Below are positions 1 to 64,000 of a stretch of DNA of 64,000 nt, in pieces (positions within the stretch are counted from its first letter, which is position 1; every line of letters starts with the position of its first letter). The stretch is from Stachybotrys elegans. Its lineage: Eukaryota; Ascomycota; Sordariomycetes; Hypocreales; Stachybotryaceae. The DNA lies in the NCBI GenBank assembly GCA_020746835.1, contig JAGPNK010000014.1, positions 1 to 64,000 on the forward strand. Reading direction: 5' to 3'. A program made the translations under genes and the position numbers. Under the pieces are notes generated by a model. The model ran no database searches. It worked only from the letters and a program-made list of their open reading frames with translations, and was not told the origin of the DNA.

Positions 1-1474
1 AGTGGCCAAGTGGGCTTCTCTAATCGAGGGATCATGATGGTGGGCTGATCATTCCATCATAGGCTGGGCCGAATACACCTTCGCTGGCACAGTGATTGCT
101 TGGCCGCTCTGCCCTCCTTGTATCACCAAGTAACTTGTAAGAGTGAATGTCCTGAATGCATTGCCCAGCAAAATCCTTCGTCCTTGTATAGATATAGCTG
201 AGAAGTTCGCTAGAAGGAAGACTCATTCTCATCGCCACTTGTTCAAGATATCTTAGCGGGGAAGCTCCTGAGTTACACGGTCATCATGCCGGGCCTGTCT
301 GATGCTAGAGGGTCTTCTGTGTATCTGCCCACCTTCGGGGTCGCCGGGCACTTTTTGGCCTCGCACAATGCACGGAATCATGATCTGGCGTCGTAAGCCT
401 CGATATATTGCATTGCCCCTTTAACAAGCCCCATGTTTGTCTCCATAGAGACAAGACAGGCCAAGCGTGACTGACGAAATCAAATTGGGCCAACTCTGAC
501 AGTCTATCACTCGTTATCGTGTGTGTGGAATGCTTTGCCCATCGAAAAGCCACAAAAGAAGTAGTCTAAGGGCAGGTGCCTAGGCTTTGGGTTAGCATCA
601 TTTATAGAATGATAGAAAAACAGAGAATGGCAGCTAGAACGAGTAACGCACAGGGTTTACGTTGATGGCGTCAGAGCCATGTTCGCCTCGAGGATCCATC
701 ATGCGCGATTTTCAAATACAGAAGCTGCATAGCGGCTGCTATACCAGCTCCATCTCGTTTCTCGTTATTCACGACCTATGCTAGAAGTGGCAGCAACGCG
801 TCGCGTAATGCTCAATAAGGAATTCCAAGGGGGGAGTGTTTGATGTCGTGGGCCTTGGCGTGATCGAGCGTTACTAAATTTGCCAAGTCAGGTAAGCAAT
901 GGACTAGTTGGGGCCGCTTGGCCTCATGCCTGGAGGGAATAAAATCGTCAAATATCAGAGTCCTGGAAAGGCGTCATCCTGGTCGATGGGTATGTCGGAA
1001 ATGGGGCCGAGGGTCTAGAATGAGGAGTCAGTCTTGTTAGAAGCTGCCTCTGCTCCCTTACCAGCTCATTCCTCTCCCTCTGAAGGTCACCAGAAGAGAA
1101 GTCATGAAAGTTGCCAATGTGAGTAAGGATCACGGGTAGCAATGGATGTAACGCACCAGCAGGATAATCCAAGGTAACTTTGTTGCATGAACTGGAAGGG
1201 CATATGTCGATGTGGCGAAGAGTGTGAATGGTTGAGGCTGAGGGTAGGTGCGATGGACCTTGTCGTGTCCTGATGGATAAATATGCATGGTGCCAGGCAC
1301 TAGTCCATAGGTACGTAAAGAACTTGGAGGTACAAAGCAAGGGACATGGGGGCTTGGTTCCATTTATGGGCGACAAAAAAGCAGCGAGGGGTTTGCAGCC
1401 GAGAATTACCCATTAGAGGAATTTCCTAAACAGGCAAGTGGGTGCCGCCATTTCCGAAGGAGGTAATGCCGTCT
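1..1474. other. Left flank, no supported gene
   Basis: This stretch has normal base composition. The longest open frame is on the minus strand at 948-1376; its middle is rich in Pro/Ser/Thr and it shows no motif I recognise, so I do not call it. I see no repeats or RNA genes. Composition changes abruptly near 1475, where the AT-rich island begins. Confidence 0.5.
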
Positions 1475-2446
1475 GAAATAATACTATATAGTAGAAGAAT
1501 AATATTATCTACTTTAACTATAGTAAGAAAGACTATATTTAAAGAAACTATATAAAGCTAATTTAAAATAAGTTCTAAATAGAAATACTTAAAAAAGAAA
1601 GATTTAGAAAAAAAAATAAAAAAAAAATATATATACTTTATACTACTTTCTAATAAAGGAAACACTAGTGTCTAGACTATAATATATATAGTAATAGTTA
1701 TTATATATAATAAAGAGAAGCTATAATTCTATAGATTTATAACTCTATTAGATTAGAATAATTATAAAGCTATATAGAAGGATAACTTTAACTTTACTAA
1801 ATAGAATAAACTCTATAATAGAGAATTTAAATATAGATATATACCTAAAAAACATTTTAATAAAGAAAGGCTTTACTAAGAACTAAAGGATTAAAAGTAC
1901 TAAATACCTAAGCTTATCTTTATAAAAAAAAAAAACCTCTATACCTTAGTTAAATAAAGCTACTATAAGAATAATAATTATAAACTTTATAAGTATAAAA
2001 AATATTATTACTTTAGATACTATTATATACTATAGCTATAGAATTAATTTAAAAAAGTATAGTTAAATAACTTTAATTTAAATTAATAAACAGTTAACTA
2101 TACTTAGAATCTATATAAAGGATAACTCTAAGTAAATAAAGCTATTAAATAGAAATCTCTTAGATTTCTATAAGAAATTATTAAAATCTACTAGAACTCT
2201 ATAAGTAATCTCTAGATATTATAAAATATATAATAAATATAGAAGGCTCTAGAAAAGTAAAATAAAAAATAATAGAATTAGAAACTTATATAAAATACAA
2301 TTATTACTATAATATTACATAATTAAAACAGAAACCCTATTAATAACATTTCTATATAATCCTAATAAATAAACTAATTATAATAAATAAAATAACTAGT
2401 AGAGAGAACTTAAATATATTATTAAAACTAAAGAACTATATATTTA

Positions 2447-2935
2447 TGTAACGGTCGGGTTCCTAACTATAACTAAGTCTGATTATATTAGGGTTAGTTA
2501 TTAGTAGAATAGTTAGGGTGTATATACTGTTGGGTATATATTACATCTAGTAATGGTTAAATACTTAGAGTATATAGTAGTTAAGGTAATTAAGTTGTAT
2601 TAATAGCTAGTAGGCTTCTAGCTAGGTACACTATATAGAATCCTCCTATCTATATACTAGGAGGACTGACTGTCTTTCTGGGGTAGACTGATTTACTCCT
2701 GCAAGAGACTAACTTGCTTCTATAAGGGACTGGTTTAGTCCACCAGGACTGGCAGTTCAGTTCTATAGGTCTCTTTAGTCTATATAGGTCATGTGACTAG
2801 TTATATAGCCCTTGCAGCTATTATATTATAACACAATGTCTCTCTATAGTGGTTCTTTATTCTAAGACTATATAAAAGGCTTGCTTTCCTCTATTTAGTT
2901 TAGTTAGTTTACTCCTTCTTTTTTCCTTTCTTTAG
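2447..2935 (+). repeat. Probable LTR (right boundary uncertain)
   Basis: The sequence TGTAACGG at 2447 is a typical start of fungal gypsy LTRs. About 420 bp downstream lies a TATA box (TATAAAAGGC at 2871) followed by a pyrimidine-rich stretch, as in an LTR promoter reading rightwards. The LTR is noticeably less AT-rich than the coding relics around it. The inner end cannot be fixed because no second copy is present in the window. It could be the 3' LTR of the minus-strand element next to it or belong to the unidentified relic on its left. Confidence 0.45.
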
Positions 2936-3540
2936 TATGTGCTAACTATGCCTGTTTGTTATATTTCTCAGTGTAAATGTTCTGAATGTAATAATCTCTT
3001 ATCCCTTGTCCTTATGACCAGTACTCTTGCAATTATGCTATACTTGTTTTGCTATTATACTAAGGTACAATGCATTATATTTTCTTATTCTTATTATTAT
3101 AGTTATTATATTAAAAATAAGATAACTTATTCTAGTCTTTTTGTATTAGATATCTGTTTGTTCTCCTAAGGTGTCTATCTTAATGTTTTCCTTGCTTACT
3201 TTCTATAGTTATAAGTCTCTCTACTAAGAATATAAAACTAAAGGTTTCTAAAAATAAGGCTATAGCTGCTTTAGAGGAGGTGTCTTGTGCTATCTAGGAG
3301 GCCTCTGCTTGCTTGCTATGCCTTTGTTAAACTCATTTAGCGTTGAAATCTTGTTGTGAGAACGCTATCTATTGCAGGCTGCTTAGTTTGGAGGAGGAGA
3401 ATGGGGTGTTTAAGGAACAGGCTGTTATTACAATCTAACAGGCTGTAGGCAATCTATAGTCTTTTAGCGCTTTTAGTATTCTTGATTGGAATGCCATTGG
3501 GATTGATAGTACTGCTAAATCTCCTTCTGGGCATGGGATA

Positions 3541-6500
3541 GATATCTAGGTGGTTCCTATGTGTTTTCTGATTCCTTATAGTTCTTCTATTTAATAAGGT
3601 ACTTCTACTGATTTCCTATTTCTATATTTTTCTTATAGTTAAGAATCTTTTTAACCTCCTACTCTTGTTCTAGGGTGGCTTTATTAATATATACTTTTCT
3701 AATGTAAATAGTTCCCTCTATAGATTCTAATAGTGAGATATGGAAAACTAGGTGCAGTTATACCTTGTTTAGTAGGTTAAGCTTATAGTTATTATTAAAG
3801 ATATATTTCTTAACTAAAAATGGTCTAATATAGCGGTAATTGAGTTTTTTATTTAGTTATTTTATATTAATGTTTTTTATAGTAAGGTAAACTATATCTC
3901 CCTTCTAGAAGGTTAGTTCCTTTAACTATTTCTTATTATAGTATTCCTTCATTTGTTCTTATATAAAGAGAATTTCTATTTAAAGCTACTTATATAGGTT
4001 CTTTAAGTTATCTAACTTAAGTATAGCCTTAGGTGCTAGGGATCCTTCCCTGCGTTCTCAGTAGGCATTGGGTGTGAATCTGAAGTTTGTATAGGCTAGT
4101 GTAAGCTTAGTAGTCTTGTTAACTGCTATATTATATATAAATTGTACTATAGGTAACTTCTCTACCCAATTGTCTTACTTATAGTTAATATAGTACTATA
4201 GGTATATCTTAAGTATCTAATTTATGCGTTTAGTCTATCTATCCACTTATAGTCTTTAAGCTATACTAAGCTTATAGTTTAGGCCAATTTGTGCCATAAA
4301 ATATTGCTAGAACTGTAAGAAAAATGGCATTCCTTTATCTATAATAATATCTAGTGGTAATCTATAGGTAATAACAATATATTGTAGAAAGATATATAAA
4401 AATTCCTCTATATCTATTGATTTATTATAAGGAATATAAAGATAGAACTTCATAAGTCTATTAATAATAACTAGAATACTATTATAGGCATGTCCTATCA
4501 TAGGGTCTTATAATACTAATAGTTTAATAATAAAATCCATAGATATTAACTCCTATGGTTAGAGTGGTACTTAGAGAGGTTATAATTCTCTATAAGGCTT
4601 ATATCATCGTGATTTGGCCTTATTGCAGATGTTATATTATATAAGAATACATTTAATGTATTTCTTTATATTAGGGAACTTATAGTTCCACTTGATCTAT
4701 TCTAGGGTTTTTATAACTCTCTAATGTCTATATATAGGTAACTTATATATATATTAGATGAAGTTATCCCTAATGTTATCTAGCACTTAGTAGTATAACG
4801 TTTATTTACTATTATCTATACTATTATTATGTTTTTTAATCCTTTGTAATAGCGGGTATACTATCTTAAAGATATTTATAATATTTATATTATAGGATCT
4901 ACATTTCTTTATCTATTCCTTTAGGGCTATATTAAGAGTGTTAGAGCTATAGAGCTGTTTGACTTGTGTTATTATTTTATTAAGGTTGTGATAGTTGGTA
5001 ACATAGTAGTTATTAATGATCTTATATTCTACTTCATCTAGTAAGTAGACCTTTTCTCTATATATAGCCCATTTAGTTCCTATAATAGCATCTTGTCCTT
5101 TGAAATCCCTAAAATGCCATTCTATAATGACTCTCTAGATTATCTTAAGGTATTATTCTCTTAGTTATGTGTTTTTTATTCTTATAATTCTAGTCTATTA
5201 TAAGTATCCTTCTAGAGTCTTCTCTAGAAGTTATTTGCTAATGATAGACTGTCTGTTATTAAGGTCTGGTTTTTAACTAATAGTGTTTACTCTTCTGTTT
5301 TCTATTCCTTTATAATGAATGATAATGTAATTAAATTAGGTAAGGTATTTTATATATTTAAGTTATTGCTTATTTAACTTCTAAGTGGTGGCAAAGTAAG
5401 TGATGTTTTTGTGATTTATAAAGATCTTAATCTAGTGTTTGCTGTCTATATAGTAGTGCTTGAATTCTCTAAGAGCTTCTACTATTGCTAGGAATTCTTT
5501 ATTATATATTAGGTAATTAAGCTCCACTCTGTATAGTTTGTGTGACTAAAATGCAATAGAGTGTAAGTTCCCTTTATTATCTCTCTGGCTAATTTATATT
5601 CTATTTGCAAAGTTAGATAAGTCTGTCTTAAGTTTAATTTCTTATTTAGGGTTAAAAGTCCTTAGTATAGGTTTGCTAGTAATAGTATTTTTAATCCACT
5701 TGAAGGCTTTCTATTGTTTCCCTATCTATTGAAACTTAAGTTCCTTCTATATGATATCTATAAGAGGTATAGTAATTCTTCTAAAATTCTTAATAAACTA
5801 TTAGTAGTAGTTTGCTAGGCTAATAAAGGATTATACTTTGGTAACATTTATTAAAGGTTTTTAGTCCTTAATTACTACAATCTTCTTTAGATCTATTTAG
5901 ATCTTGTTATGCAAGATAATGTATTCTAGGAAAGCCACTTTCTTTTTGTAGAATTTACTTTTAAGGGGGTTAACTAATAATTGTACATTCTTAAGGAGTT
6001 ATAGTACTTTGTGTATATGCTTTTTATACTTCTCTTTATTGTCTAAGAAGATCAGTACATTGTTAAGATAATAGATAATAAAGATATTAAGGTATTCTCT
6101 TAGGATATATATAATTATTTATTAGAATGTTATAGGTACATTAGTTAATCCTTATGGCATAGTAAGGTACTTGTAAAGTCTATACTTTATTTTAAATACT
6201 ATTTTCTACTTATGTCTTTCTTTTATTTAAATTTAATTGTAGGCTAATATAAGGTCTAGCATGATAAAGATTGTTTTACTATATAGTCTATCTTTTATTT
6301 CTTCTATTAGGGGCAATGGTATTCTATTCTTAATGGTAATAGCATTGAGCTATTGGTAGTTAATAACTAGTTATAGCCTACTATCTTTCTTAGGTATAAA
6401 TATAACTAAATACCCAGCTAATGATTTAGATACTTAGATCTTTTCTTAATATAGTATCTATTCTAGGTACTCTTTAAGTGCTTTTTCTTATTTTATATTA

Positions 6501-6778
6501 AGGGTATATAGTTTGTTAGAGTATAGCTGTTTTCTATTAATAATATTAATCTTATAATCCTATTTAGAGTGTTATAGTAGTCCTCCCTCAATCTCCTTAT
6601 TAAAGAGTTTTCTATACTTATAGTATTATATTAACATATTCTTCAGTCTTTTCTTTCTCTTTACTACTTTTTGCTTTATTTCTTTAAGGTCTTTATTAAG
6701 TTCTCTAAACTGTTATATTATTTAGTATATAATGTGATTTGTTTGTTGCCTTTGTCCTTGTATCTCATAATATCTACC
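3541..6778 (-). mobile_element. RIP-destroyed Ty3/gypsy chromovirus pol relic
   Basis: Read on the minus strand, the order is reverse transcriptase, RNase H region, integrase, chromodomain, which is the chromovirus order. The RT part (about 6440 to 5900) keeps 'AGYLVIFIPKKD' and further on '[19 protein letters not shown]'. The catalytic YxDD box at 6059-6070 now reads YLNN. An integrase-core segment survives as a 64-codon frame at 4307-4501 ('DRxxK', 'LP..I..D.G..F'-like pattern). The chromodomain at 3541-3671 reads 'YLIK*KNYKESENT*EPPRY', with tryptophan codons turned into TAG. The 5' part (gag, protease) is missing: the element stops at the composition step near 6778. It is certainly inactive. 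Confidence 0.85.
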
Positions 6779-7680
6779 TCCATGTGGATGTACCGCCATT
6801 TCTAGTCAGCCCAAGTTGCCAAATCCAGCGGCTCTCCCACCTAGGCCAGCCCCATATTTTAAGGCATCTCTCCATGCCGTCCATGCTCACTACTTCCTAA
6901 AACAGATCTGGCTCTCACCGCCTTCCCCATCCATCATTCTTTTCGCTCACGTGACTCACCGCCTACCCAAATGGGTCATCCCCAAATTCGTCCTCCTCCT
7001 CACCGCCTGCCTAGTGTAGGCTGTCCCAAAATCTGTCCCAGCCTTCACCGCCTTCCTTATTTGCGTCCCAGATCCTGTCCCGCCTCTGACCGCCTACCCA
7101 ATTCGTAACTTACGCAATTCGGAATCCCAAATCTTGTCCATACACTCCCTTACATGGAAAGCCCAAGAAAAGGTCCCCATCACGGCCCAAACTTGGACTC
7201 AGCCATAGACCATGTGGTTGGGATATGACCCAAGATCAGGGTTCAAAATCGTCCTACCATCATGTAACCCTTTTGCTTGTTCTTGTTCTTGTCCCAGCTT
7301 TCAATGGCCATACTATGGACACGAATTAACTCTGTAGGATGGTTATATTTAGTACAGTATAGTATAGACATTACCCTAGGCAATGGTAACCAGGGGACGG
7401 CACAGCCAAGCTTCACTCATGCAGGCCATTCCTTATTACGTGATGCCAGGCATGCCTTGTACAAGGCGACCCCGACGATCCACCCTCCTCACTGATTAAG
7501 CGCTTGCCTACTCGTGCTCTCAGCCGATCCCTGTGCCATACCTCTTCATCCCGAGACATATTAATAGTTACTCTTTGATTTTCCATCTTTCTGACGTGAC
7601 CTGATTTTTCCCACTCATCTTTCTCTCCTCCACTTGCCATACTCGTCACCAGTCACCAGCAGCACCCATAGCCTGTACTT
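6779..7680. other. Upstream region of the DUF3435 gene, with a dispersed ACCGCCT motif
   Basis: No gene is supported. Between about 6900 and 7110 the heptamer ACCGCCT recurs five times at roughly 40-60 bp spacing, mostly within (T)CACCGCCT(A/T)CC, flanked by CCCAAATT/CCCAAAAT-like words. This looks like a degenerate short tandem array. It lies between the AT-rich island and the recombinase-like gene, so it could be a subterminal region of a mobile element, but no target duplication or inverted end was found. Confidence 0.4.
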
Positions 7681-10135
7681 ATGGCTCGAGCGATGAACTT
7701 TCCCAGGCGGGCTATGCAGAGACGAAAGTTCTCTTGTCATAGAGCTGCAACCAGGACTCATTCAAGATCAAATACCATCGAAAACCGAGTTTCTCTGCCT
7801 GATCACTCGGAAGCCAGCGAGCATGTCTCTGAGGATAGCTCCGATGATTTTGATCCAGAACCTTCACGAACCGTTCACCTTCATGAAGCCTCGGATGGCG
7901 ATCTCGACTTTGACCCTGACCCTGAATTGAATCTGGATTCTGGGTACGGTAGTGCGGAAGAAAACCCGGAGCAAGAATCTGCGTTTTACAATGACTTAAT
8001 TGACCAATTCAACGCTGAAGGGCCAACGATGGCTAGTCATGATGAAAACACGAAGAGATTGACAATTCCCGAAGAAAAGAAATGGAATACGTACAGTTAC
8101 CCCCAAGCAACAAATAACTTTGTAGCTAACCTTGATTAGATTCTGTGAATTGACGAGACGAGAGCCTTTTGAGTCACTCAAGGCATGTAATGCATCTATT
8201 TTCAAGGCCTACCTGCATTGGAGGCTAAAGAACTCTCGGGTCAAGAAGGAATCCTCCATCATGACATATTGGAATGTCCTGAGTATGGTCTATGCTCAGA
8301 AGACAGCCCGATGGATGGATGGGGGTGTCTTATATGACGTTGGTAATGTCAGTTAACCCCTATTTCTATACCTTGTATGAAAGTTTAACCCCGGGAGCAG
8401 TTCATCCGCACACTCGGTCTGGATAGATCCAAGAAAGACAAATCTGGCTTATATGTTGAAGATTTGGACTTGATTCTTCACTATCTTTATGTACGGGACG
8501 GCTTTGTGTATACCCATGAAAGGCTTCGCGTACAGCTGGCGCTGATTCTGATCATCGCTGGGGCCACTGCCACTCGGCCTAACGCACTTATTGGAAACGT
8601 GCTTTATAAACATGCTGAGTTTCAGCTTTTCCCTCCATCGCCCGGCGGAACGCGCCCTCGACTTGGACTCGAGTTTAGTCTGGTCAACGTTAAGAAGTCA
8701 GCAGGCTCCTCCAAAATTCTTATTTTTGGATTCCACGAGGAACATACTCTTCTACACGACCCTGTACTTCATATGCTGGCTCTAGCATTTGCCGATGGTG
8801 CATTCTTGAATGAATTTTCAAGTCCCGAGCAGATCTATGAGATTGAGGTTCCATCACACGTTGATCGGGTGCGGATTCCATGGAAGGCGAAGTGGGAAGA
8901 CCGAGCCATCTTTCGCAGCATGGAAGGATTGGAGGTATCGGCGAGTAAAGCTCTGAAATATGGCAGGACTAGGGGTGATTTGGTTCGGCTTGGTCGTGCA
9001 CTTGGGTACGCCAAGATCCTGCAGTTCTATGACATTCGTCGAGGATCTGGCAAAAAGCTGAATGGTGAGTGAAACTGGCCAACCTTGAGAGTCTTGCTAA
9101 CCATTCGCAGAGGCACTTACGCCCGAGGAAAGGAACCAAACCATGAACCACAGGCTAGGGGATTCCTCTACGTATGTGAGATATTACATGACAGATCTCA
9201 TCGGCAATGATACCCAAGCCATCATATTCGGCGGCGATCCACAAACGGATTTCGTCAATATGATGGGTCGGCTTGAGCGGCACGGACTCGCCCCAACAGA
9301 ATTGACAGAAGAACAGAAGCAAGAGGTCAGAGACAGCCCCGAGTTACTGGAGTGTCGCCAAAAAATGTCAGAAGCATTAGAGCTTCTCAAGAAGCAAGGC
9401 TACCGGTCTTATGTGGCTGCAAAGAAGGCTGGGAAGGGCCAGGATTACGAGAAACAGAAAAAGCGACTGGACAGCCTGAGAAAGAGGCTAGAGTCTAAGC
9501 GTTTGCAAGAAGAAATTGCAGCATTCCACAAGACGATACATGGAAAAGAGATCGCCCAGCAACTGAATGGGATGAAGCCGACGAAAGATGCATTAGCACC
9601 ATCAACAGACGAATACGAGCTTGAGGAGAGAACCGAGGTGGTAGGTCTATTCTCCCAAGCTCCATATGTCACCACTCACGAGGAGCTATTTCAATGTCGA
9701 CTGAAGCTTGTTTCAGCGCTTGCACAGCTTTGCAATCGGCGGGAAAGCCCACGTTACTGCAAAGCCAAGCATGCCAGGTCCAAGCCAAGGGCCAATGTCC
9801 AGCCACAAGCCTCCATTCAACTGGATTCGGAGGTCTCGGATAATGTTTCTATGGAAGAAAAACCCTCGGGGGGTCCAGGATCCAGGCTTGCTGGAAAGAT
9901 CTGCCCGTTTTGCCAATGGCGAGATCCAGAAGTCGGCAAAGCACAGCGGCAAAAGAGATGGCGCATTGATAGTCTGGCAAGGCACGTTCGCTCTCAACAT
10001 CTTGAGCGGATTACAATGCCATTCCGATGCCCCTACAATGACTGTCAGGCAGTTCTGGGAACAAACGAACACTTTGCCAGCCATTCATCTCGAGCGCACG
10101 GGGACAACTACCCACCATCAATAGTTGCAGGATAA
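7681..10135 (+). CDS. DUF3435 tyrosine-recombinase-like protein with C-terminal C2H2-type zinc finger
   Basis: Proposed exons are 7681-8090, 8140-8347, 8401-9064 and 9111-10135, giving 768 aa. Introns were placed by phase and consensus (GTACAG/CTAAC/TAG; GTCAGT/CAG, with GTTGGT at 8339 as alternative; GTGAGT/CTAAC/CAG). The N-terminus is acidic and low-complexity. The centre matches the fungal DUF3435 ('FluG-like') family: 'ATATRPNAL' (Arg near 265), 'YDIRRGSGK' (near 420), 'ERNQTMNHR' (His near 440) and 'STYVRYYM' (Tyr near 453), an R..RR..H..Y series like tyrosine recombinases. Near residues 691-760 there is a Cys2His2 pair (CPFC...H...H and CPYNDC...H...H). DUF3435 proteins include the captain recombinases of Starship elements but also many stationary homologues. 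The long C-terminal part is coiled-coil-like. Family assignment is firm; recombinase activity is inference. Confidence 0.8.
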
Positions 10136-10817
10136 GTTTTATACGAACTATCAATGAAGTTGAATAGTAAGATCACTGTAGGAGTTGCGCTACAAATGCC
10201 TACCTATCTTGCCTAGGCGTCTGAGGGATAATTCACTTGCTGCAAAGGCTAACACAAAACGGCATGAACTTATCGTTGGGTTAGGACGCTATGGTAATCT
10301 GTAAAACCCATGAGCGTGAGACACTGGAGGCGGTCTGAGCAAGGCCCGCCATTTCCTGTAGAGCCAAGAAGGGTTGACCTGTCGCCACACACCTCGGGCG
10401 CTTAAAATACCTAATTGTCTCTCCTAAATGATAAGGGTTACTCAGAATTGTATTCAATCTTGACGTGGCTCAACCCCTTGACTGTCTGCTGGTCTGCATC
10501 CAGACAGCCAAGCCATACTTTCGCGTTGTGTTTACATTTCACCACAAGAGATTGAAATGATTGGGCGTAGATGCAAAGCGGTGTTGCCAGCCTTACTACC
10601 CAGCTCTGTCGCCAGAAGTAATTGTGTATCGAGATGTAAAGCGTCAAAACTAAATCATTCTTAGCGGTAAGGGCAAGAAAAAGGGCCTTATTTCTACCCA
10701 CGTGAGCAATTTGCGTAGCACAGACAGTAACTTGGTCTGTAACCTCAAGAATTCTATCAGTCTAATTGATTGTATACTTGTGCCTCTTTCAAAGCCTATG
10801 GAGCGGAACTCGGTGAC
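10136..10817. other. Intergenic, nothing supported
   Basis: Only an 87-codon minus frame (10438-10701) without a recognisable motif is present. It lies between the 3' end of the DUF3435 gene and the 3' end of the chromodomain-like pseudogene. Confidence 0.5.
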
Positions 10818-11906
10818 TTAGGCATTACAAGCTGAATCTAGCCCAAATTCGCTGATCTTCTTAAGGCGATTCCAACTTATCAGCGATTCCGAAACCCAGA
10901 AATCTTCCGCTGACGGGCAATAGAGCGTGCGCAACAAATACTCAGGCTTGCGGTGGCGTTTGCGTTGTCGCCTCTGTATAACGGCAAAGCCATCATCAAA
11001 GCCCAAGTATGTCTCCATGAAGGCGGTAATCATGTCTTGATCCAAGATGTCGCTTCTTTTGACCCATCAACGAGATCCATCAAGCTTCCACTCCAAAAAG
11101 AATTCGTGCCTATAACGAGCCAAAAGACGTGCCACTTCAAAAGTTTCTTCCTTTTCTGTCTCTGGTTGACATTCCTTCGATGACACTCGCGCCTTCCTAT
11201 CGGGCTTCAAAGGCTCTTCACACTTAGTCGTGACCCTTTGCTTCCCATTGATGCAAGAACGCAGAGGCGGATTCATCGTTCGATGTTCTCTAATTTGGGA
11301 GTGACGCGCTGAGGGTGTTCTTTGCGACCTAAGTCTGGGCACACGATTGTGGTTCTGCCACTGTGAATTGTCGTCCCTGCGTCGTTTCGCAACTGGCGTT
11401 GGATTCTCAAAAGCGGACTGATGCTCTTCCTCGCGACCTCGCTTCACAGGTTGAGAGACGCTAGGCGTTTCATTATTTTGTTGGCTTTGGTTCTGCACCT
11501 TCCGTTGTGATACCTCCTTGAGAATCTGTTCAATCGTTGGAAGCTCGTCATCATCTGAAGAGACCATCTCATCCTGACATTTTTGACTATTATCGTTTCC
11601 GTTGCCAGTCCGGGTTGGGTTTTGTTGCAAACTGCCTGATTCAGCAGTGGTGTCAGGCGCAGGTGATAGAAGCCTTTCGGCTCCGCTGGGAAGCGGTGAA
11701 GGTAACGTTCGAGGGCAAGAAGGCGGCGGCCCCTGTGATCGAGCAATGTCTTCGATAGCAAGGTCGAACTCTTGGAGACTTGGAAGCCTGATAGATGACG
11801 AAGGTTTGACGAAGCTCGGGAAAATTGAAGCCGTCGACCTTGGCAAGTTTCTGTATTGGACAGTCCCTGTAGACAAGGCGCCATGCTTATTTTGGAAACT
11901 CAACAT
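10818..11906 (-). pseudogene. Chromodomain-like protein interrupted by one in-frame TGA
   Basis: Starts with an ATG at 11906. Residues 1-240 are low-complexity, Ser/Gln/Arg-rich and basic, with an acidic patch 'SSDDDELPTIEQ'. Residues about 258-279 ('FEVARLLARYRHEFFLEWKLDG') resemble the start of a chromodomain ('WEVEKLL...YLVKWK'). A TGA then falls at 11067-11069. The same frame continues without any other stop for 82 codons to 10818 ('WVKRSDILDQDM...', then a region beginning 'FMETYLGFDDG'), which completes the domain and adds a C-terminal tail. No GT-AG intron can remove the TGA. A single CGA-to-TGA transition (as in RIP or ageing) is the simplest explanation; stop-codon readthrough is the alternative. 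Chromodomain proteins of this type bind modified histones or belong to transposons. Confidence 0.6.
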
Positions 11907-14900
11907 GCTGATTTTTGGGTTGTAAAATCCTTCGATCAGTTAGAAGTAAAGTGTGAATCAATCGCCTTGAATAGGCAGCCCTGGGGAAATGCTGCGCTTA
12001 TATATACATGATGGGAAGCTCTTTAAAGGGGCTAATTCCCCATCTCGTGTATAAGCCACCGCACGATCCCCTGTCTTGCATCCTGCGCATGGAGACGCAT
12101 GGCCGTGTTTACGCCGCCTAAGACGGCCACTCGGTTATTTACATCCGACAAGGCATACCAGATAGCCTGATCAACACAAAAGCCACCTCTATGTACGCGT
12201 TACGAGCTGGTACGGCACGGCGAAGCCGGGGTTATTCGCGTGCCTACCTAACTACGACGCACTGCCGAGACATCATGCGTGCTGTTGTACTATCAATAGA
12301 ACTGGCTCCCATGGGTTTACTCAGGAGTATGTGCCACCATTACGCCCACAAGGCGCACTTTTCAGCCTGGAGAAGCTCAGAGCACCTGACTACTGTTACA
12401 TGTAAAGATCTGCGCGTTGCATTGCGTGCAGCGTGGCGCACACTCTTTCACCGATCATCATCAGGGGAAGCAAGACTAAGGACGGAAATCTCGGCCTTCC
12501 CGGAGTCGGCTCAGCCATCGAGCGCAATGACAGACGAGTTCAATCCCATGTACCAACTGCCTTCATGCACAGCCTGGTTAACTCATACAGTTAGGGGTAC
12601 GTCAAGGTACATACGGTGGTGGCTGGGTCATCTCCAGAAAGGCCATAATACCTTGTTAGTGATGAGCTATTGAGATACTCCTTGTACGTCTTAGGATAAT
12701 CTAGTTGGGAAGGCTACTTATAGAACTTATGTCATTGGAATCAGGGAGTTCCTTGGTATAGGTTGCTAGGAGTATGAAAGCTTAGCACGTATTAACTCTG
12801 TCTGGATGCCCCTAGGATACCCTGGAATGATTTCCGGGTCCTCGATATGGAAGAGACATGATGGTATGTGTGCAAAGAAAGGAAACGGACGATTTGCGAT
12901 GTTTCATTTAAAAAGGGATTACGAATCAGCACAACAACTGAATGTTTAAATATTTAAATATGCTTTTGTGTTCTACTTGTATGGGCAGGAACTTGACTGA
13001 TGTTTGTTAAATGTTTACATCAAGCAACACCTGCAGATGTAAAGGCAGACAATAAGACCAAGACCAACTTCACCGCATCTAACCATAAAAGCGATGAGCC
13101 TCCTTTTCTTCTCCTCTTTTTCTTTCTTCCAGCGCGCAAAATTTCGTTTTTCGAGAAGGAGTAGCTCTGCTGCATAGTCGTGGAGGGCAGTTTCTCCTGG
13201 GAGCAGACTCTCAAGCCATCCCATATAGCTCTGTGGATTATAACTTTGATATGATCTATAGAGCATTACAATTTTGCTAGTATATCGTGCAAAAAACATC
13301 TGTTTTTCTGTTAGTAGTGGCTTATGAATTACATGAGATACTAACCTTAGCTGTCTTTCTCACGAACATTGACCAACTATAGAGGAGAGAGTGTTTCGAT
13401 GAGTTAAGATTTGGCATTTCGGTGAACATAGGCAAAGCCAGTAGTAGGAGCTGAAGTTTGACACAGATTCTTTGAAGACAGTGACACAATGGCCATTTTA
13501 TATATGTGAGCGGAACTTTGTCCCACGTAACTCTGATCACCCGAAGAGCATTGTATCCCACCGATCACGCGCACCATCTTAAGGCAGTGCCAGCTGGGGA
13601 TAGCCACAAGCAGTCTTGTACGTGGTAGCCTGGATCATGACCAAAGTCAGGGGCTGGCTTTCCGAGGACCGCAAGCACCTATTTCGGTCAGTATGACCAA
13701 TTCGACCAGCTATCTGACATAGCCGATTGAAGCGGATGTTCTGGTTCTTGATCTCGAACTGTATGCCTGGGTGGCTTCTGACATCAGCATTATGACCGAT
13801 CTCCATAATGAGAAGGGCAGTGCGGAACGTACGAGGAGCATTGTGTTGCATTCATTTTACTACGCCTCATAGCTAAGTCAGGAGGTCAATATAGAGAAAG
13901 CCAAGGGCAATATTCAGCATTGCTGCAGGAAAGGATCAACAGTCAGGCTGACTGGAGACTTCATTCACCTGCGGTGCTTCCGCGGTAGCGGCCACACTAC
14001 TCGAGCCAGGGCAGATGCATTTGTGGCTTAGAGTAGCCCCTTGACGATGCTCTGTTGCAACCCTGTATTGACTCACGCAGAGCACACAGAGACTTTTTCG
14101 GCTATTCATGAGTGCGCGTCTCGTTGACATGACCATTTACACCACCATGAGGTATTGCTCAGGCTGCTCTGAACGCCAAGGATCATTAGCCCCTGAACGG
14201 CTTCATCAGGTCGCAGTCCAACCTAGGAAGCCCAGTGGCTGAACAACATAGGCGAGACTGCCTTGGCACGTGCTCAAGCTCAGAGAGTGTCTGCTCGCTA
14301 AACTTTACTTTTGGCTTCCACGGTCTGGCGTGTAACGCTTGTGCCCTTGAGTAGATCATGTAACTGAACTCAACTCTTGGTCCCACGGTCGCTTGAGCCT
14401 TCTTCAGGTCTATTTTTCCTTCAGCTGAGGGGGGTTCGGTTATTCACCTGTATGGGCTCAGTCGCCTCTGGACTGCAACGCACGCTATGTCGATCTTGGC
14501 CTTCGCCGGTGGCTATGCTCTCATCAGGCGTCAGCCGCAATGCCGGATCAATCACATCAAAGCTAGTCCTCCGCGACATAACTCTGAATCTGCCTTGGTA
14601 GAGTGGTGCGATCATCCCGGGTTGCAAACTCTCAAAATAACGAGGTGGATACTCGACTACGTGTTGTGCACCGCCATCCTGGCTGGCTGGTGAAATAGGA
14701 AGGAGATTCGTATAACAGAATCGTCGTCGAAGCTGACGTATGAAGACCAAGCGAGACCATATGGCTAGGAACTTCTATATAAGTATGTCACTTTCTCCCT
14801 CCTATCCCTCTTCTTCTTCCTCCTCCTTTCTTTTTCCACTCTCCGTCTCCTCAAAGGTTCTGTCATCGCTCCTCCTCAGCGTCGTGCCATTCTGCTCAAC

Positions 14901-14933
14901 ATCTTCAGTCCCTCTTCCTGGCTGCTCGTCTTC
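11907..14933. other. Long region without a supported gene
   Basis: Several frames of 60-160 codons exist (for example plus 12191-12673; minus 13015-13299, 13579-13851 and 14421-14750). None has a recognised motif, consistent splice structure or clear coding bias, so they are not called. A C/T-rich stretch at 14790-14930 immediately precedes the RING gene and is a plausible fungal core promoter or 5' UTR. Confidence 0.45.
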
Positions 14934-15875
14934 ATGCCTCCAGCCCGCCACCAGCCTCGCAGTTTGCGTCAGGATCCCTTGGGCCTTAGACCTCAACATG
15001 GCCGAGAGCATAGGCGAGGATCCTCCGGGGGGGTTCACTCTGGTCAACAACAGCCTGTTGACACTTTTCACAGCTCTTCTAGCAACGCCAACCTTTCCAA
15101 TCTGGATTGTAATGGTGTCATTCTCCAGCTAGATGCTCGAAAGCTACAAACTACTCGTTTAGGCTTCTTCTTCGGCCAGCACAAAGTCAAGATTGAGGTT
15201 ATCCCCATTGAAGATCAAACCCAGGAAAGCCAGGCTAGTGCAGATACCATCGACCTAACAGACGAGGATACTACCTCTCAAGTCTCCGGTTCAGATACTA
15301 TCGACCTAACAGACGAGGATACTACTGCTCAAGTCTCTATCACTTCTCCACATAGCGTTAAGTGCTTAGGGTGCAGTAAACCTACAGAGAACGCCTACAT
15401 CCTAAGCAGTTGTGGTTGTGTAAGTTACATCACACTTCTGTCTTTACTCTATGATACTTATATAATACAGATGTATTGTGATAGCTGTCTACCTGAGGCG
15501 AAAAGGCACTGCGACGGTAATTGCAAAGATGGGTGCCTCAAGCATAGCTCAACATTGCCATATCGGTTTCAATGTGTTCTACATACTCGATATGGTAGAC
15601 AACTTGTTCAAAAAGCGCCAGGGCTTTCTCATGAGTGCTCTATCTGTTACGAAACAGGGGTTAATGAATGGGTGTTGATGAAACCATGTGGTAGGTGACT
15701 TGTGTGCACCCAATCTTGAGAGGTCATCATTAACCTGATTTATTTTGTAGGGCACTCATTTCACGAGCAATGCTATCTAGAAGCACAGGAGATCCTTCCT
15801 GATACCAAGTGCTTTTACTGTCACCAGCTGACGCATGCAACGCAAAAATTTATAATGCCCTTGAATGGCATTTGA
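14934..15875 (+). CDS. RING-finger protein with two tandem SUMO-interacting motifs (STUbL-like)
   Basis: Exons 14934-15419, 15471-15690 and 15751-15875 give 276 aa. Introns are GTAAGT..ACAG (51 bp, in frame and free of stops, so retention would add 17 codons) and GTAGGT..GTAG. Residues about 104-112 and 121-129 both read 'DTIDLTDED', a hydrophobic core followed by acidic residues as in SUMO-interacting motifs; they arise from a 51-bp tandem duplication. A Cys-rich segment follows ('CLGC...SSCGC...YCDSC'). At about 217-262 there is a RING-H2-type pattern: CSIC, then PCGHSFHEQC, then CFYC. SIMs plus RING is the architecture of SUMO-targeted ubiquitin ligases, which ubiquitinate SUMOylated proteins in the nucleus. 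The short length and N-terminal basic region fit. Substrate unknown. Confidence 0.7.
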
Positions 15876-16703
15876 TTTTCCTAAGTTATCTATTCACACC
15901 GAAAATATGGCAAATTGACTTCGTCATACTTGCTTTTTTTTTTGCGTGATTAGAAGGTGTTAATGGCCTAGGATGCAGATAGAGAATAATGATTATTGTT
16001 CTTTTGAGTTCTATTTGCTCGCTACATTTATTTTAAGATTCTTCTAGCCTATATGCTTCATGGATCCTCCTGGGACGTGATAGGTGTGCGCGTTCTCACA
16101 CTCCCCAGTAGTGGAAGGCTTTTCGATAGGGTGATAGACGCTTAAATGTGGACGGTGTCGTTCGCCAGCAAGAAATCCCTCTCAAGTCCCCCCACCCCCC
16201 GAGGGAAAGGGCTGGCTATTCGCTCTCAGCGGCCCTGGGGTCGATACGAAACAGGGCGTTCTACGTGGGAACGTGGAGATCGTCAGAATCAGCTATTGGC
16301 CGGAGCCAGAGAACAATGCTAGCCTTATAATATATCATACAACTAATACCTATCACTGCAATGAAATCAGGTTTAAGACCTAACTTAGAAGAAAATCGAT
16401 CTTGGAGCTCATCTAACTCAATGTCCTTACTTGAATCTTTTTCAAAATCTCCTTGGCTTGGTTCAGACGGGTCGCCTTCAGTATGTGATTCTTCAGATGA
16501 ACTTTCATCACTATCTAAAGTGTTATCGTTTATGTCTCGATATGCATTCCACTTAGGTGGTTTAATGCTTCTCTTGCAGTACTGTGTTTCTAAGGAATGC
16601 ATCTGTCTTTGCCATTCGCTATTTCCAACATTATTGCAATTGCATGGCCCATAAAGAGGATTCTCATTTGCCTTTAGACGGGCCCCAAGATCCAATCCTG
16701 TAG
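15876..16703. other. Intergenic; acidic minus-strand frame of unknown status
   Basis: A 144-codon minus-strand frame at 16261-16695 has a Ser/Asp/Glu-rich middle ('DESSSEESHTEGDPSEP') and could be an exon of a transposon-associated gene. There is no recognised domain or upstream exon. Otherwise nothing is seen. Confidence 0.3.
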
Positions 16704-17640
16704 CCGGGCATAACCTCGGGCCTAGTTTCAGCTCCTGTTTCAGCTGATCAAACGGAAATACATCCAGGACCAGAGCATATACCTTCTCCAGACGCAGTCA
16801 TAGAAGTTGCCGAGGAAGCCAGTCAGCGCTTTCCCTGCGCTGAGCCCACAGCACTTGGCCGCCCTCCTCCTCTGTCGTCCACACGTATTGTTCCTCAGCC
16901 CCCTGCGATACTGGACAGCCCAGCTCTGGTCTCACCAAGCGCTGCCACCGAAGCACCTCAGACTAAAGAGGTGTCTATCGTCCGCGATCCTTTGGTTCGG
17001 TTGCCACCGCGTTATGATTCTCCGGAGGCCATTTATTCGAGATATGTCACCGCAAGAAGCGCATGGTACGCCGCGCAGCCCCGCGGCGGTATCAAAACCA
17101 ATCAGCAATATCGCAAGGCGAAGGGGCTTCCGCAAAGTACGACAAAAAGAGCTACGAATGGTGCCTAGATTTTAAGCAGATGTCAAAGCGTTGCGTGACT
17201 CGAACAGGGTCGCGAGAATGGACGAAGGAGGAAATGATGGCATATCTAGATTGGTGCAGTGCAGAAGATAAACGCGTTGAAGCCCAAGTTCAGTTCAGTT
17301 CAGTTCAGTTCAGTTCTATTCCTACTCGGTTGTGGCCGCCAATGACTAAAGCAGCTATGCCCGGTTAGCAGGACCTGGCAGACAGCCGAAGCATCCCCAA
17401 GGAGACACCCCACTTCGCCCCATTGTTGAAATGCTTTAGCATGTCCACGAGTATCTCGACCAGAGACATCCAGACATTAATGCCCTGGAAGAGTTTCGCG
17501 CCCACAACATCGTGCTTGGTCCGGAGGTACGAGATGAGCGACGGTTATTGGAGGATGAGGAGGTAGATGGTGCCACGCAGCACAGAGGCCGCATTTCCCA
17601 GTTGAGTCTCAGTGGCTTGGCAGAAGAAATATGAAAGGAG
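16704..17640 (+). pseudogene. Decayed repeat-family gene with frameshift and microsatellite
   Basis: A protein-like frame ends 'YDSPEAIYSRYVTARSAW...KTNQQYRKAKGLPQ' near 17140. It continues in another frame as 'YDKKSYEWCLDFKQMSKR', 'GSREWTKEEMMAYLDW'. A single missing base at about 17139 explains the switch. The frame then runs into a pentanucleotide array (AGTTC)6 at 17287-17316. Further downstream 'INALEEFRAHNIVLGPEVRDE' is still readable, ending with a stop near 17630. I do not know the function. The motif style matches multi-copy hypothetical proteins of plant-associated ascomycetes, so a transposon origin is likely. Confidence 0.45.
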
Positions 17641-17793
17641 ATTGTTAGGTCCTTTTTCTAGCTCGTCGATGATATGCATGAAGTACTCGAGGATTTTTTC
17701 GTTTGCTATCGATCGCTCTTTTAGAGCTAGGCAAGCAGTAGTTTTAATTGATTTAAGGCGTTGTGGTTAGATTCTGGGTTGAGTTGTCTCTTA

Positions 17794-17843
17794 AGTGGAG
17801 TGTACCACTCAGTGGAGTGTACCACTTGATGGAGTGCACCACA
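17794..17843. repeat. Three tandem near-palindromic 16-mers
   Basis: AGTGGAGTGTACCACT occurs at 17794-17809 and again at 17811-17826, followed by a variant TGGAGTGCACCAC near 17830-17842. Each unit is nearly self-complementary (AGTGG...CCACT), so each can form a hairpin. It lies about 100 bp beyond the stop codon of the transporter gene. Confidence 0.8.
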
Positions 17844-17944
17844 CATAATGGGATATGTTATGACATATGCAGCAAGGAGTACTACATTGCCATGTGGCAA
17901 CTTTTATCCATCCATTCCCTCATATACATATAAGCCTTTGTTAA

Positions 17945-19572
17945 TTAGACTGTGTATATGAACCTCGGGCTCTTGTCCCCCAGAGCATTGATTTTGCCCT
18001 CAGTCATACCCGCAACCTTGTGGTCTTCCTCACCAGCCTTACGGCGCTGATTAACACGATGCAAATATAGAGACATGAAGCCATAGATGCAAATGCTAAC
18101 TCCCAACAGAGCTATCGATACCCCGAACCCCATCACGTAGCGAGGGGCATCGGTTGTCGGATATAGCTGCCCAATAAGCGATTAGCATGCGGGTCGTAAT
18201 TAATGGGCGTAGGGTACTTACAAATGGTGCAACAAATCCTGAACAATTGCAGACAGCGATCTGGATTGCCGATGCTGCGGTACGTTTGCCATATCGAGGG
18301 TTGTTGGAAGGTAGCCATGCTATTGGGAGTCCAACCGCAACGAAGAGACCAAGCGCGATCAAGTAAATTGCAAAGTAGTGAACAGCAGAGCTAACTCGAG
18401 CAATCATGATTCCATAGCTAATGATGCAAATGGAGGCGAAAATGACCTGGTAGAGGCCACGTAGCTGATGAACATCGGATATCCTGGCCACGACCAGGTA
18501 AGAAATAGCTCCTACAACATAGCAGGGAACGGTGAGTGCCTGTGCCTGGGGAGCAGTCCATGTGCCCAATCCTATAACGCAATTAAAACTTTTATCCGAA
18601 GCCAGGTCATTTTAGGAAATGAATCATACCTTTGATAATTGAGGGGAGGAAAATGGAAAAGCTGTAAAGCATTGAGTTCACACAGAATTGACCAGCTGCG
18701 AACATCCACACTTTCCAGTCCTTGGCAGCCAGGATTGCGTCTTTCTTATCAAATTCTTCATGGAAGCCGATTTGGCGTTGGAGGCGAGCGCGTAGTAGCT
18801 GCCTCTCGTCTTCGTTCAGAAACCAGGCAGAACCAGGCTCGTCCGCAAGCAAGAGCCAGAGGGCGACTCCACACAACGGTTGGAATGCCTATGAATCCTA
18901 ATTAGCGGCGGCAAGGGCTATGCGATCTCTCGGCTAGTTACCTTCGATAATGAAAATCCACCGCCAACCCGCCATTCCCGCGAGGCCATCCATAAACCCA
19001 ATTCCGTAAGCAAGAAGGCCACCGCATGCCCCTGCGAGCGCAGAACTGACGAAGAGGTAGCCAACTCGTAGGGCAATCTCCTTCTTAGTGTAGAACATTG
19101 TAAGGTAGACGGTAAGACCCGGGAAAAGACCTCCTTCCAAGAGGCCAAGGAGCATGCGAGTAGCGACCAGGCCACCGAAGGTCTGCACAATTCCCGTAAG
19201 GGTTGAGACGATACCCCAACCCACGGTAATGCAAGCAAGCCACCTAGAAGGAGTAAACTTCTTAAGGATTAGATTGCTCGGAACCTCCACCAGGACATAG
19301 GGAATGAAGAGCACAGCAACGGCAATCTGATACTGGTTTCCAACAAGCTTCAGATTATATTCCATGCCAAACAGTCGGGCATTTCCAACGTTCGTTCGGT
19401 CTAGGAAACAGAGAAGGTATGTCATCATAACTGTGGGGACAATATAGTTGTCCAGCTTGCGGACCAGCCGTTTCTCGGCTTGGTGATCGATTTGAGTCAT
19501 CTCCTGTGGTGTTGTCGCGGACCGCTCTTCAACATCCCTTACTGTATGGATATCGACCTTCTCAACAGACAT
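17945..19572 (-). CDS. MFS transporter, DAL5/allantoate permease type, probably frameshifted
   Basis: Start ATG at 19572. Exons (minus) are 19572-18942, then a second exon ending at 18630, 18571-18222 and 18166-17945. The protein has the anion:cation symporter pattern: 'DNYIVPTVMMTYLLCFLDRTNVGNARLFGM', 'GNQYQIAVAVLFIPYVLVEVPSN', 'ATRMLLGLLEGGLFPG' and 'LGTWTAPQAQAL', with about 12 membrane segments. These plasma-membrane permeases take up allantoate, nicotinate, pantothenate and similar organic anions. The natural acceptor at 18889 continues the family motif (EG-IPTVV) but falls out of frame within a GTGTG run near 18870. A cryptic acceptor (exon from 18866) restores a 479-aa frame but skips about 7 conserved residues. 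It is therefore either damaged or mis-spliced. Divergent from the bZIP gene, with 1.2 kb between them. Confidence 0.75.
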
Positions 19573-20777
19573 ATTGAAGATTGGGATCAAGTTCCGGGTG
19601 TAAAGTTGGAAGAGCTAGGGAGGATGGTGATTGACTTTCAGGGTTGCGCAAGGTTGACGAGAAAAGGTTGACGGAAAGGTCGCATGCATGTATTAAAATG
19701 AAGCTTGATTGGAGGAGTCTAGGGCACCCTGCATTTATGTTTTACCACGAGGCCAGTGGTTAGACAATTGGCACCTGCATCCTGGATCGGGGCCGGGTAT
19801 GCATCGCTGTGGGCAGCCTGCTACTATGGTTTTCAGAAGAACAATCAGGTTCATGGTGCCATATCATCCGGCGGCTTTGGATGGCTGGCAGAAGACCCCA
19901 CAGTGGCCCCAAAGTGGCCTCATGTCCTAATCCTATCCAGGTTTGGTTTGGTTTGCTACACTGACTCAGACTCTTTCACGGTCTGCAGGAAGGTTGAGAA
20001 ATTACCGTGGCAATAGCATTCCCGACGGTCGATGAAAGGGGGATTTACACTTCTGCCCCGCGTAGCATTGCTGAATAAGCTACCAAAATGCTCACTCCAC
20101 GATACCCGAGAGTGTTGGTGCAGTACTATGGAATATACGGAGGTTCCCAGAGACTGACACCGGAAGGCTAGCCTCCCGGCCAAGCCGTGCATCAGAGGTA
20201 AATGATGGCTCCATCATTGCTATGGGTTCTCATCAACTGAACACGAGAACAGTTGCGGGGGCTCACCTATGGCTGAGGCGTACATACCACTGTTCTCCGC
20301 AATTGAGGTAACTCTTCCGCTAGTTGCATAGTCTTGCCTCTTATTGAGTTTTGTATATAGCTATAATACCTTCTTTGTTGGTTTCTGTGTGTAGCGGAGC
20401 AGACACTTGAAAAATTCGTCCCTGACTGAGTCCTGACTCCACACTTGAGGACGAATTTCTTGAGTTTGTGCGTCCGCGAAGATCCTATTTGCATCATAAT
20501 GCGTTCATTGTGACGTCATCGGAAAATGTTAGTCAGCGACCTAAAAGGCGATCAGGACGAACTGCCAAAGCGTAACAGGGCCTATGCTCACACTGATGGC
20601 CCCGCTCTCGACATTCCTTACCACTCGCTATTCACAGTCCCAATAGGGCCTTCAGGACGTTACGAGGGGTTGAATTGCTTTATCCTCCTCATAATCCATA
20701 CTCGGCCTTGGTGTATCCATTCACTTGGCAGAATACTATCTTCTTATTTGTCATAAGCCCAGTTCCAGCTTCGAATT
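19573..20777. other. Divergent intergenic region between transporter and bZIP gene
   Basis: No gene is supported. It should hold the promoters of both flanking genes. The only site I recognise is a CRE palindrome at 20511, listed separately. Confidence 0.5.
20511..20518. promoter_or_regulatory. CRE palindrome upstream of the bZIP gene
   Basis: A perfect TGACGTCA sits about 260 bp before the bZIP start codon. This is the classical binding site of ATF/CREB-class bZIP proteins, which is the class the adjacent gene appears to encode. Autoregulation is an inference. Confidence 0.5.
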
Positions 20778-21812
20778 ATGAGGAGCAGTGCTTCCGAAGT
20801 GGCGGCAATGGCGTCTACTACCCCGCTTGCTCTGTCACATGCTCTCGGCAATGTGGCCGGTTTGAACCTTCATCAAGATATTGTCATAGACCCATTGCTA
20901 GATATTTCCTATATGGACTTTTCATCCACAGATTTCTCTCCTCACAATTGGCAACTAGCGAAGCCTCTCGATGGCGGACAGCAATGGGGCCAGTTCAACT
21001 TTCAGTTGAGCTTACTCGACCAGCTTCCGTTTGCCACACCACAACAGACGTCCTCAAACCAACCGACAGCCACTCGAGCTTTCGACACACAATTTCACAA
21101 GAGTACAAGCACGGGTGACCAAGACTACAATGGCAGTCGCGACCCAGAACAAGGCGGCGAGAAGGATGATAAAAACAACATCTTGTCCCCCACCAGCCGC
21201 TCGCAACACTCTTCAAAATCAGCTTCAGTCATGGTATCACCCCGACACTCGCAGTTATCTTTCCCATCGAACCAGCCAGCCATGCCGTCGTCGCCAAAAC
21301 AAGCGTCAGCGCAGAGTCCGAAGCGGAAAATGCGCACTCGCAAGCACAGCGTCAACATGGAAGAGACTAAGCACAACAAGCTCCTAGAACGCAATAGGCA
21401 GGCAGCTTCCAGGTGCCGCCAAAAGAAAAAAGAGTGGGTTCATGACCTGGAAGAGTCCCGAGCAAACCTCGAGGCCAAGAACTCAGACTTACACATGGAG
21501 TACAAGGGGCTCATCCAGGAGGTAATACATATCAAGAATTTGCTTCTGAGCCATGCATTATGCGACGATCCAGCCATCAATGACTGGGTTGAAATGGAAG
21601 GGAGGAAGCATATTGAGAATTCAGCACGTGGTGGAGCATCCAACGTTCACTCACAGAGCATCAAGCCGACTACATCGAAGAAGCAGGCCCGAAATATAGA
21701 TGGGGCCGGTCAGATTGAGAAGCTCTGGAGAAACCGCAACGGCATTCGCAAGGTTAGCAAGCTTGGGGATCGACTTCAGAGCTGGAATAAGCATCAGATG
21801 AAACTGTTTTGA
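20778..21812 (+). CDS. ATF/CREB-type bZIP transcription factor
   Basis: Intronless, 344 aa, starting at ATG 20778. The N-terminal 190 residues are Ser/Gln/Pro-rich and probably regulatory. The basic region at about 197-220 reads 'KHNKLLERNRQAASRCRQKK' (N-x2-AA-x-R-C-R). It is followed by a zipper with heptad Leu/Leu/Leu/Leu/Ile ('DLEESRANLEAKNSDLHMEY...'). This is the Atf1/Atf21 pattern, whose members control stress, sexual development or secondary metabolism in fungi. The last few codons (MKLF then TGA) come from a LINE fragment lying antisense directly downstream, so the native C-terminus may be truncated. Upstream lies a CRE site; the neighbouring gene is a divergent transporter. Confidence 0.85.
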   Translation: MRSSASEVAAMASTTPLALSHALGNVAGLNLHQDIVIDPLLDISYMDFSSTDFSPHNWQLAKPLDGGQQWGQFNFQLSLLDQLPFATPQQTSSNQPTATRAFDTQFHKSTSTGDQDYNGSRDPEQGGEKDDKNNILSPTSRSQHSSKSASVMVSPRHSQLSFPSNQPAMPSSPKQASAQSPKRKMRTRKHSVNMEETKHNKLLERNRQAASRCRQKKKEWVHDLEESRANLEAKNSDLHMEYKGLIQEVIHIKNLLLSHALCDDPAINDWVEMEGRKHIENSARGGASNVHSQSIKPTTSKKQARNIDGAGQIEKLWRNRNGIRKVSKLGDRLQSWNKHQMKLF

Positions 21813-22344
21813 TCTTTGCAATATGCTCATTTCCGCTTTGCTCAATTGCATGGTCTATGTGTGGCTTGAGGGCATGTGGGGTCATGGCTCGGAAATTTCC
21901 TATAGTAACTGGGTCTCTGATGTTCACTATAATTTCACGCTGTGGTTGTGTTGTTGGTGTTCTGTGATTTTGCGGGTTGTGCATGCTAGACGCCAGTCCA
22001 ACCCTCGCTGCCACACTGGCATATGTTTGGGCCAATTCGGTTTGGTGCTGTTGGTTTGCGAGCGTCATTTTCCTCACCATGCTCAACGTTGTCTTGCTGA
22101 TTTCCATGGCTTCCTTGGCGGTGGTGCTCGCCTGCTCTGCGTATGTGGTGGACTTTCGCATTCCCTCAATGGTTCTCTGGACTAAGGCATCGGTTTTGTT
22201 CAGGTCGGTCTGGGTGCTTTCAATTGCGCGTGCGGTGGTTTCTGCGGCTGTTTTTGTCTCGGCGTGTGCGGCTCGTACCGCGTCGTGGACATGGTCGATG
22301 TCGGGGATCTTGGCTAGCTTAGCGAGAAGAGTCAAGGTACCCAT
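21798..22344 (-). pseudogene. LINE (Tad1-like) ORF1 N-terminal fragment
   Basis: Minus-strand frame starting at ATG 22344. It is a coiled-coil protein ('AETKTAAETTARAIESTQTD') followed by 'QTYASVAARVG', 'QREIIVNIRDP' and 'DHAIEQSGNEHIAKIKTVSS', the conserved middle of the gag-like ORF1 of fungal Tad-clade LINEs. It is cut off at about 21800, where it joins the 3' end of the bZIP gene; after that the frame just reads bZIP antisense. Loss of the 3' side is unusual, since LINE copies normally lose the 5' side. The remnant therefore probably results from rearrangement rather than simple truncated insertion. Confidence 0.7.
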
Positions 22345-23195
22345 AAGGGCAGCCCTACTGGCTCGCGGCTCAAGGGGTTGTCCGTTCGTGGGTCGATGAA
22401 GGTCACTGCAGTCTGTAGGTATCAGCTTAGTTTCGCGGCATGCTCGCGATGGTTAGCTGGCCAGTCTGGGGCCGGGGGCCATGGTGTTGCCATAATGCCT
22501 GTGTTACGCTGGGCCATGCAACTGGCTCTCGGCAATCCGATTGACCCTGCGGGCGGGTGTCTTGCTGCTACAAAGGGCTGATTTCAAAAATTTCGTTCTC
22601 GCTGGTTGGGAAGTTTTTCTGGTCAATGCCAGATTTCTCTGCAAAAGCCAAACTTGGATACTTAGATGCTGAGGCCGTGGGACCCACACATAGTAGCGCC
22701 TAGTTTGAATAACGTCGGCGTGGGCATGGGTACTTGACACTAGTTGAGTTGGAATTCAGCTCCGGCTACATGCGCTAGACTCGGACCTCCAATATACGCT
22801 TCTAGACCCGGGCCAGAATTAGCCCCAGAAAATGGACCAGGCAGTTCTAGGCCTTCCAGTGCCAAAACCTGGAAGTCCCTTGGTTCTCTCGCCAACGGCG
22901 ACAGGCTAGAGAACACAGTGTCTCGATCGTCTTGACTAACTCGATAGCGGCACAATCAGGTTCTATACAGTACATGATAAACAAGCCTTATCCGACAAGC
23001 AATACCTAATGTATCCTGTCCGGCTGAGCTACTAGTAGTCGCACTACAAACTCCGTCATGGAGCTAGGCAATGGGAGCTTCTAGAAGGTCGTCATTTCGA
23101 CACCTTCCAATTTCCGCCTCAAGCGTAGATCAGGATCCCATGCAAATTAAACGTCTACAATTCAGACGTTTCCTCTTTCATCAGCGGTTCCAAAA
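22345..23195. other. Intergenic, perhaps LINE 5' leader
   Basis: Nothing is supported beyond possible upstream leader sequence of the LINE fragment (22345-22600). Open frames here lack motifs. Confidence 0.35.
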
Positions 23196-23567
23196 ATGTC
23201 TTCATCTGGGCCGGCGTTCGACATGCCATTTAATGAATTTGACTGGCCAGGATTTGATGCGATAGACGCATTTCCAGATGCAGGCGACCCCGGAGGCATT
23301 CAACGCACGACCGCTAGCCCTGTGGTGATTGACGTAGATGATGCCCAGACAGTTTCTTCAAGCCCGGGCCCGAGTCCAAGCCAGACACCTGCGCCTAGTA
23401 ACACACTCCCTCTATCCGGGGAACGCAATCTTGATGTGAGCCAAGCAGAATCATCTGATGGCGACCTCATCTTTGGAGGCACTAATAAGCAGCCACCGAG
23501 TCGCCGTCATTACCGGCTGGTACCCCGACCTGTCAAGCTACCAGGAATACCGAGGGTCCTTGATTAG
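23196..23567 (+). CDS. Small acidic protein, unknown
   Basis: A 123-codon frame with an ATG at 23196. It starts with an acidic, aromatic stretch ('FDMPFNEFDWPGFDAIDAFP'), then 'VVIDVDDAQTV', a Pro/Ser-rich middle and a basic end ('RRHYRLVPRPVKLPG'). The composition resembles an activation domain or an exon of a DNA-binding protein. No domain is recognised. It lies 210 bp before the Zn2Cys6 gene on the same strand and could be part of a longer transcript. Confidence 0.35.
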   Translation: MSSSGPAFDMPFNEFDWPGFDAIDAFPDAGDPGGIQRTTASPVVIDVDDAQTVSSSPGPSPSQTPAPSNTLPLSGERNLDVSQAESSDGDLIFGGTNKQPPSRRHYRLVPRPVKLPGIPRVLD

Positions 23568-23780
23568 GCAAAGTTTGATTGTTGGGGACAAACTTACTTG
23601 GGTCCCAGCGACTGGCGGACGCTAGGTGGGCGCGCTTATTAGAAAAACGCAGAGGGGGCCTGCTGGCAAGTCTTGGATTGTTCAAATCAGTCAGTCCAGT
23701 CGATCCGGGGGACGCTGTCGCATCTTAGAAATTTCCAATACACGACGACTCCAAGAGTCATCATTGAAGAGCCCAAATCA

Positions 23781-25434
23781 ATGACCCCGCGCCCCAAGTA
23801 TAGCCGCGGCTGCCACGCCTGCCGCCGCATGAAAGTCAAGGTACGCTTTCGGCCGCTGGTGAGCTTTGAATAACGCCATGCTGTCTTACTGCCAAACGAG
23901 ACGAGAAGATGGCTGACCAGGGCTTTCTCGCCATGTTCGCAGTGCGATGAGCAGAAACCACAATGTAAACGCTGCGTCAGGGGCGGCCGCAAGTGTCCCG
24001 GCTTCCCGGAAATCAGCAACTTCCTCTCCATGAACTCGGACTTCGAGCAGGGCTCCGAACCCCTCCGAACCCGGCATATCGACAAGTTACATGGCAACCT
24101 GCCTCTTCTTGCTAGCCCTGCATCAATACTGAGTCCCTCGACCGACTGGGAGCAGCAGGCCAAAGCCTACTTCTTCGCCAATTTTGTTTCCCCCGACGTC
24201 ATGTCAACCGTACCTGGCCACATGCATTTCCTGCACTCCTTGCTGAGGGCTCACGGCCATGTTCCAGTTTTGCGAGATGCCATGCGTGCTGTTTCTGTGG
24301 CGAGCTTCGCCAATGTATCCGGGAGCTCGTCTCTTCAAACCTATTCGCATCAGCTGTATGGCCAGGCACTGCGATCCATAAGAGATGCCGTTGCGTCATA
24401 CACCGTTCAAGACAGCTCCGCCATCATGGCCTCAATGTATCTCCTGCAGAAGCGCGAGGCAAGTCCATAGCTTTTTCCTCGTGAGGTATGGATGCCGTCT
24501 GACCTGGCCACAGCATCTATGCGGGATAACGTCAATGTCCTTGACTCACAATTTGGGCCTAAGCCGGCTGCTGCAAGCTCGTACTCAAGCAAACCAAGCA
24601 CCCTTGAGTATATGGGAGAGTCAAGTGCTTCACGCATTCCATGCTCAAGTACATCTGTACAGTATCAATGACGATTCGGGGACTAATACCGAGTGCTGGA
24701 TGTCGTCGCCGGCTCTATCAAGCAATATCACCATCCCATCCCGCCTGGCTTCGTTCTGGGCCGTTCTCAGCCAGGCTTCTGCGATACCCAAGCAGGTTCG
24801 TGATTTATCAAATGCTTGCGCAGGCCGTGCTACTCAGCTTCGTAAAAAGCTTGATGAAGCTCTCTGTCTGGATTCTGAGTTTATTCGTTTCTGCCGAGAG
24901 TTTTCGTGGGTGGAGCCACCCGAGGAGAAGTGTGTAATAAGCTGCTCGGCTCCGTCGGGAAAGCCCAAGCGCGCAACTAGATTGTACGTGTACGGCGACG
25001 TGCAGAGAGCTTGTTACTGGATGATATGCTGGTCGAGCCGCGTTGCCTTATTGAGAGCCATACTCACAGGTCTCACTTCGCTCATTCACGCTGGCATCTC
25101 CTACAACTCACCGAGGGCTACTACAGCGCTGCGAGCCGACTTAATAGAAGCAGCGTACTCCATGGTACGTTCGATCCCATTCATGATGGGGGAAATTGAC
25201 TCGCTCGGCCGGTGGACAGTGAGCGGGACAGAAACAGCCCTCGGACCTTACTTATCAATATACTTTTTGGAATCTCTCATCATTACATCCGAGCTTTCCA
25301 TGGAAATCAGATTGTGGGCCTTGGATTGTCTGGGGAATATTGGTTGTAGATGGGGCATAGGATGGGCCCTTCTGGTGCGGCACAAGTATATGCATCTCTA
25401 TCTCCTACGCAGTCCGAAGGCTGCATTCACGTAG
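23781..25434 (+). CDS. Zn2Cys6 fungal transcription factor
   Basis: Exons 23781-23840, 23943-24458 and 24514-25434 give 498 aa. The first intron (102 bp, GTACGC..CAG) splits the binuclear zinc cluster. After splicing it reads C-x2-C-x6-C-x6-C-x2-C-x6-C at residues 11-38 ('RGCHACRRMK', then 'CDEQKPQCKRCVRGGRKCPGF'), a perfect match for a Gal4-class DNA-binding motif. The second intron uses a non-canonical GC donor (GCAAGT) and ends CAG, in phase; without it the conserved 'MYLLQKRE...LCGITSMSLTHNLGL' motif is broken. The rest is the fungal-specific regulatory (DUF3468-like) region. Nuclear regulator; target genes unknown. The 23673-23780 extension has no ATG, so 23781 is the start. Confidence 0.9.
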
Positions 25435-25566
25435 TCACCCCACATTATCTTAGTCAACACGTCGATGCACACAGTGACTCAAAATTTAAAAAAAAAAAAA
25501 AAAAAAATTGAAAACCCACAGCAAATTAGATATGTTCTCAATTAATTTAACACTTGCATCATAGAC
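25435..25566. repeat. Poly-A tract before piggyBac relic
   Basis: A run of about 19 A residues at 25489-25507 lies between the Zn2Cys6 gene and the degenerate transposase. It may mark an old insertion boundary. No target duplication was found. Confidence 0.35.
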
Positions 25567-26735
25567 ATGGCACCTGAACTATCTGTCAAAGGCCTCGGAC
25601 AAGGTGGCCGCCGCAACAAGGCTACGAAAGCTGCGAGATATCTATTGAAGCTACAGATATCTAAGAGCCGTCGGGAGCAAGATGTGGATAATACCTGCGG
25701 ACCTGATATCGAGCCGAAAGACAAGGTCGGGGCCAAATTTGAACCTTTCGACGTCCCGGGCCGCGATTTCCTTGTCCGGAACCTTCCACCAACGCCCCTG
25801 AAGCTATTCCAGGAATTCCTACCTGTCTCGATAGTCGAGAAATGGGTCAAATATACAAATGAGGCCCCAGGGCCTAAGCTGGAAGATGGCACCCGCTATA
25901 GCCGTCAGACACGTTGGAAACCAACGTCCATTGAGGAAGTGTATGTCTGGATAAGCATCCTGATATACATGACCTTGCATAAGGAATTCCGGTACGAGGA
26001 CCATTGGAAGGCTACAACAGCAGACAGAAACGTCCCTAGTCATCCAATTATTCAATTCATGCCCTATAACCGTTTTTTTCTCTTACAGAGACGACTTCGA
26101 ACTTATGATCCAGCCTGCATTGAAATAGGGGTTCCAGATCCGTTTAACCAGGTCAACGAATAGTCCAACTATATGATGGAAACCGCTGTCCGGCTTGTTG
26201 AAATTGGCAGTATCATTGGTGTTGATGAAGGGTTTGTTGGCTTTAAGGGGCAGTCTCGTCATAAGATAGCCATCAAGACAAAACCAACACCCACAGAACT
26301 GAAGGTCTGGATTCTAGCTGCTCAAGGCTATCTTCTTCAATGGTATTGGCATCAACCCGGACCGAAATACGGTCCTGTTGGTGTTAAAGCCGACCTTCAA
26401 GCCCTAGCTAAGCCGTCAGACAACAAGCTATCAGATGGCTCATCAGACGGCTTATCAGACAGCTCACTAGATGGCTCTTCCTCTGAGGACTCTGCTGATG
26501 AGGGTACCGATGAGGGCCTAGTTGATCTTGGACCCCTAGATAAGCCGTCTCACGAGACAGCCAAAGCGCTATCAAGGGGGATTCCAACTGAACTGCCCCG
26601 GCATTGAACCCAACTCAAGCTGTAATTGTGGCCCTAGTAATCCAGCTGCCTCCAGATACATACCATGTCTTCCTAGACAACCTTTTCTCATCTTCAGACC
26701 TCTTCAGAGCCCTCAGAAGCTTGGGCCGAGCCCCT
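25567..26735 (+). pseudogene. piggyBac-like (DDE_Tnp_1_7) transposase relic, copy 1
   Basis: ATG at 25567. 'PLKLFQEFLPVSIVEKWVKYTNEAPGP', 'PSHPIIQFMPYNRFFLLQRRLR' and 'IIGVDEGFVGFKGQ' (first catalytic Asp) align by eye with the copy at 29318. A TAG at 26161-26163 stands where copy 2 has Trp ('DVWSDH' versus 'VNE*SNY'), a TGG-to-TAG change. A frameshift near 26600 moves the continuation ('LNPTQAVIVALVIQLPPDTYHVFLDNLFSS', second catalytic Asp) to another frame. After about 26735 the homology ends and a foreign fragment begins, so the third catalytic Asp is lost. A Ser/Asp-rich insert ('SDGLSDSSLDGSSSED') lies before the break. Inactive. Confidence 0.8.
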
Positions 26736-26737
26736 AG

Positions 26738-26970
26738 CCCTCATGAGCCTCTACTCGACCGGCGGCCAGCTGCCCCGCATGTTCACCCTCAACAGTGCCA
26801 GTGAGGTATTTGTCGCCAACCAGGACGGCGACGGACCCGGCATCACCGTCCTGCAGCGAAATCCGGATGGGACGCTAGTCGAGACACCTAAGGCGTCCAT
26901 CCCTATGTCCGTGTTTGGGGACGTCGACGAGCCAGCCCCTGGGCCCAAGTATATTAAGCAGATTGCCTAG
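26738..26970 (+). pseudogene. C-terminal fragment of a lactonase (6-phosphogluconolactonase/carboxymuconate cyclase) type gene
   Basis: Directly after the piggyBac break the frame reads 'YSTGGQLPRMFTLNSASEVF' and 'VANQDGDGPGITVLQRNPDG' and ends 'GPKYIKQIA' with a stop. This resembles the last blade of the seven-bladed propeller of fungal lactonase-family proteins ('TGG..PR.F.LN..G..V.VANQD...I.V..R...TG'). It has no start and no upstream blades, so it is a gene fragment joined to the transposon. The identification is by motif shape only. Confidence 0.45.
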
Positions 26971-27768
26971 AGATGCGTCTATACAATTGAGAGACATTGA
27001 AATACATGGAAATCTATGTACCGTACAGTACCAGACTGTCTTCTGCCCAGCATGTTAACTCCACGTTGGTCAATCGGCAACCCTTGTGCAATGTTAGTCT
27101 CCGGTCATCGTCTTCAGATGCAGCGAAAGCCTTGAACCAGCCGCTTGGTGAGGAATTCCGAAGTCCTTAGCAGGGCCACTGGTTGGAGGTCGTTCTCATT
27201 GATGTCAAGAATTTCGCCGTTGAGTAAACACATAATGCGCAGCAGTGATGAACTGATGAAGCGTTATGATGAATTCGACGGGAACCACGTGCTTCCCGTC
27301 CCGTCTTTCCCCCCTACTCACCACTAGAGCTGACGCGTTTGGGTAGCGGTGCATATTACGTCTGTCCATGTTTAGTATGCCTCCTGTCGGCCGCTTTGCC
27401 CATGAAGGAATATATGCTTTCTTATTTGGCGACATGCCTGCCTGGTCCAGCATTTTCACTAAGTCTGGCAGCTTTCTTTTCTTCCAGCACTGAGGAACAG
27501 CTGTACCAACAAATGCCCCCATAGAGTTCTTGTACACAATCCCCTTCTCAGCGGAAAATGCATGGCAAGCCATCGGTTTCGTCCTGCAACATTCAACAAC
27601 GTCAGGATCTATGGGTTGCAGGAAGATCCTGACCAAGTCCATTGGAAATGGTCAACGCGGGTCGCCTCCTTTTAATCCCCACCTCGGAAATCGCAGCCTC
27701 AGGGCTGGAACAAATGACAATATGGAACCAGGGCCGTCTGCGCCAGCTGCAGCACTTTTTGAACGATT
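26971..27768. other. Mosaic region, no supported gene
   Basis: A 145-codon minus-strand frame at 27205-27642 starts with ATG ('MDLVRIFLQPIDPDVVECC...') but shows no recognisable domain. It lies between two apparent gene fragments and may itself be one. Confidence 0.3.
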
Positions 27769-28053
27769 TTGTACACGCCCGGCCGGTCCTGGAGCCCGTG
27801 CTACAACCTTGACGGGTTCCGCATCTATCACGAGCTACAAAACAAGACGATAAGAAACAAGTATGAAATTGATGGGAAGGGCTATACCTACGCCTACGAT
27901 GACGTCAACCCGGATAACGAGAACGCTTCTGGTACACTCTCTTCTGGAGCCGCAGACAAAAAAAAAAGGGGGGGCTTTAAGGCTTTAAATACTAAGAAAC
28001 CTTGCCCAACAGGGGCAGGAGCCAGCACGTGCTCGTATGCTGGCTCCCGATGA
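27769..28053 (+). pseudogene. Possible glucanase (GH64-like) C-terminal fragment
   Basis: The frame 'NKYEIDGKGYTYAYDDVNPD' followed by 'NENASGTLSSGA' resembles the C-terminal strand of fungal GH64-type beta-1,3-glucanases ('DGKGY.F.YDDV'). The frame then enters an A10/G7 homopolymer run (27957-27974) and loses any similarity. It has no signal peptide, start or catalytic part. Weak identification. Confidence 0.3.
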
Positions 28054-28732
28054 TGGATGCTGTGATAGGAGACATATTCTGAAAGAGCTGGATGCTCAGG
28101 TGCTGATCGACTCCCATGTTATGCACTGCCAACCTCCTTAGCCCTGCTGGCTATGATTAGGAACAAGGTTCACTAACAACATGGCTGTTGAAGATAGCCA
28201 TCCTAAAAACCCCAGCATCAAATCATATAACTGCCAAAGGGACCCGTAGAACTTCTAGATAAGACTTGACCATAAGTGGCTCCAAAGGATAATAACTAGT
28301 AAAGACTTTACTCAGCTTACTAGCTCCTGCCGCAGTTACAAATGGTACAGTTATAGGTATTGAATAAATACAGCTACAAGGTCAAGCTGCACAAGAACGC
28401 CATGCACTTTAAGGTAGTAGAACGACAGACTAAGATTAGGTCTTTGCCTCACCGAGATCGAGCCCCGCCCTGATTTCAATCCGAGAAGCTATTTGCTAAC
28501 CATCCAAAAGGCTAAGCTACTGTATCTAGTATTTCTATATCCAGTTCGCTCAGTACTCCAACATAATGCAACCCAGCTGTCTTCTCCCGCCCTTCCCACT
28601 ATTATTACCACAATCCTTCCAATTATTATACATCTCCTTGCAACAAGTCTCCTAATCCAACGTCTACTCTTCCACCAGTGTACAGCCAGGTACCCAGTAT
28701 AAAGAATATTAATAAATCTCCTTCCTTGCCCC
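28054..28732. other. Intergenic, nothing supported
   Basis: No frame with a motif. Moderately AT-rich, without the closed-frame pattern of the 1.5-6.8 kb island. Confidence 0.45.
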
Positions 28733-29205
28733 CTAATAGAGCTCAGTAACGCTATCAGAGTCTGGTTTTAGCTTCCATAACTTTTTACAGAAGCTCCCTA
28801 TATTGGCTTTATGTATGTCCTCGTCAATTAAGTATATCTCACCGTCATTTCGGCAGAGGAGATTGGAGTTATAGTCTTGCAAAGTTTTGGGACAACTTGG
28901 TCTATCTTTAGATTCCTGTATTGTGGTTACCGCAAGAGCTGCCAAGGAAGTAGAAGTTACCAGTAATTCCAATGTTTTCGATGTTGTCAGTATTGTCATC
29001 AGAGTTATAAACAAAACTTCCTCTAATAATTAAAAAGTTATAGTGGTAAGATGGGGTGAGGTGCCTATCAATATACTAGTAACTAGTAATTCCTTTATAG
29101 TAATAGCCAGCTCTATAGAGCTAGTTTGCATATCAGGATTCAGAATGGAGTCAGGTAACCCCGTGGCTAGGGCATTATGCCAGTTTCCTAGATAAAGGAT
29201 AGGTA
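28733..29205 (-). pseudogene. Minus-strand coding remnant left of the piggyBac element
   Basis: Read on the minus strand from the transposon edge, a frame with one TAA (near 29031) continues through 'GNWHNALATGLPDSILNPDM' and 'AITIKELLVTSILIGTSPH' to 'DEDIHKANIGSFCKKLWKLK' and a stop at 28733. Its strand matches the LysM remnant at the other edge of the element, so both may be halves of one gene split by the insertion. The frame join across the insertion cannot be proven. Function of this half unknown. Confidence 0.35.
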
Positions 29206-29317
29206 TATCCCTTTGAGTGTCATAAGGCGCATTCGACGTATTAGACCCACATGCCCCTCAATTTAGGTCGGTACACGAAGTAACTTTCAACCCTTCCCCA
29301 CCAAAATAACATACGTA

Positions 29318-31273
29318 ATGGATATCAACGATACCGCCGCAGAAGACACAATAATAGTCGGGGGCGTCAGTGAGGTTGATAACGAGCTTTTCATACGGCT
29401 TGACCACTATCAACAAGAGCAGCAAGGCGATATCACAGGGCGGCCGAATTTTGAGCCCGTTGCAGACTGCGGCAGCACCTTCTATCCCTTGCAGCCTGAC
29501 CAACGCAGTCCCCTTCTATCAGCTCTGCCGGCGAGCCCAGTCGACCTTTTCCAGCAATTTATCCCTGTATCCCTTGTTGAAGATTGGGTTCGCTATACAA
29601 ATGAGGCTCCCGAGCCTATACGAGGTCCCGGACCCGGGTCTCGTGGCAACAGCAGCTATCAACAACAGCCCTCGCGGCGAGGGCAGGCTTGGAATCCAAC
29701 CTCGGTCCCTGAGATCTATCTATGGCTTGCCATACAGATTTACATAGGTTTACACAGGGAAACCCGTCTGGAAGACTATTGGAAGGTCTCAGGGACCAAG
29801 GGCCACCTTCCTAGTCACCCTATCGTCAAATACATGACTTTTAACCAGTTCCAGCTGCTGTCACGGCGCCTACGAATTTCACCCTTTTCCGGCAACCAAG
29901 GACCCTTCCGGCCCTGTGATGTATGGTCTGACCACATACAAGCCGTTTCCTTACAGCTCTGGGCTCCGGGCACAGATATCGCTATAGATGAGTGTATAGT
30001 CGGCTTTGAAGGCCGTGCCTACGAAAAAACAACTGTCCCCAGCAAGCCAACGCCCACAGGCTTCAAAGTCTGGGTTGTGGCGCAACAGGGCTATTTTTTG
30101 CAGTGGATTTGGCACACACCAAAGGCCCTGCCTGCTGGCATCGTGAAGTCAGGGGGGGCCTTACAACAGCCGGGCTCGTTACAGCAGGGCTCGCAGCAAG
30201 GGGAAAAGCGTAAAGCTGCCGGCGACACAAAGGTGGCCTTGAACCCTACACAAGCAGTGGTGGTTTCCCTTGTATCTAGGCTGCCGGATGCAATTTATCA
30301 TGTCTTCCTTGACAACCTCTTCTCGTCGCCGCACCTTTTCAGGGCTCTGAGGCAACAAGGGATAGCTGCTACAGGCACTGCCCGGATCAACTGTGGTATC
30401 TATGCCCCCTTTGTTGTGGCCAAGCGGGAAGACCGTGCCGGGAAATGCTGGGCTTTTAACACAGTCAAGGCTGTGCCTACACCGGAAGGTTATGTAAGTC
30501 AGGGGATAGGAGCTATTACCATTGAATAGTAGGGAATTCGTATAGCTAACCTTTGCTTCTTCCCTTCCAGGTCAACCAAATAGCTTGGAAGGATAATGCC
30601 CTTGTGCTGCTGCTAACTACGGTCTTTACGGGTGACGAATTCATCCGCCGTATTCGGCGGCGGCCCTCAACAGCAACAGCACAGTCAAGACCTATCCGCC
30701 GCGAATTCGGGCGTGACCTAGTCAAGGAACTCCCTATGCCACAGGCTGCTGCAGCCTATAACAGCAATATGGGTGCCGTAGATATAGGGGACCAACTACG
30801 GGCTACAGAAGGTCTTGACCACCGTAACCGTAGGGGGGGGTTGGCGGGCAATAGCTTGGACCTTCCTGCTTGAAATAGCCCTTGTCAACAGCTATCTATT
30901 GCAGCAGAAGGCCCCGGGGCCCTCGCCGTGGGCCCCGTACGGGGACCAAAGGGGGTGGCGGCAGCGCCTTGTTGAGGACCTCATGTTCCTGTACGGCAAG
31001 ACAGGGGGCTCAAGGCAGCGTTTCCGAGCTGGGGACACTACAGTCCCTCTATCACAGCATAATCATGTCAATAGGGGCAAAAGGAGCCGTTGTTTAGGCT
31101 GTCAGGGGCTTCGGGCAGGTGAGATACGGTCAAAGAGCCGGCGGCAGCCCCTCGGGCAGGTCAGTGGGAATAGGGGCAAGGCTGTATCTACATTAAAAGG
31201 CTGTGACGTATGTGATGTAGCTATATGTACCCGGCAGGAATGCTGGGACTTGTATCATAGCCTGCTTTGCTAG
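29318..31273 (+). pseudogene. piggyBac-like (DDE_Tnp_1_7) transposase, copy 2, one-base frameshift
   Basis: ATG at 29318; intron 30494-30570 (GTAAGT..CTAAC..CCAG), phase 0. The three catalytic Asp motifs are visible: 'DIAIDECIVGFEGR', 'YHVFLDNLFSS' and 'NMGAVDIGDQLRA'. At 30833-30840 a run of eight G shifts the frame: the zero frame ends soon after 'DHRNRRGG', while the +1 frame continues 'GGWRAIAWTFLLEIALVNSY' to a Cys-rich tail ('RCLGCQGL', 'GCDVCDVAICTRQEC') and stops at 31273. Seven G would restore the frame, so the break may be a very recent mutation or an assembly error. The terminal Cys cluster matches the zinc-binding tail of piggyBac transposases. The reference cleavage/rejoining activity is known for the family, not shown here. 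Confidence 0.85.
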
Positions 31274-31279
31274 GAAAAT

Positions 31280-34200
31280 CAGCGCTGACCTCAATTCAAG
31301 TATCAAGTCAAGTATATCAAGTAAGTCAAGTAAGTTGACCGCCCAGTATATTTCAAGTAAGTAAGTATGTGATACCCGAAACTTGATATACTTGAAATAC
31401 TATATTTTATGGGTTCCCCTGTGCGACGCCCCTAGGAGTGCCGAGACCATTCAGAGTTTGTCGGCCCAAGGTGTAGGGTAATGAATTGGTGTTGCCTTCC
31501 CCAGCTGGTTGCACCAATAATGAATAATGCAGGGATGCGGCAGGGGTGGCGCGGATTTATTGTTTGTTCGCACGCGTGGTCGAGACGCGTCGCACCTGAC
31601 TCAGAACCCAAGTGGTCCCTTTGTGAGTAGCATCTGCAATCCGCAATCCGCCAATAATCCCCTATGGCAGCACAACAGCAGTCGCTAGAAACGCTCTTGG
31701 AGATTAGCAGTCAGCGTAGATCGCTGAAACAGCAGCTTGACGCTGCATCCATCAAGGCTGAATCTGGGAGAACGACTCTTGCTGACCTCCCAACGGTCCA
31801 GATCGGCTGCAAGAGGTATGTACCAGAGGAGTACATAGCCAACAAGAATCGCAAAGGCCGGCGGAGCTGGATTCAAGCCCATGGATTCTTCCTCACGGAA
31901 GTCAGCCCTGATTTGTGGACGTTGCAGACCTACTGGGTTTGCTCGAAATGCGACGAACGCGGGAAGAGCTCGTTTTTCGTCGCGACAAACACCACGTCAC
32001 CAATTGAGCATCTCCGAAGGCATGTGGCATCCGTACGGGCCCGACATTTCTTATTTTTCAGCGTCTGACTGTATAGGTCCCATATGATTACCGAGGCGGA
32101 CGGCAATGCGGACGAAGATTCGTCTCGCGCTGACATTCACCCCCCTTCGAAACGGCGCTGCCTAGAGCTTCCTACTGCGAGATCCAATGTTAACAAAGCG
32201 AAGGAGCTGACGGTCGGCTGGATCGTCACTGCCAAATCTTCCTTTTACGGCGCCGTCGAATCCGTACTTGCGACGAATGCTCGACTTACACGATGCGTCA
32301 TTGGCAAAAGAGGTGCCGTGGAACCGGCAGTCGGTGCGTGATACCATGCGGAAATTATTCGAGGTAAAGAAGGGAGCAATATCGAGTCAATTAGAGAAGG
32401 CAGTCACAAGGATTAGCTTTAGCTTTGACATGTGGACTTCGCCAAACCGGTACGCTTTCCTTGGCCTCCACGCTCACTATCTCGACGCCTCCTATCAAGT
32501 GCAATCGCGACTTCTTGCCCTGCGCCGTGTGTGGGGATCTCATTCCGGAGATAACCAAGCTACGACAATATATGACATTTTCGGCGAGTATGGGATACGA
32601 GATCGGATTGGCGCGGGTGTCAGCGACAATGTCACGTCTAATGACACATGCTTGGCGAGCCTCTATCGTCAACTTTCTCCTGCGATGGCCGAGGAGGATA
32701 TTCGAAACCATCGAACACGGTGCTTTGGGCATATTGTCAACCTTGCAGCTCGAGCGTTCCTCTGGGGGGAAGATCCTGACTCGTTTGAGCGAGAAGCCTT
32801 CACCGAGGCGGCTTTCCAAGTTGAGGAGCGTGAGCTTCGACTTTGGCGGAAACGGGGAGCAGTGGGCAAGCTGCATAATATCGTCCGGTTCGTCAGGGCT
32901 TCTCCGCAACGGCGAGAGTTGATGAAATCTCTGGCATGCAACCAGCGTGACGAAGACGGCTATCAACTCTTTGAGGAGGAGCGAGCTGCTATCGACCTCG
33001 AGCTGATGCAAAACAACGAAACCAGATGGAATTCGACTTTTCTGATGATCCAGCGTGCTATTCGCAAACGAGAGCACATTGACCATTTCATCACATATCT
33101 CGAAACGAAGGCAGCAGAGCCCCGACAACGTGTGCCTGTCCAAGATCAGCTTTCACCACAGGACTGGCTTCTGTTGGCGGAGATACAGAGCCTACTTAAA
33201 CCACTCTACGAGATCACCATGAGGTGCCAGGGTTGGGCCAAAGAAGGCCGTTACGGCGCGTTGTGGGAAGTGATGATCGGAATGGAATATTTGCTCAACT
33301 TCTTCGAGGAGCAAAAGCTGATATTCTCGCCACCTGGTGATACTGCTGATGAGCTACGGAATGCCAGAGCCTCGGCAACCACGAGTACGACTTTCTAGTT
33401 CATATTCGGTCGTCTTATGCCTATTTTGCTAATAGTATCTTAGGATGTAGTACTCCGCGAGTTGACCAGGGTCGCGGACGCGAGAAACACTTGCCACAGC
33501 ACATTCGAGACGAATATACTGGTGCATTCTTGCAAACTGAGAATTTCGATGATGACCACCGACGATGCATACAAATCTCTATCAATAACTGTTGGTCAAA
33601 GCTTGACGAGTATTACAGTCTGCTTGGTCAATCGCCACTGTATCCGGCTGCCGTTATTCTTCACCCGCGCTGGAACGTGTCTTGGCTTGAGGCGAACTGG
33701 ACTAGCCACGAGCAACTAGTGTGGCTACGGGACGCCAAGAACAGTGTCCGGGAATTCTTTGAACAACAGTATCCACGTAAGGAGCAGTCCGAGACAGCGA
33801 GAACCGTGATAGGAAAAGCAATGCGGCAAGACGAGGCTAGTCAATTCGACCAGTGGATGCAGAACTACGACCGGTACGTGATGGAGGAAGAAGATGAGCT
33901 TGGAGTTTATATGAGGCAAGGGCCAGTCCGGCGAGAGAACTTGAACCCCATTCTGTGGTGGAAGGATCACCAAGAAGAATATCCACGTCTGAGCAAGTTT
34001 GCCCTCGACATCCTGGCAATTCCTGCTATGTCTGTCGATCCTGAGCGGACATTTAGTGTCACGAAGTTGACAGTAAGCTCGCAAAGGCACAGCTTAAGCC
34101 CTGAGATAATAGAGGAAATACAGTGCCTACGGAATTGGCTAGGCCATCAAGCGATCACTGTGGGCGAGGTCGTCAGCTTTGGTGGGGACCTGATGGGTTG

Positions 34201-34367
34201 GGATGGAGGGGAGGCGTGATAGTACCAATAGCTTTATCCCGACCTCAGATATCAAGTATATCAAGTATATCAATTCAATTCAAGTTAATCAAGTTCACGG
34301 ACGATTTTATTTCAAGTAATCAAGTTACACCCCCGAACTTGACTTACTTGAATTGAAGTCAGCGCTG
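31280..34367 (+). mobile_element. Complete hAT transposon with 8-bp target duplication
   Basis: The left end is CAGCGCTGACCTCAATTC at 31280. The right end is the inverted copy ending at 34367, with one difference in the first 20 or so bases. Both sides carry the identical 8-bp duplication AGGAAAAT (31272-31279 and 34368-34375), the hallmark target length of hAT elements. Just inside both ends are many CAAGTA/TCAAGT words in both orientations (31300-31410 and 34240-34355), typical subterminal transposase-binding repeats. Length 3,088 bp. It landed in the stop codon of the piggyBac transposase without changing that ORF, because the duplication restores TAG. Identical target duplication and near-identical ends indicate a young insertion. 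Confidence 0.95.
31664..34219 (+). pseudogene. hAT transposase with BED finger and dimerisation domain, frameshifted
   Basis: Proposed exons are 31664-32019, 32077-33384 and 33444-34219. The first intron works best with a GC donor (GCATGT) because only then does the finger 'WVCSKC...HLRRSH' continue in frame into 'MITEADGN'. The BED-type finger is followed by 'NKAKELTVGWIV', 'FSFDMWTSPNRYAFLGLHAH' (catalytic region), 'GAGVSDNVTSNDTCL', 'RCFGHIVNLAARAF' and the C-terminal hAT dimerisation domain ('WWKDHQEEYPRLSKFALDIL', 'AIPAMSVDPERTFS'). At about 32262 two bases are missing between 'AVES' and 'LRRMLDLHD', so the finger and the catalytic part are out of frame. The copy is therefore probably unable to make a full enzyme, although its ends look intact. 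Confidence 0.85.
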
Positions 34368-34460
34368 AGGAAAATAGAAGTCACTTTTTTTTGCCGTATT
34401 TTAATTGGTCAAAAACCCTGTCTGTGACATCGAATGCGCCTTATGACACTCAAAGGGATA

Positions 34461-34715
34461 GGCTGAGGTTATCCAAGTGGCAGGAGAGAACAGCTCTGTC
34501 CTATAAGGTACAGTGAATCTATCGCCATCCTGTATATTGTTCACATCAACGCCAGGATTGAGACACCGAATCTCGCCGAAGCCACCTAGGCCTAGGGCAG
34601 CCACAGTATTGATAAATATATCACCTCTTTGTACTTCCCACAAGCCTGTATCATAAGTTTCAGTGCACATAGCTACAGCTAAATGGCCAAACAAAATGAA
34701 ATAAATAATACTCAT
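34461..34715 (-). pseudogene. LysM-domain protein remnant
   Basis: ATG at 34715, with a hydrophobic start ('SIIYFILFGHLAVAMC'). It is followed by a LysM-like stretch 'GLWEVQRGDIFINTVAALGL', 'FGEIRCLNPGVDVNNIQDGD' and 'RFTVPYRTELFSPATW'. The frame runs into the right end of the piggyBac-like element at 34460 exactly on a codon boundary, so the rest of the gene is displaced. LysM proteins bind chitin or its oligomers at the cell surface. Upstream on the same strand a 150-codon frame (34728-35180) without a known domain may be an earlier exon. Confidence 0.5.
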
Positions 34716-35180
34716 ACTGGAGTGATGTTAATTATTTGTGCTCAGACCGACGTGACTCAAGAAGTACTGGTTTATGTAGCGGAAGTCCATACTTAGTCCC
34801 GAGTTATATACAGCCTCCACCGAAACGAGTGTCTGCTTTTTGTGGTTAAATACAAGGCTTTTGATTACGCCACATGTGGGCTCTACAGTGCCTATACTAT
34901 ATGTATCATCTGCGTTAAGATAAACTAACTCAGGGCAAGGCCCACCTACAACAGCCACTATTGGCTGTTGTAATAGATAAATGTAATCGCAATGTAAGTA
35001 GGCAGAGGCAATCCAGAAACAGAGGCAGTAGCTCTTCTTCCTAAGAGCATTAGCTCTTCTACATTTTTGCAAGCTATTATTAGTATGTATTGCCATGCAT
35101 GACCCTTCAAACCAATAGAGTAGAAGCTCACAAGCTAACATCATGTCTTTGTCTATACATACGGGGAACCTCTCTTCCAT

Positions 35181-35459
35181 TCTTCAAGCATCTAGGAGTA
35201 TTCAACATGCCGCATAACCGGTCAAGGTTGCCTCCCTGGCTCTAAAGTATTACGAACCCTATTGTTTGGGCAATAGTAGAGGTCAATCTAATCAATATTT
35301 CTGGTATTTTAATCCTATTTCTTGTAATAGTTAGCAAGGATAACTAACTAAAAATAAAAATAAAAATAAAAATAAAAATAAAAATAAAAATAAAAATAAA
35401 AATAAAAATAAAAATAAAAATAAAAATAAAAATAAAAATAAAATAAAAATAAAAATAAA

Positions 35460-35490
<31 letters not shown>

Positions 35491-37510
35491 TAAAAATAAA
35501 AATAAAAATAAAAATAAAATAAACTCTTTCGCTCGCCGACTGGGTGATTGCCGCTGTTGACCTTGAGTGGATGGTTATTCAGTGATTGGGAAGTCGGGGT
35601 GGTGTTTGTGCGGAAACAAACGAGGTGGCATTTGGCGTGTTCACTTGCTTGCCCCGGCCGCCCCCTGGCACACAAAGTTGCAAGCACATAGACGGTTTTT
35701 CTCGGAAGCGGTAAGCAGAAATGGCCTTGGATTTTTTTTTCTTTGCTCCCATTCTCGTGTTAGAAGTTGTGCCCGCAGGGGTGGCAGGAAAAGGAAACAA
35801 TTTGAGCCTAGAAGGGAGGATGATGACTGGATCATGGCCTTGGAGGGGTGTTGATGGCTGCTGGAACGCCAAGCACTGGTCGGAAGAAGCTCGGTTCTTT
35901 ACTCCGTCTGATGAGGTAAGCTGGGAGGCTGCCTCATTTTGCGCATCATCTTTGCTCGTTTCTCGTATCCCGGGGATGCATCGGACAATATCCAGCTCAA
36001 TCAATCATGCCCAAAGTTCGCGCTCGCTCAGCATTTCTCCCGTCTTTACGCTAGGCCGGGCACTTTGGTGGTTTTGCCTCGGGGGACGGCCCGATCCGGT
36101 CGCCCTGAATCATGCTGGCTGGCCCCGCGAGATAGTGGGCATCAGAGGCGGCCCCAGAGTAGCCCCAGAGCAGCGCTCTGGCTCCTCAGACCTCTGAAGC
36201 ACCACAGGCCGTTGCATACTGATTGTCTACGGCCCATTTACGCCTTTAACGTCCGGCTAGATCCCCCGAAGTCGAGAGTCATTGGTATCCACCATGTTGG
36301 GTGACTACGATGATCCTCCTCCTCGATGACACAAGTTTGTAGGGATCGATGCGACACCACCCTTCATACTTACCACTCGATCTCATCTGAAGTCTCCCGA
36401 TATCGAACTCTACGATAAAACATGCCGTCAAGCCACGAACGCTCCCATACTCCTGTCTCTTCTCCTGCCTTGACTCGATTCTCTAGCCCCTCCGCTCTAA
36501 TCACGTCCAGAGACACGATACGACGGGACACTGCAACGCAACGTTGCCTTCATCGAGCCCCGAAGAACACAAGAGGGGCTGAGAAGCTGGCTGTTAAAGA
36601 CAAAACAGGGGCCTCCCTCTGACGGCCTCGAGCGAGTACGCCCTTTATCTGCAACGAAACTGCCGGACGGACGAATGCGATCGGAACGGACATGACGAGC
36701 AACGATAACGAGCGATGACCACGGTCAATAATATAATGCAAAGGCACATCGACCACTGGTTCAACGCCTAACGAAAAGGGCAAGTCATGGGCAGCGATGG
36801 CGACATGGGGTGTGGACAGTTCGTTGGGATAGGTACGCTTGGTGGGTGATTCTCAATGCCAGAGGAGGCCTGTAGTTTGGAGATAGGACTAAGGTTGCGA
36901 CTCGCAACTGTGCGACAGACTCTAGAGTGGCCGTCTTCGCGTCTGTTCCCAGGCGTGTGCACATGTGACAGTTCCCATCTCTTGTCCTTCTGAACTGTAG
37001 TATCCCTTCCGCTGGCGGTAAGCTTGGCCAATGTGATCCAATGTCGCGCCGATCCAATCGCAGAGCGGCCGTAGTTTATGTTCGCATTTGACTCGTATGA
37101 GGAGTGGACTACTTGCCACCACAGGTCGAGATCGATTGGGAGCAGCAGATTGGTGAGCACCATCTGCGCGACCACGGGTCTTCGCAAGGACAGGGCTGTA
37201 GCGCGACTTGAGCGCAGTGCGATAAGCGAGAGAGGTTATTGTAACCTCATGCTTGATCTCAGGCCTGTCATTGTCCCTTTTCATCTCTGACCCTCTGCAG
37301 TATTCATTACTAGTCAATTCCCAGTCCCTCGCCTCTTTATTGCGTGGCCTCCGTCGGGCTTCATTCCAGGCTGACTGCGAATGCCGAGTGCGGCCGGGGC
37401 TGAGCAGCAGCGCCTGTTGGTTCATTTGGCCATAAATACCCTCCATTACCCATGGACAGTGCCAATTCCCCGTCATTTACAGCGTCTCCCCCAACATTGC
37501 AATATTCGCA
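35181..37510. other. Intergenic with hexamer array; no supported gene
   Basis: Holds the TAAAAA array (listed separately). Several frames of 60-160 codons occur on both strands (for example plus 35721-36197 and minus 36922-37476), overlapping each other and lacking motifs. I call none of them. The last few hundred bases before 37511 should contain the gasdermin gene promoter. Confidence 0.4.
35347..35521. repeat. (TAAAAA)n hexanucleotide microsatellite
   Basis: About 29 head-to-tail copies of TAAAAA over 175 bp, with three 5-bp (TAAAA) interruptions. A plain microsatellite; the apparent 118-codon Phe/Leu/Tyr frame on the minus strand is only its translation. Confidence 0.97.
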
Positions 37511-38353
37511 ATGGCCTCTTTCAGCTCCCAACCTTCCTTCCATCTATGTCCCGACTTCAACATCCCGCCGCCGCCCGACGGCCATCTCGAGCTGGGCTCG
37601 GTGCTGCGCGGCCTCGACTTCAATAGCGTCTATTCCCCGCTCGACGCCGGTGATGCCGTCGAGATCCCCGATGCGCAACTGAAGCCGATTTCTGAGAAGA
37701 CGGGCTTCAGCCGCACCCTAAAGGAGTTGCGCGGCGTCGAGGGCAGCATCTGGGCCAAGATCTTCGGCAGCGACGGCCTGGGCGCCATGTTCTCGTTCCT
37801 GCGCAAGCGCGAGAACGACGAGACCCTCACGGTCAAGAAGCTCCTCGTGCAGTACTTCATCCCCACGCCCGGGTACATGAAGAAGGCGCTCGAGATCGAC
37901 AACGTCGCGCTGCACATCAACGCCACAAAGCGCAAGAAGCCCGTCTACCTCGTCACCGGGCTGATGTGGACAGAGGGTGCCAAGCTGTCCAAGGTGCAGT
38001 CTTCGCGGAGCAAGGCCAGCGGGCAGGCTGCGGCGACGGACCCGCACTCGGGAACCACGGGCGGCGCGAGTGGAGCGTACGAGGGCGAGGAGAGCTTCTC
38101 GTCGAGCTTTGACGGGGCGACGCCGTTCATCCTCGGCATCCGGGTGCGCAAGATCTGGTGGGGCAGGGACGGCGTGAGACGTGAGGAGGAGGATATTGTT
38201 GGGGCGACACTTGGCGATTCCAAGGAGATGAACAAGGGTGTTCTGGATGGGCTGAGGTACGCTGACGATGAAGTCGTTAACGCGGCCGGACAGAACATCG
38301 TCGACGAGAGCCAATTGGGGAAAGTAGACCCTGTCACTTGGATCTTGCCTTGA
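37511..38353 (+). CDS. Fungal gasdermin-like protein
   Basis: Intronless, 280 aa, ATG at 37511. An N-terminal region rich in Pro/Asp is followed by 'GFSRTLKELRGVEGSIWAKI', a helical block and 'RKKPVYLVTGLMWTEGAKLS' at about 139-160, which is the beta-strand core typical of fungal gasdermins of the RCD-1/HET-Q1 type. A low-complexity Ser/Gly loop (about 165-195) and 'DGATPFILGIRVRKIWW' follow. The end is a charged segment of about 60 residues that could serve as the inhibitory tail. No signal peptide, as expected for a cytosolic pore former that acts at the plasma membrane after cleavage. It is convergent with the subtilisin-like gene, with 81 bp between stop codons. That is the gene pair expected from het-Q1/het-Q2. 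Family call is by pattern plus context. Confidence 0.7.
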   Translation: MASFSSQPSFHLCPDFNIPPPPDGHLELGSVLRGLDFNSVYSPLDAGDAVEIPDAQLKPISEKTGFSRTLKELRGVEGSIWAKIFGSDGLGAMFSFLRKRENDETLTVKKLLVQYFIPTPGYMKKALEIDNVALHINATKRKKPVYLVTGLMWTEGAKLSKVQSSRSKASGQAAATDPHSGTTGGASGAYEGEESFSSSFDGATPFILGIRVRKIWWGRDGVRREEEDIVGATLGDSKEMNKGVLDGLRYADDEVVNAAGQNIVDESQLGKVDPVTWILP

Positions 38354-38434
38354 AGTATAGCTGCTTCATGTTAGTTGAATGAGGTCTAGCTCGTCTTATC
38401 TACAATGCAGTCATGTGATTGTCTATATAATGTG

Positions 38435-41400
38435 CTAACCAACTTCCAAGTTGATCGTGTCCCAGACCCATCTACTCCGAGACGCGTCCATCTCCCAGCC
38501 ACTCTCCCAGTGATGCCACGGCGCCATATAATACAGCCGATCCCTCAGACCCCCCTTTGGCGTTGACATTAGCCTCAGCATCTTTTCCATTCCTTCAGGC
38601 CTTTTGAGCTTTTTCTTCGCCCGAGAATTAATGGCGTCTACGCGAGACGCGAGGTCAAGGACCGTGGCGGCGATGCCCGCGGCGATGGGTGTTGCAAACG
38701 ACGTCCCGGACTTGACTACGCTCTTGAACCTCGAGCGTGCCCTCCCGTTCTTCACGAAATTCTCCCTTTCCATGAGTTCCAGGCCCATCCCGAGCGTCAT
38801 AAAGTTGAAGCCGCTCTGTATTTCAGGGTTAATTCCGCCATCTTCACCGTTTCCGTCCGAGGCATGAACGCAAATGACCCAACGATCATCGTTCGCCGGG
38901 AACGCCCGGGGATCGTTTTTGCCACTGTTAGAGGCGGCTGCAAATATCAGCCGGGGCGAGGCGTCTCGGATTACGGTTTCGATCTCGTCGACGATCTTAT
39001 GGTACTTATATCGGGCTGACTGCTCCTCGGCTTCGTCTCCGTCGTCTCGAGCTGCTGGTTGTCTGAGACCGAAGGACATGGAGATTATGTCTACCTTCCA
39101 AGTGTTTGCTGCATGCTCAATGGCCTGTCACGTTGCAAGCGTTAGCATAGCAACTCCTCCTCCAGATCCAATCCTGGGCTGTCCTACCTTGGCTATGTTC
39201 TCAGCTTCGTAAAACCTCAAAGCGTTCTGGTTGAACACTTTCGCGACATAGATATCCGCCTCCGGAGCAGCTTTATGAAGGAGGTAGGCGCAGTTCGTCC
39301 CGTGTAGCTCATTATCTTCGTCTTTCGCGTCAGCGCCAACCCAGCTCTGGCACCACTCCTCCTTCATGCGTCCCTGCTCCTTGGCCTCCATGATTCCGGC
39401 ATGGTTGAAGTCGATTCCGGTGTCAATGACTGCGATGCGAATCCGCCGTGGTGAGTCGCCCCCTGACACTGTGTTGCGATGAGTGACAAAGCCTGAATAT
39501 GACTTGTGGAATGTTTCGAGACGTGTCCAGAACTTGTTCACGCTTTGGGGTGTATAAAGTGTTAGCGATAGAAATACGGAGATGCCCTTCGGGGGGGGCT
39601 TACGTTGAGGATGTAGAGGCTTGTTTTGCATCGAAAAGTTCAACGTTGGGTTGACTCGGCTCAACACATCGGATCGAAAGCTGCCTTGGAAGAGTCTTCT
39701 CCACGATGGTCGTGCATGAGGAGGTTTGGGTACAAGTGGAAATAGCAACGACAGAGGATTGCTGCACTGTTTGGCATGCAACATGCAAGGGCTCCGGTGC
39801 TGCATCCTCCTGGGTGAGAACGTTAGTGCTAGGGGTGACCAGTTTCTTCAGTGTCAGATTGTCATCAATCTTGATGAGAATAGTGTCAAACACCAATTTC
39901 CATGCAACCTCCAGCTTCTGGCTTGACTGGCTCTCCCTCAAGCGGTTCTGATACTCTATGTGAAAGTCCAAGCAGCCGAGGGCAGCCTGTAGCAACGGCA
40001 ACGTCTCTCGATCCACGTCTGGTCCGCAAGCCAAGCATCGGCTGTACGAGTCGACCGCCCTACGGAGTTTGTTCCATGCATCCCAAGAAGTCTGGTCAGA
40101 GCCCTTGCCGATTTTGAATTTGCTCAGACGGTCCCCACGTGCGATTTGCAACAGAGCCTTGGCCAGCAGCGCGAACTGGGGCAGGGGTTTTAGGTCCTCT
40201 TCATCCTCGCGGCTGCTGGAGGGGTATAAACTAGAAAGTGAGAGGTGTTTTCGGAGGCTTGAGCCGCTTTTCTTCCTGGGGACCGAGACAAATAGCCTTT
40301 GTGTCTCCACGGGTTCTAAGAAGTGGATGTGCTTTGGATCCCAAGTCTCGAAAACGTGATCGGAATTCATTGAAAGCATCAACCCGACAACGAGCTTGAT
40401 GGCCAGAGCCTTGCGTTCGTGGATTTCAAGGATGCTGCCCGTGCCACCAGTGTTGTACAGCAAGTCCAGGGTCTGTTCCTTTGCGAAGCGGCCCTGCTCG
40501 ATTAAGGTCCACAGACTATGAATCGGGAGTCTATCGCGGTCCATCCACTGCGTTCTACGCCGCTCCGTAGGAATGTAGATTGGTATTTTTGCGTCCCGAG
40601 CCGTTTTGGAGTCTTCTGAGACGTAGAACTCGAAGTCCACGTCATTCATGCGGGAATCACTGAGCGCCTGGCAGAGCTCTCGCTTATTGTAGCTAGTGGA
40701 ATGTCCTGGTCTGTCCCTCGTAAGTATCTCAGGTAGTAGAAGGGTGATGCTGACGTACTGCAGAAAATACATTCTGGCAGGCTGCCATTGGTCGCGCAAG
40801 CACGTCGTAAAAAATAGGTCAACGGGCAGGCTCGCCGACTCGTCTGGTGTGTCGTAGTTTGCAACGTCGTCCCATCCCGGTAGCTGTAGCAGGGCCTTGT
40901 GCTCGACGTCGCGGCAGCAGCCGAAGTGCGATAACACGGCACAACATGCAGTTGCTGTCTGGCGGCGGAACTTGTGGAGCAGAGAAAATGACGAGAAAGA
41001 TTCGTCGAAGGCCAGGCTTTCAGTAGGTCGCGTAGCGATGGTGTTCAGAGAGCCTGCTGAGATCTGCAACATATCGACAAAGCTATTGAAGGAAAGGAGA
41101 AGTTTTGATAGATTTTCGGCATCTGCGAGCATTCTCTTCCGGGTATCTTTGGCGGGCCGCTTCTGGCTGGGGTCTGTGAAATTTACAAAGGCAGCTGCCG
41201 TCGCTTCGTCTTCGGCAATGTTGAAGAGGAACCGCGTGCGCGAAGTCCTGGGTGTTGGGATAAAATCGAGAGTGGTGGTAGAGGGCGATAGCAGCTGTAG
41301 ATGTTCGATGAGTCGCGTTAGCCGTGGGAACTTGGAAGTGTGGTCAGTGTCGTCCGGCTCGCGAGGGCTTAGAACAGGGTTGACCCGAGCTTCGAGAACG

Positions 41401-41855
41401 AAGCACAACCGTGTTAGCATAGACAATGCTTCGGCGGCTGATGGAGAGGATGAGTCTCCAGGTGATTCCGAGCGGTCGTCAATTGGAGACATCGGTTGAG
41501 AATCTAGGCTTGACTGTGAAGATGTATCGTCTTGGTCCGAGTCCTCATCTGGTTTCGACTCTGTTTCCGACTCTGAGCTGGTTTGAGACGCATCACCTTC
41601 TACCTCCGACTCTAGGTACAGCAGCAAGTCAAGTCGTAGGATGGTGAATGTCCTGCGAATCTGGACGTCAAGGTAGTTGATTGCATTGCGGAGCTCTTGC
41701 GTTCTCGTGCTGCCACCACTGAAGGCAACACCTCCAGGTCTGCTGAAGCGATGGCTGTCTTGGCGTAGCGCGTGTATCAGTTTCCACTCAGCGGTTGTCT
41801 CAATGCCCCCGCGAGAAGCCGCACCGCCCAGGGACACAGGATCGCGAAGGTCCAT
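38435..41855 (-). CDS. Subtilisin-like (S8) serine protease with long N-terminal effector/sensor region
   Basis: Start ATG at 41855 (the open frame to 41915 begins only with GTG). Exons (minus) are 41855-39604, 39542-39188 and 39124-38435; introns GTAAGC..AAAG and GTAGGA..ACAG are in phase; 1,098 aa. The first 750 residues are helical with an acidic Ser-rich patch and a later segment 'HERKALAIKLVVGLMLSM' with 'ETWDPKHIHFL' that resembles the DUF7580 domain of NLR-like fungal proteins. The C-terminal 330 residues are an S8 domain with all catalytic motifs: 'IAVIDTGIDF' (Asp about 790), 'HGTNCAYLL' (His about 830), 'AAASNSGKND' (oxyanion Asn about 936) and 'SGTSFATPIAAG' (Ser about 1012). There is no secretion signal, so it acts inside the cell. 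The likely substrate is the adjacent gasdermin. Confidence 0.85.
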
Positions 41856-42624
41856 TAGACGACTACCGCAAAGAGTAACTAGGATGCGGTGTGTCGTAGG
41901 CCCGTGGAGGGACACCTGGCATCCGCTCTGGGTGATTGATGGCTGCCGTCGATTGCGGCTCTGGAGACAAGGCTGCGATCAGGCTGTGGTCGAATTTCGG
42001 TGTGAAACCAGCTGAGCTAGGAAGAAAGGGGAGAGTTGGCTTGACCTCTAGAGCGCGCGACGGCGTCACCGTGTTGGGAGGCAGTCTCGACCAGATATTG
42101 GCCGGAGAGGGAACGGTCAACCCTGCGAGGTGTTTTTTCGGTTAAGCAGAAATGAATTGGGCCTCGACTGTCGTCGCCCAACCGCAGCGCTACAATCGGT
42201 GTCAGCTGAGGGGTCGGTCAAGAATTATTAGCAATCAAGTACCTTTTGAACTCCGTTACCCAGTTACGTACGGATCGTGAGGTTTTCTGGAAGCCCAGTC
42301 ACAGAATTGGAAGAAATGGACTAGATTCTAAATCTCTAAGCCTGACCACGCTAGTATAACGAGTGTTGGCGACATGTTTGAGTTGAAAGTTCCCGAGCTA
42401 CATGTGATTGATCAGCTCATGGTCAGCTTTGCCAGTTGACTATTGGTCCAGAGGACATCCGGTGCCCGAAAATGGCTCTCTCCGCGACCCGATGGATCAG
42501 CATCAGCATGCCTTCGCGCAATCCATCGACAAGCAGCTAAACAGCACTCGACCGACGTCTACGGACAAGCAGCTCAATAGTTAGGAGTCTTGAATTACTC
42601 TTAGGCTTTTGCGGGCGGCTGAGT
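41856..42624. promoter_or_regulatory. Shared divergent promoter region, protease and C2H2-HET gene
   Basis: 769 bp separates the two start codons of the divergent genes. No gene is supported inside. A shared control region would couple expression of the protease and the HET gene; this is inference from the layout only. Confidence 0.4.
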
Positions 42625-45600
42625 ATGGCGAGCCTCGATGCGACCCGGGAGCCTGAGGGCGTTGACCTTAAAGTGGAGGTACCAGGGGGCGACATCTCAA
42701 CTCTGGCTTCTACCTGCGCGTCCAACTTCTACAATACTCTCCAGCTACTGGGTGAAGAGAAAGACGAAAAATATGAAGGCATTTTTCGGAAGTTTGAGAA
42801 GAGATTTCTCGACTGGGCCGCTTATCTCGGCGTCTTTGCTGAGGGCAATGGAAGTCTTGACTATCGCCTTAAGAGTCACCCTCAATACCGCGACCTTGTT
42901 CTCCTGGTGCTGGACATGCTCAACGTGAGCCTTGTTCAGAGTGAGCCTCAGATGTCACGTTTTCAAGTGGATACCAGCTTATTGAATATAGCAACGACTG
43001 AGCCCAGTGAGTCAAGCGCTGATGAATCCTCGGATGAGGAGGTGGATAGACGGAAGACCGAGACCGAGAGCATCCGGAAGTCAATCAACGAGCTTGACCG
43101 CCTTGCTATTCACATCAGACAGTCTTCCATCTCCTCTCTGGACGTGCGGGTCAAGGCATTCGGGGCAAGGAAGCTTTCAGATATATCTTTTTATGAGGCC
43201 AGGGCGACATTCGCCATGAATAGCCTGTATCCGGAAGCCTCTGACAGCCTTCGTCGGCACTTGAGCAAATCCATGGCGCAGAGGTACACGAGGCTATTAT
43301 ACTGGCAGTCTCATGACAAGAAACTCCGCGCAGACCGTCGCCGCGATAAACGACGAGATGACCCGATTCTACCACCACGAGAACCGTCACCGTTACCTCC
43401 CAAGGTATCATCCATACCATGGCAGCCAGTGAGAGACGAGGATCCGGCACCGCCAAAGCCCGGAGAAAGCAGGGTGAACGCCGGCACTTCCTTTCTATCT
43501 GGGACTCGGGCATCGGAACTGGGATCCCAATTCACCATCCCATCTGCCGAGGCCAAGATGCCGTCCCGCAAGCGAGCTGGTGCATCCTCCGTCCTAGAGA
43601 CCAAAGCAAAGTTTCCCAGCCCGCCCAAGTTCGAGGACGGGGAAGAACAAAAGCCTTGTCCTCTCTGCCGAAAGATCTTTCTCAAGGATGACTTCACAGA
43701 TACTAAGTGCTGGAGGCAAGTTGGTCTGGAGAACCCCATGTTCAGTTACTAACCTGGCACAGATCCCACGTGAATGATGACTTAATACCCTTCGTGTGCG
43801 TTTCGAGCACATGCATGGGATCGCCAACGTTTACTGGCAGGACGGCCTGGAAAGAGCATATTGGGCAGTATCATGATGGCATGTGGCTTCAAAGACCGAA
43901 AGTTGATTCCCAAAAATCATCAGGTACTGTCCGTGCCACGGATACCTGCCCCCTCTGTTGCCTTCCGATTGCCGAAATTACGAAGCTCAAAGCCAGCATT
44001 CCCCAAGCCTCGGAGTTAGAGACATCACCGTCGAAGGCAAGGACTCCTTCTGGTAACAAAAGCGCCTCAAAGACAGTACGATTTGATGTTTCAGAGCCAG
44101 AAACACTGATCACAGCCGACACAGAGCCTTCAAATCGGGCAGAGAGCGCCATGATGCTGAATCATATCGCCGATCATCTACAGTTTCTAGCCTTACTGAC
44201 ACCCCGATTATCAACCGAGAAACTTGGGGAAGGGGGTACACACGCCTTTTCTAGTGACCAAGAGTTGAGCAGCTACCAAGGCTCCGGAAAAAGGAGCACT
44301 TTAGACGATGATTTCGCATCCGCAGAAGGAGACAAGTCTCATGATGCGGACATGGATGCACATTTGGATGAAGCACCTGAACCGGAAGCAAGCATATATC
44401 AGGCAGGGCAGGAAGGTGAGGAAATCAAGTTAGGGGAAGAAACAGATTGGAGTATGGTTGCAACTATGAATCCGCCCAACGAGGGAGATGACAAAATCGA
44501 GCACATGCGGAAGGTCCGTGCAGAATGCGATAACCTTTTGGATGCAGCTTTGGAGAGCTCCGTAGAGGGCCGCCACTACAGGCGCCTTTTCCTCGAAACG
44601 GCAGCGGCCTCTTGCGAATCAATCACCACTGAGATGTTGGTGGCTGTGGAGAGTGAAGTCGGAGTGGGCGCCTTGATTGATCTTTTCGCGCGGGAAATAC
44701 CTCGAGACGCCTTGCACGGGTTCTTCGAGAAGGCGTTCATCTCAGTGGACCCAGAGAAAGATTCCATGCTGGTCAATTACTGCACCGAGCAGGTTTGGGA
44801 CTTTCGCCCCTATCAAGACCCCCACGCATCCGCGGAGGAGAGGTCTGCCTCGAGGCGAGTGCTGTTCGGCTTGCTGGCCATGTTGGATCAGCCGTTAGAT
44901 ATCCTGAGGGCTATCAAGGACGAAATCTCGGACTTGAGCATCCCCTTGACAACGACGACCTTGACACAGCTGTTTCCCACATGGAGTGGAACTCAGGTAT
45001 CATCTTTTATGCGGTTTCAGAGAGACTTGCATGATAGGATTCTTGAGAACCCCAATTTGCAGAGCATGGTGGCGAATGCTGGTGATCAGATACCGTTGCG
45101 ATGGGAGGAGGAAGCCAGGATAACAGAGGGTGGGTGCTTGAAATATGCCCTTGATTTCTGACACTAATTCAAGTCCGTATACGTAGCTCGGACTGATGAG
45201 CCGTACCGGTACCAGCTGATTCAGAATGACAACGCGGTGAGGATGTTGACCCTGTCGGCCGGGCTTCCCGACGATCCCCTGAGTGGCTTCCTCACCGAGT
45301 TCAACATGGACGACGCAGCCCACGAGGCCTATGAGCCCCTGTCTTACGTCTGGGACGCGCCCAACTTCGACCGCACCTTCATTTGCGACGGAAAGCGATT
45401 GAGCATCACGACTAATCTTGACCACGGGCTGCGCCGTATTCGCATGCCTGACAAGGACCGGCGCGTGTGGGTTGACCAAATCTGCATCAACCTCCAAGAT
45501 ACGGTGGAAAGAAGAAGCCAGGTTCAGTTTATAAACGCCATATACAAGCACGCAAGCAGTGTTCTCGTATGGCTTGGCCCGGATACGGGGCAGGAAGCCG

Positions 45601-47201
45601 ACGCGGCCTTCTCCTTTGTCAGATCGCTGTCCGATACGCTCAACGATGCCGGCCGATACGCCCAGTTCAAGGCCGACCACACGAGCGATATGCTGACGCG
45701 GCGACGTGAAGAGGACTGGGCGTCGGTGAAGGCACTGACGCAGCTGCCATGGTTCGAGAGTGTGTGGATCATGGAGGAAATTGGAACCAGGGCGTCAGCG
45801 ACCCTCCTCTGGGGGGATGCATCAATTGATTGGTACACGCTGTATAGTGTGTGCGACAAGCTAACAGAGTTCCACTATCTACGCCGCCGTTTCAACATTG
45901 AGACGTCCAAGGTGAAGTTTGTCCTTCAGCGCTTCATTCCGCCCAATGTTGCCACCCGGCACGCCAACCGGCTGAGCTTCATCTACGAGCTACACCGGGC
46001 ACGCCATGTCAAGGCGACTGACCCGCGAGACCGTGTCTTCGCCTTCTTGGGACATTACTGGGGCGAGGAGCTGCGAGGACTCAAGGCGAACTACGACACC
46101 GAAACTGCCACGCTCCCCAACGTGTACAGGGATGTAGCCGTTCGTACCATGGAGAGGGGTGGTGGCGACTCCGGACTCATCGCCCTCGCGGCAGTCCAGC
46201 ACCATGAGCTTGCATCCTCCCTTGCCGACTGGCGTGAGCGCCGGGACAAGGCAGGTGACCGCCATTACATGCCGTCGTGGGTTCCCGACTGGCGCACTTA
46301 CACGTCGTACATCCTCTCGGAGCCGACTTCACCCCACCGCGCCTGCGGCTCAGGCAGCTTCTCAAAGCCGTCCTTCGTTATCTATGGGACCCAGCTCCAC
46401 ATCAAGGGTGTCGCCATCGATGTTATCACAGATGCCTCGGAGCCGCTGAAACCCAAGGCCTTCTACGACCCCGAACCGGGCGAGCAGACCCTCATAGAAC
46501 ACCTGTGGCGCACAGTGTGTGGGTACGGAGTAGATAGCAGCGGCGATGGCGGCGACCATCTGTTCTCTCTGCGGCCGCTGTATCGGCAAGATGATGAAGC
46601 CAAGGACGCAGCGCAATCCGGCGATGCGCGCTGTCCAGCCGTCCTGGCGTACATGCAGACACTCAGCAATGGCGGAGCGGCAACGGCGCTGAGGCGATTT
46701 GATGGGGAGCATGCTTCCGCCAGCAACTCCAGCGGTTCTGCCCCAGACTCGTCAGGACAGCGCGAGCAAGAATCACGCGAGAATTTCTACCGGTCCATTT
46801 CCGACAGTCAATGGCTTGCCCAGGGTGCCGCCTACCTAACACGCACCATGGCAGCAGCGGGCGACGCCAAGGCCGTGAGTCCTGAATTGCAGTCGCTAGC
46901 GACATCGAAAGGCGTTTTGGGGGGCGATGCCGAGTGGTCGCGCTCGGCCAATGGCGCGTCGAGCGGTCGGGTTTTCGCGCGGACTGCAAAGGGTTATTTC
47001 GTACTTGGGCCCAAAGTGCTGGCCAAAGGCGACCGCATCTGCGTGCTCTGGGGGGGGAAAATGTGCTTCTGCCTGCGGCCCCTGGACCAAGGCAGATTCC
47101 TGCTCGTGGGAGAGTGCTACGTGCACGGGCTGATGAATGGGGAGGCTGCCAGCCAGGTGGAGAAGAATGAGCTGCAGGAAGAGGAATTTGTTCTAGTCTG
47201 A
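42625..47201 (+). CDS. C2H2-HET fusion protein (heterokaryon incompatibility domain)
   Basis: Proposed exons 42625-43715, 43763-45129 and 45187-47201 give 1,490 aa. The first intron has a GC donor (GCAAGT..ACAG); splicing completes the zinc motif 'CPLC...CWRSHVND'. A second Cys pair 'CPLCCLPI' lies near 425. The N-terminal 150 residues are the helical block common to fungal C2H2 proteins of this class. The second intron (GTGGGT..GTAG, 57 bp) is in phase and joins to 'YRYQLIQNDNAVRMLTLSAG'. The HET domain follows at about 866-1020 ('YEPLSYVWD', 'RVWVDQICINLQDTVERRSQ', 'VLVWLGPDTG'). The end 'GECYVHGLMNGEA' is the usual HET-protein C-terminus. HET domains trigger incompatibility cell death. Alternative: two genes, the second starting at ATG 45243 with only 80 bp of upstream space. 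Confidence 0.75.
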
Positions 47202-47818
47202 TCTGATAAGAGTGCCTTGCCTACGGTGGGCGATAGGGCGGACTGTTGCAAAACCCCCAGTCGATTCCATTTGGGTTTAGGCGGCCAACTTCTTAGTCAT
47301 CCGAGTACTTCGGGTTCGTCAAGAAAATGTACCGCGGACTAGCTGCGGACTCGCACGGTAGCCTTTCGCTAGTTCAACTTGCCAGTCACCACCACATCAT
47401 GTGAATGGTAAACAAGTTTTACGACGTAGATGCTTACTATCCGTGATTCAGGACATAATCTGAGTCGATGTTCTTAAAAATCTCACTGACCAAACCTTTA
47501 TTTTCACTCCAGGATTGAAACTCACATATTTTAGACATCACGTAAGTCTGATTGCCTGTTCCTCTTCTCATCGCGATGAAAGCAAGCAGTCTGGTGAGCC
47601 CACGATGGTCAACGCGGTAATCCCGCTACTAGTCAGCAGCGGACTAGCGCAGCAACGTCCTTCTCAAATGAGCTTAGCGACTTCATTCACCATGGAGAAG
47701 GGTGATGTTGCTGTTCTTGTTAAATTAAAGCCTCAGTGGAAATCGTTCCTCCCCCTTTTCTCCTTTCCGACTTTCACCTCCTCTCTTCTACCGAAATGGG
47801 CCTTCCCAAGATCCCCCC

Positions 47819-49147
47819 GAGCATGTCTACTGCATCCAAGCAGGAAAGAAGCACTATGAACTCTTCACCACCACATATGTTGACGCGAACTATTGCGGCC
47901 ATTGCGGCTTGGCCAACCCCTTTCGACCCCAAAATCGTGCCAGATCCAAGACTCCAGCACTCCCGGGTCCGTATGACGAGGTGGTAGAGGTTGAAGACTC
48001 TCCGCCACCACGACCAGTCAGTCCAGCAAGTCGGTTGCTGCGCGACGGACCAAAGTCTATATCTTCCATTGCTGTTGGACGCACAGATCAACAGCTCCCT
48101 ATCGAGACGTTTGCGCCCGGCGCAACGAATACGCGGGCGCGCATTCCTCCTCCTGCACTATCAGGCAGTTCCCAATTCGTGACCGTGGCATCCGCGGCCA
48201 GCCGTGCCATTCAGAATGCAAAGACGAACACCAGGAAGCCCACGAGGCAGCGGGCGGGATACCAATGGGTACATATAAGTCTCCTGCTTGTGAGCCTGGA
48301 GACCAAGTACTTCAACGGGCTTGCAGTTGAGGTTCCGGAGACGGTGCTGCCTCTGAAAGATACAGTGATCAAGTTTTCCTCAGTGGATTTACTAACTTGG
48401 CCCTCCTTTACCGCGATATTGTTCGATCATCTCCGTCCGCTCCCGCCAACAATCGATCCTACTAACAGAGACCTTTGGAGCCTTTCTTATGCGTCGAGTT
48501 TCTCTGGCAAAAAGATCGTCACCGTTCCCAACATCAACAAGTACACGACTCCGTCGAGTATGCTCGCGTCGGGGCACTTCGGTAACAATCAGGCAGGACA
48601 GTTGAAAGTGCTAGTCATCCTTACATCCACGGATGTAGTCGATAAACAGGAACCAGTCACACCGTTGAGGCCAGATGAATACTCGACGCCAGTCAAGGAA
48701 GAAAGGAAACGGAAGGTCAAGCAAGAAGACACAAGCCCTGCCCTAAGTCGCGAAAAGCGCATCAAGAAGGAGGATCATGTCAAGAAAGAGGGTAGCGCTG
48801 GTAACACGGGTCAGATTCAGCAGGAGGTACACATCACGAAGCCGGAGGAGCCTGTCCCGACTACCTCCTGCCAGGGCCTGACAGACGACGAGCTCGAAAG
48901 CATTGCTGACGAGATAGTTGTGCGTGAAGATGTGGTAGATCTTTGTGAAATAGGGGATCCGCTTCGTGATCAAATGTTTGACAGCATCCTTGGCCCTAGG
49001 GGGAGTGAAGATATGGTAGATGACGGAGACGAAGCAATCGAAAAAGATGGTGAGCAAGCTGTGGTCCCAGAGTTCGTAAGAGACCAAATAATCTCCTTTC
49101 CAAGGCAATTTCTGACACTAATAGGTAATCCTGGAGTGCCTTCCTAA
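47819..49147 (+). CDS. Unknown transposon gene with a Cys pair and acidic/basic tail (5' end unresolved)
   Basis: The frame is open from before 47819 ('EHVYCIQAGKKHYELFTTTY', 'VDANYCGHCGLANPFRPQNR') to a stop at 49147. There is no ATG near the beginning, so an upstream exon with an acceptor around 47810 is likely. The beginning carries 'YCGHCG', a possible zinc ligand pair. The middle has 'AGYQWVHISLLLVSLETKYF' and 'TVLPLKDTVIKFSSVD'. The C-terminal third is Lys/Glu-rich ('KEERKRKVKQED', 'REKRIKKEDHVKKEG'), followed by an acidic part. No known domain. It is convergent with the integrase gene and within the inverted ends of the same element, so a role in transposition (DNA-binding accessory) is inferred. 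Confidence 0.55.
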   Translation, partial: EHVYCIQAGKKHYELFTTTYVDANYCGHCGLANPFRPQNRARSKTPALPGPYDEVVEVEDSPPPRPVSPASRLLRDGPKSISSIAVGRTDQQLPIETFAPGATNTRARIPPPALSGSSQFVTVASAASRAIQNAKTNTRKPTRQRAGYQWVHISLLLVSLETKYFNGLAVEVPETVLPLKDTVIKFSSVDLLTWPSFTAILFDHLRPLPPTIDPTNRDLWSLSYASSFSGKKIVTVPNINKYTTPSSMLASGHFGNNQAGQLKVLVILTSTDVVDKQEPVTPLRPDEYSTPVKEERKRKVKQEDTSPALSREKRIKKEDHVKKEGSAGNTGQIQQEVHITKPEEPVPTTSCQGLTDDELESIADEIVVREDVVDLCEIGDPLRDQMFDSILGPRGSEDMVDDGDEAIEKDGEQAVVPEFVRDQIISFPRQFLTLIGNPGVPS

Positions 49148-49283
49148 AAGGATTGGAGATGATCAAAGTCAATTGTCTGACACCGATATCACCGGGGCGC
49201 TTCCTCCAGCACACTCTACACGCTTCAAAGGAACCAAGGTTCCTGCAACATTTGCTGTCCGATACAAGAAAAGTGCGAATTGA

Positions 49284-51011
49284 CTACTCGGGTCCCCCAT
49301 TTAAGACGTCGCTATCCTCCCCGTCATCACTGATGCCCTCTATATCGTTTCCCTCTTCGTCCTCATATCCCAATTCAACAAGTGGTTGCTCTGCTGGCTC
49401 CCCATCTCCAAGCTCATCTTGGCGGGCTTGATTTGCTCGCTCATATAATACTTGCTAGATTCAGTCAGCTTGGTTTGATCGCAAAGAGAACATATGGCTT
49501 ACATATTCGGCGACGCCACCCGTTGGCGCTTTACGATATGCAAGTACAGGCTGCAGGCCACTTTCGACATGCTGAATGATTCTATCTCGGAGGCCAATGT
49601 AGAAACGCTTGAAAGGTCGCAGCTTGTCTGACTCCTGATGAGTCCCAAGGACCGCGTTATTGTAACCCATCTCGACGAGAACATGGCGGCACCAATCTTT
49701 TGTCTCTGGTTCTAAACATGTGCTGATATCGATATCAGCCAATGGTCTCTGCATTTCGTCGAGAACGCAGCGATCAATGGGGATCCCCCAGTTGCATGCC
49801 TTATCTGGATCGGGATAGTGGTAGTTCATCCAAGGCTGGCCATGAACTACATGCGGACGGTTCTTCTGAAGGCGAATTCGATGGAGATTCCACGCCTCTA
49901 CGAAGTCGAAGAGCTCTTGTCGCAAAACATCTTCGAAGACGGCGTATATGGCAATCTGATCTTCTACCATATCACCGTCGAAGTCCCCGTCCCGGGCGAG
50001 TTCACCGAAGTAGTCCACCCACTGACGAGAGGAGACATGAAGCATGCTTTCCCACCACTTTTCAATCTTGACATTCTTTGTGCTCGGTGCTGCCTTGTAG
50101 GAATCCTTCAGGCGCTTCCCTTGTTGGAAGACGTGTCCATTCCACTCCACCCGCCCGTCTGCGGCTAAAGCAAAGTTCCAGTGGGCTGCTGCGATAAGCG
50201 GCGTTTCGCTGCCTCTGTCTGCCTGCAGATACCATGGCCGGAAGCCGTACGCGTCGCATGCCGTTAGGTACTGCTTTAGGACGCTCAAAGCTGTTGTAGC
50301 AGAGTGGCCAATATAGAACCAGATGATGTTGCGTGAGTAGGCGTCTATTGCGGCATATATCTCAAATCCATAGGCTTTTAGCTTGTCGTGACCGTCAATG
50401 CACCACTGATAGTTTGGCCCCGGCACAAGGAACTGCCCCTTTTTCCTCCGAAACATCCTTTTTCGAATCTCGACCTCGTTCGGGAACATGATTCTGTACA
50501 TAGCAAAGAGAGGATCTCTTGGTACCCAGAGTTGCTTTTGCTGACGAAGGTATGGCTGAAGAAGGCTTTTGCCATATCCAGAAATAGCATTGGATCGTCG
50601 TGTCATTTCGGTGATGACTTGCTCTGTCTTCTCTAGCAACGCAAGACGTTCTTCTTCACTATTGATCCTGCGGATCCAGCGGCGGTCTGGGTGAAGCCTG
50701 ATTCGCTTCAAGCCTTCTTTGGTGATCGGCCAGCCCTGCCTCTGTAGGACGCTCAACGTCTGCTTTTCACTTATCCCGACGCGAAATATCAGGTCGCGGA
50801 TAGCCTCTATTAGCTCTGGGCTTTCTTCGGTTCGGCTTTGTTGGCGTGGGATGTCCCAGCTCGCGATTCGGCGAGAGATTGTGCTGAGATTGACACTGAC
50901 ATGATGATGCTTCCGAAGCTTGTACTGAATCCTGCGTCGCGAAATACCGCTGAGGTAGAGATGGGTGATGTAGTCGCGGTGTTGATCAACTGAGTTGCGA
51001 GGACGTGCCAT
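49284..51011 (-). CDS. Integrase-core (rve-like) DDE transposase
   Basis: The start is taken at ATG 51011 ('MARPRNSVDQHRDYITHLYL'), although the frame is open to ATG 51176. Exons (minus) are 51011-49503 and 49454-49284; the intron (GTAAGC..CTGAC..CTAG, 48 bp) adds an acidic 56-residue tail ('GYEDEEGNDIEGISDDG'). 559 aa. An N-terminal helix-turn-helix-like part ('SGISRRRIQYKLRKHHHV') is followed by an integrase fold with the three acidic residues: 'QWCIDGHDKL' (D206), 'YLQADRGSET' (D265) and 'KIEKWWESM' (E321). The family is the integrase-core group found in fungi and some animals. It would cut and join the ends of the 47.2-52.4 kb element. Open reading frame fully intact. Confidence 0.85.
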
Positions 51012-51307
51012 TTCGGAACCGGGGAAGTCGCAAAAGGAGGTGGGCGACATTCTAGGTTTTGAAGAATGGGAAAAGGGGGCGATGCAGGATGGGTTACGCG
51101 CACTAGTCCGCAGCGGCATGGCAACTGGCCCGCAGCGGTGACTCTCTCGGAAGTGGCTTAGCCTCCCTTTACTCATTGGTAGAACCCGACGAAGCTAGGG
51201 GTAGACCAATCAATATTTACAGAAGCCTAGAACCCTTCCAACGGTCGTTCCACCTTCCCCTTTAAACCATCTCGTCCGTGGAAAAGCTTGTGGTCAGCAA
51301 CAGCATC

Positions 51308-52150
51308 ATGCTTACGGTCGATTCTGACGTCGTTGGCGAGACTTCTGGCGCGGATGGGGACTCTCTCGGCCGGAACGCTGAGGTGAAGAGACGAAGATTG
51401 ACCCAACCGAGCATCCGCAAACCCTCGGCCAAGATTACCGTACGTTTAGCAAGACCTCATATGAAGCCAAAGAAGCTAACATGCCCATCCGCGCAGAAGA
51501 AGAAACAGTCGAAGAAGGTCCCTCCCCGTGGCTCGGTCCGTCATTTCCCATGCCGGCAGTGTGTCGCTCGCGCGAGCAAGGCCCCTGGCCATGAATGCGC
51601 TTCCCAAGACAGTATCATTGAATGTCCCTAGCTTTAAACGTCGTACACTGACACATTGATTAGATACTGGTGCTGCGTGCTGGGATTGCGCAAAGAACGG
51701 CCACACGTGTCGACCGGTGAGACATATCTGCTCTCTGTTAGCTGACTGGGTACTTACTCCGTTGTATCTCTAGGTTCCTGTTGAAGCTCGTGCTGCTGTA
51801 CGTGCTTTTTGGGACTTGAATCGACAGCTCAGTGACGCGGATGAAGAGCCGGGTGAGGTCTGGCGCGCTGCCGCACAGCGGGCAGCTCAACAACTACGAG
51901 CTTGCGGCAGTGGTGCGGCTCCTCCTCCTACTCCACGGCCAGCACCTGCCTTGGCATCATTTGGCGAAGTGGTCGATGGAAGTTTTGAGGAGAGGAAACT
52001 TGTAGCGCTGGAGACCATCGCGAGGGCTGCTCGGCTCTGGATTGTGAGTACAGCCACGTCATTAGATCCAACTTCGAGTACTTACTCCTAATTTAGCAGC
52101 TCAATCAACCGGACGAGGAGGACGGGGATGAGGAGGAAGATTATGACTAG
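51308..52150 (+). CDS. Cys-rich short protein of the integrase transposon
   Basis: Start ATG 51308; exons 51308-51439, 51497-51623, 51664-51716, 51774-52043 and 52097-52150, 211 aa. All four introns (57, 40, 57 and 53 bp) have GT..AG and fit phase. The last acceptor may be 3 bp later. Basic beginning ('RRRLTQPSIRKP'), then 'HFPCRQCVARASKAPGHECA' and, after a splice, 'GAACWDCAKNGHTCRPV': a C-x2-C...C / C-x2-C...C arrangement like a small zinc cluster. A helical region ('RAFWDLNRQLSDADEE', 'FEERKLVALETIARAARLW') and an acidic tail follow. It is divergent from the integrase gene with 297 bp between starts. Similar Cys-plus-helix small proteins accompany fungal mobile elements. Function unknown; DNA binding is a guess. 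Confidence 0.6.
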
Positions 52151-52616
52151 TAGAATAAGAAAAATCGGGCTGTTTCAGTCTTGATCCGACAACCGCGTGC
52201 TACTGTTTCTTGCTTTGACAGAATTTGAAATGCACTCTGCTTGCTCGGTGCGGACTCGCGGCTATGACATGATCTTCCGTACGGCGCCCAAAAAGTAGGA
52301 AATTCAAGCTGAGGTACAAAGCGCAATGTACTCCGGGGCCGAGGGACTATGGCGCTAACCCAATTCGGCACCTTGGCAGCGATTTTGAGGGTTTTGCAAC
52401 AGTCACCCCTATAGCCTGCCATACTTGCCTGCCACGGGAGGAGACCCTGATTTGATGCGGGTAGCTCTGCTTTAGAACCCCACACAGCTTAGCTTGACAT
52501 ATTCGCCACCCCCCCCCCGCGGCTATATCAACCCCCAACTCCACCCAAGAAAACATCATGCAACCATCATCAAACTGCAAAATATCCCTCTGCAAACTTT
52601 ACACTTTCAGCTCGCC

Positions 52617-53366
52617 ATGGAGGACCCCGCTTTCGTGCTCAAGCCGCACCCATCAGTGCATTTACAACTGCATGGCAATATTCCGCCCTGCCTTCGGGGA
52701 GGGATGCCTGCAGTGCCGTTCAGACCACTGCCAGAAGTGGCTTTCTGGACTTCCTCCGCGCAATCGTTCATGGACAACCCCTTGACCCCATACGTCTTTA
52801 AAGACGAGGTTGCTCGCGAGGACGTTTGGAGGTTGCGGTATGATACGTGTAACGATGAACCATCCTCTCGCCCGTTCAGAAATTATCCTCTATGCCCATG
52901 GCCACCCTTTGGCAAAATCCCTGTCCGGGAAACAGACCTCTCAGTGCGTGCCCATCTCGGCTGCCAAAGGCATAAATGGGTATTCTGGAGCTGGACTTGG
53001 GTCCGAACAGATGGAGATGAGATGGAAGTCGAGTGCCCGCCTGATATTCCACGAGCCAGCCCGCCCAAATTAGAATATGATTCTTTGACAGGAGAGAGGT
53101 GTTCCTACGTTGAACATATGGCGTTTCCTCTACATTTGTTAAAATCAGAACGCATGATGGGCTCTGATCGTGCTACAGGCGAGATTTTCCGCTGGATGGC
53201 GTCAGATATGGAGCCATCCGGCAAGACAATATATTCGCACCCGTCGGCCCATGCTGCAAAGTTTGTAGTACTCGCTGAACATATGCCGCCTGTTGTAGAG
53301 CACAAGGTTGAGACTCTATCACATGAAGCCATCGATCTTTGGTTGAATACTGTCTCAGAATTCTAG
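52617..53366 (+). CDS. Hypothetical protein, 249 aa
   Basis: Single exon starting at the first ATG, 52617 (the frame extends upstream to 52494 but only with TTG). A C-run and 'CTATATCAA' at 52520-52530 could be the core promoter. The protein is rich in Trp and Pro ('EVAFWTSSAQSF', 'YPLCPWPPFGKIPV', 'HKWVFWSWTWVRTDGDEMEV') and has no domain that I recognise. The stop codon is three bases from the end of a minus-strand pseudogene. Intact and well-composed, so probably real. Confidence 0.55.
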   Translation: MEDPAFVLKPHPSVHLQLHGNIPPCLRGGMPAVPFRPLPEVAFWTSSAQSFMDNPLTPYVFKDEVAREDVWRLRYDTCNDEPSSRPFRNYPLCPWPPFGKIPVRETDLSVRAHLGCQRHKWVFWSWTWVRTDGDEMEVECPPDIPRASPPKLEYDSLTGERCSYVEHMAFPLHLLKSERMMGSDRATGEIFRWMASDMEPSGKTIYSHPSAHAAKFVVLAEHMPPVVEHKVETLSHEAIDLWLNTVSEF

Positions 53367-53369
53367 CAG

Positions 53370-53874
53370 CTACTTGCTCCTTTGCTTCTTCTTCCCTTTC
53401 CTGTCTGGAAGATTATAGGTATAAAAATCACCAAACCAATAAACAACACTTCCGTCCTCACAAAGCTGCTCGTTCCAGTCCTTATGTGAGGTGACATATT
53501 TTTCTCCCCCGTACGAAAATCTCAACTTGTCCTTGTTCAATGCCCGAGGTGAGCATATACTGAACCCTTGTTCTATTCCGTCGACCTTAACGCTGGACCT
53601 AGACAGAACAAACCACGAATGGGGATTTCGAATTCCTCAGCTGACATTATTTCGGTCCAGTGCAATACGACAGACACATGTCCTGGAAAGCAGGGTCCGG
53701 ACGTGTTGCACTGGGTTTAGATTCTGTGACGCCCAAAGTTGCAGATACGGCAGTAAAAAGTATCCTTCTCCCAAAGGGCCAAGGTGTGCTCGTGACGGAT
53801 ACGAATTTTAGATTGGTGAAAGCCTAAGGAAAGATACCTATATATAGCTCCTTGCCCATCGCAAAACACAGCAT
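53370..53874 (-). pseudogene. Small minus-strand gene with a premature TAG
   Basis: ATG at 53874. Exon 53874-53678, intron 53677-53599 (GTGTCT..CTAG) and exon 53598-53370 give 141 codons with consistent phase. One TAG lies at 53826-53824, after 16 codons ('GKELYIGIFP*AFTNLKFVS'). The C-terminal half reads 'EQGFSICSPRALNKDKLRFS', 'YGGEKYVTSHKDWNEQLCED' and 'GSVVYWFGDFYTYNLPDRK', which looks strongly protein-like. No family recognised. It is tail-to-tail with the preceding gene (stops 3 bp apart). TGG-to-TAG is the probable cause of the break; a start downstream of the TAG is the alternative. Confidence 0.4.
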
Positions 53875-54143
53875 TATTCGATAGTGATTCTATGGATACC
53901 GATGAGTAGTTACCTCGGGATTTTGTTAATTATGCTAGGAGGACGACCTGGGCTCTGGTCCTTATACCTTGGCTAGTCAGCTACCCTAGACCAATATTCT
54001 ATATAAACGGTCCTGCTTCTTCGCTGAGTCACGTGGTCTCTGAAATCCCAAAAACTCCAAATGTGCGGTCTGCATCCTTTGTCAACTACATACAACCAAG
54101 CTTGCCGATCTCTTGCACTCCATACGCCTCATCTTCATAAATT

Positions 54144-54605
54144 ATGGGAACTAATCGAAATGTGAACCGAGGAGACTTGGGCAGTGCACTCTGTTTTAGG
54201 TCTTTCTCATCGTCATCGGAGGGTGGGAAGAAATTCTCCGGCTTTCAGTGGAATTATTTTTCTTCACTTCCAGAAGGTCCACTGCGTTCTCGGGCTGAAG
54301 GTTTCTTAGCATCAGTTAATTGGAACGCTCTCAAAGAATACGCAGCCGACAAACGGAATGGCATCAACTGCTCCCTCCGGCCCGACATTGGCCTCGGCGG
54401 TAACCATATGGTTAGAATCATTGAGTTTACAGATGGAATTCAATGGGCTGCGCGACTACGACTACCTGCACTGGCTGAATCTTCATCCCTCAGTAACCTC
54501 AAGACGAGAGACTGTGAGTTTCACACAATCTCTCTCCTCCGGCATGGTATTCAAGGGCCAATAGACGGCAATGATGTAATTATTGCTGTCCGTGTGCGAG
54601 ATTAG
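54144..54605 (+). CDS. Truncated APH-like kinase N-lobe
   Basis: 153 aa with ATG at 54144. 'ASVNWNALKEYAADKRNGIN', 'IGLGGNHMVRIIEFTDGIQW', 'AARLRLP' and 'FHTISLLRHGIQGP' follow the start of fungal aminoglycoside-phosphotransferase-family proteins (nucleotide-binding beta sheet: 'GG.H.VR...F.DG..WVAR'). The catalytic loop and DFG-like part are absent, and no continuation is seen downstream within plausible intron distance. It is therefore a truncated relic or a short family member. A TATA-like 'TATATAAAC' at 54001 precedes it. Confidence 0.5.
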   Translation: MGTNRNVNRGDLGSALCFRSFSSSSEGGKKFSGFQWNYFSSLPEGPLRSRAEGFLASVNWNALKEYAADKRNGINCSLRPDIGLGGNHMVRIIEFTDGIQWAARLRLPALAESSSLSNLKTRDCEFHTISLLRHGIQGPIDGNDVIIAVRVRD

Positions 54606-56344
54606 AATTTAGCAGTACTAGAACCCGTATCGCCGCCGCGTTCCCAGTCCACCTGAGCCACCGACCCAGCACTGTGACACACTTATACTAAAGTATTGAA
54701 GGAAGCTGGTTTAGCTTTCCTAGATAAGGGTTATAATTACTTAGTATAGATGTGCAAGAAGATGATCACTTGGGACATGATCAAGCGAGGGTGTTCGAAG
54801 CCACGAAATGATCAGTCGGAGGAGCGACGGGGAGCATGACAGGAGAGGCCATACCCACCAAGGGACGAAAACTGGTCCCCGGAAATACAGGCCCCATGCG
54901 CGCTGTGCCCCTTTATCAAGTACGTGTCCAGTCAGCTCAGAGAAGTATAGTACCTGGCCCACGACCCCAGAAGAAGGCTCAAGAACACTTATTTAAGGAC
55001 GTGAGCTTTCGGATGAATCGTGCTGCGTTGCATGCAGTACCTCTCGCTTTTGATTTAGACTTTCAGTAACCCGATGAACTTAGAACGAAAGAATAAGGAG
55101 CGGAGACATGACACGGGATTTAAGGAACTGTTTAATAGAGGTGAAGACAGTGCCTTATACACCAGAGAATTGCTAAGAGCATATAGCATCCAACATCCTA
55201 CGCCATCCCGAGGCAGATTTATCTACTGGCGCAGTCATTTCGCAACATCATAACAATTTAGAGCAATTTTCAGAGCGTCTTCGGCATATATTCTTGCAAA
55301 AATACGGGCAAGCCGTTAGGTCTAGCATCCCCAGCGAGATTGACACGACAGACAGACCTTCGGATCCATCGGTTCAGTAAAGTCATGGTGATTTGCTGAA
55401 CGGAATCGAAGACACGGTGGGGAGCGGGCTACCAATGAACCCTTGGAGGGATCTTCGACATGTTCCTTAGTCTTGTACAGAACCATGTGTAGAACTTTTC
55501 AGTATGTATGATGATTTCTTGACCTGAGATGGTAGAGAGAGGGCAGTGAAGTGATAGTCGAGATGTAGTCTGAACCTATCCTCTAAAATTTGAATCTGCA
55601 TTATATACTATATAAGATGAGTTATTCGCGGCGTAAATCATTGAATACGGCCATCGTTCTCCCTCAGGTAGTGATAGTAAGTGTATGGAGTTCCATCGCC
55701 AAGATGTCCAATTATATGGCCAACACCCTGGTACACCTGATCAATCCCCTGTTCATGTAGGAGAGCATGGCCATGAGACTGCGGGATACACATAACTCAA
55801 TATTACTAGACTGCATTGAAACTGAGGCGCGGTCAGCGGATCTGAGCCTAAGCAGTTCCGCCCCAGGCCCTGGTTATAGTGCTGCACATGTAATAAGTTT
55901 AGGCCCTTTTCAGGGTTCTCCAGATTCCACAAAAGAGGCTCTTGCAAGTCCCAATCGCGGTCACAAAAGATCTTGGAAATGGGAAAAACCGTTGCCCGAA
56001 AACGGGACCATCCTAAAAAAAACACTTTAGACCCTAGAACGCGGCCAATCCCAGAAATGGGACCATCGAAAGACATATGGTTGCCAAAGAACCGCCTCCT
56101 CTCCATCGATTTTAAATATATTTGCTTTTGCGCATAGACCCAGCTAACCCACCAACCAATCAACCAACCCGATATTCAAGGTGGCGGATCCCGCATCCAA
56201 ATCGTGAAGTATATATATCTTACCTGAGTAAAGCCCCTTCCACGGATCCTACTGACCCAGAAAGGACGGCCGGAGTTGGGTTTGCCCACACGATAGACGT
56301 ACTCCCTATTGATCGCCTTCGCTCAAAGCTTTCCCCGAGCAGAC
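54606..56344. other. Intergenic, nothing supported
   Basis: Scattered short frames on both strands (for example minus 55753-56163) without motifs. No repeats of note. Confidence 0.45.
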
Positions 56345-56978
56345 ATGGGCCAACGCGCAGTTGAGTGCCTGTGCGTTTACTTCCATGTCAAATTCGGCAT
56401 CCCGTGGCCACCTCGACGTCCTTACAACCCAACCGAACACACCGGGACAGATTCACCGACTCGCAGCCCGCCTCACGCCGATTTCAACTCCCAAGAGGAG
56501 CGGCAAAGCTCTCGGTCCGCGAGTCGTCAACCACCATATACACGCGGCAAATCTGCACCTCCACCACGCAATGGCAGTCCCTGGGGCGATGAACCAGAGC
56601 CTATGGCAGTCTCTGCCGAAGTGCCTAGCCTAGCTTGGACCTTGCCCACAGGGTTTGTCGCGGGGATAGAAGATAATACGGATAGCATCTCTGATCAAGG
56701 TATACAAGCTAGGAGTAATACCTCCCGAGGACATCATGATAACCCTGACACCCGTCATGTTCAAGAAATGGGGTCACTTGCCGAGGCCTTAATGACTGTT
56801 GATAATGGCTTCGAAGACCAGTGGTGGTACCAAGGACCACGCTTGGTAAATATATCGGGCAAAATGAAGCCCCCAGAAACCGCAGGCCACAAGGGCTCGG
56901 TAGCAAGTGAATGCAACTATGCCTATATGGCTATTGACCGGAACATGGACGACAAAGTCGCAGGATTAGAGAAAGCAT
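56345..56978 (+). pseudogene. Gene fragment ending at hAT insertion
   Basis: The frame starts at ATG 56345 and runs straight into the inverted end of a hAT element at 56979, ending 'WLTNRPT' within transposon sequence. The last part ('MGSLAEALMTVDNGFEDQWWYQGPR') has the look of the cytosolic tail of fungal integral-membrane proteins, but no membrane segment is present in this frame. Probably a 3' gene remnant. Identification weak. Confidence 0.3.
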
Positions 56979-58834
56979 CAGTGTGGCTAACAAACCGACC
57001 GACCTAGACCGGCCCCTTCGGTCTGTCGGTTTGGGTTGGTCAAGGCTCCCGGTCGGTCGGTCTTGGTCTGTCTGGGTGCGCTGCCAGTCGGTCTAGGTCG
57101 GTCTGATAGTCCCATACCGAGGTTCACCCGGTGCAATTGAAATGATTCCCTGAATGGTTACTGGATACAATGAAACCCTTTCTGCTATTTTACCGAGGCA
57201 CTACTAACGAACTTAGACTACCAGCCCTCTCATTAGCCACTGTTTTTGAAGCTGATCGGCCTCGACTACCCCAGGTGCCAGCCGGTTGCGCTCATCGGTG
57301 ATCATTTTCTTGGTCTGGCTAAACACCCTTTCGCATTCAGAACTCATGCCAGGAATTGAGAATAGATCTAGCGCCATTCGATACAAAACTGGATATTCCA
57401 ATTGATGTCGATTCCACCATTCAAGAGGGTCTGCAACGTCGAGATCATGAGCGCAAATTGGCCGTGTCTGAAATATGTCAAGCTCGCTAACTGCCTTGAC
57501 CTTCTTTCGCTGCGTATTCAAGGAGCGGATTGATCTTTTCCCAAATGAACTGTAGTCGTTAACGTCAGCTTCAATCTCATCGACTTCACCTTCCAAAAGC
57601 CCCGCTTGAGCTTGAGCTTCAACTTCAGCCTGTCGGGCGTATTCGCCGAACAGGCTACCCACAGCGAACTGCATGTCGTTGTACCATTGCGGTCTGTCCA
57701 TCGCGGTTTTCCAGTGCCGCTCAAAGTAGTCATACCCACATGATGGGTGAAGGGCTAACGCTGCTCGGTAGACAGGTGTACGGTCCGATTTGACGTAATA
57801 GTCTTCAAGCTTGGCCCATCCGCAGTCGATTCCCGACTTAAAATGTGAGGGCTCCTCGAACTGAGTTTCCTCCGCGGCCTGCTTGAATTTGACAAACAGG
57901 TAGTCCATTGTCTTCAGGGTCTCCCACACTGCACCATGCCCTCGCTGGATGCCTGTCGGAAGGTGACATCTTCGACTATGATCCAGTCCACGAAGCGAGC
58001 TTTCCATGTTCCTTCATCAAAATGTGAAGCAAGCTGCAAGCCAAGGCTGACCTGCCGCGATAAAAGACGGGATAACGAGGAGCCAGACGTCGCCGCCAAC
58101 GTAAACGGAGCCGCCAAGCTGGGATCACTTTCCCCTGCCTCCGTGATTTGGTGCTGACGGAGCAGGTGCCTCGCGGCATGAGACGTCCCGGATGAGACGT
58201 ATAGAGCTGTCGAATAGCTCTTCTTCATATGACAGATCCTGCAAAGCCAGTAACGTACTCCGTGATGCTCCAAGTTGGCGCCATGTCGGTATATCCACGA
58301 CTCTTTGATCTTGGTGCCGATGACCCGCCTGTGACGGGGCCTCTTTTTGGCACCCATAAGTCGTTTGCCACCGTGCCAGATATTCTCCCAATCGATTTCA
58401 AATGCGCATGGTGATGCATCTGTCTCGTCAGTTGTAGCCTCGCGCGAGGTGGGCGTGCCTTCAAAACCGTCATCAGCCGGGATGGGAGGTGGGCGAGATG
58501 GAAGAGACTGCGGTGTTGACGAAATATGGCTCGTAGTTCTGCTAGAAGACATGACAATGCAGCACGAATTGACAATGGCTCAGACAGATTGGCATGACAC
58601 GAAAATTCACTGAGGCAAACGCGTCGTGTCAGCAGACGCGTCGTGTCATGCAACTTAAAGTGAAGGTAAGCTGGAGCTGACCAATGGCAGCCCTAGAAAC
58701 CACCCCAACCCAGACCAACCCAGACCACCCAATCCGACCGGTAGCTCTGGTCTGTCGGTCTGATGAGATTTGCCGGTCGGCCGGTCTGCGGTTTGAAGAT
58801 GGTCTGTCAGACGGTCGGTCTGTTAGCCACACTG
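56979..58834 (-). mobile_element. Internally deleted hAT element
   Basis: Ends are CAGTGTGGCTAACA at 56979 and its inverted copy ending at 58834. GGTCGGTCTG/CAGACCGACC words are repeated just inside both ends (56985-57105 and 58710-58825). The 8-bp flanks (GAAAGCAT and CTGTTGAT) do not match, so the target duplication is lost or the ends belong to a rearranged copy. At 1.86 kb it is much shorter than a full hAT because the transposase lacks its core. Confidence 0.8.
57213..58552 (-). pseudogene. hAT transposase lacking the catalytic core
   Basis: ATG at 58552. The N-terminal part holds a BED-type finger ('YWLCRICHMKKS', 'SHAARHLLRQHQ') and reads to 'WIIVEDVTFRQASSEG' near 57945. From there another frame carries the C-terminal region: 'RGHGAVWETLKTMDYLF', 'LALHPSCGYDYFERHW' and the hAT dimerisation domain ('EWWNRHQLEYPVLYRMALDL', 'FSIPGMSSECERVFSQTKK'), stop at 57213. 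The RNase-H-like segment normally found between these blocks is missing, together with its acidic residues. A deletion derivative; it could act only as a repressor or be mobilised by an intact relative. Different family from the hAT at 31.3 kb. Confidence 0.85.
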
Positions 58835-58842
58835 CTGTTGAT

Positions 58843-60038
58843 CTGCAATGTCTGCTATACTATATTTGGAGACACCTCTGCACTACACCGCCTCTCTGAA
58901 GGCTATATAATCATGTGACTGTGCAACCCATGGAGTGGCGTAGAGCATTTTGACCGTTCCTATGTACGTACCAGGTGTACTTGATGCCGGCGTGACGCCG
59001 CAGCCCCCGAATGCCGCTTCCTAGGAACGTTTCCCTTAAGCGGAAGGATCATCTGCTCCGCCTCCTGCCCCTTGCTATCTAACTGCCTGAGCGACTTTAA
59101 CCCTGTCTTCCCATTTGTGCTGCCTTGTCCTGTACATTGCGAGACTTGTAGAATGCGCGATGGAGTCAAGAGCCCGCATTAGTCTCTGCGTATTCGATTC
59201 CACGTAAGCAATTCTATGGTCATGACGAAGTATTCCCTTCAAGGTGATGTCGGACTATCCATCTTAATTTCCGGCGTTGCTATCCCTAGCACGAGTGTCC
59301 GACACTGGGGCCTTGCCTTGGCAAGTGTGATAGTTGTTGATCTGCGTGATAATGCCCGCCAACATAGGCATAGCCTCGACGCATGATGACGGCAAAGGGA
59401 AAGTAGATGATCCTGGTTCGATGCTTGGCACTCCGGGGCCCGTCTAAGTCATCCCATTCCAGTCATTTAAGCGTCAATATGCCTTATGCCGCCCTTCGGC
59501 CTCCCCGAGATGGTGGTCGTATAGATGGGACCAAAACAAGTACCCCTTGTTCAGTGGTGCTCACCGTGGCTTACCACAGGCTCTGTATTTAGCCCAGGAG
59601 GCTCAAGATAGCTCAGGCCAAAGCGGCATCTGTGGCAATCCTCACGCTGCCTAGAAAAGGGCTCCATTGTTTTCATCTGATTGGCTGGTTCTTTGGTTCT
59701 GTGGGACCATCGTGAATAGAGTACCACTGGGCGCATTTCGTCTGTGTCTGGTATGGTAATCGAAAATCAGGGACCAAAAATGGGACCAAACTACTTGGTC
59801 AGCGGTCGTAGCTTGAACGTCCCAGAACTTGTCCTCCACCGGCCGCCCATGGAGCCCCCAAAGTTGGACGCATATGGAGAGCGAGCTTAGATAATAAAAT
59901 GCTCGCACAGCGCTTCCATTCAAGGAGCAACAAATGTAATAAGCTCGATCACTATCAAAGGAAATAGGGGTTGACTTTACGCGTGCAAATATTTTATTTG
60001 ATCTCCAACTCTAAGCCATCTATATCCCAACAAGTCTA
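58843..60038. other. Intergenic, nothing supported
   Basis: Only overlapping 60-90-codon frames without motifs. Confidence 0.45.
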
Positions 60039-60530
60039 ATGTCCACGAAGAAACAAGCAGGACTGCTTTTCAAGCAACTTCCTCCAATTCCAGAAGATGT
60101 GCCAGAAGTGCATTCAAAAGAACAAGTTAACCACGCGATGGTCAAGATGCACCGTCATAGCACGGATGGCACATTTCCATTAAGAATGGATCAGCGCCTC
60201 GTCAATAGGGACGATAGTGCGTATGTATTTCTGAAGAGCACCCCATACTCATCAGCATGTCTAGCGTTTCGCCATGGGCTTATTGCAATTCCTAAGGCCA
60301 AGCATTTCGGGGGCTGTTCTTCAATTAACCATGATGACTGGATAGCGTTCCAAGCGGCTATTCTTGGTACAGGTCATATGTTTGAAGATCTCTCCGAACA
60401 AGAGGACGCTCTCTTGGCTGAAGAAATTTCAGCATGGTTCGCTGACTTTGGCTTTGCTCATCCGGGTCTACTCATCTCAGCACCGACATCAAATCGCACA
60501 CCCACATCGATCTCTCTGAAAAAGTCATAG
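60039..60530 (+). CDS. Hypothetical protein, 163 aa
   Basis: Single frame from ATG 60039 to a stop at 60530. Begins 'MSTKKQAGLLFKQLPPIPED'; later 'RDDSAYVFLKSTPYSSACLA', 'GGCSSINHDDWIAFQAAIL' and an acidic helix 'DLSEQEDALLAEEISAWFAD'. No domain recognised, no signal peptide. Composition is that of a real protein. No neighbour suggests a role. Confidence 0.4.
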   Translation: MSTKKQAGLLFKQLPPIPEDVPEVHSKEQVNHAMVKMHRHSTDGTFPLRMDQRLVNRDDSAYVFLKSTPYSSACLAFRHGLIAIPKAKHFGGCSSINHDDWIAFQAAILGTGHMFEDLSEQEDALLAEEISAWFADFGFAHPGLLISAPTSNRTPTSISLKKS

Positions 60531-61323
60531 CAGTCGGTTACAACAATGGAGAACAAAGTAGCACTCATTGTGGCGGGTCAAGTACAAGGGAGGCTAGGGT
60601 ACTGGCAGACGGATAATGTCGTCGTGCCAAGGGAATAGAAATGGGGCAATTGAGAGCGCGTTTTGTCCAGTATTGGTAAGACCAACCTTTTGACTAGGGT
60701 TTGTGTAACAGAAAAGCGTCCCAAAACCAGGACTTTGCTCTTGATTTGTAAGGTAAACGGTGTAGAACTAGGATCACTAAAACGGATGCTAATCAGACGT
60801 TCATGTAAGACTGGAAAATAGTTAAAGCGCGAAATCGACTTCATCGCAAATGCGGGGTTCACTCTGAGTGGTCGAATGACGCAGGCTAGTTCCAATTCTC
60901 CATACCCAAGACAAAGAGGGAAAGGATAAGACAGGGAACAAACGAAAAAGGGAACAGACAAAAAGACCCTGAACGTGGATCACTACTTCTTATACTTGGT
61001 GGTCCAAAACTGGGAACTTGGCCTTTAAGTGGGATTAGCGAACAGCGATGTGCATCGAGTGAGTTTACAATGCTTATTGTTCTCTTAAAATGTACTTGTA
61101 TCACACGGCGAAGGTCCTGTAAGGATAATCATGTAAAGGTAGACAGCTTTATCAAATTGAAGAGGATCCTGCCTCATTAATAAAGACACAAAAACTAGAA
61201 ACTAACTCACTTTGTCAAAACCATCATCTAAAAGACAGAAAGGGGGTGTGGAACAATCAATCAAAACCATGGTCTAAACTTTAGGAGACAAAACTTCCCG
61301 TTCTTCACTTCTCAAGCAACGCC
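60531..61323. other. Intergenic, nothing supported
   Basis: A 127-codon minus frame at 60578-60961 lacks motifs. Presumably 3' regions of the two convergent hypothetical genes. Confidence 0.45.
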
Positions 61324-62655
61324 CTAGACAAGGGTGGCCTTCTCTTCCCGCCAAGCCGCTATGCAGTCCCGTTGCTGCTTCCTTGAGAGATCCTCAAAAC
61401 TATAAACGCCAAGCAATTCTAGATAATCTTCAAGGAACTCGTCCCTGAGCCTCTCAAGAGTGTCGGCGTCTAATTGGGGTGATTGGGATCTTGCCCCTGG
61501 CGAAGATCGAGATGGAGAGGATCGTTGTTTTCCAATGGACTTTTCGCGATGTCTCTCAACATCACCGCGAACCAGACCAACTGATGGGGACTTGCTCTTT
61601 GCCAGACGCCTACCAGTCTGATTTTCCTCGTACCGATCTTGGGCCTTCTGAGCTGCCTTGAAGATAAGCTCATCTGCCTCTTTAACTCCCCATCTAATCC
61701 TGAGGGTTTGGCGGGTTTCCCAAGTCTTCTTGACATCTTTGCCAACTTGCCACGCGATTAAGATTTTGGTTGGGACGCCCCTCCAGTTTGATACTTTGTT
61801 AGGGTCAATAAGGTCCAGATCCTCTCTGGAGGGGTTTAGACTTGCTGCCTTCCAAGCAACGCCAAAAATATCCAGGATATGGCGTCTTGTATACATAAGT
61901 TTGTCGTTTTCCGTTTTCTTATCGCCATATCTATTTCTAGTCATACTGAAGCATTGATCAATCGGAAGATCCTCTTCATAATTATCTGAAAGGGCGTGTC
62001 GGTCAAGACGATATATTGATGCGCCTTTCTTTCCGTATCGATTGATGAACTGAACGGACCTTGTGCCTCTGCCGGTCCATCCCACAGTCTCTCCAGACTT
62101 GGAAGCTTTGGCTGCTGGGAATGTGTATAATGACTTTCCAAGATCAGGATCGGAATTCAAGAACGCTTCATCATCGGAATAAGCATCAGTAACGGAATCG
62201 GAATCGGAATCGCCATCACTTATAAACAAGCTGCTGTCGCCATCATCATCAGACTCAATAGATGGTCTAATGCTTTGATCCCTTTTTCTTCTTTTGTTTT
62301 TCTCATCCTTGCGCTTCTTGTTGTCATTCTTCCCTGCTTCATCCTGATTCTTTTTATCTTCGTTCACCCCTTTTCCTTTCGTACCGTCGGCATTCTCCCC
62401 GGCTGTACCGCTGCTTTCGGCATGGGATGAGCCTGCAGGAGACGTCGATGAAACACCAGCGCTATCACCGCGCTCTTCTTCATCGGGACCATCTATATTC
62501 ATAGCTTGCCATTCCTGTTCCGGAATAGCTTCTAAGCTCTGATCATCCTTCGCGAGAGCCTCATTAACTTTCTCTACCAAAGCCTCTTGTCCTTGCTGCT
62601 GTTTGAGCTTATTCAGTCGTCGTTGGAGAAGCTTGCGACGATTATCGGCAGGCAT
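61324..62655 (-). CDS. Hypothetical nuclear-type disordered protein, 443 aa
   Basis: Single exon with ATG at 62655. Residues 1-60 form a predicted coiled coil ('RRKLLQRRLNKLKQQQGQEA'). Residues 60-150 are disordered with a strong basic cluster ('KNDNKKRKDEKNKRRKRDQ', a likely nuclear signal) and an acidic Ser/Asp run. A folded part at about 180-330 includes 'TGRGTRSVQFINRYGKKGAS', 'YTRRHILDIFGVAWKAA' and 'NWRGVPTKILIAWQVGKDVK'. It ends with an acidic/helical tail. No domain recognised. The style matches lineage-restricted genes of accessory regions. Confidence 0.6.
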   Translation of the reverse strand: MPADNRRKLLQRRLNKLKQQQGQEALVEKVNEALAKDDQSLEAIPEQEWQAMNIDGPDEEERGDSAGVSSTSPAGSSHAESSGTAGENADGTKGKGVNEDKKNQDEAGKNDNKKRKDEKNKRRKRDQSIRPSIESDDDGDSSLFISDGDSDSDSVTDAYSDDEAFLNSDPDLGKSLYTFPAAKASKSGETVGWTGRGTRSVQFINRYGKKGASIYRLDRHALSDNYEEDLPIDQCFSMTRNRYGDKKTENDKLMYTRRHILDIFGVAWKAASLNPSREDLDLIDPNKVSNWRGVPTKILIAWQVGKDVKKTWETRQTLRIRWGVKEADELIFKAAQKAQDRYEENQTGRRLAKSKSPSVGLVRGDVERHREKSIGKQRSSPSRSSPGARSQSPQLDADTLERLRDEFLEDYLELLGVYSFEDLSRKQQRDCIAAWREEKATLV

Positions 62656-63140
62656 TGTGAAAGGTTTTCAGTGAGATAATCAATATAGTGACTTGGCTAT
62701 AGAGTTTGGAAGTGGTGAGATGGGTGAGAGAGTATGGATGGACTGAAGGTGAGCGAGTAGTGGTCTTAAATACATCTGAATGGGCTCAGAATTGGGCCAC
62801 AGTGAGCCCTGTTCTAGGCCTCATGGCTTATATATGTTATTATACATGTCCCTTTTCAGGGTTCTCTTATACTCTGTGTCCAGAAATGGGCCCACGTAAG
62901 GCACGGATGCATCCAAATACAACAAAGGAAGTCACCTTTAACAGTACGTACAGTACTGTACATGTAAGCAGTATATATTACATCCTGTGTATATACAGCC
63001 CAGTATTCATGTATGTATTCTTAACCAGCAATTAACCAAGGGTGTCATTTGCCAATCCTCCAGATTGCTTCGAGCATACATGTTAATATACTGTTACAGT
63101 ACATATAATCATAACAACCTTGCTCAGAACTTCTTACACA
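62656..63140. promoter_or_regulatory. Divergent promoter region, hypothetical gene and cyclin gene
   Basis: 485 bp between two divergent start codons. GTACAGTAC/GTACTGTAC-type palindromic words recur at about 62945-62960, and GTTACAGTAC near 63094. No gene is supported. Confidence 0.35.
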
Positions 63141-63728
63141 ATGCTCAATGATTTAGCCCTTCGCCAATTACTTCGTCAACCTGTCGACAGGTCCATGATA
63201 TCATATATCGCGAACTTCTCCTTCCTTGTAATACAATGTGATTGGGCAAGAGACTCATCCAAATCCATTGGCCTCCATCTTTCAGACGCCACGTCAACTC
63301 GACCTGAGATACCAGCATATTCATATGATTCTGTACCCTCTCTTGAGAGTTTTATCGGTCATCTTGTTATCAAATCTGGAGCTTCAGTCTCAGTTGTCAT
63401 GGGGGTCCTTGTCTATCTCAGAAGGCTAGGAAGAATCCAACCTCGCACCGGCAGTATATACACCATATATCACCAAATGTTCCTGGCCTGTCTTATTCTA
63501 TCGGCAAAGTATCTGAATGATATTTCTCCCCTGAACAGACACTGGGCGTATTACAGCACGATGAGGCTCCCTAGTGGGGTATTTGGATTCACTCTGCGTG
63601 ATATCAATTCAATAGAGATGTCTGTAATTAGCCTATTGGATTGGGATCTTCGAATCACGATGGATGAGCTGTATATAGTTTCTGGGCCTTTACTTGCTCC
63701 AATTCGCACCTCCATCCGGAAGCGCTAG
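63141..63728 (+). CDS. PHO80/Pcl-type cyclin
   Basis: First ATG at 63141 (the frame extends to 63120 only through TTG); 195 aa, no intron. The cyclin box reads 'LESFIGHLVIKSGASVSVVM', 'VLVYLRRLGRIQP', 'HQMFLACLILSAKYLNDISP' and 'FTLRDINSIEMSVISLLDWD', the Pho80-like pattern of cyclins that pair with Pho85-type kinases. These cyclins set phosphate response, cell-cycle entry or glycogen metabolism in fungi. The protein is short, lacking the long C-terminal tails of most relatives. Not linked in function to the neighbouring gene as far as the sequence shows. Confidence 0.8.
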   Translation: MLNDLALRQLLRQPVDRSMISYIANFSFLVIQCDWARDSSKSIGLHLSDATSTRPEIPAYSYDSVPSLESFIGHLVIKSGASVSVVMGVLVYLRRLGRIQPRTGSIYTIYHQMFLACLILSAKYLNDISPLNRHWAYYSTMRLPSGVFGFTLRDINSIEMSVISLLDWDLRITMDELYIVSGPLLAPIRTSIRKR

Positions 63729-64000
63729 AATAGACTTGAGGCATAAGCTTGGGAAAGCTGACTACATTTTTTATTTATTATATAAGTGAACCAGTGTTGG
63801 CATTTTCATATTTCACTCTGAGCATAGGAAGCTGATGAATTGCCTTAGTCATCGAAAGCAGAGAAATGAAAACAATAAAAAATAAGGAATATATAGTCAT
63901 TCAATGTACAATCTGTAACGAGATCGATGATCCAAAGCCAAACACATAAGTTATCTATTCATTTGCTTGAAATATGCCTCTATTGGATGGATCAGTCTCC
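63729..64000. other. Right flank
   Basis: Non-coding end of the window, AT-rich, presumably the 3' UTR of the cyclin gene. No feature seen. Confidence 0.4.

Follow-up and report, generated by a model that had tools for sequence, protein, structure and literature searches.

The window analysed here, a 64-kb stretch at the start of contig C6 in the 43.4-Mb genome of Stachybotrys elegans, carries two genes arranged tail to tail. A fungal gasdermin gene occupies 37511..38353 on the forward strand as a single exon, one open frame of 280 amino acids. On the reverse strand, at 38435..41855, lies a HET-Q2-like gene encoding a DUF7580-S8 protease of 1082 amino acids in four exons (41855-40759, 40710-39604, 39542-39188, and 39124-38435). 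Between the two stop codons lie 81 bp (38354..38434), and the coordinates and the convergent layout given in the first-pass annotation are confirmed. Both genes appear to be cargo of a Starship-like element, read on the forward strand, whose left edge is at 6764 and which occupies 6764..64000 of the window before running on to position 67354 of the contig, 60.6 kb in total.

By fold and homology, the gasdermin gene is a member of the fungal gasdermin family (fGSDM). As a single query, its product found no match in Pfam and PDB sequence searches, and a profile of 40 sequences matched RCD-1-2 at 7.1e-10 and the HET-Q1 pore at 1.5e-5. The first-pass annotation had recognized a gasdermin core and had named the lack of a gasdermin fold in structure prediction as the outcome that would speak against it; the predicted structure (mean pLDDT 66) contains the pore-domain fold, with RCD-1-1 and RCD-1-2 as its nearest solved structures. 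HET-Q1, matched by the profile, is absent among the listed fold matches of this model, and the bacterial gasdermin 7n50 gives a weak match (E 8.5e-3). The model and an alignment suggest a division into a pore domain (about residues 1-226), a low-confidence linker (227-260), and a C-terminal tail (about 261-280); across homologues, the linker is variable and is followed by a partly conserved tail.

The protease model of 1082 amino acids matches P0107 (NCBI B0I35DRAFT_88127, S. elegans) letter for letter. A reading of 1098 amino acids, which retains a 48-nt intron, was dropped; this longer model, with its 16 extra residues, underlies the Pfam scan, the homologue search, the identities, and the N-terminal structure reported for the protease. 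On its numbering, Pfam placed DUF7580 at residues 293-668 (E 2e-55) and Peptidase_S8 at residues 785-1026 (E 1.8e-18). The DUF7580 domain spans 39852..40979 on the reverse strand and is the predicted sensor or regulatory region; a kinase-like fold, weakly supported, is suggestive only. Exons 3 and 4 (38435..39542, reverse strand) encode the bulk of the peptidase domain, and the motif positions D775, H815, S995, and N919 are all found in the 1082-residue protein. By the known layout of the S8 family, the first three correspond to the catalytic triad and N919 to the oxyanion residue. The complete Asp-His-Ser set had already been read from the sequence, as had the lack of a secretion signal. The residues are accompanied by the Pfam peptidase match, and no hydrophobic stretch was seen when the N-terminus was inspected by eye.

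The element opens with a DUF3435 (captain-type) gene at 7681..10135 on the forward strand, which our own splice model divides into exons 7681-8090, 8140-8347, 8401-9064, and 9111-10135. Its 768-residue product matches Pfam PF11917 with its two halves (3.6e-33 and 2.7e-26) and shows, by eye, a C2H2-like C-terminal stretch. This gene is the first at the 5' end, begins 0.9 kb in from the left edge, and points inwards. A collinear copy of positions 6761-24359, the left 17.6 kb, lies at the end of contig C11, with 97.8% identity up to 11113 and 88.9% thereafter; beyond 11113, most positions that differ have changed from C to T or from G to A in the C11 copy, the mark of repeat-induced point mutation. 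The C11 copy is broken by a telomere array. A reversed copy on contig C16 has its left edge near 95937 (88% identity across the initial 338 bases), matches 6800-10176 at 93%, carries pieces of the left interior that are about 80% identical, and has a right end corresponding to 60039-67354 at 95% that stops at 75734. The flanks beyond 6764 (three copies) and beyond 67354 (two copies) show no mutual alignment. The shared edges and non-aligning flanks therefore delimit an element of 60.6 kb, of which the C16 copy is a 20.2-kb version with both edges in matching order and orientation and a mostly different interior. The region of the gasdermin-protease pair (36400-42600) is single copy and lies inside the element.

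Three papers on Starships (PMC12134995, PMC12153272, and PMC11623301) describe a captain in first position, large cargo, and fixed edges. Flanking direct repeats of 2-12 bp and, often, terminal inverted repeats are further features of such elements. A captain-type gene in first position, large variable cargo of tens of kilobases, and copies sharing fixed edges at different sites are all present here, and the window appears to hold most of a Starship-like element that may be mobile. Alternatively, the 60.6-kb stretch might not be one Starship, the pair lying in host DNA between element fragments or the copies stemming from segmental duplication. Such a history would fit the ends, where no clear direct or inverted terminal repeats were found by eye, as well as the repeat-rich interior and the one C16 block that is inverted relative to the window. 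We nonetheless judge it unlikely, since C16 keeps both edges in order and orientation between non-aligning flanks around a mostly different interior, the left 17.6 kb are collinear on C11, and the captain-type gene sits just within the left edge.

The adjacency of gasdermin and protease is recurrent. A genome search in S. elegans returned 7 gasdermin matches, representing at least 6 loci, and 85 S8 matches representing 67 S8 loci. All six gasdermin loci found, including the one in the window, sit less than 3 kb from an S8 locus, for which a crude chance estimate is 2.6e-12. The earlier proposal of a candidate regulated-cell-death pair is supported. By eye, the orientation is tail to tail in three of the six pairs, head to head in two, and tandem in one. 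The partner is a DUF7580-S8 protein at four loci, an ankyrin-S8 protein at one, and an S8 protein without a detected DUF7580 at another. The gasdermin of the ankyrin-S8 pair has a second, secreted-looking S8 gene on its opposite side. In a tree of S8 domains, the six paired proteases and five multidomain homologues form one clade (100/99) against 21 other S8 loci of this genome, three of whose domains are long branches. Homology to HET-Q2-type S8 enzymes, whose lack the first-pass annotation had named as a second adverse outcome, is addressed indirectly by this clade. The sensor region had been thought to differ from those of known partners, a view that was not supported: of the 53 protease homologues listed (7993 best candidates scored), 44 combine DUF7580 with S8, among them the record from S. 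elegans, as do four of the six genomic pairs, and predicted kinase-like domains fused to gasdermin-controlling proteases are already mentioned in a passage of a 2025 review (PMC12881547).

The pattern extends to other species. Among 10 assemblies with locus tags for both genes, the numbers are adjacent (differing by one) in eight; in F. piperis they differ by two, and in Neopestalotiopsis they are 86 apart, against the pattern, as are the listed Ilyonectria genes, which stand on contigs of different length. For Mytilinidion, Pestalotiopsis, and Trichoderma arundinaceum, the two genes are listed on contigs that match in length, and their tags give no usable order. A HET-domain ORF at 45168-47198 was considered as a third member of the module and left out because a copy of it (88-91% identity) stands on contig C3, where the genome search found no gasdermin.

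The gasdermin of Rhypophila, a member of the order Sordariales, is 97% identical to that of S. elegans (Hypocreales) over 140 and 77 readable residues; identity across the entire alignment is 85%, because the middle part of the Rhypophila model is in another frame, as read by eye. The S. elegans protease is 91% identical to that of F. oxysporum (97% in the S8 domain) and 83% to that of Rhypophila; identity between F. oxysporum and F. irregulare is only 69%. Trees were built from hand-picked rows, named and fairly complete (35 and 20 rows for the gasdermin, 22 for the protease). In both gasdermin trees, S. elegans and Rhypophila fall together with F. mangiferae, F. irregulare, and F. equiseti (100/99 and 99/98); in the protease tree, F. 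oxysporum takes the place of F. mangiferae (100/100). The wider group around this clade otherwise consists of Fusarium, joined in the 35-row tree by a single metagenome protein without a name, and three other Fusarium gasdermins are placed elsewhere in the gasdermin tree. Within this clade, the branching order is weakly supported (81/12 and 83/74 for the gasdermin, 81/68 and 91/86 for the protease).

The protease is probably the activator of the adjoining gasdermin. In the proposed mechanism, the DUF7580-S8 protein would act as an intracellular sensor-protease, for which cell fusion with non-self, a virus, or another element are candidate triggers. Upon triggering, the S8 domain would cut the gasdermin in the flexible stretch at about 227-260, freeing a C-terminal tail of roughly 20-50 residues, and the released N-terminal part would then make pores and lead to cell death. 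An RCD-1-like mode of action, in which the encounter of two divergent alleles triggers killing by the gasdermin and the protease has another role, would agree with RCD-1-1 and RCD-1-2 being its nearest solved fold relatives, which are not cleavage-controlled according to a portion of the 2025 review (PMC12881547). Protease independence is nevertheless improbable in view of the repeated S8 pairing in S. elegans and elsewhere, the unusual grouping shared by the gasdermin and protease trees, the profile match that also reaches HET-Q1, and the conservation of the tail behind a variable linker.

Vertical inheritance of a merely conserved pair, with slow change accounting for the likeness to Rhypophila and Fusarium, would suit a family known from many Sordariomycetes and some other classes. 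We regard this explanation as very improbable: the gasdermin of F. irregulare is 23-28% different from those of four other Fusarium (P0005-P0007 and P0011), but the Stachybotrys and Rhypophila gasdermins differ by 3% in their readable parts. Furthermore, AU tests, which cover the gasdermin only and use groups chosen after a first tree, rejected both a clade that unites seven of the ten Fusarium gasdermins to the exclusion of S. elegans and Rhypophila (p-AU 0.0009) and a Hypocreales gasdermin clade (p-AU 2e-67), which puts the gasdermin family at odds with the species tree at more than one point. That the two genes are chance neighbours without a functional link is scarcely credible given the adjacency at all six genomic loci, the locus tags of other species, and the concordant odd grouping in the trees. 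Contamination is unlikely, because a contig of 1.04 Mb carries the S. elegans copy and the protease of Rhypophila is distinct from the other two. The gene trees and identities indicate that the pair probably reached S. elegans horizontally from a Fusarium-like lineage; since the trees were midpoint-rooted for drawing, this direction is only inferred.

Taken together, it is likely that the locus holds a pyroptosis-like two-gene death module that would have been acquired horizontally and would now be cargo of the 60.6-kb Starship-like element. The pair itself is of a known kind, whereas its seat in such an element and its apparent passage between orders are noteworthy. HET-Q1/HET-Q2 of Podospora anserina likewise combine a short tail behind the gasdermin pore domain with an S8 serine protease partner, and the HET-Q1 structure is also reached by our profile. 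In contrast, a single locus carries het-Q1 and het-Q2 as idiomorphs, as stated in PMC12881547, whereas the S. elegans genes lie side by side in one genome; the DUF7580 region may be a further difference. Q2L-clustered fungal gasdermins resemble the present pair in forming a two-gene cluster with a multidomain S8 protease, the gasdermin being less than 10 kb away (here 81 bp), and differ from it in that the S. elegans pair is associated with a Starship-like element and probable horizontal transfer. According to PMC10197012, with PMC12881547 as a further source on such clusters, some 80% of gasdermin genes in fungi lie in clusters with protease genes, and for about 63% the protease is of the S8 type. 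In contrast to the mechanism proposed here, RCD-1 of Neurospora crassa is reported, in the same 2025 review (PMC12881547), to be heteroallelic and cleavage-independent. Bacterial gasdermin-protease defence clusters, also covered in part of that review, similarly group gasdermin genes with protease genes, the bacterial protein 7n50 being only a distant fold match.

According to a 2022 proposal (PMC9815663), clustering makes it easier for a complete pathway to be inherited through transposition. The pair stands between the edges of a captain-bearing element and shows the same odd grouping in both trees, which therefore makes this proposal directly testable in strains. No report of a gasdermin-protease pair as Starship cargo was found in the open-licence literature searched. 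It is conceivable, although doubtful, that the pair serves as a mobile module for killing or immunity, which Starships pick up, carry between fungal orders, and profit from. The gain might come, for example, from killing fused cells in which the element is absent or a rival of it is present, and such a module would parallel, in a eukaryote, the mobile defence islands of bacteria. If this were true, fungal immunity modules would travel between species much like bacterial defence systems.

The captain-type gene at 7681-10135 was also considered as the vehicle between species, a role that was not supported. Its nearest relative outside S. elegans, among 54 listed from the 7999 best candidates scored, is from Thelonectria at 66% identity, and none of the 54 (five of them without a name) is named as F. 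oxysporum or Rhypophila. For this reason, cargo and captain seem to have different histories, and it is not necessary for this captain to have carried the pair from one species to another; according to PMC11623301, Starships can exchange cargo.

Against the F. oxysporum protease, windows within the S8 domain of the S. elegans protease stand at 93–98% conservation, and residues 361–420 fall to 65%, the lowest value among full 60-residue windows; this stretch is possibly a fast-changing sensor surface. Elsewhere in the S. elegans genome, adjoining DUF7580 and S8 matches occur at C21:17714-19550 and C9:66191-67883, and none of the gasdermin matches in that genome lies near either locus. These loci could possibly represent orphan sensor-proteases or diverged partners. 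In the Rhypophila gasdermin model P0010 (V8F33_012603), the middle is read in a different frame, and the gene may be broken there.

Near the gasdermin–protease pair lies a HET-domain gene (45168-47198; Pfam HET, 2.6e-25), with a second copy, 88–91% identical, at C3:655.7-658.0 kb. Between the protease and this gene, open frames at 42625-45161 contain zinc-finger-like stretches by eye, and a Pfam search of these frames returned zero matches. The gene at 11067-11939 has a chromodomain-like end, again by eye, and a diverged counterpart is also present in the C16 element, the 20.2-kb version with both edges.

Several repeats and transposase genes occur within the Starship-like element. Pfam identified two DDE_Tnp_1_7 transposase genes (25546-26160 and 29267-30526) and one with a hAT dimerisation domain (57216-58013). 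A 5.2-kb repeat carrying an integrase-core gene (47220-52423) has copies at 97–98% on contigs C29 and C37. Another repeat, at 31638-34367, has a 99% copy on C22; its reading frame looks by eye like a transposase, but the portion tested against Pfam (32211-33395) gave no match.

An incomplete copy of the element was also observed at C11:502846-520792 (L053–L055). Its right part is RIP-like, and a telomere repeat array truncates it at the contig end.
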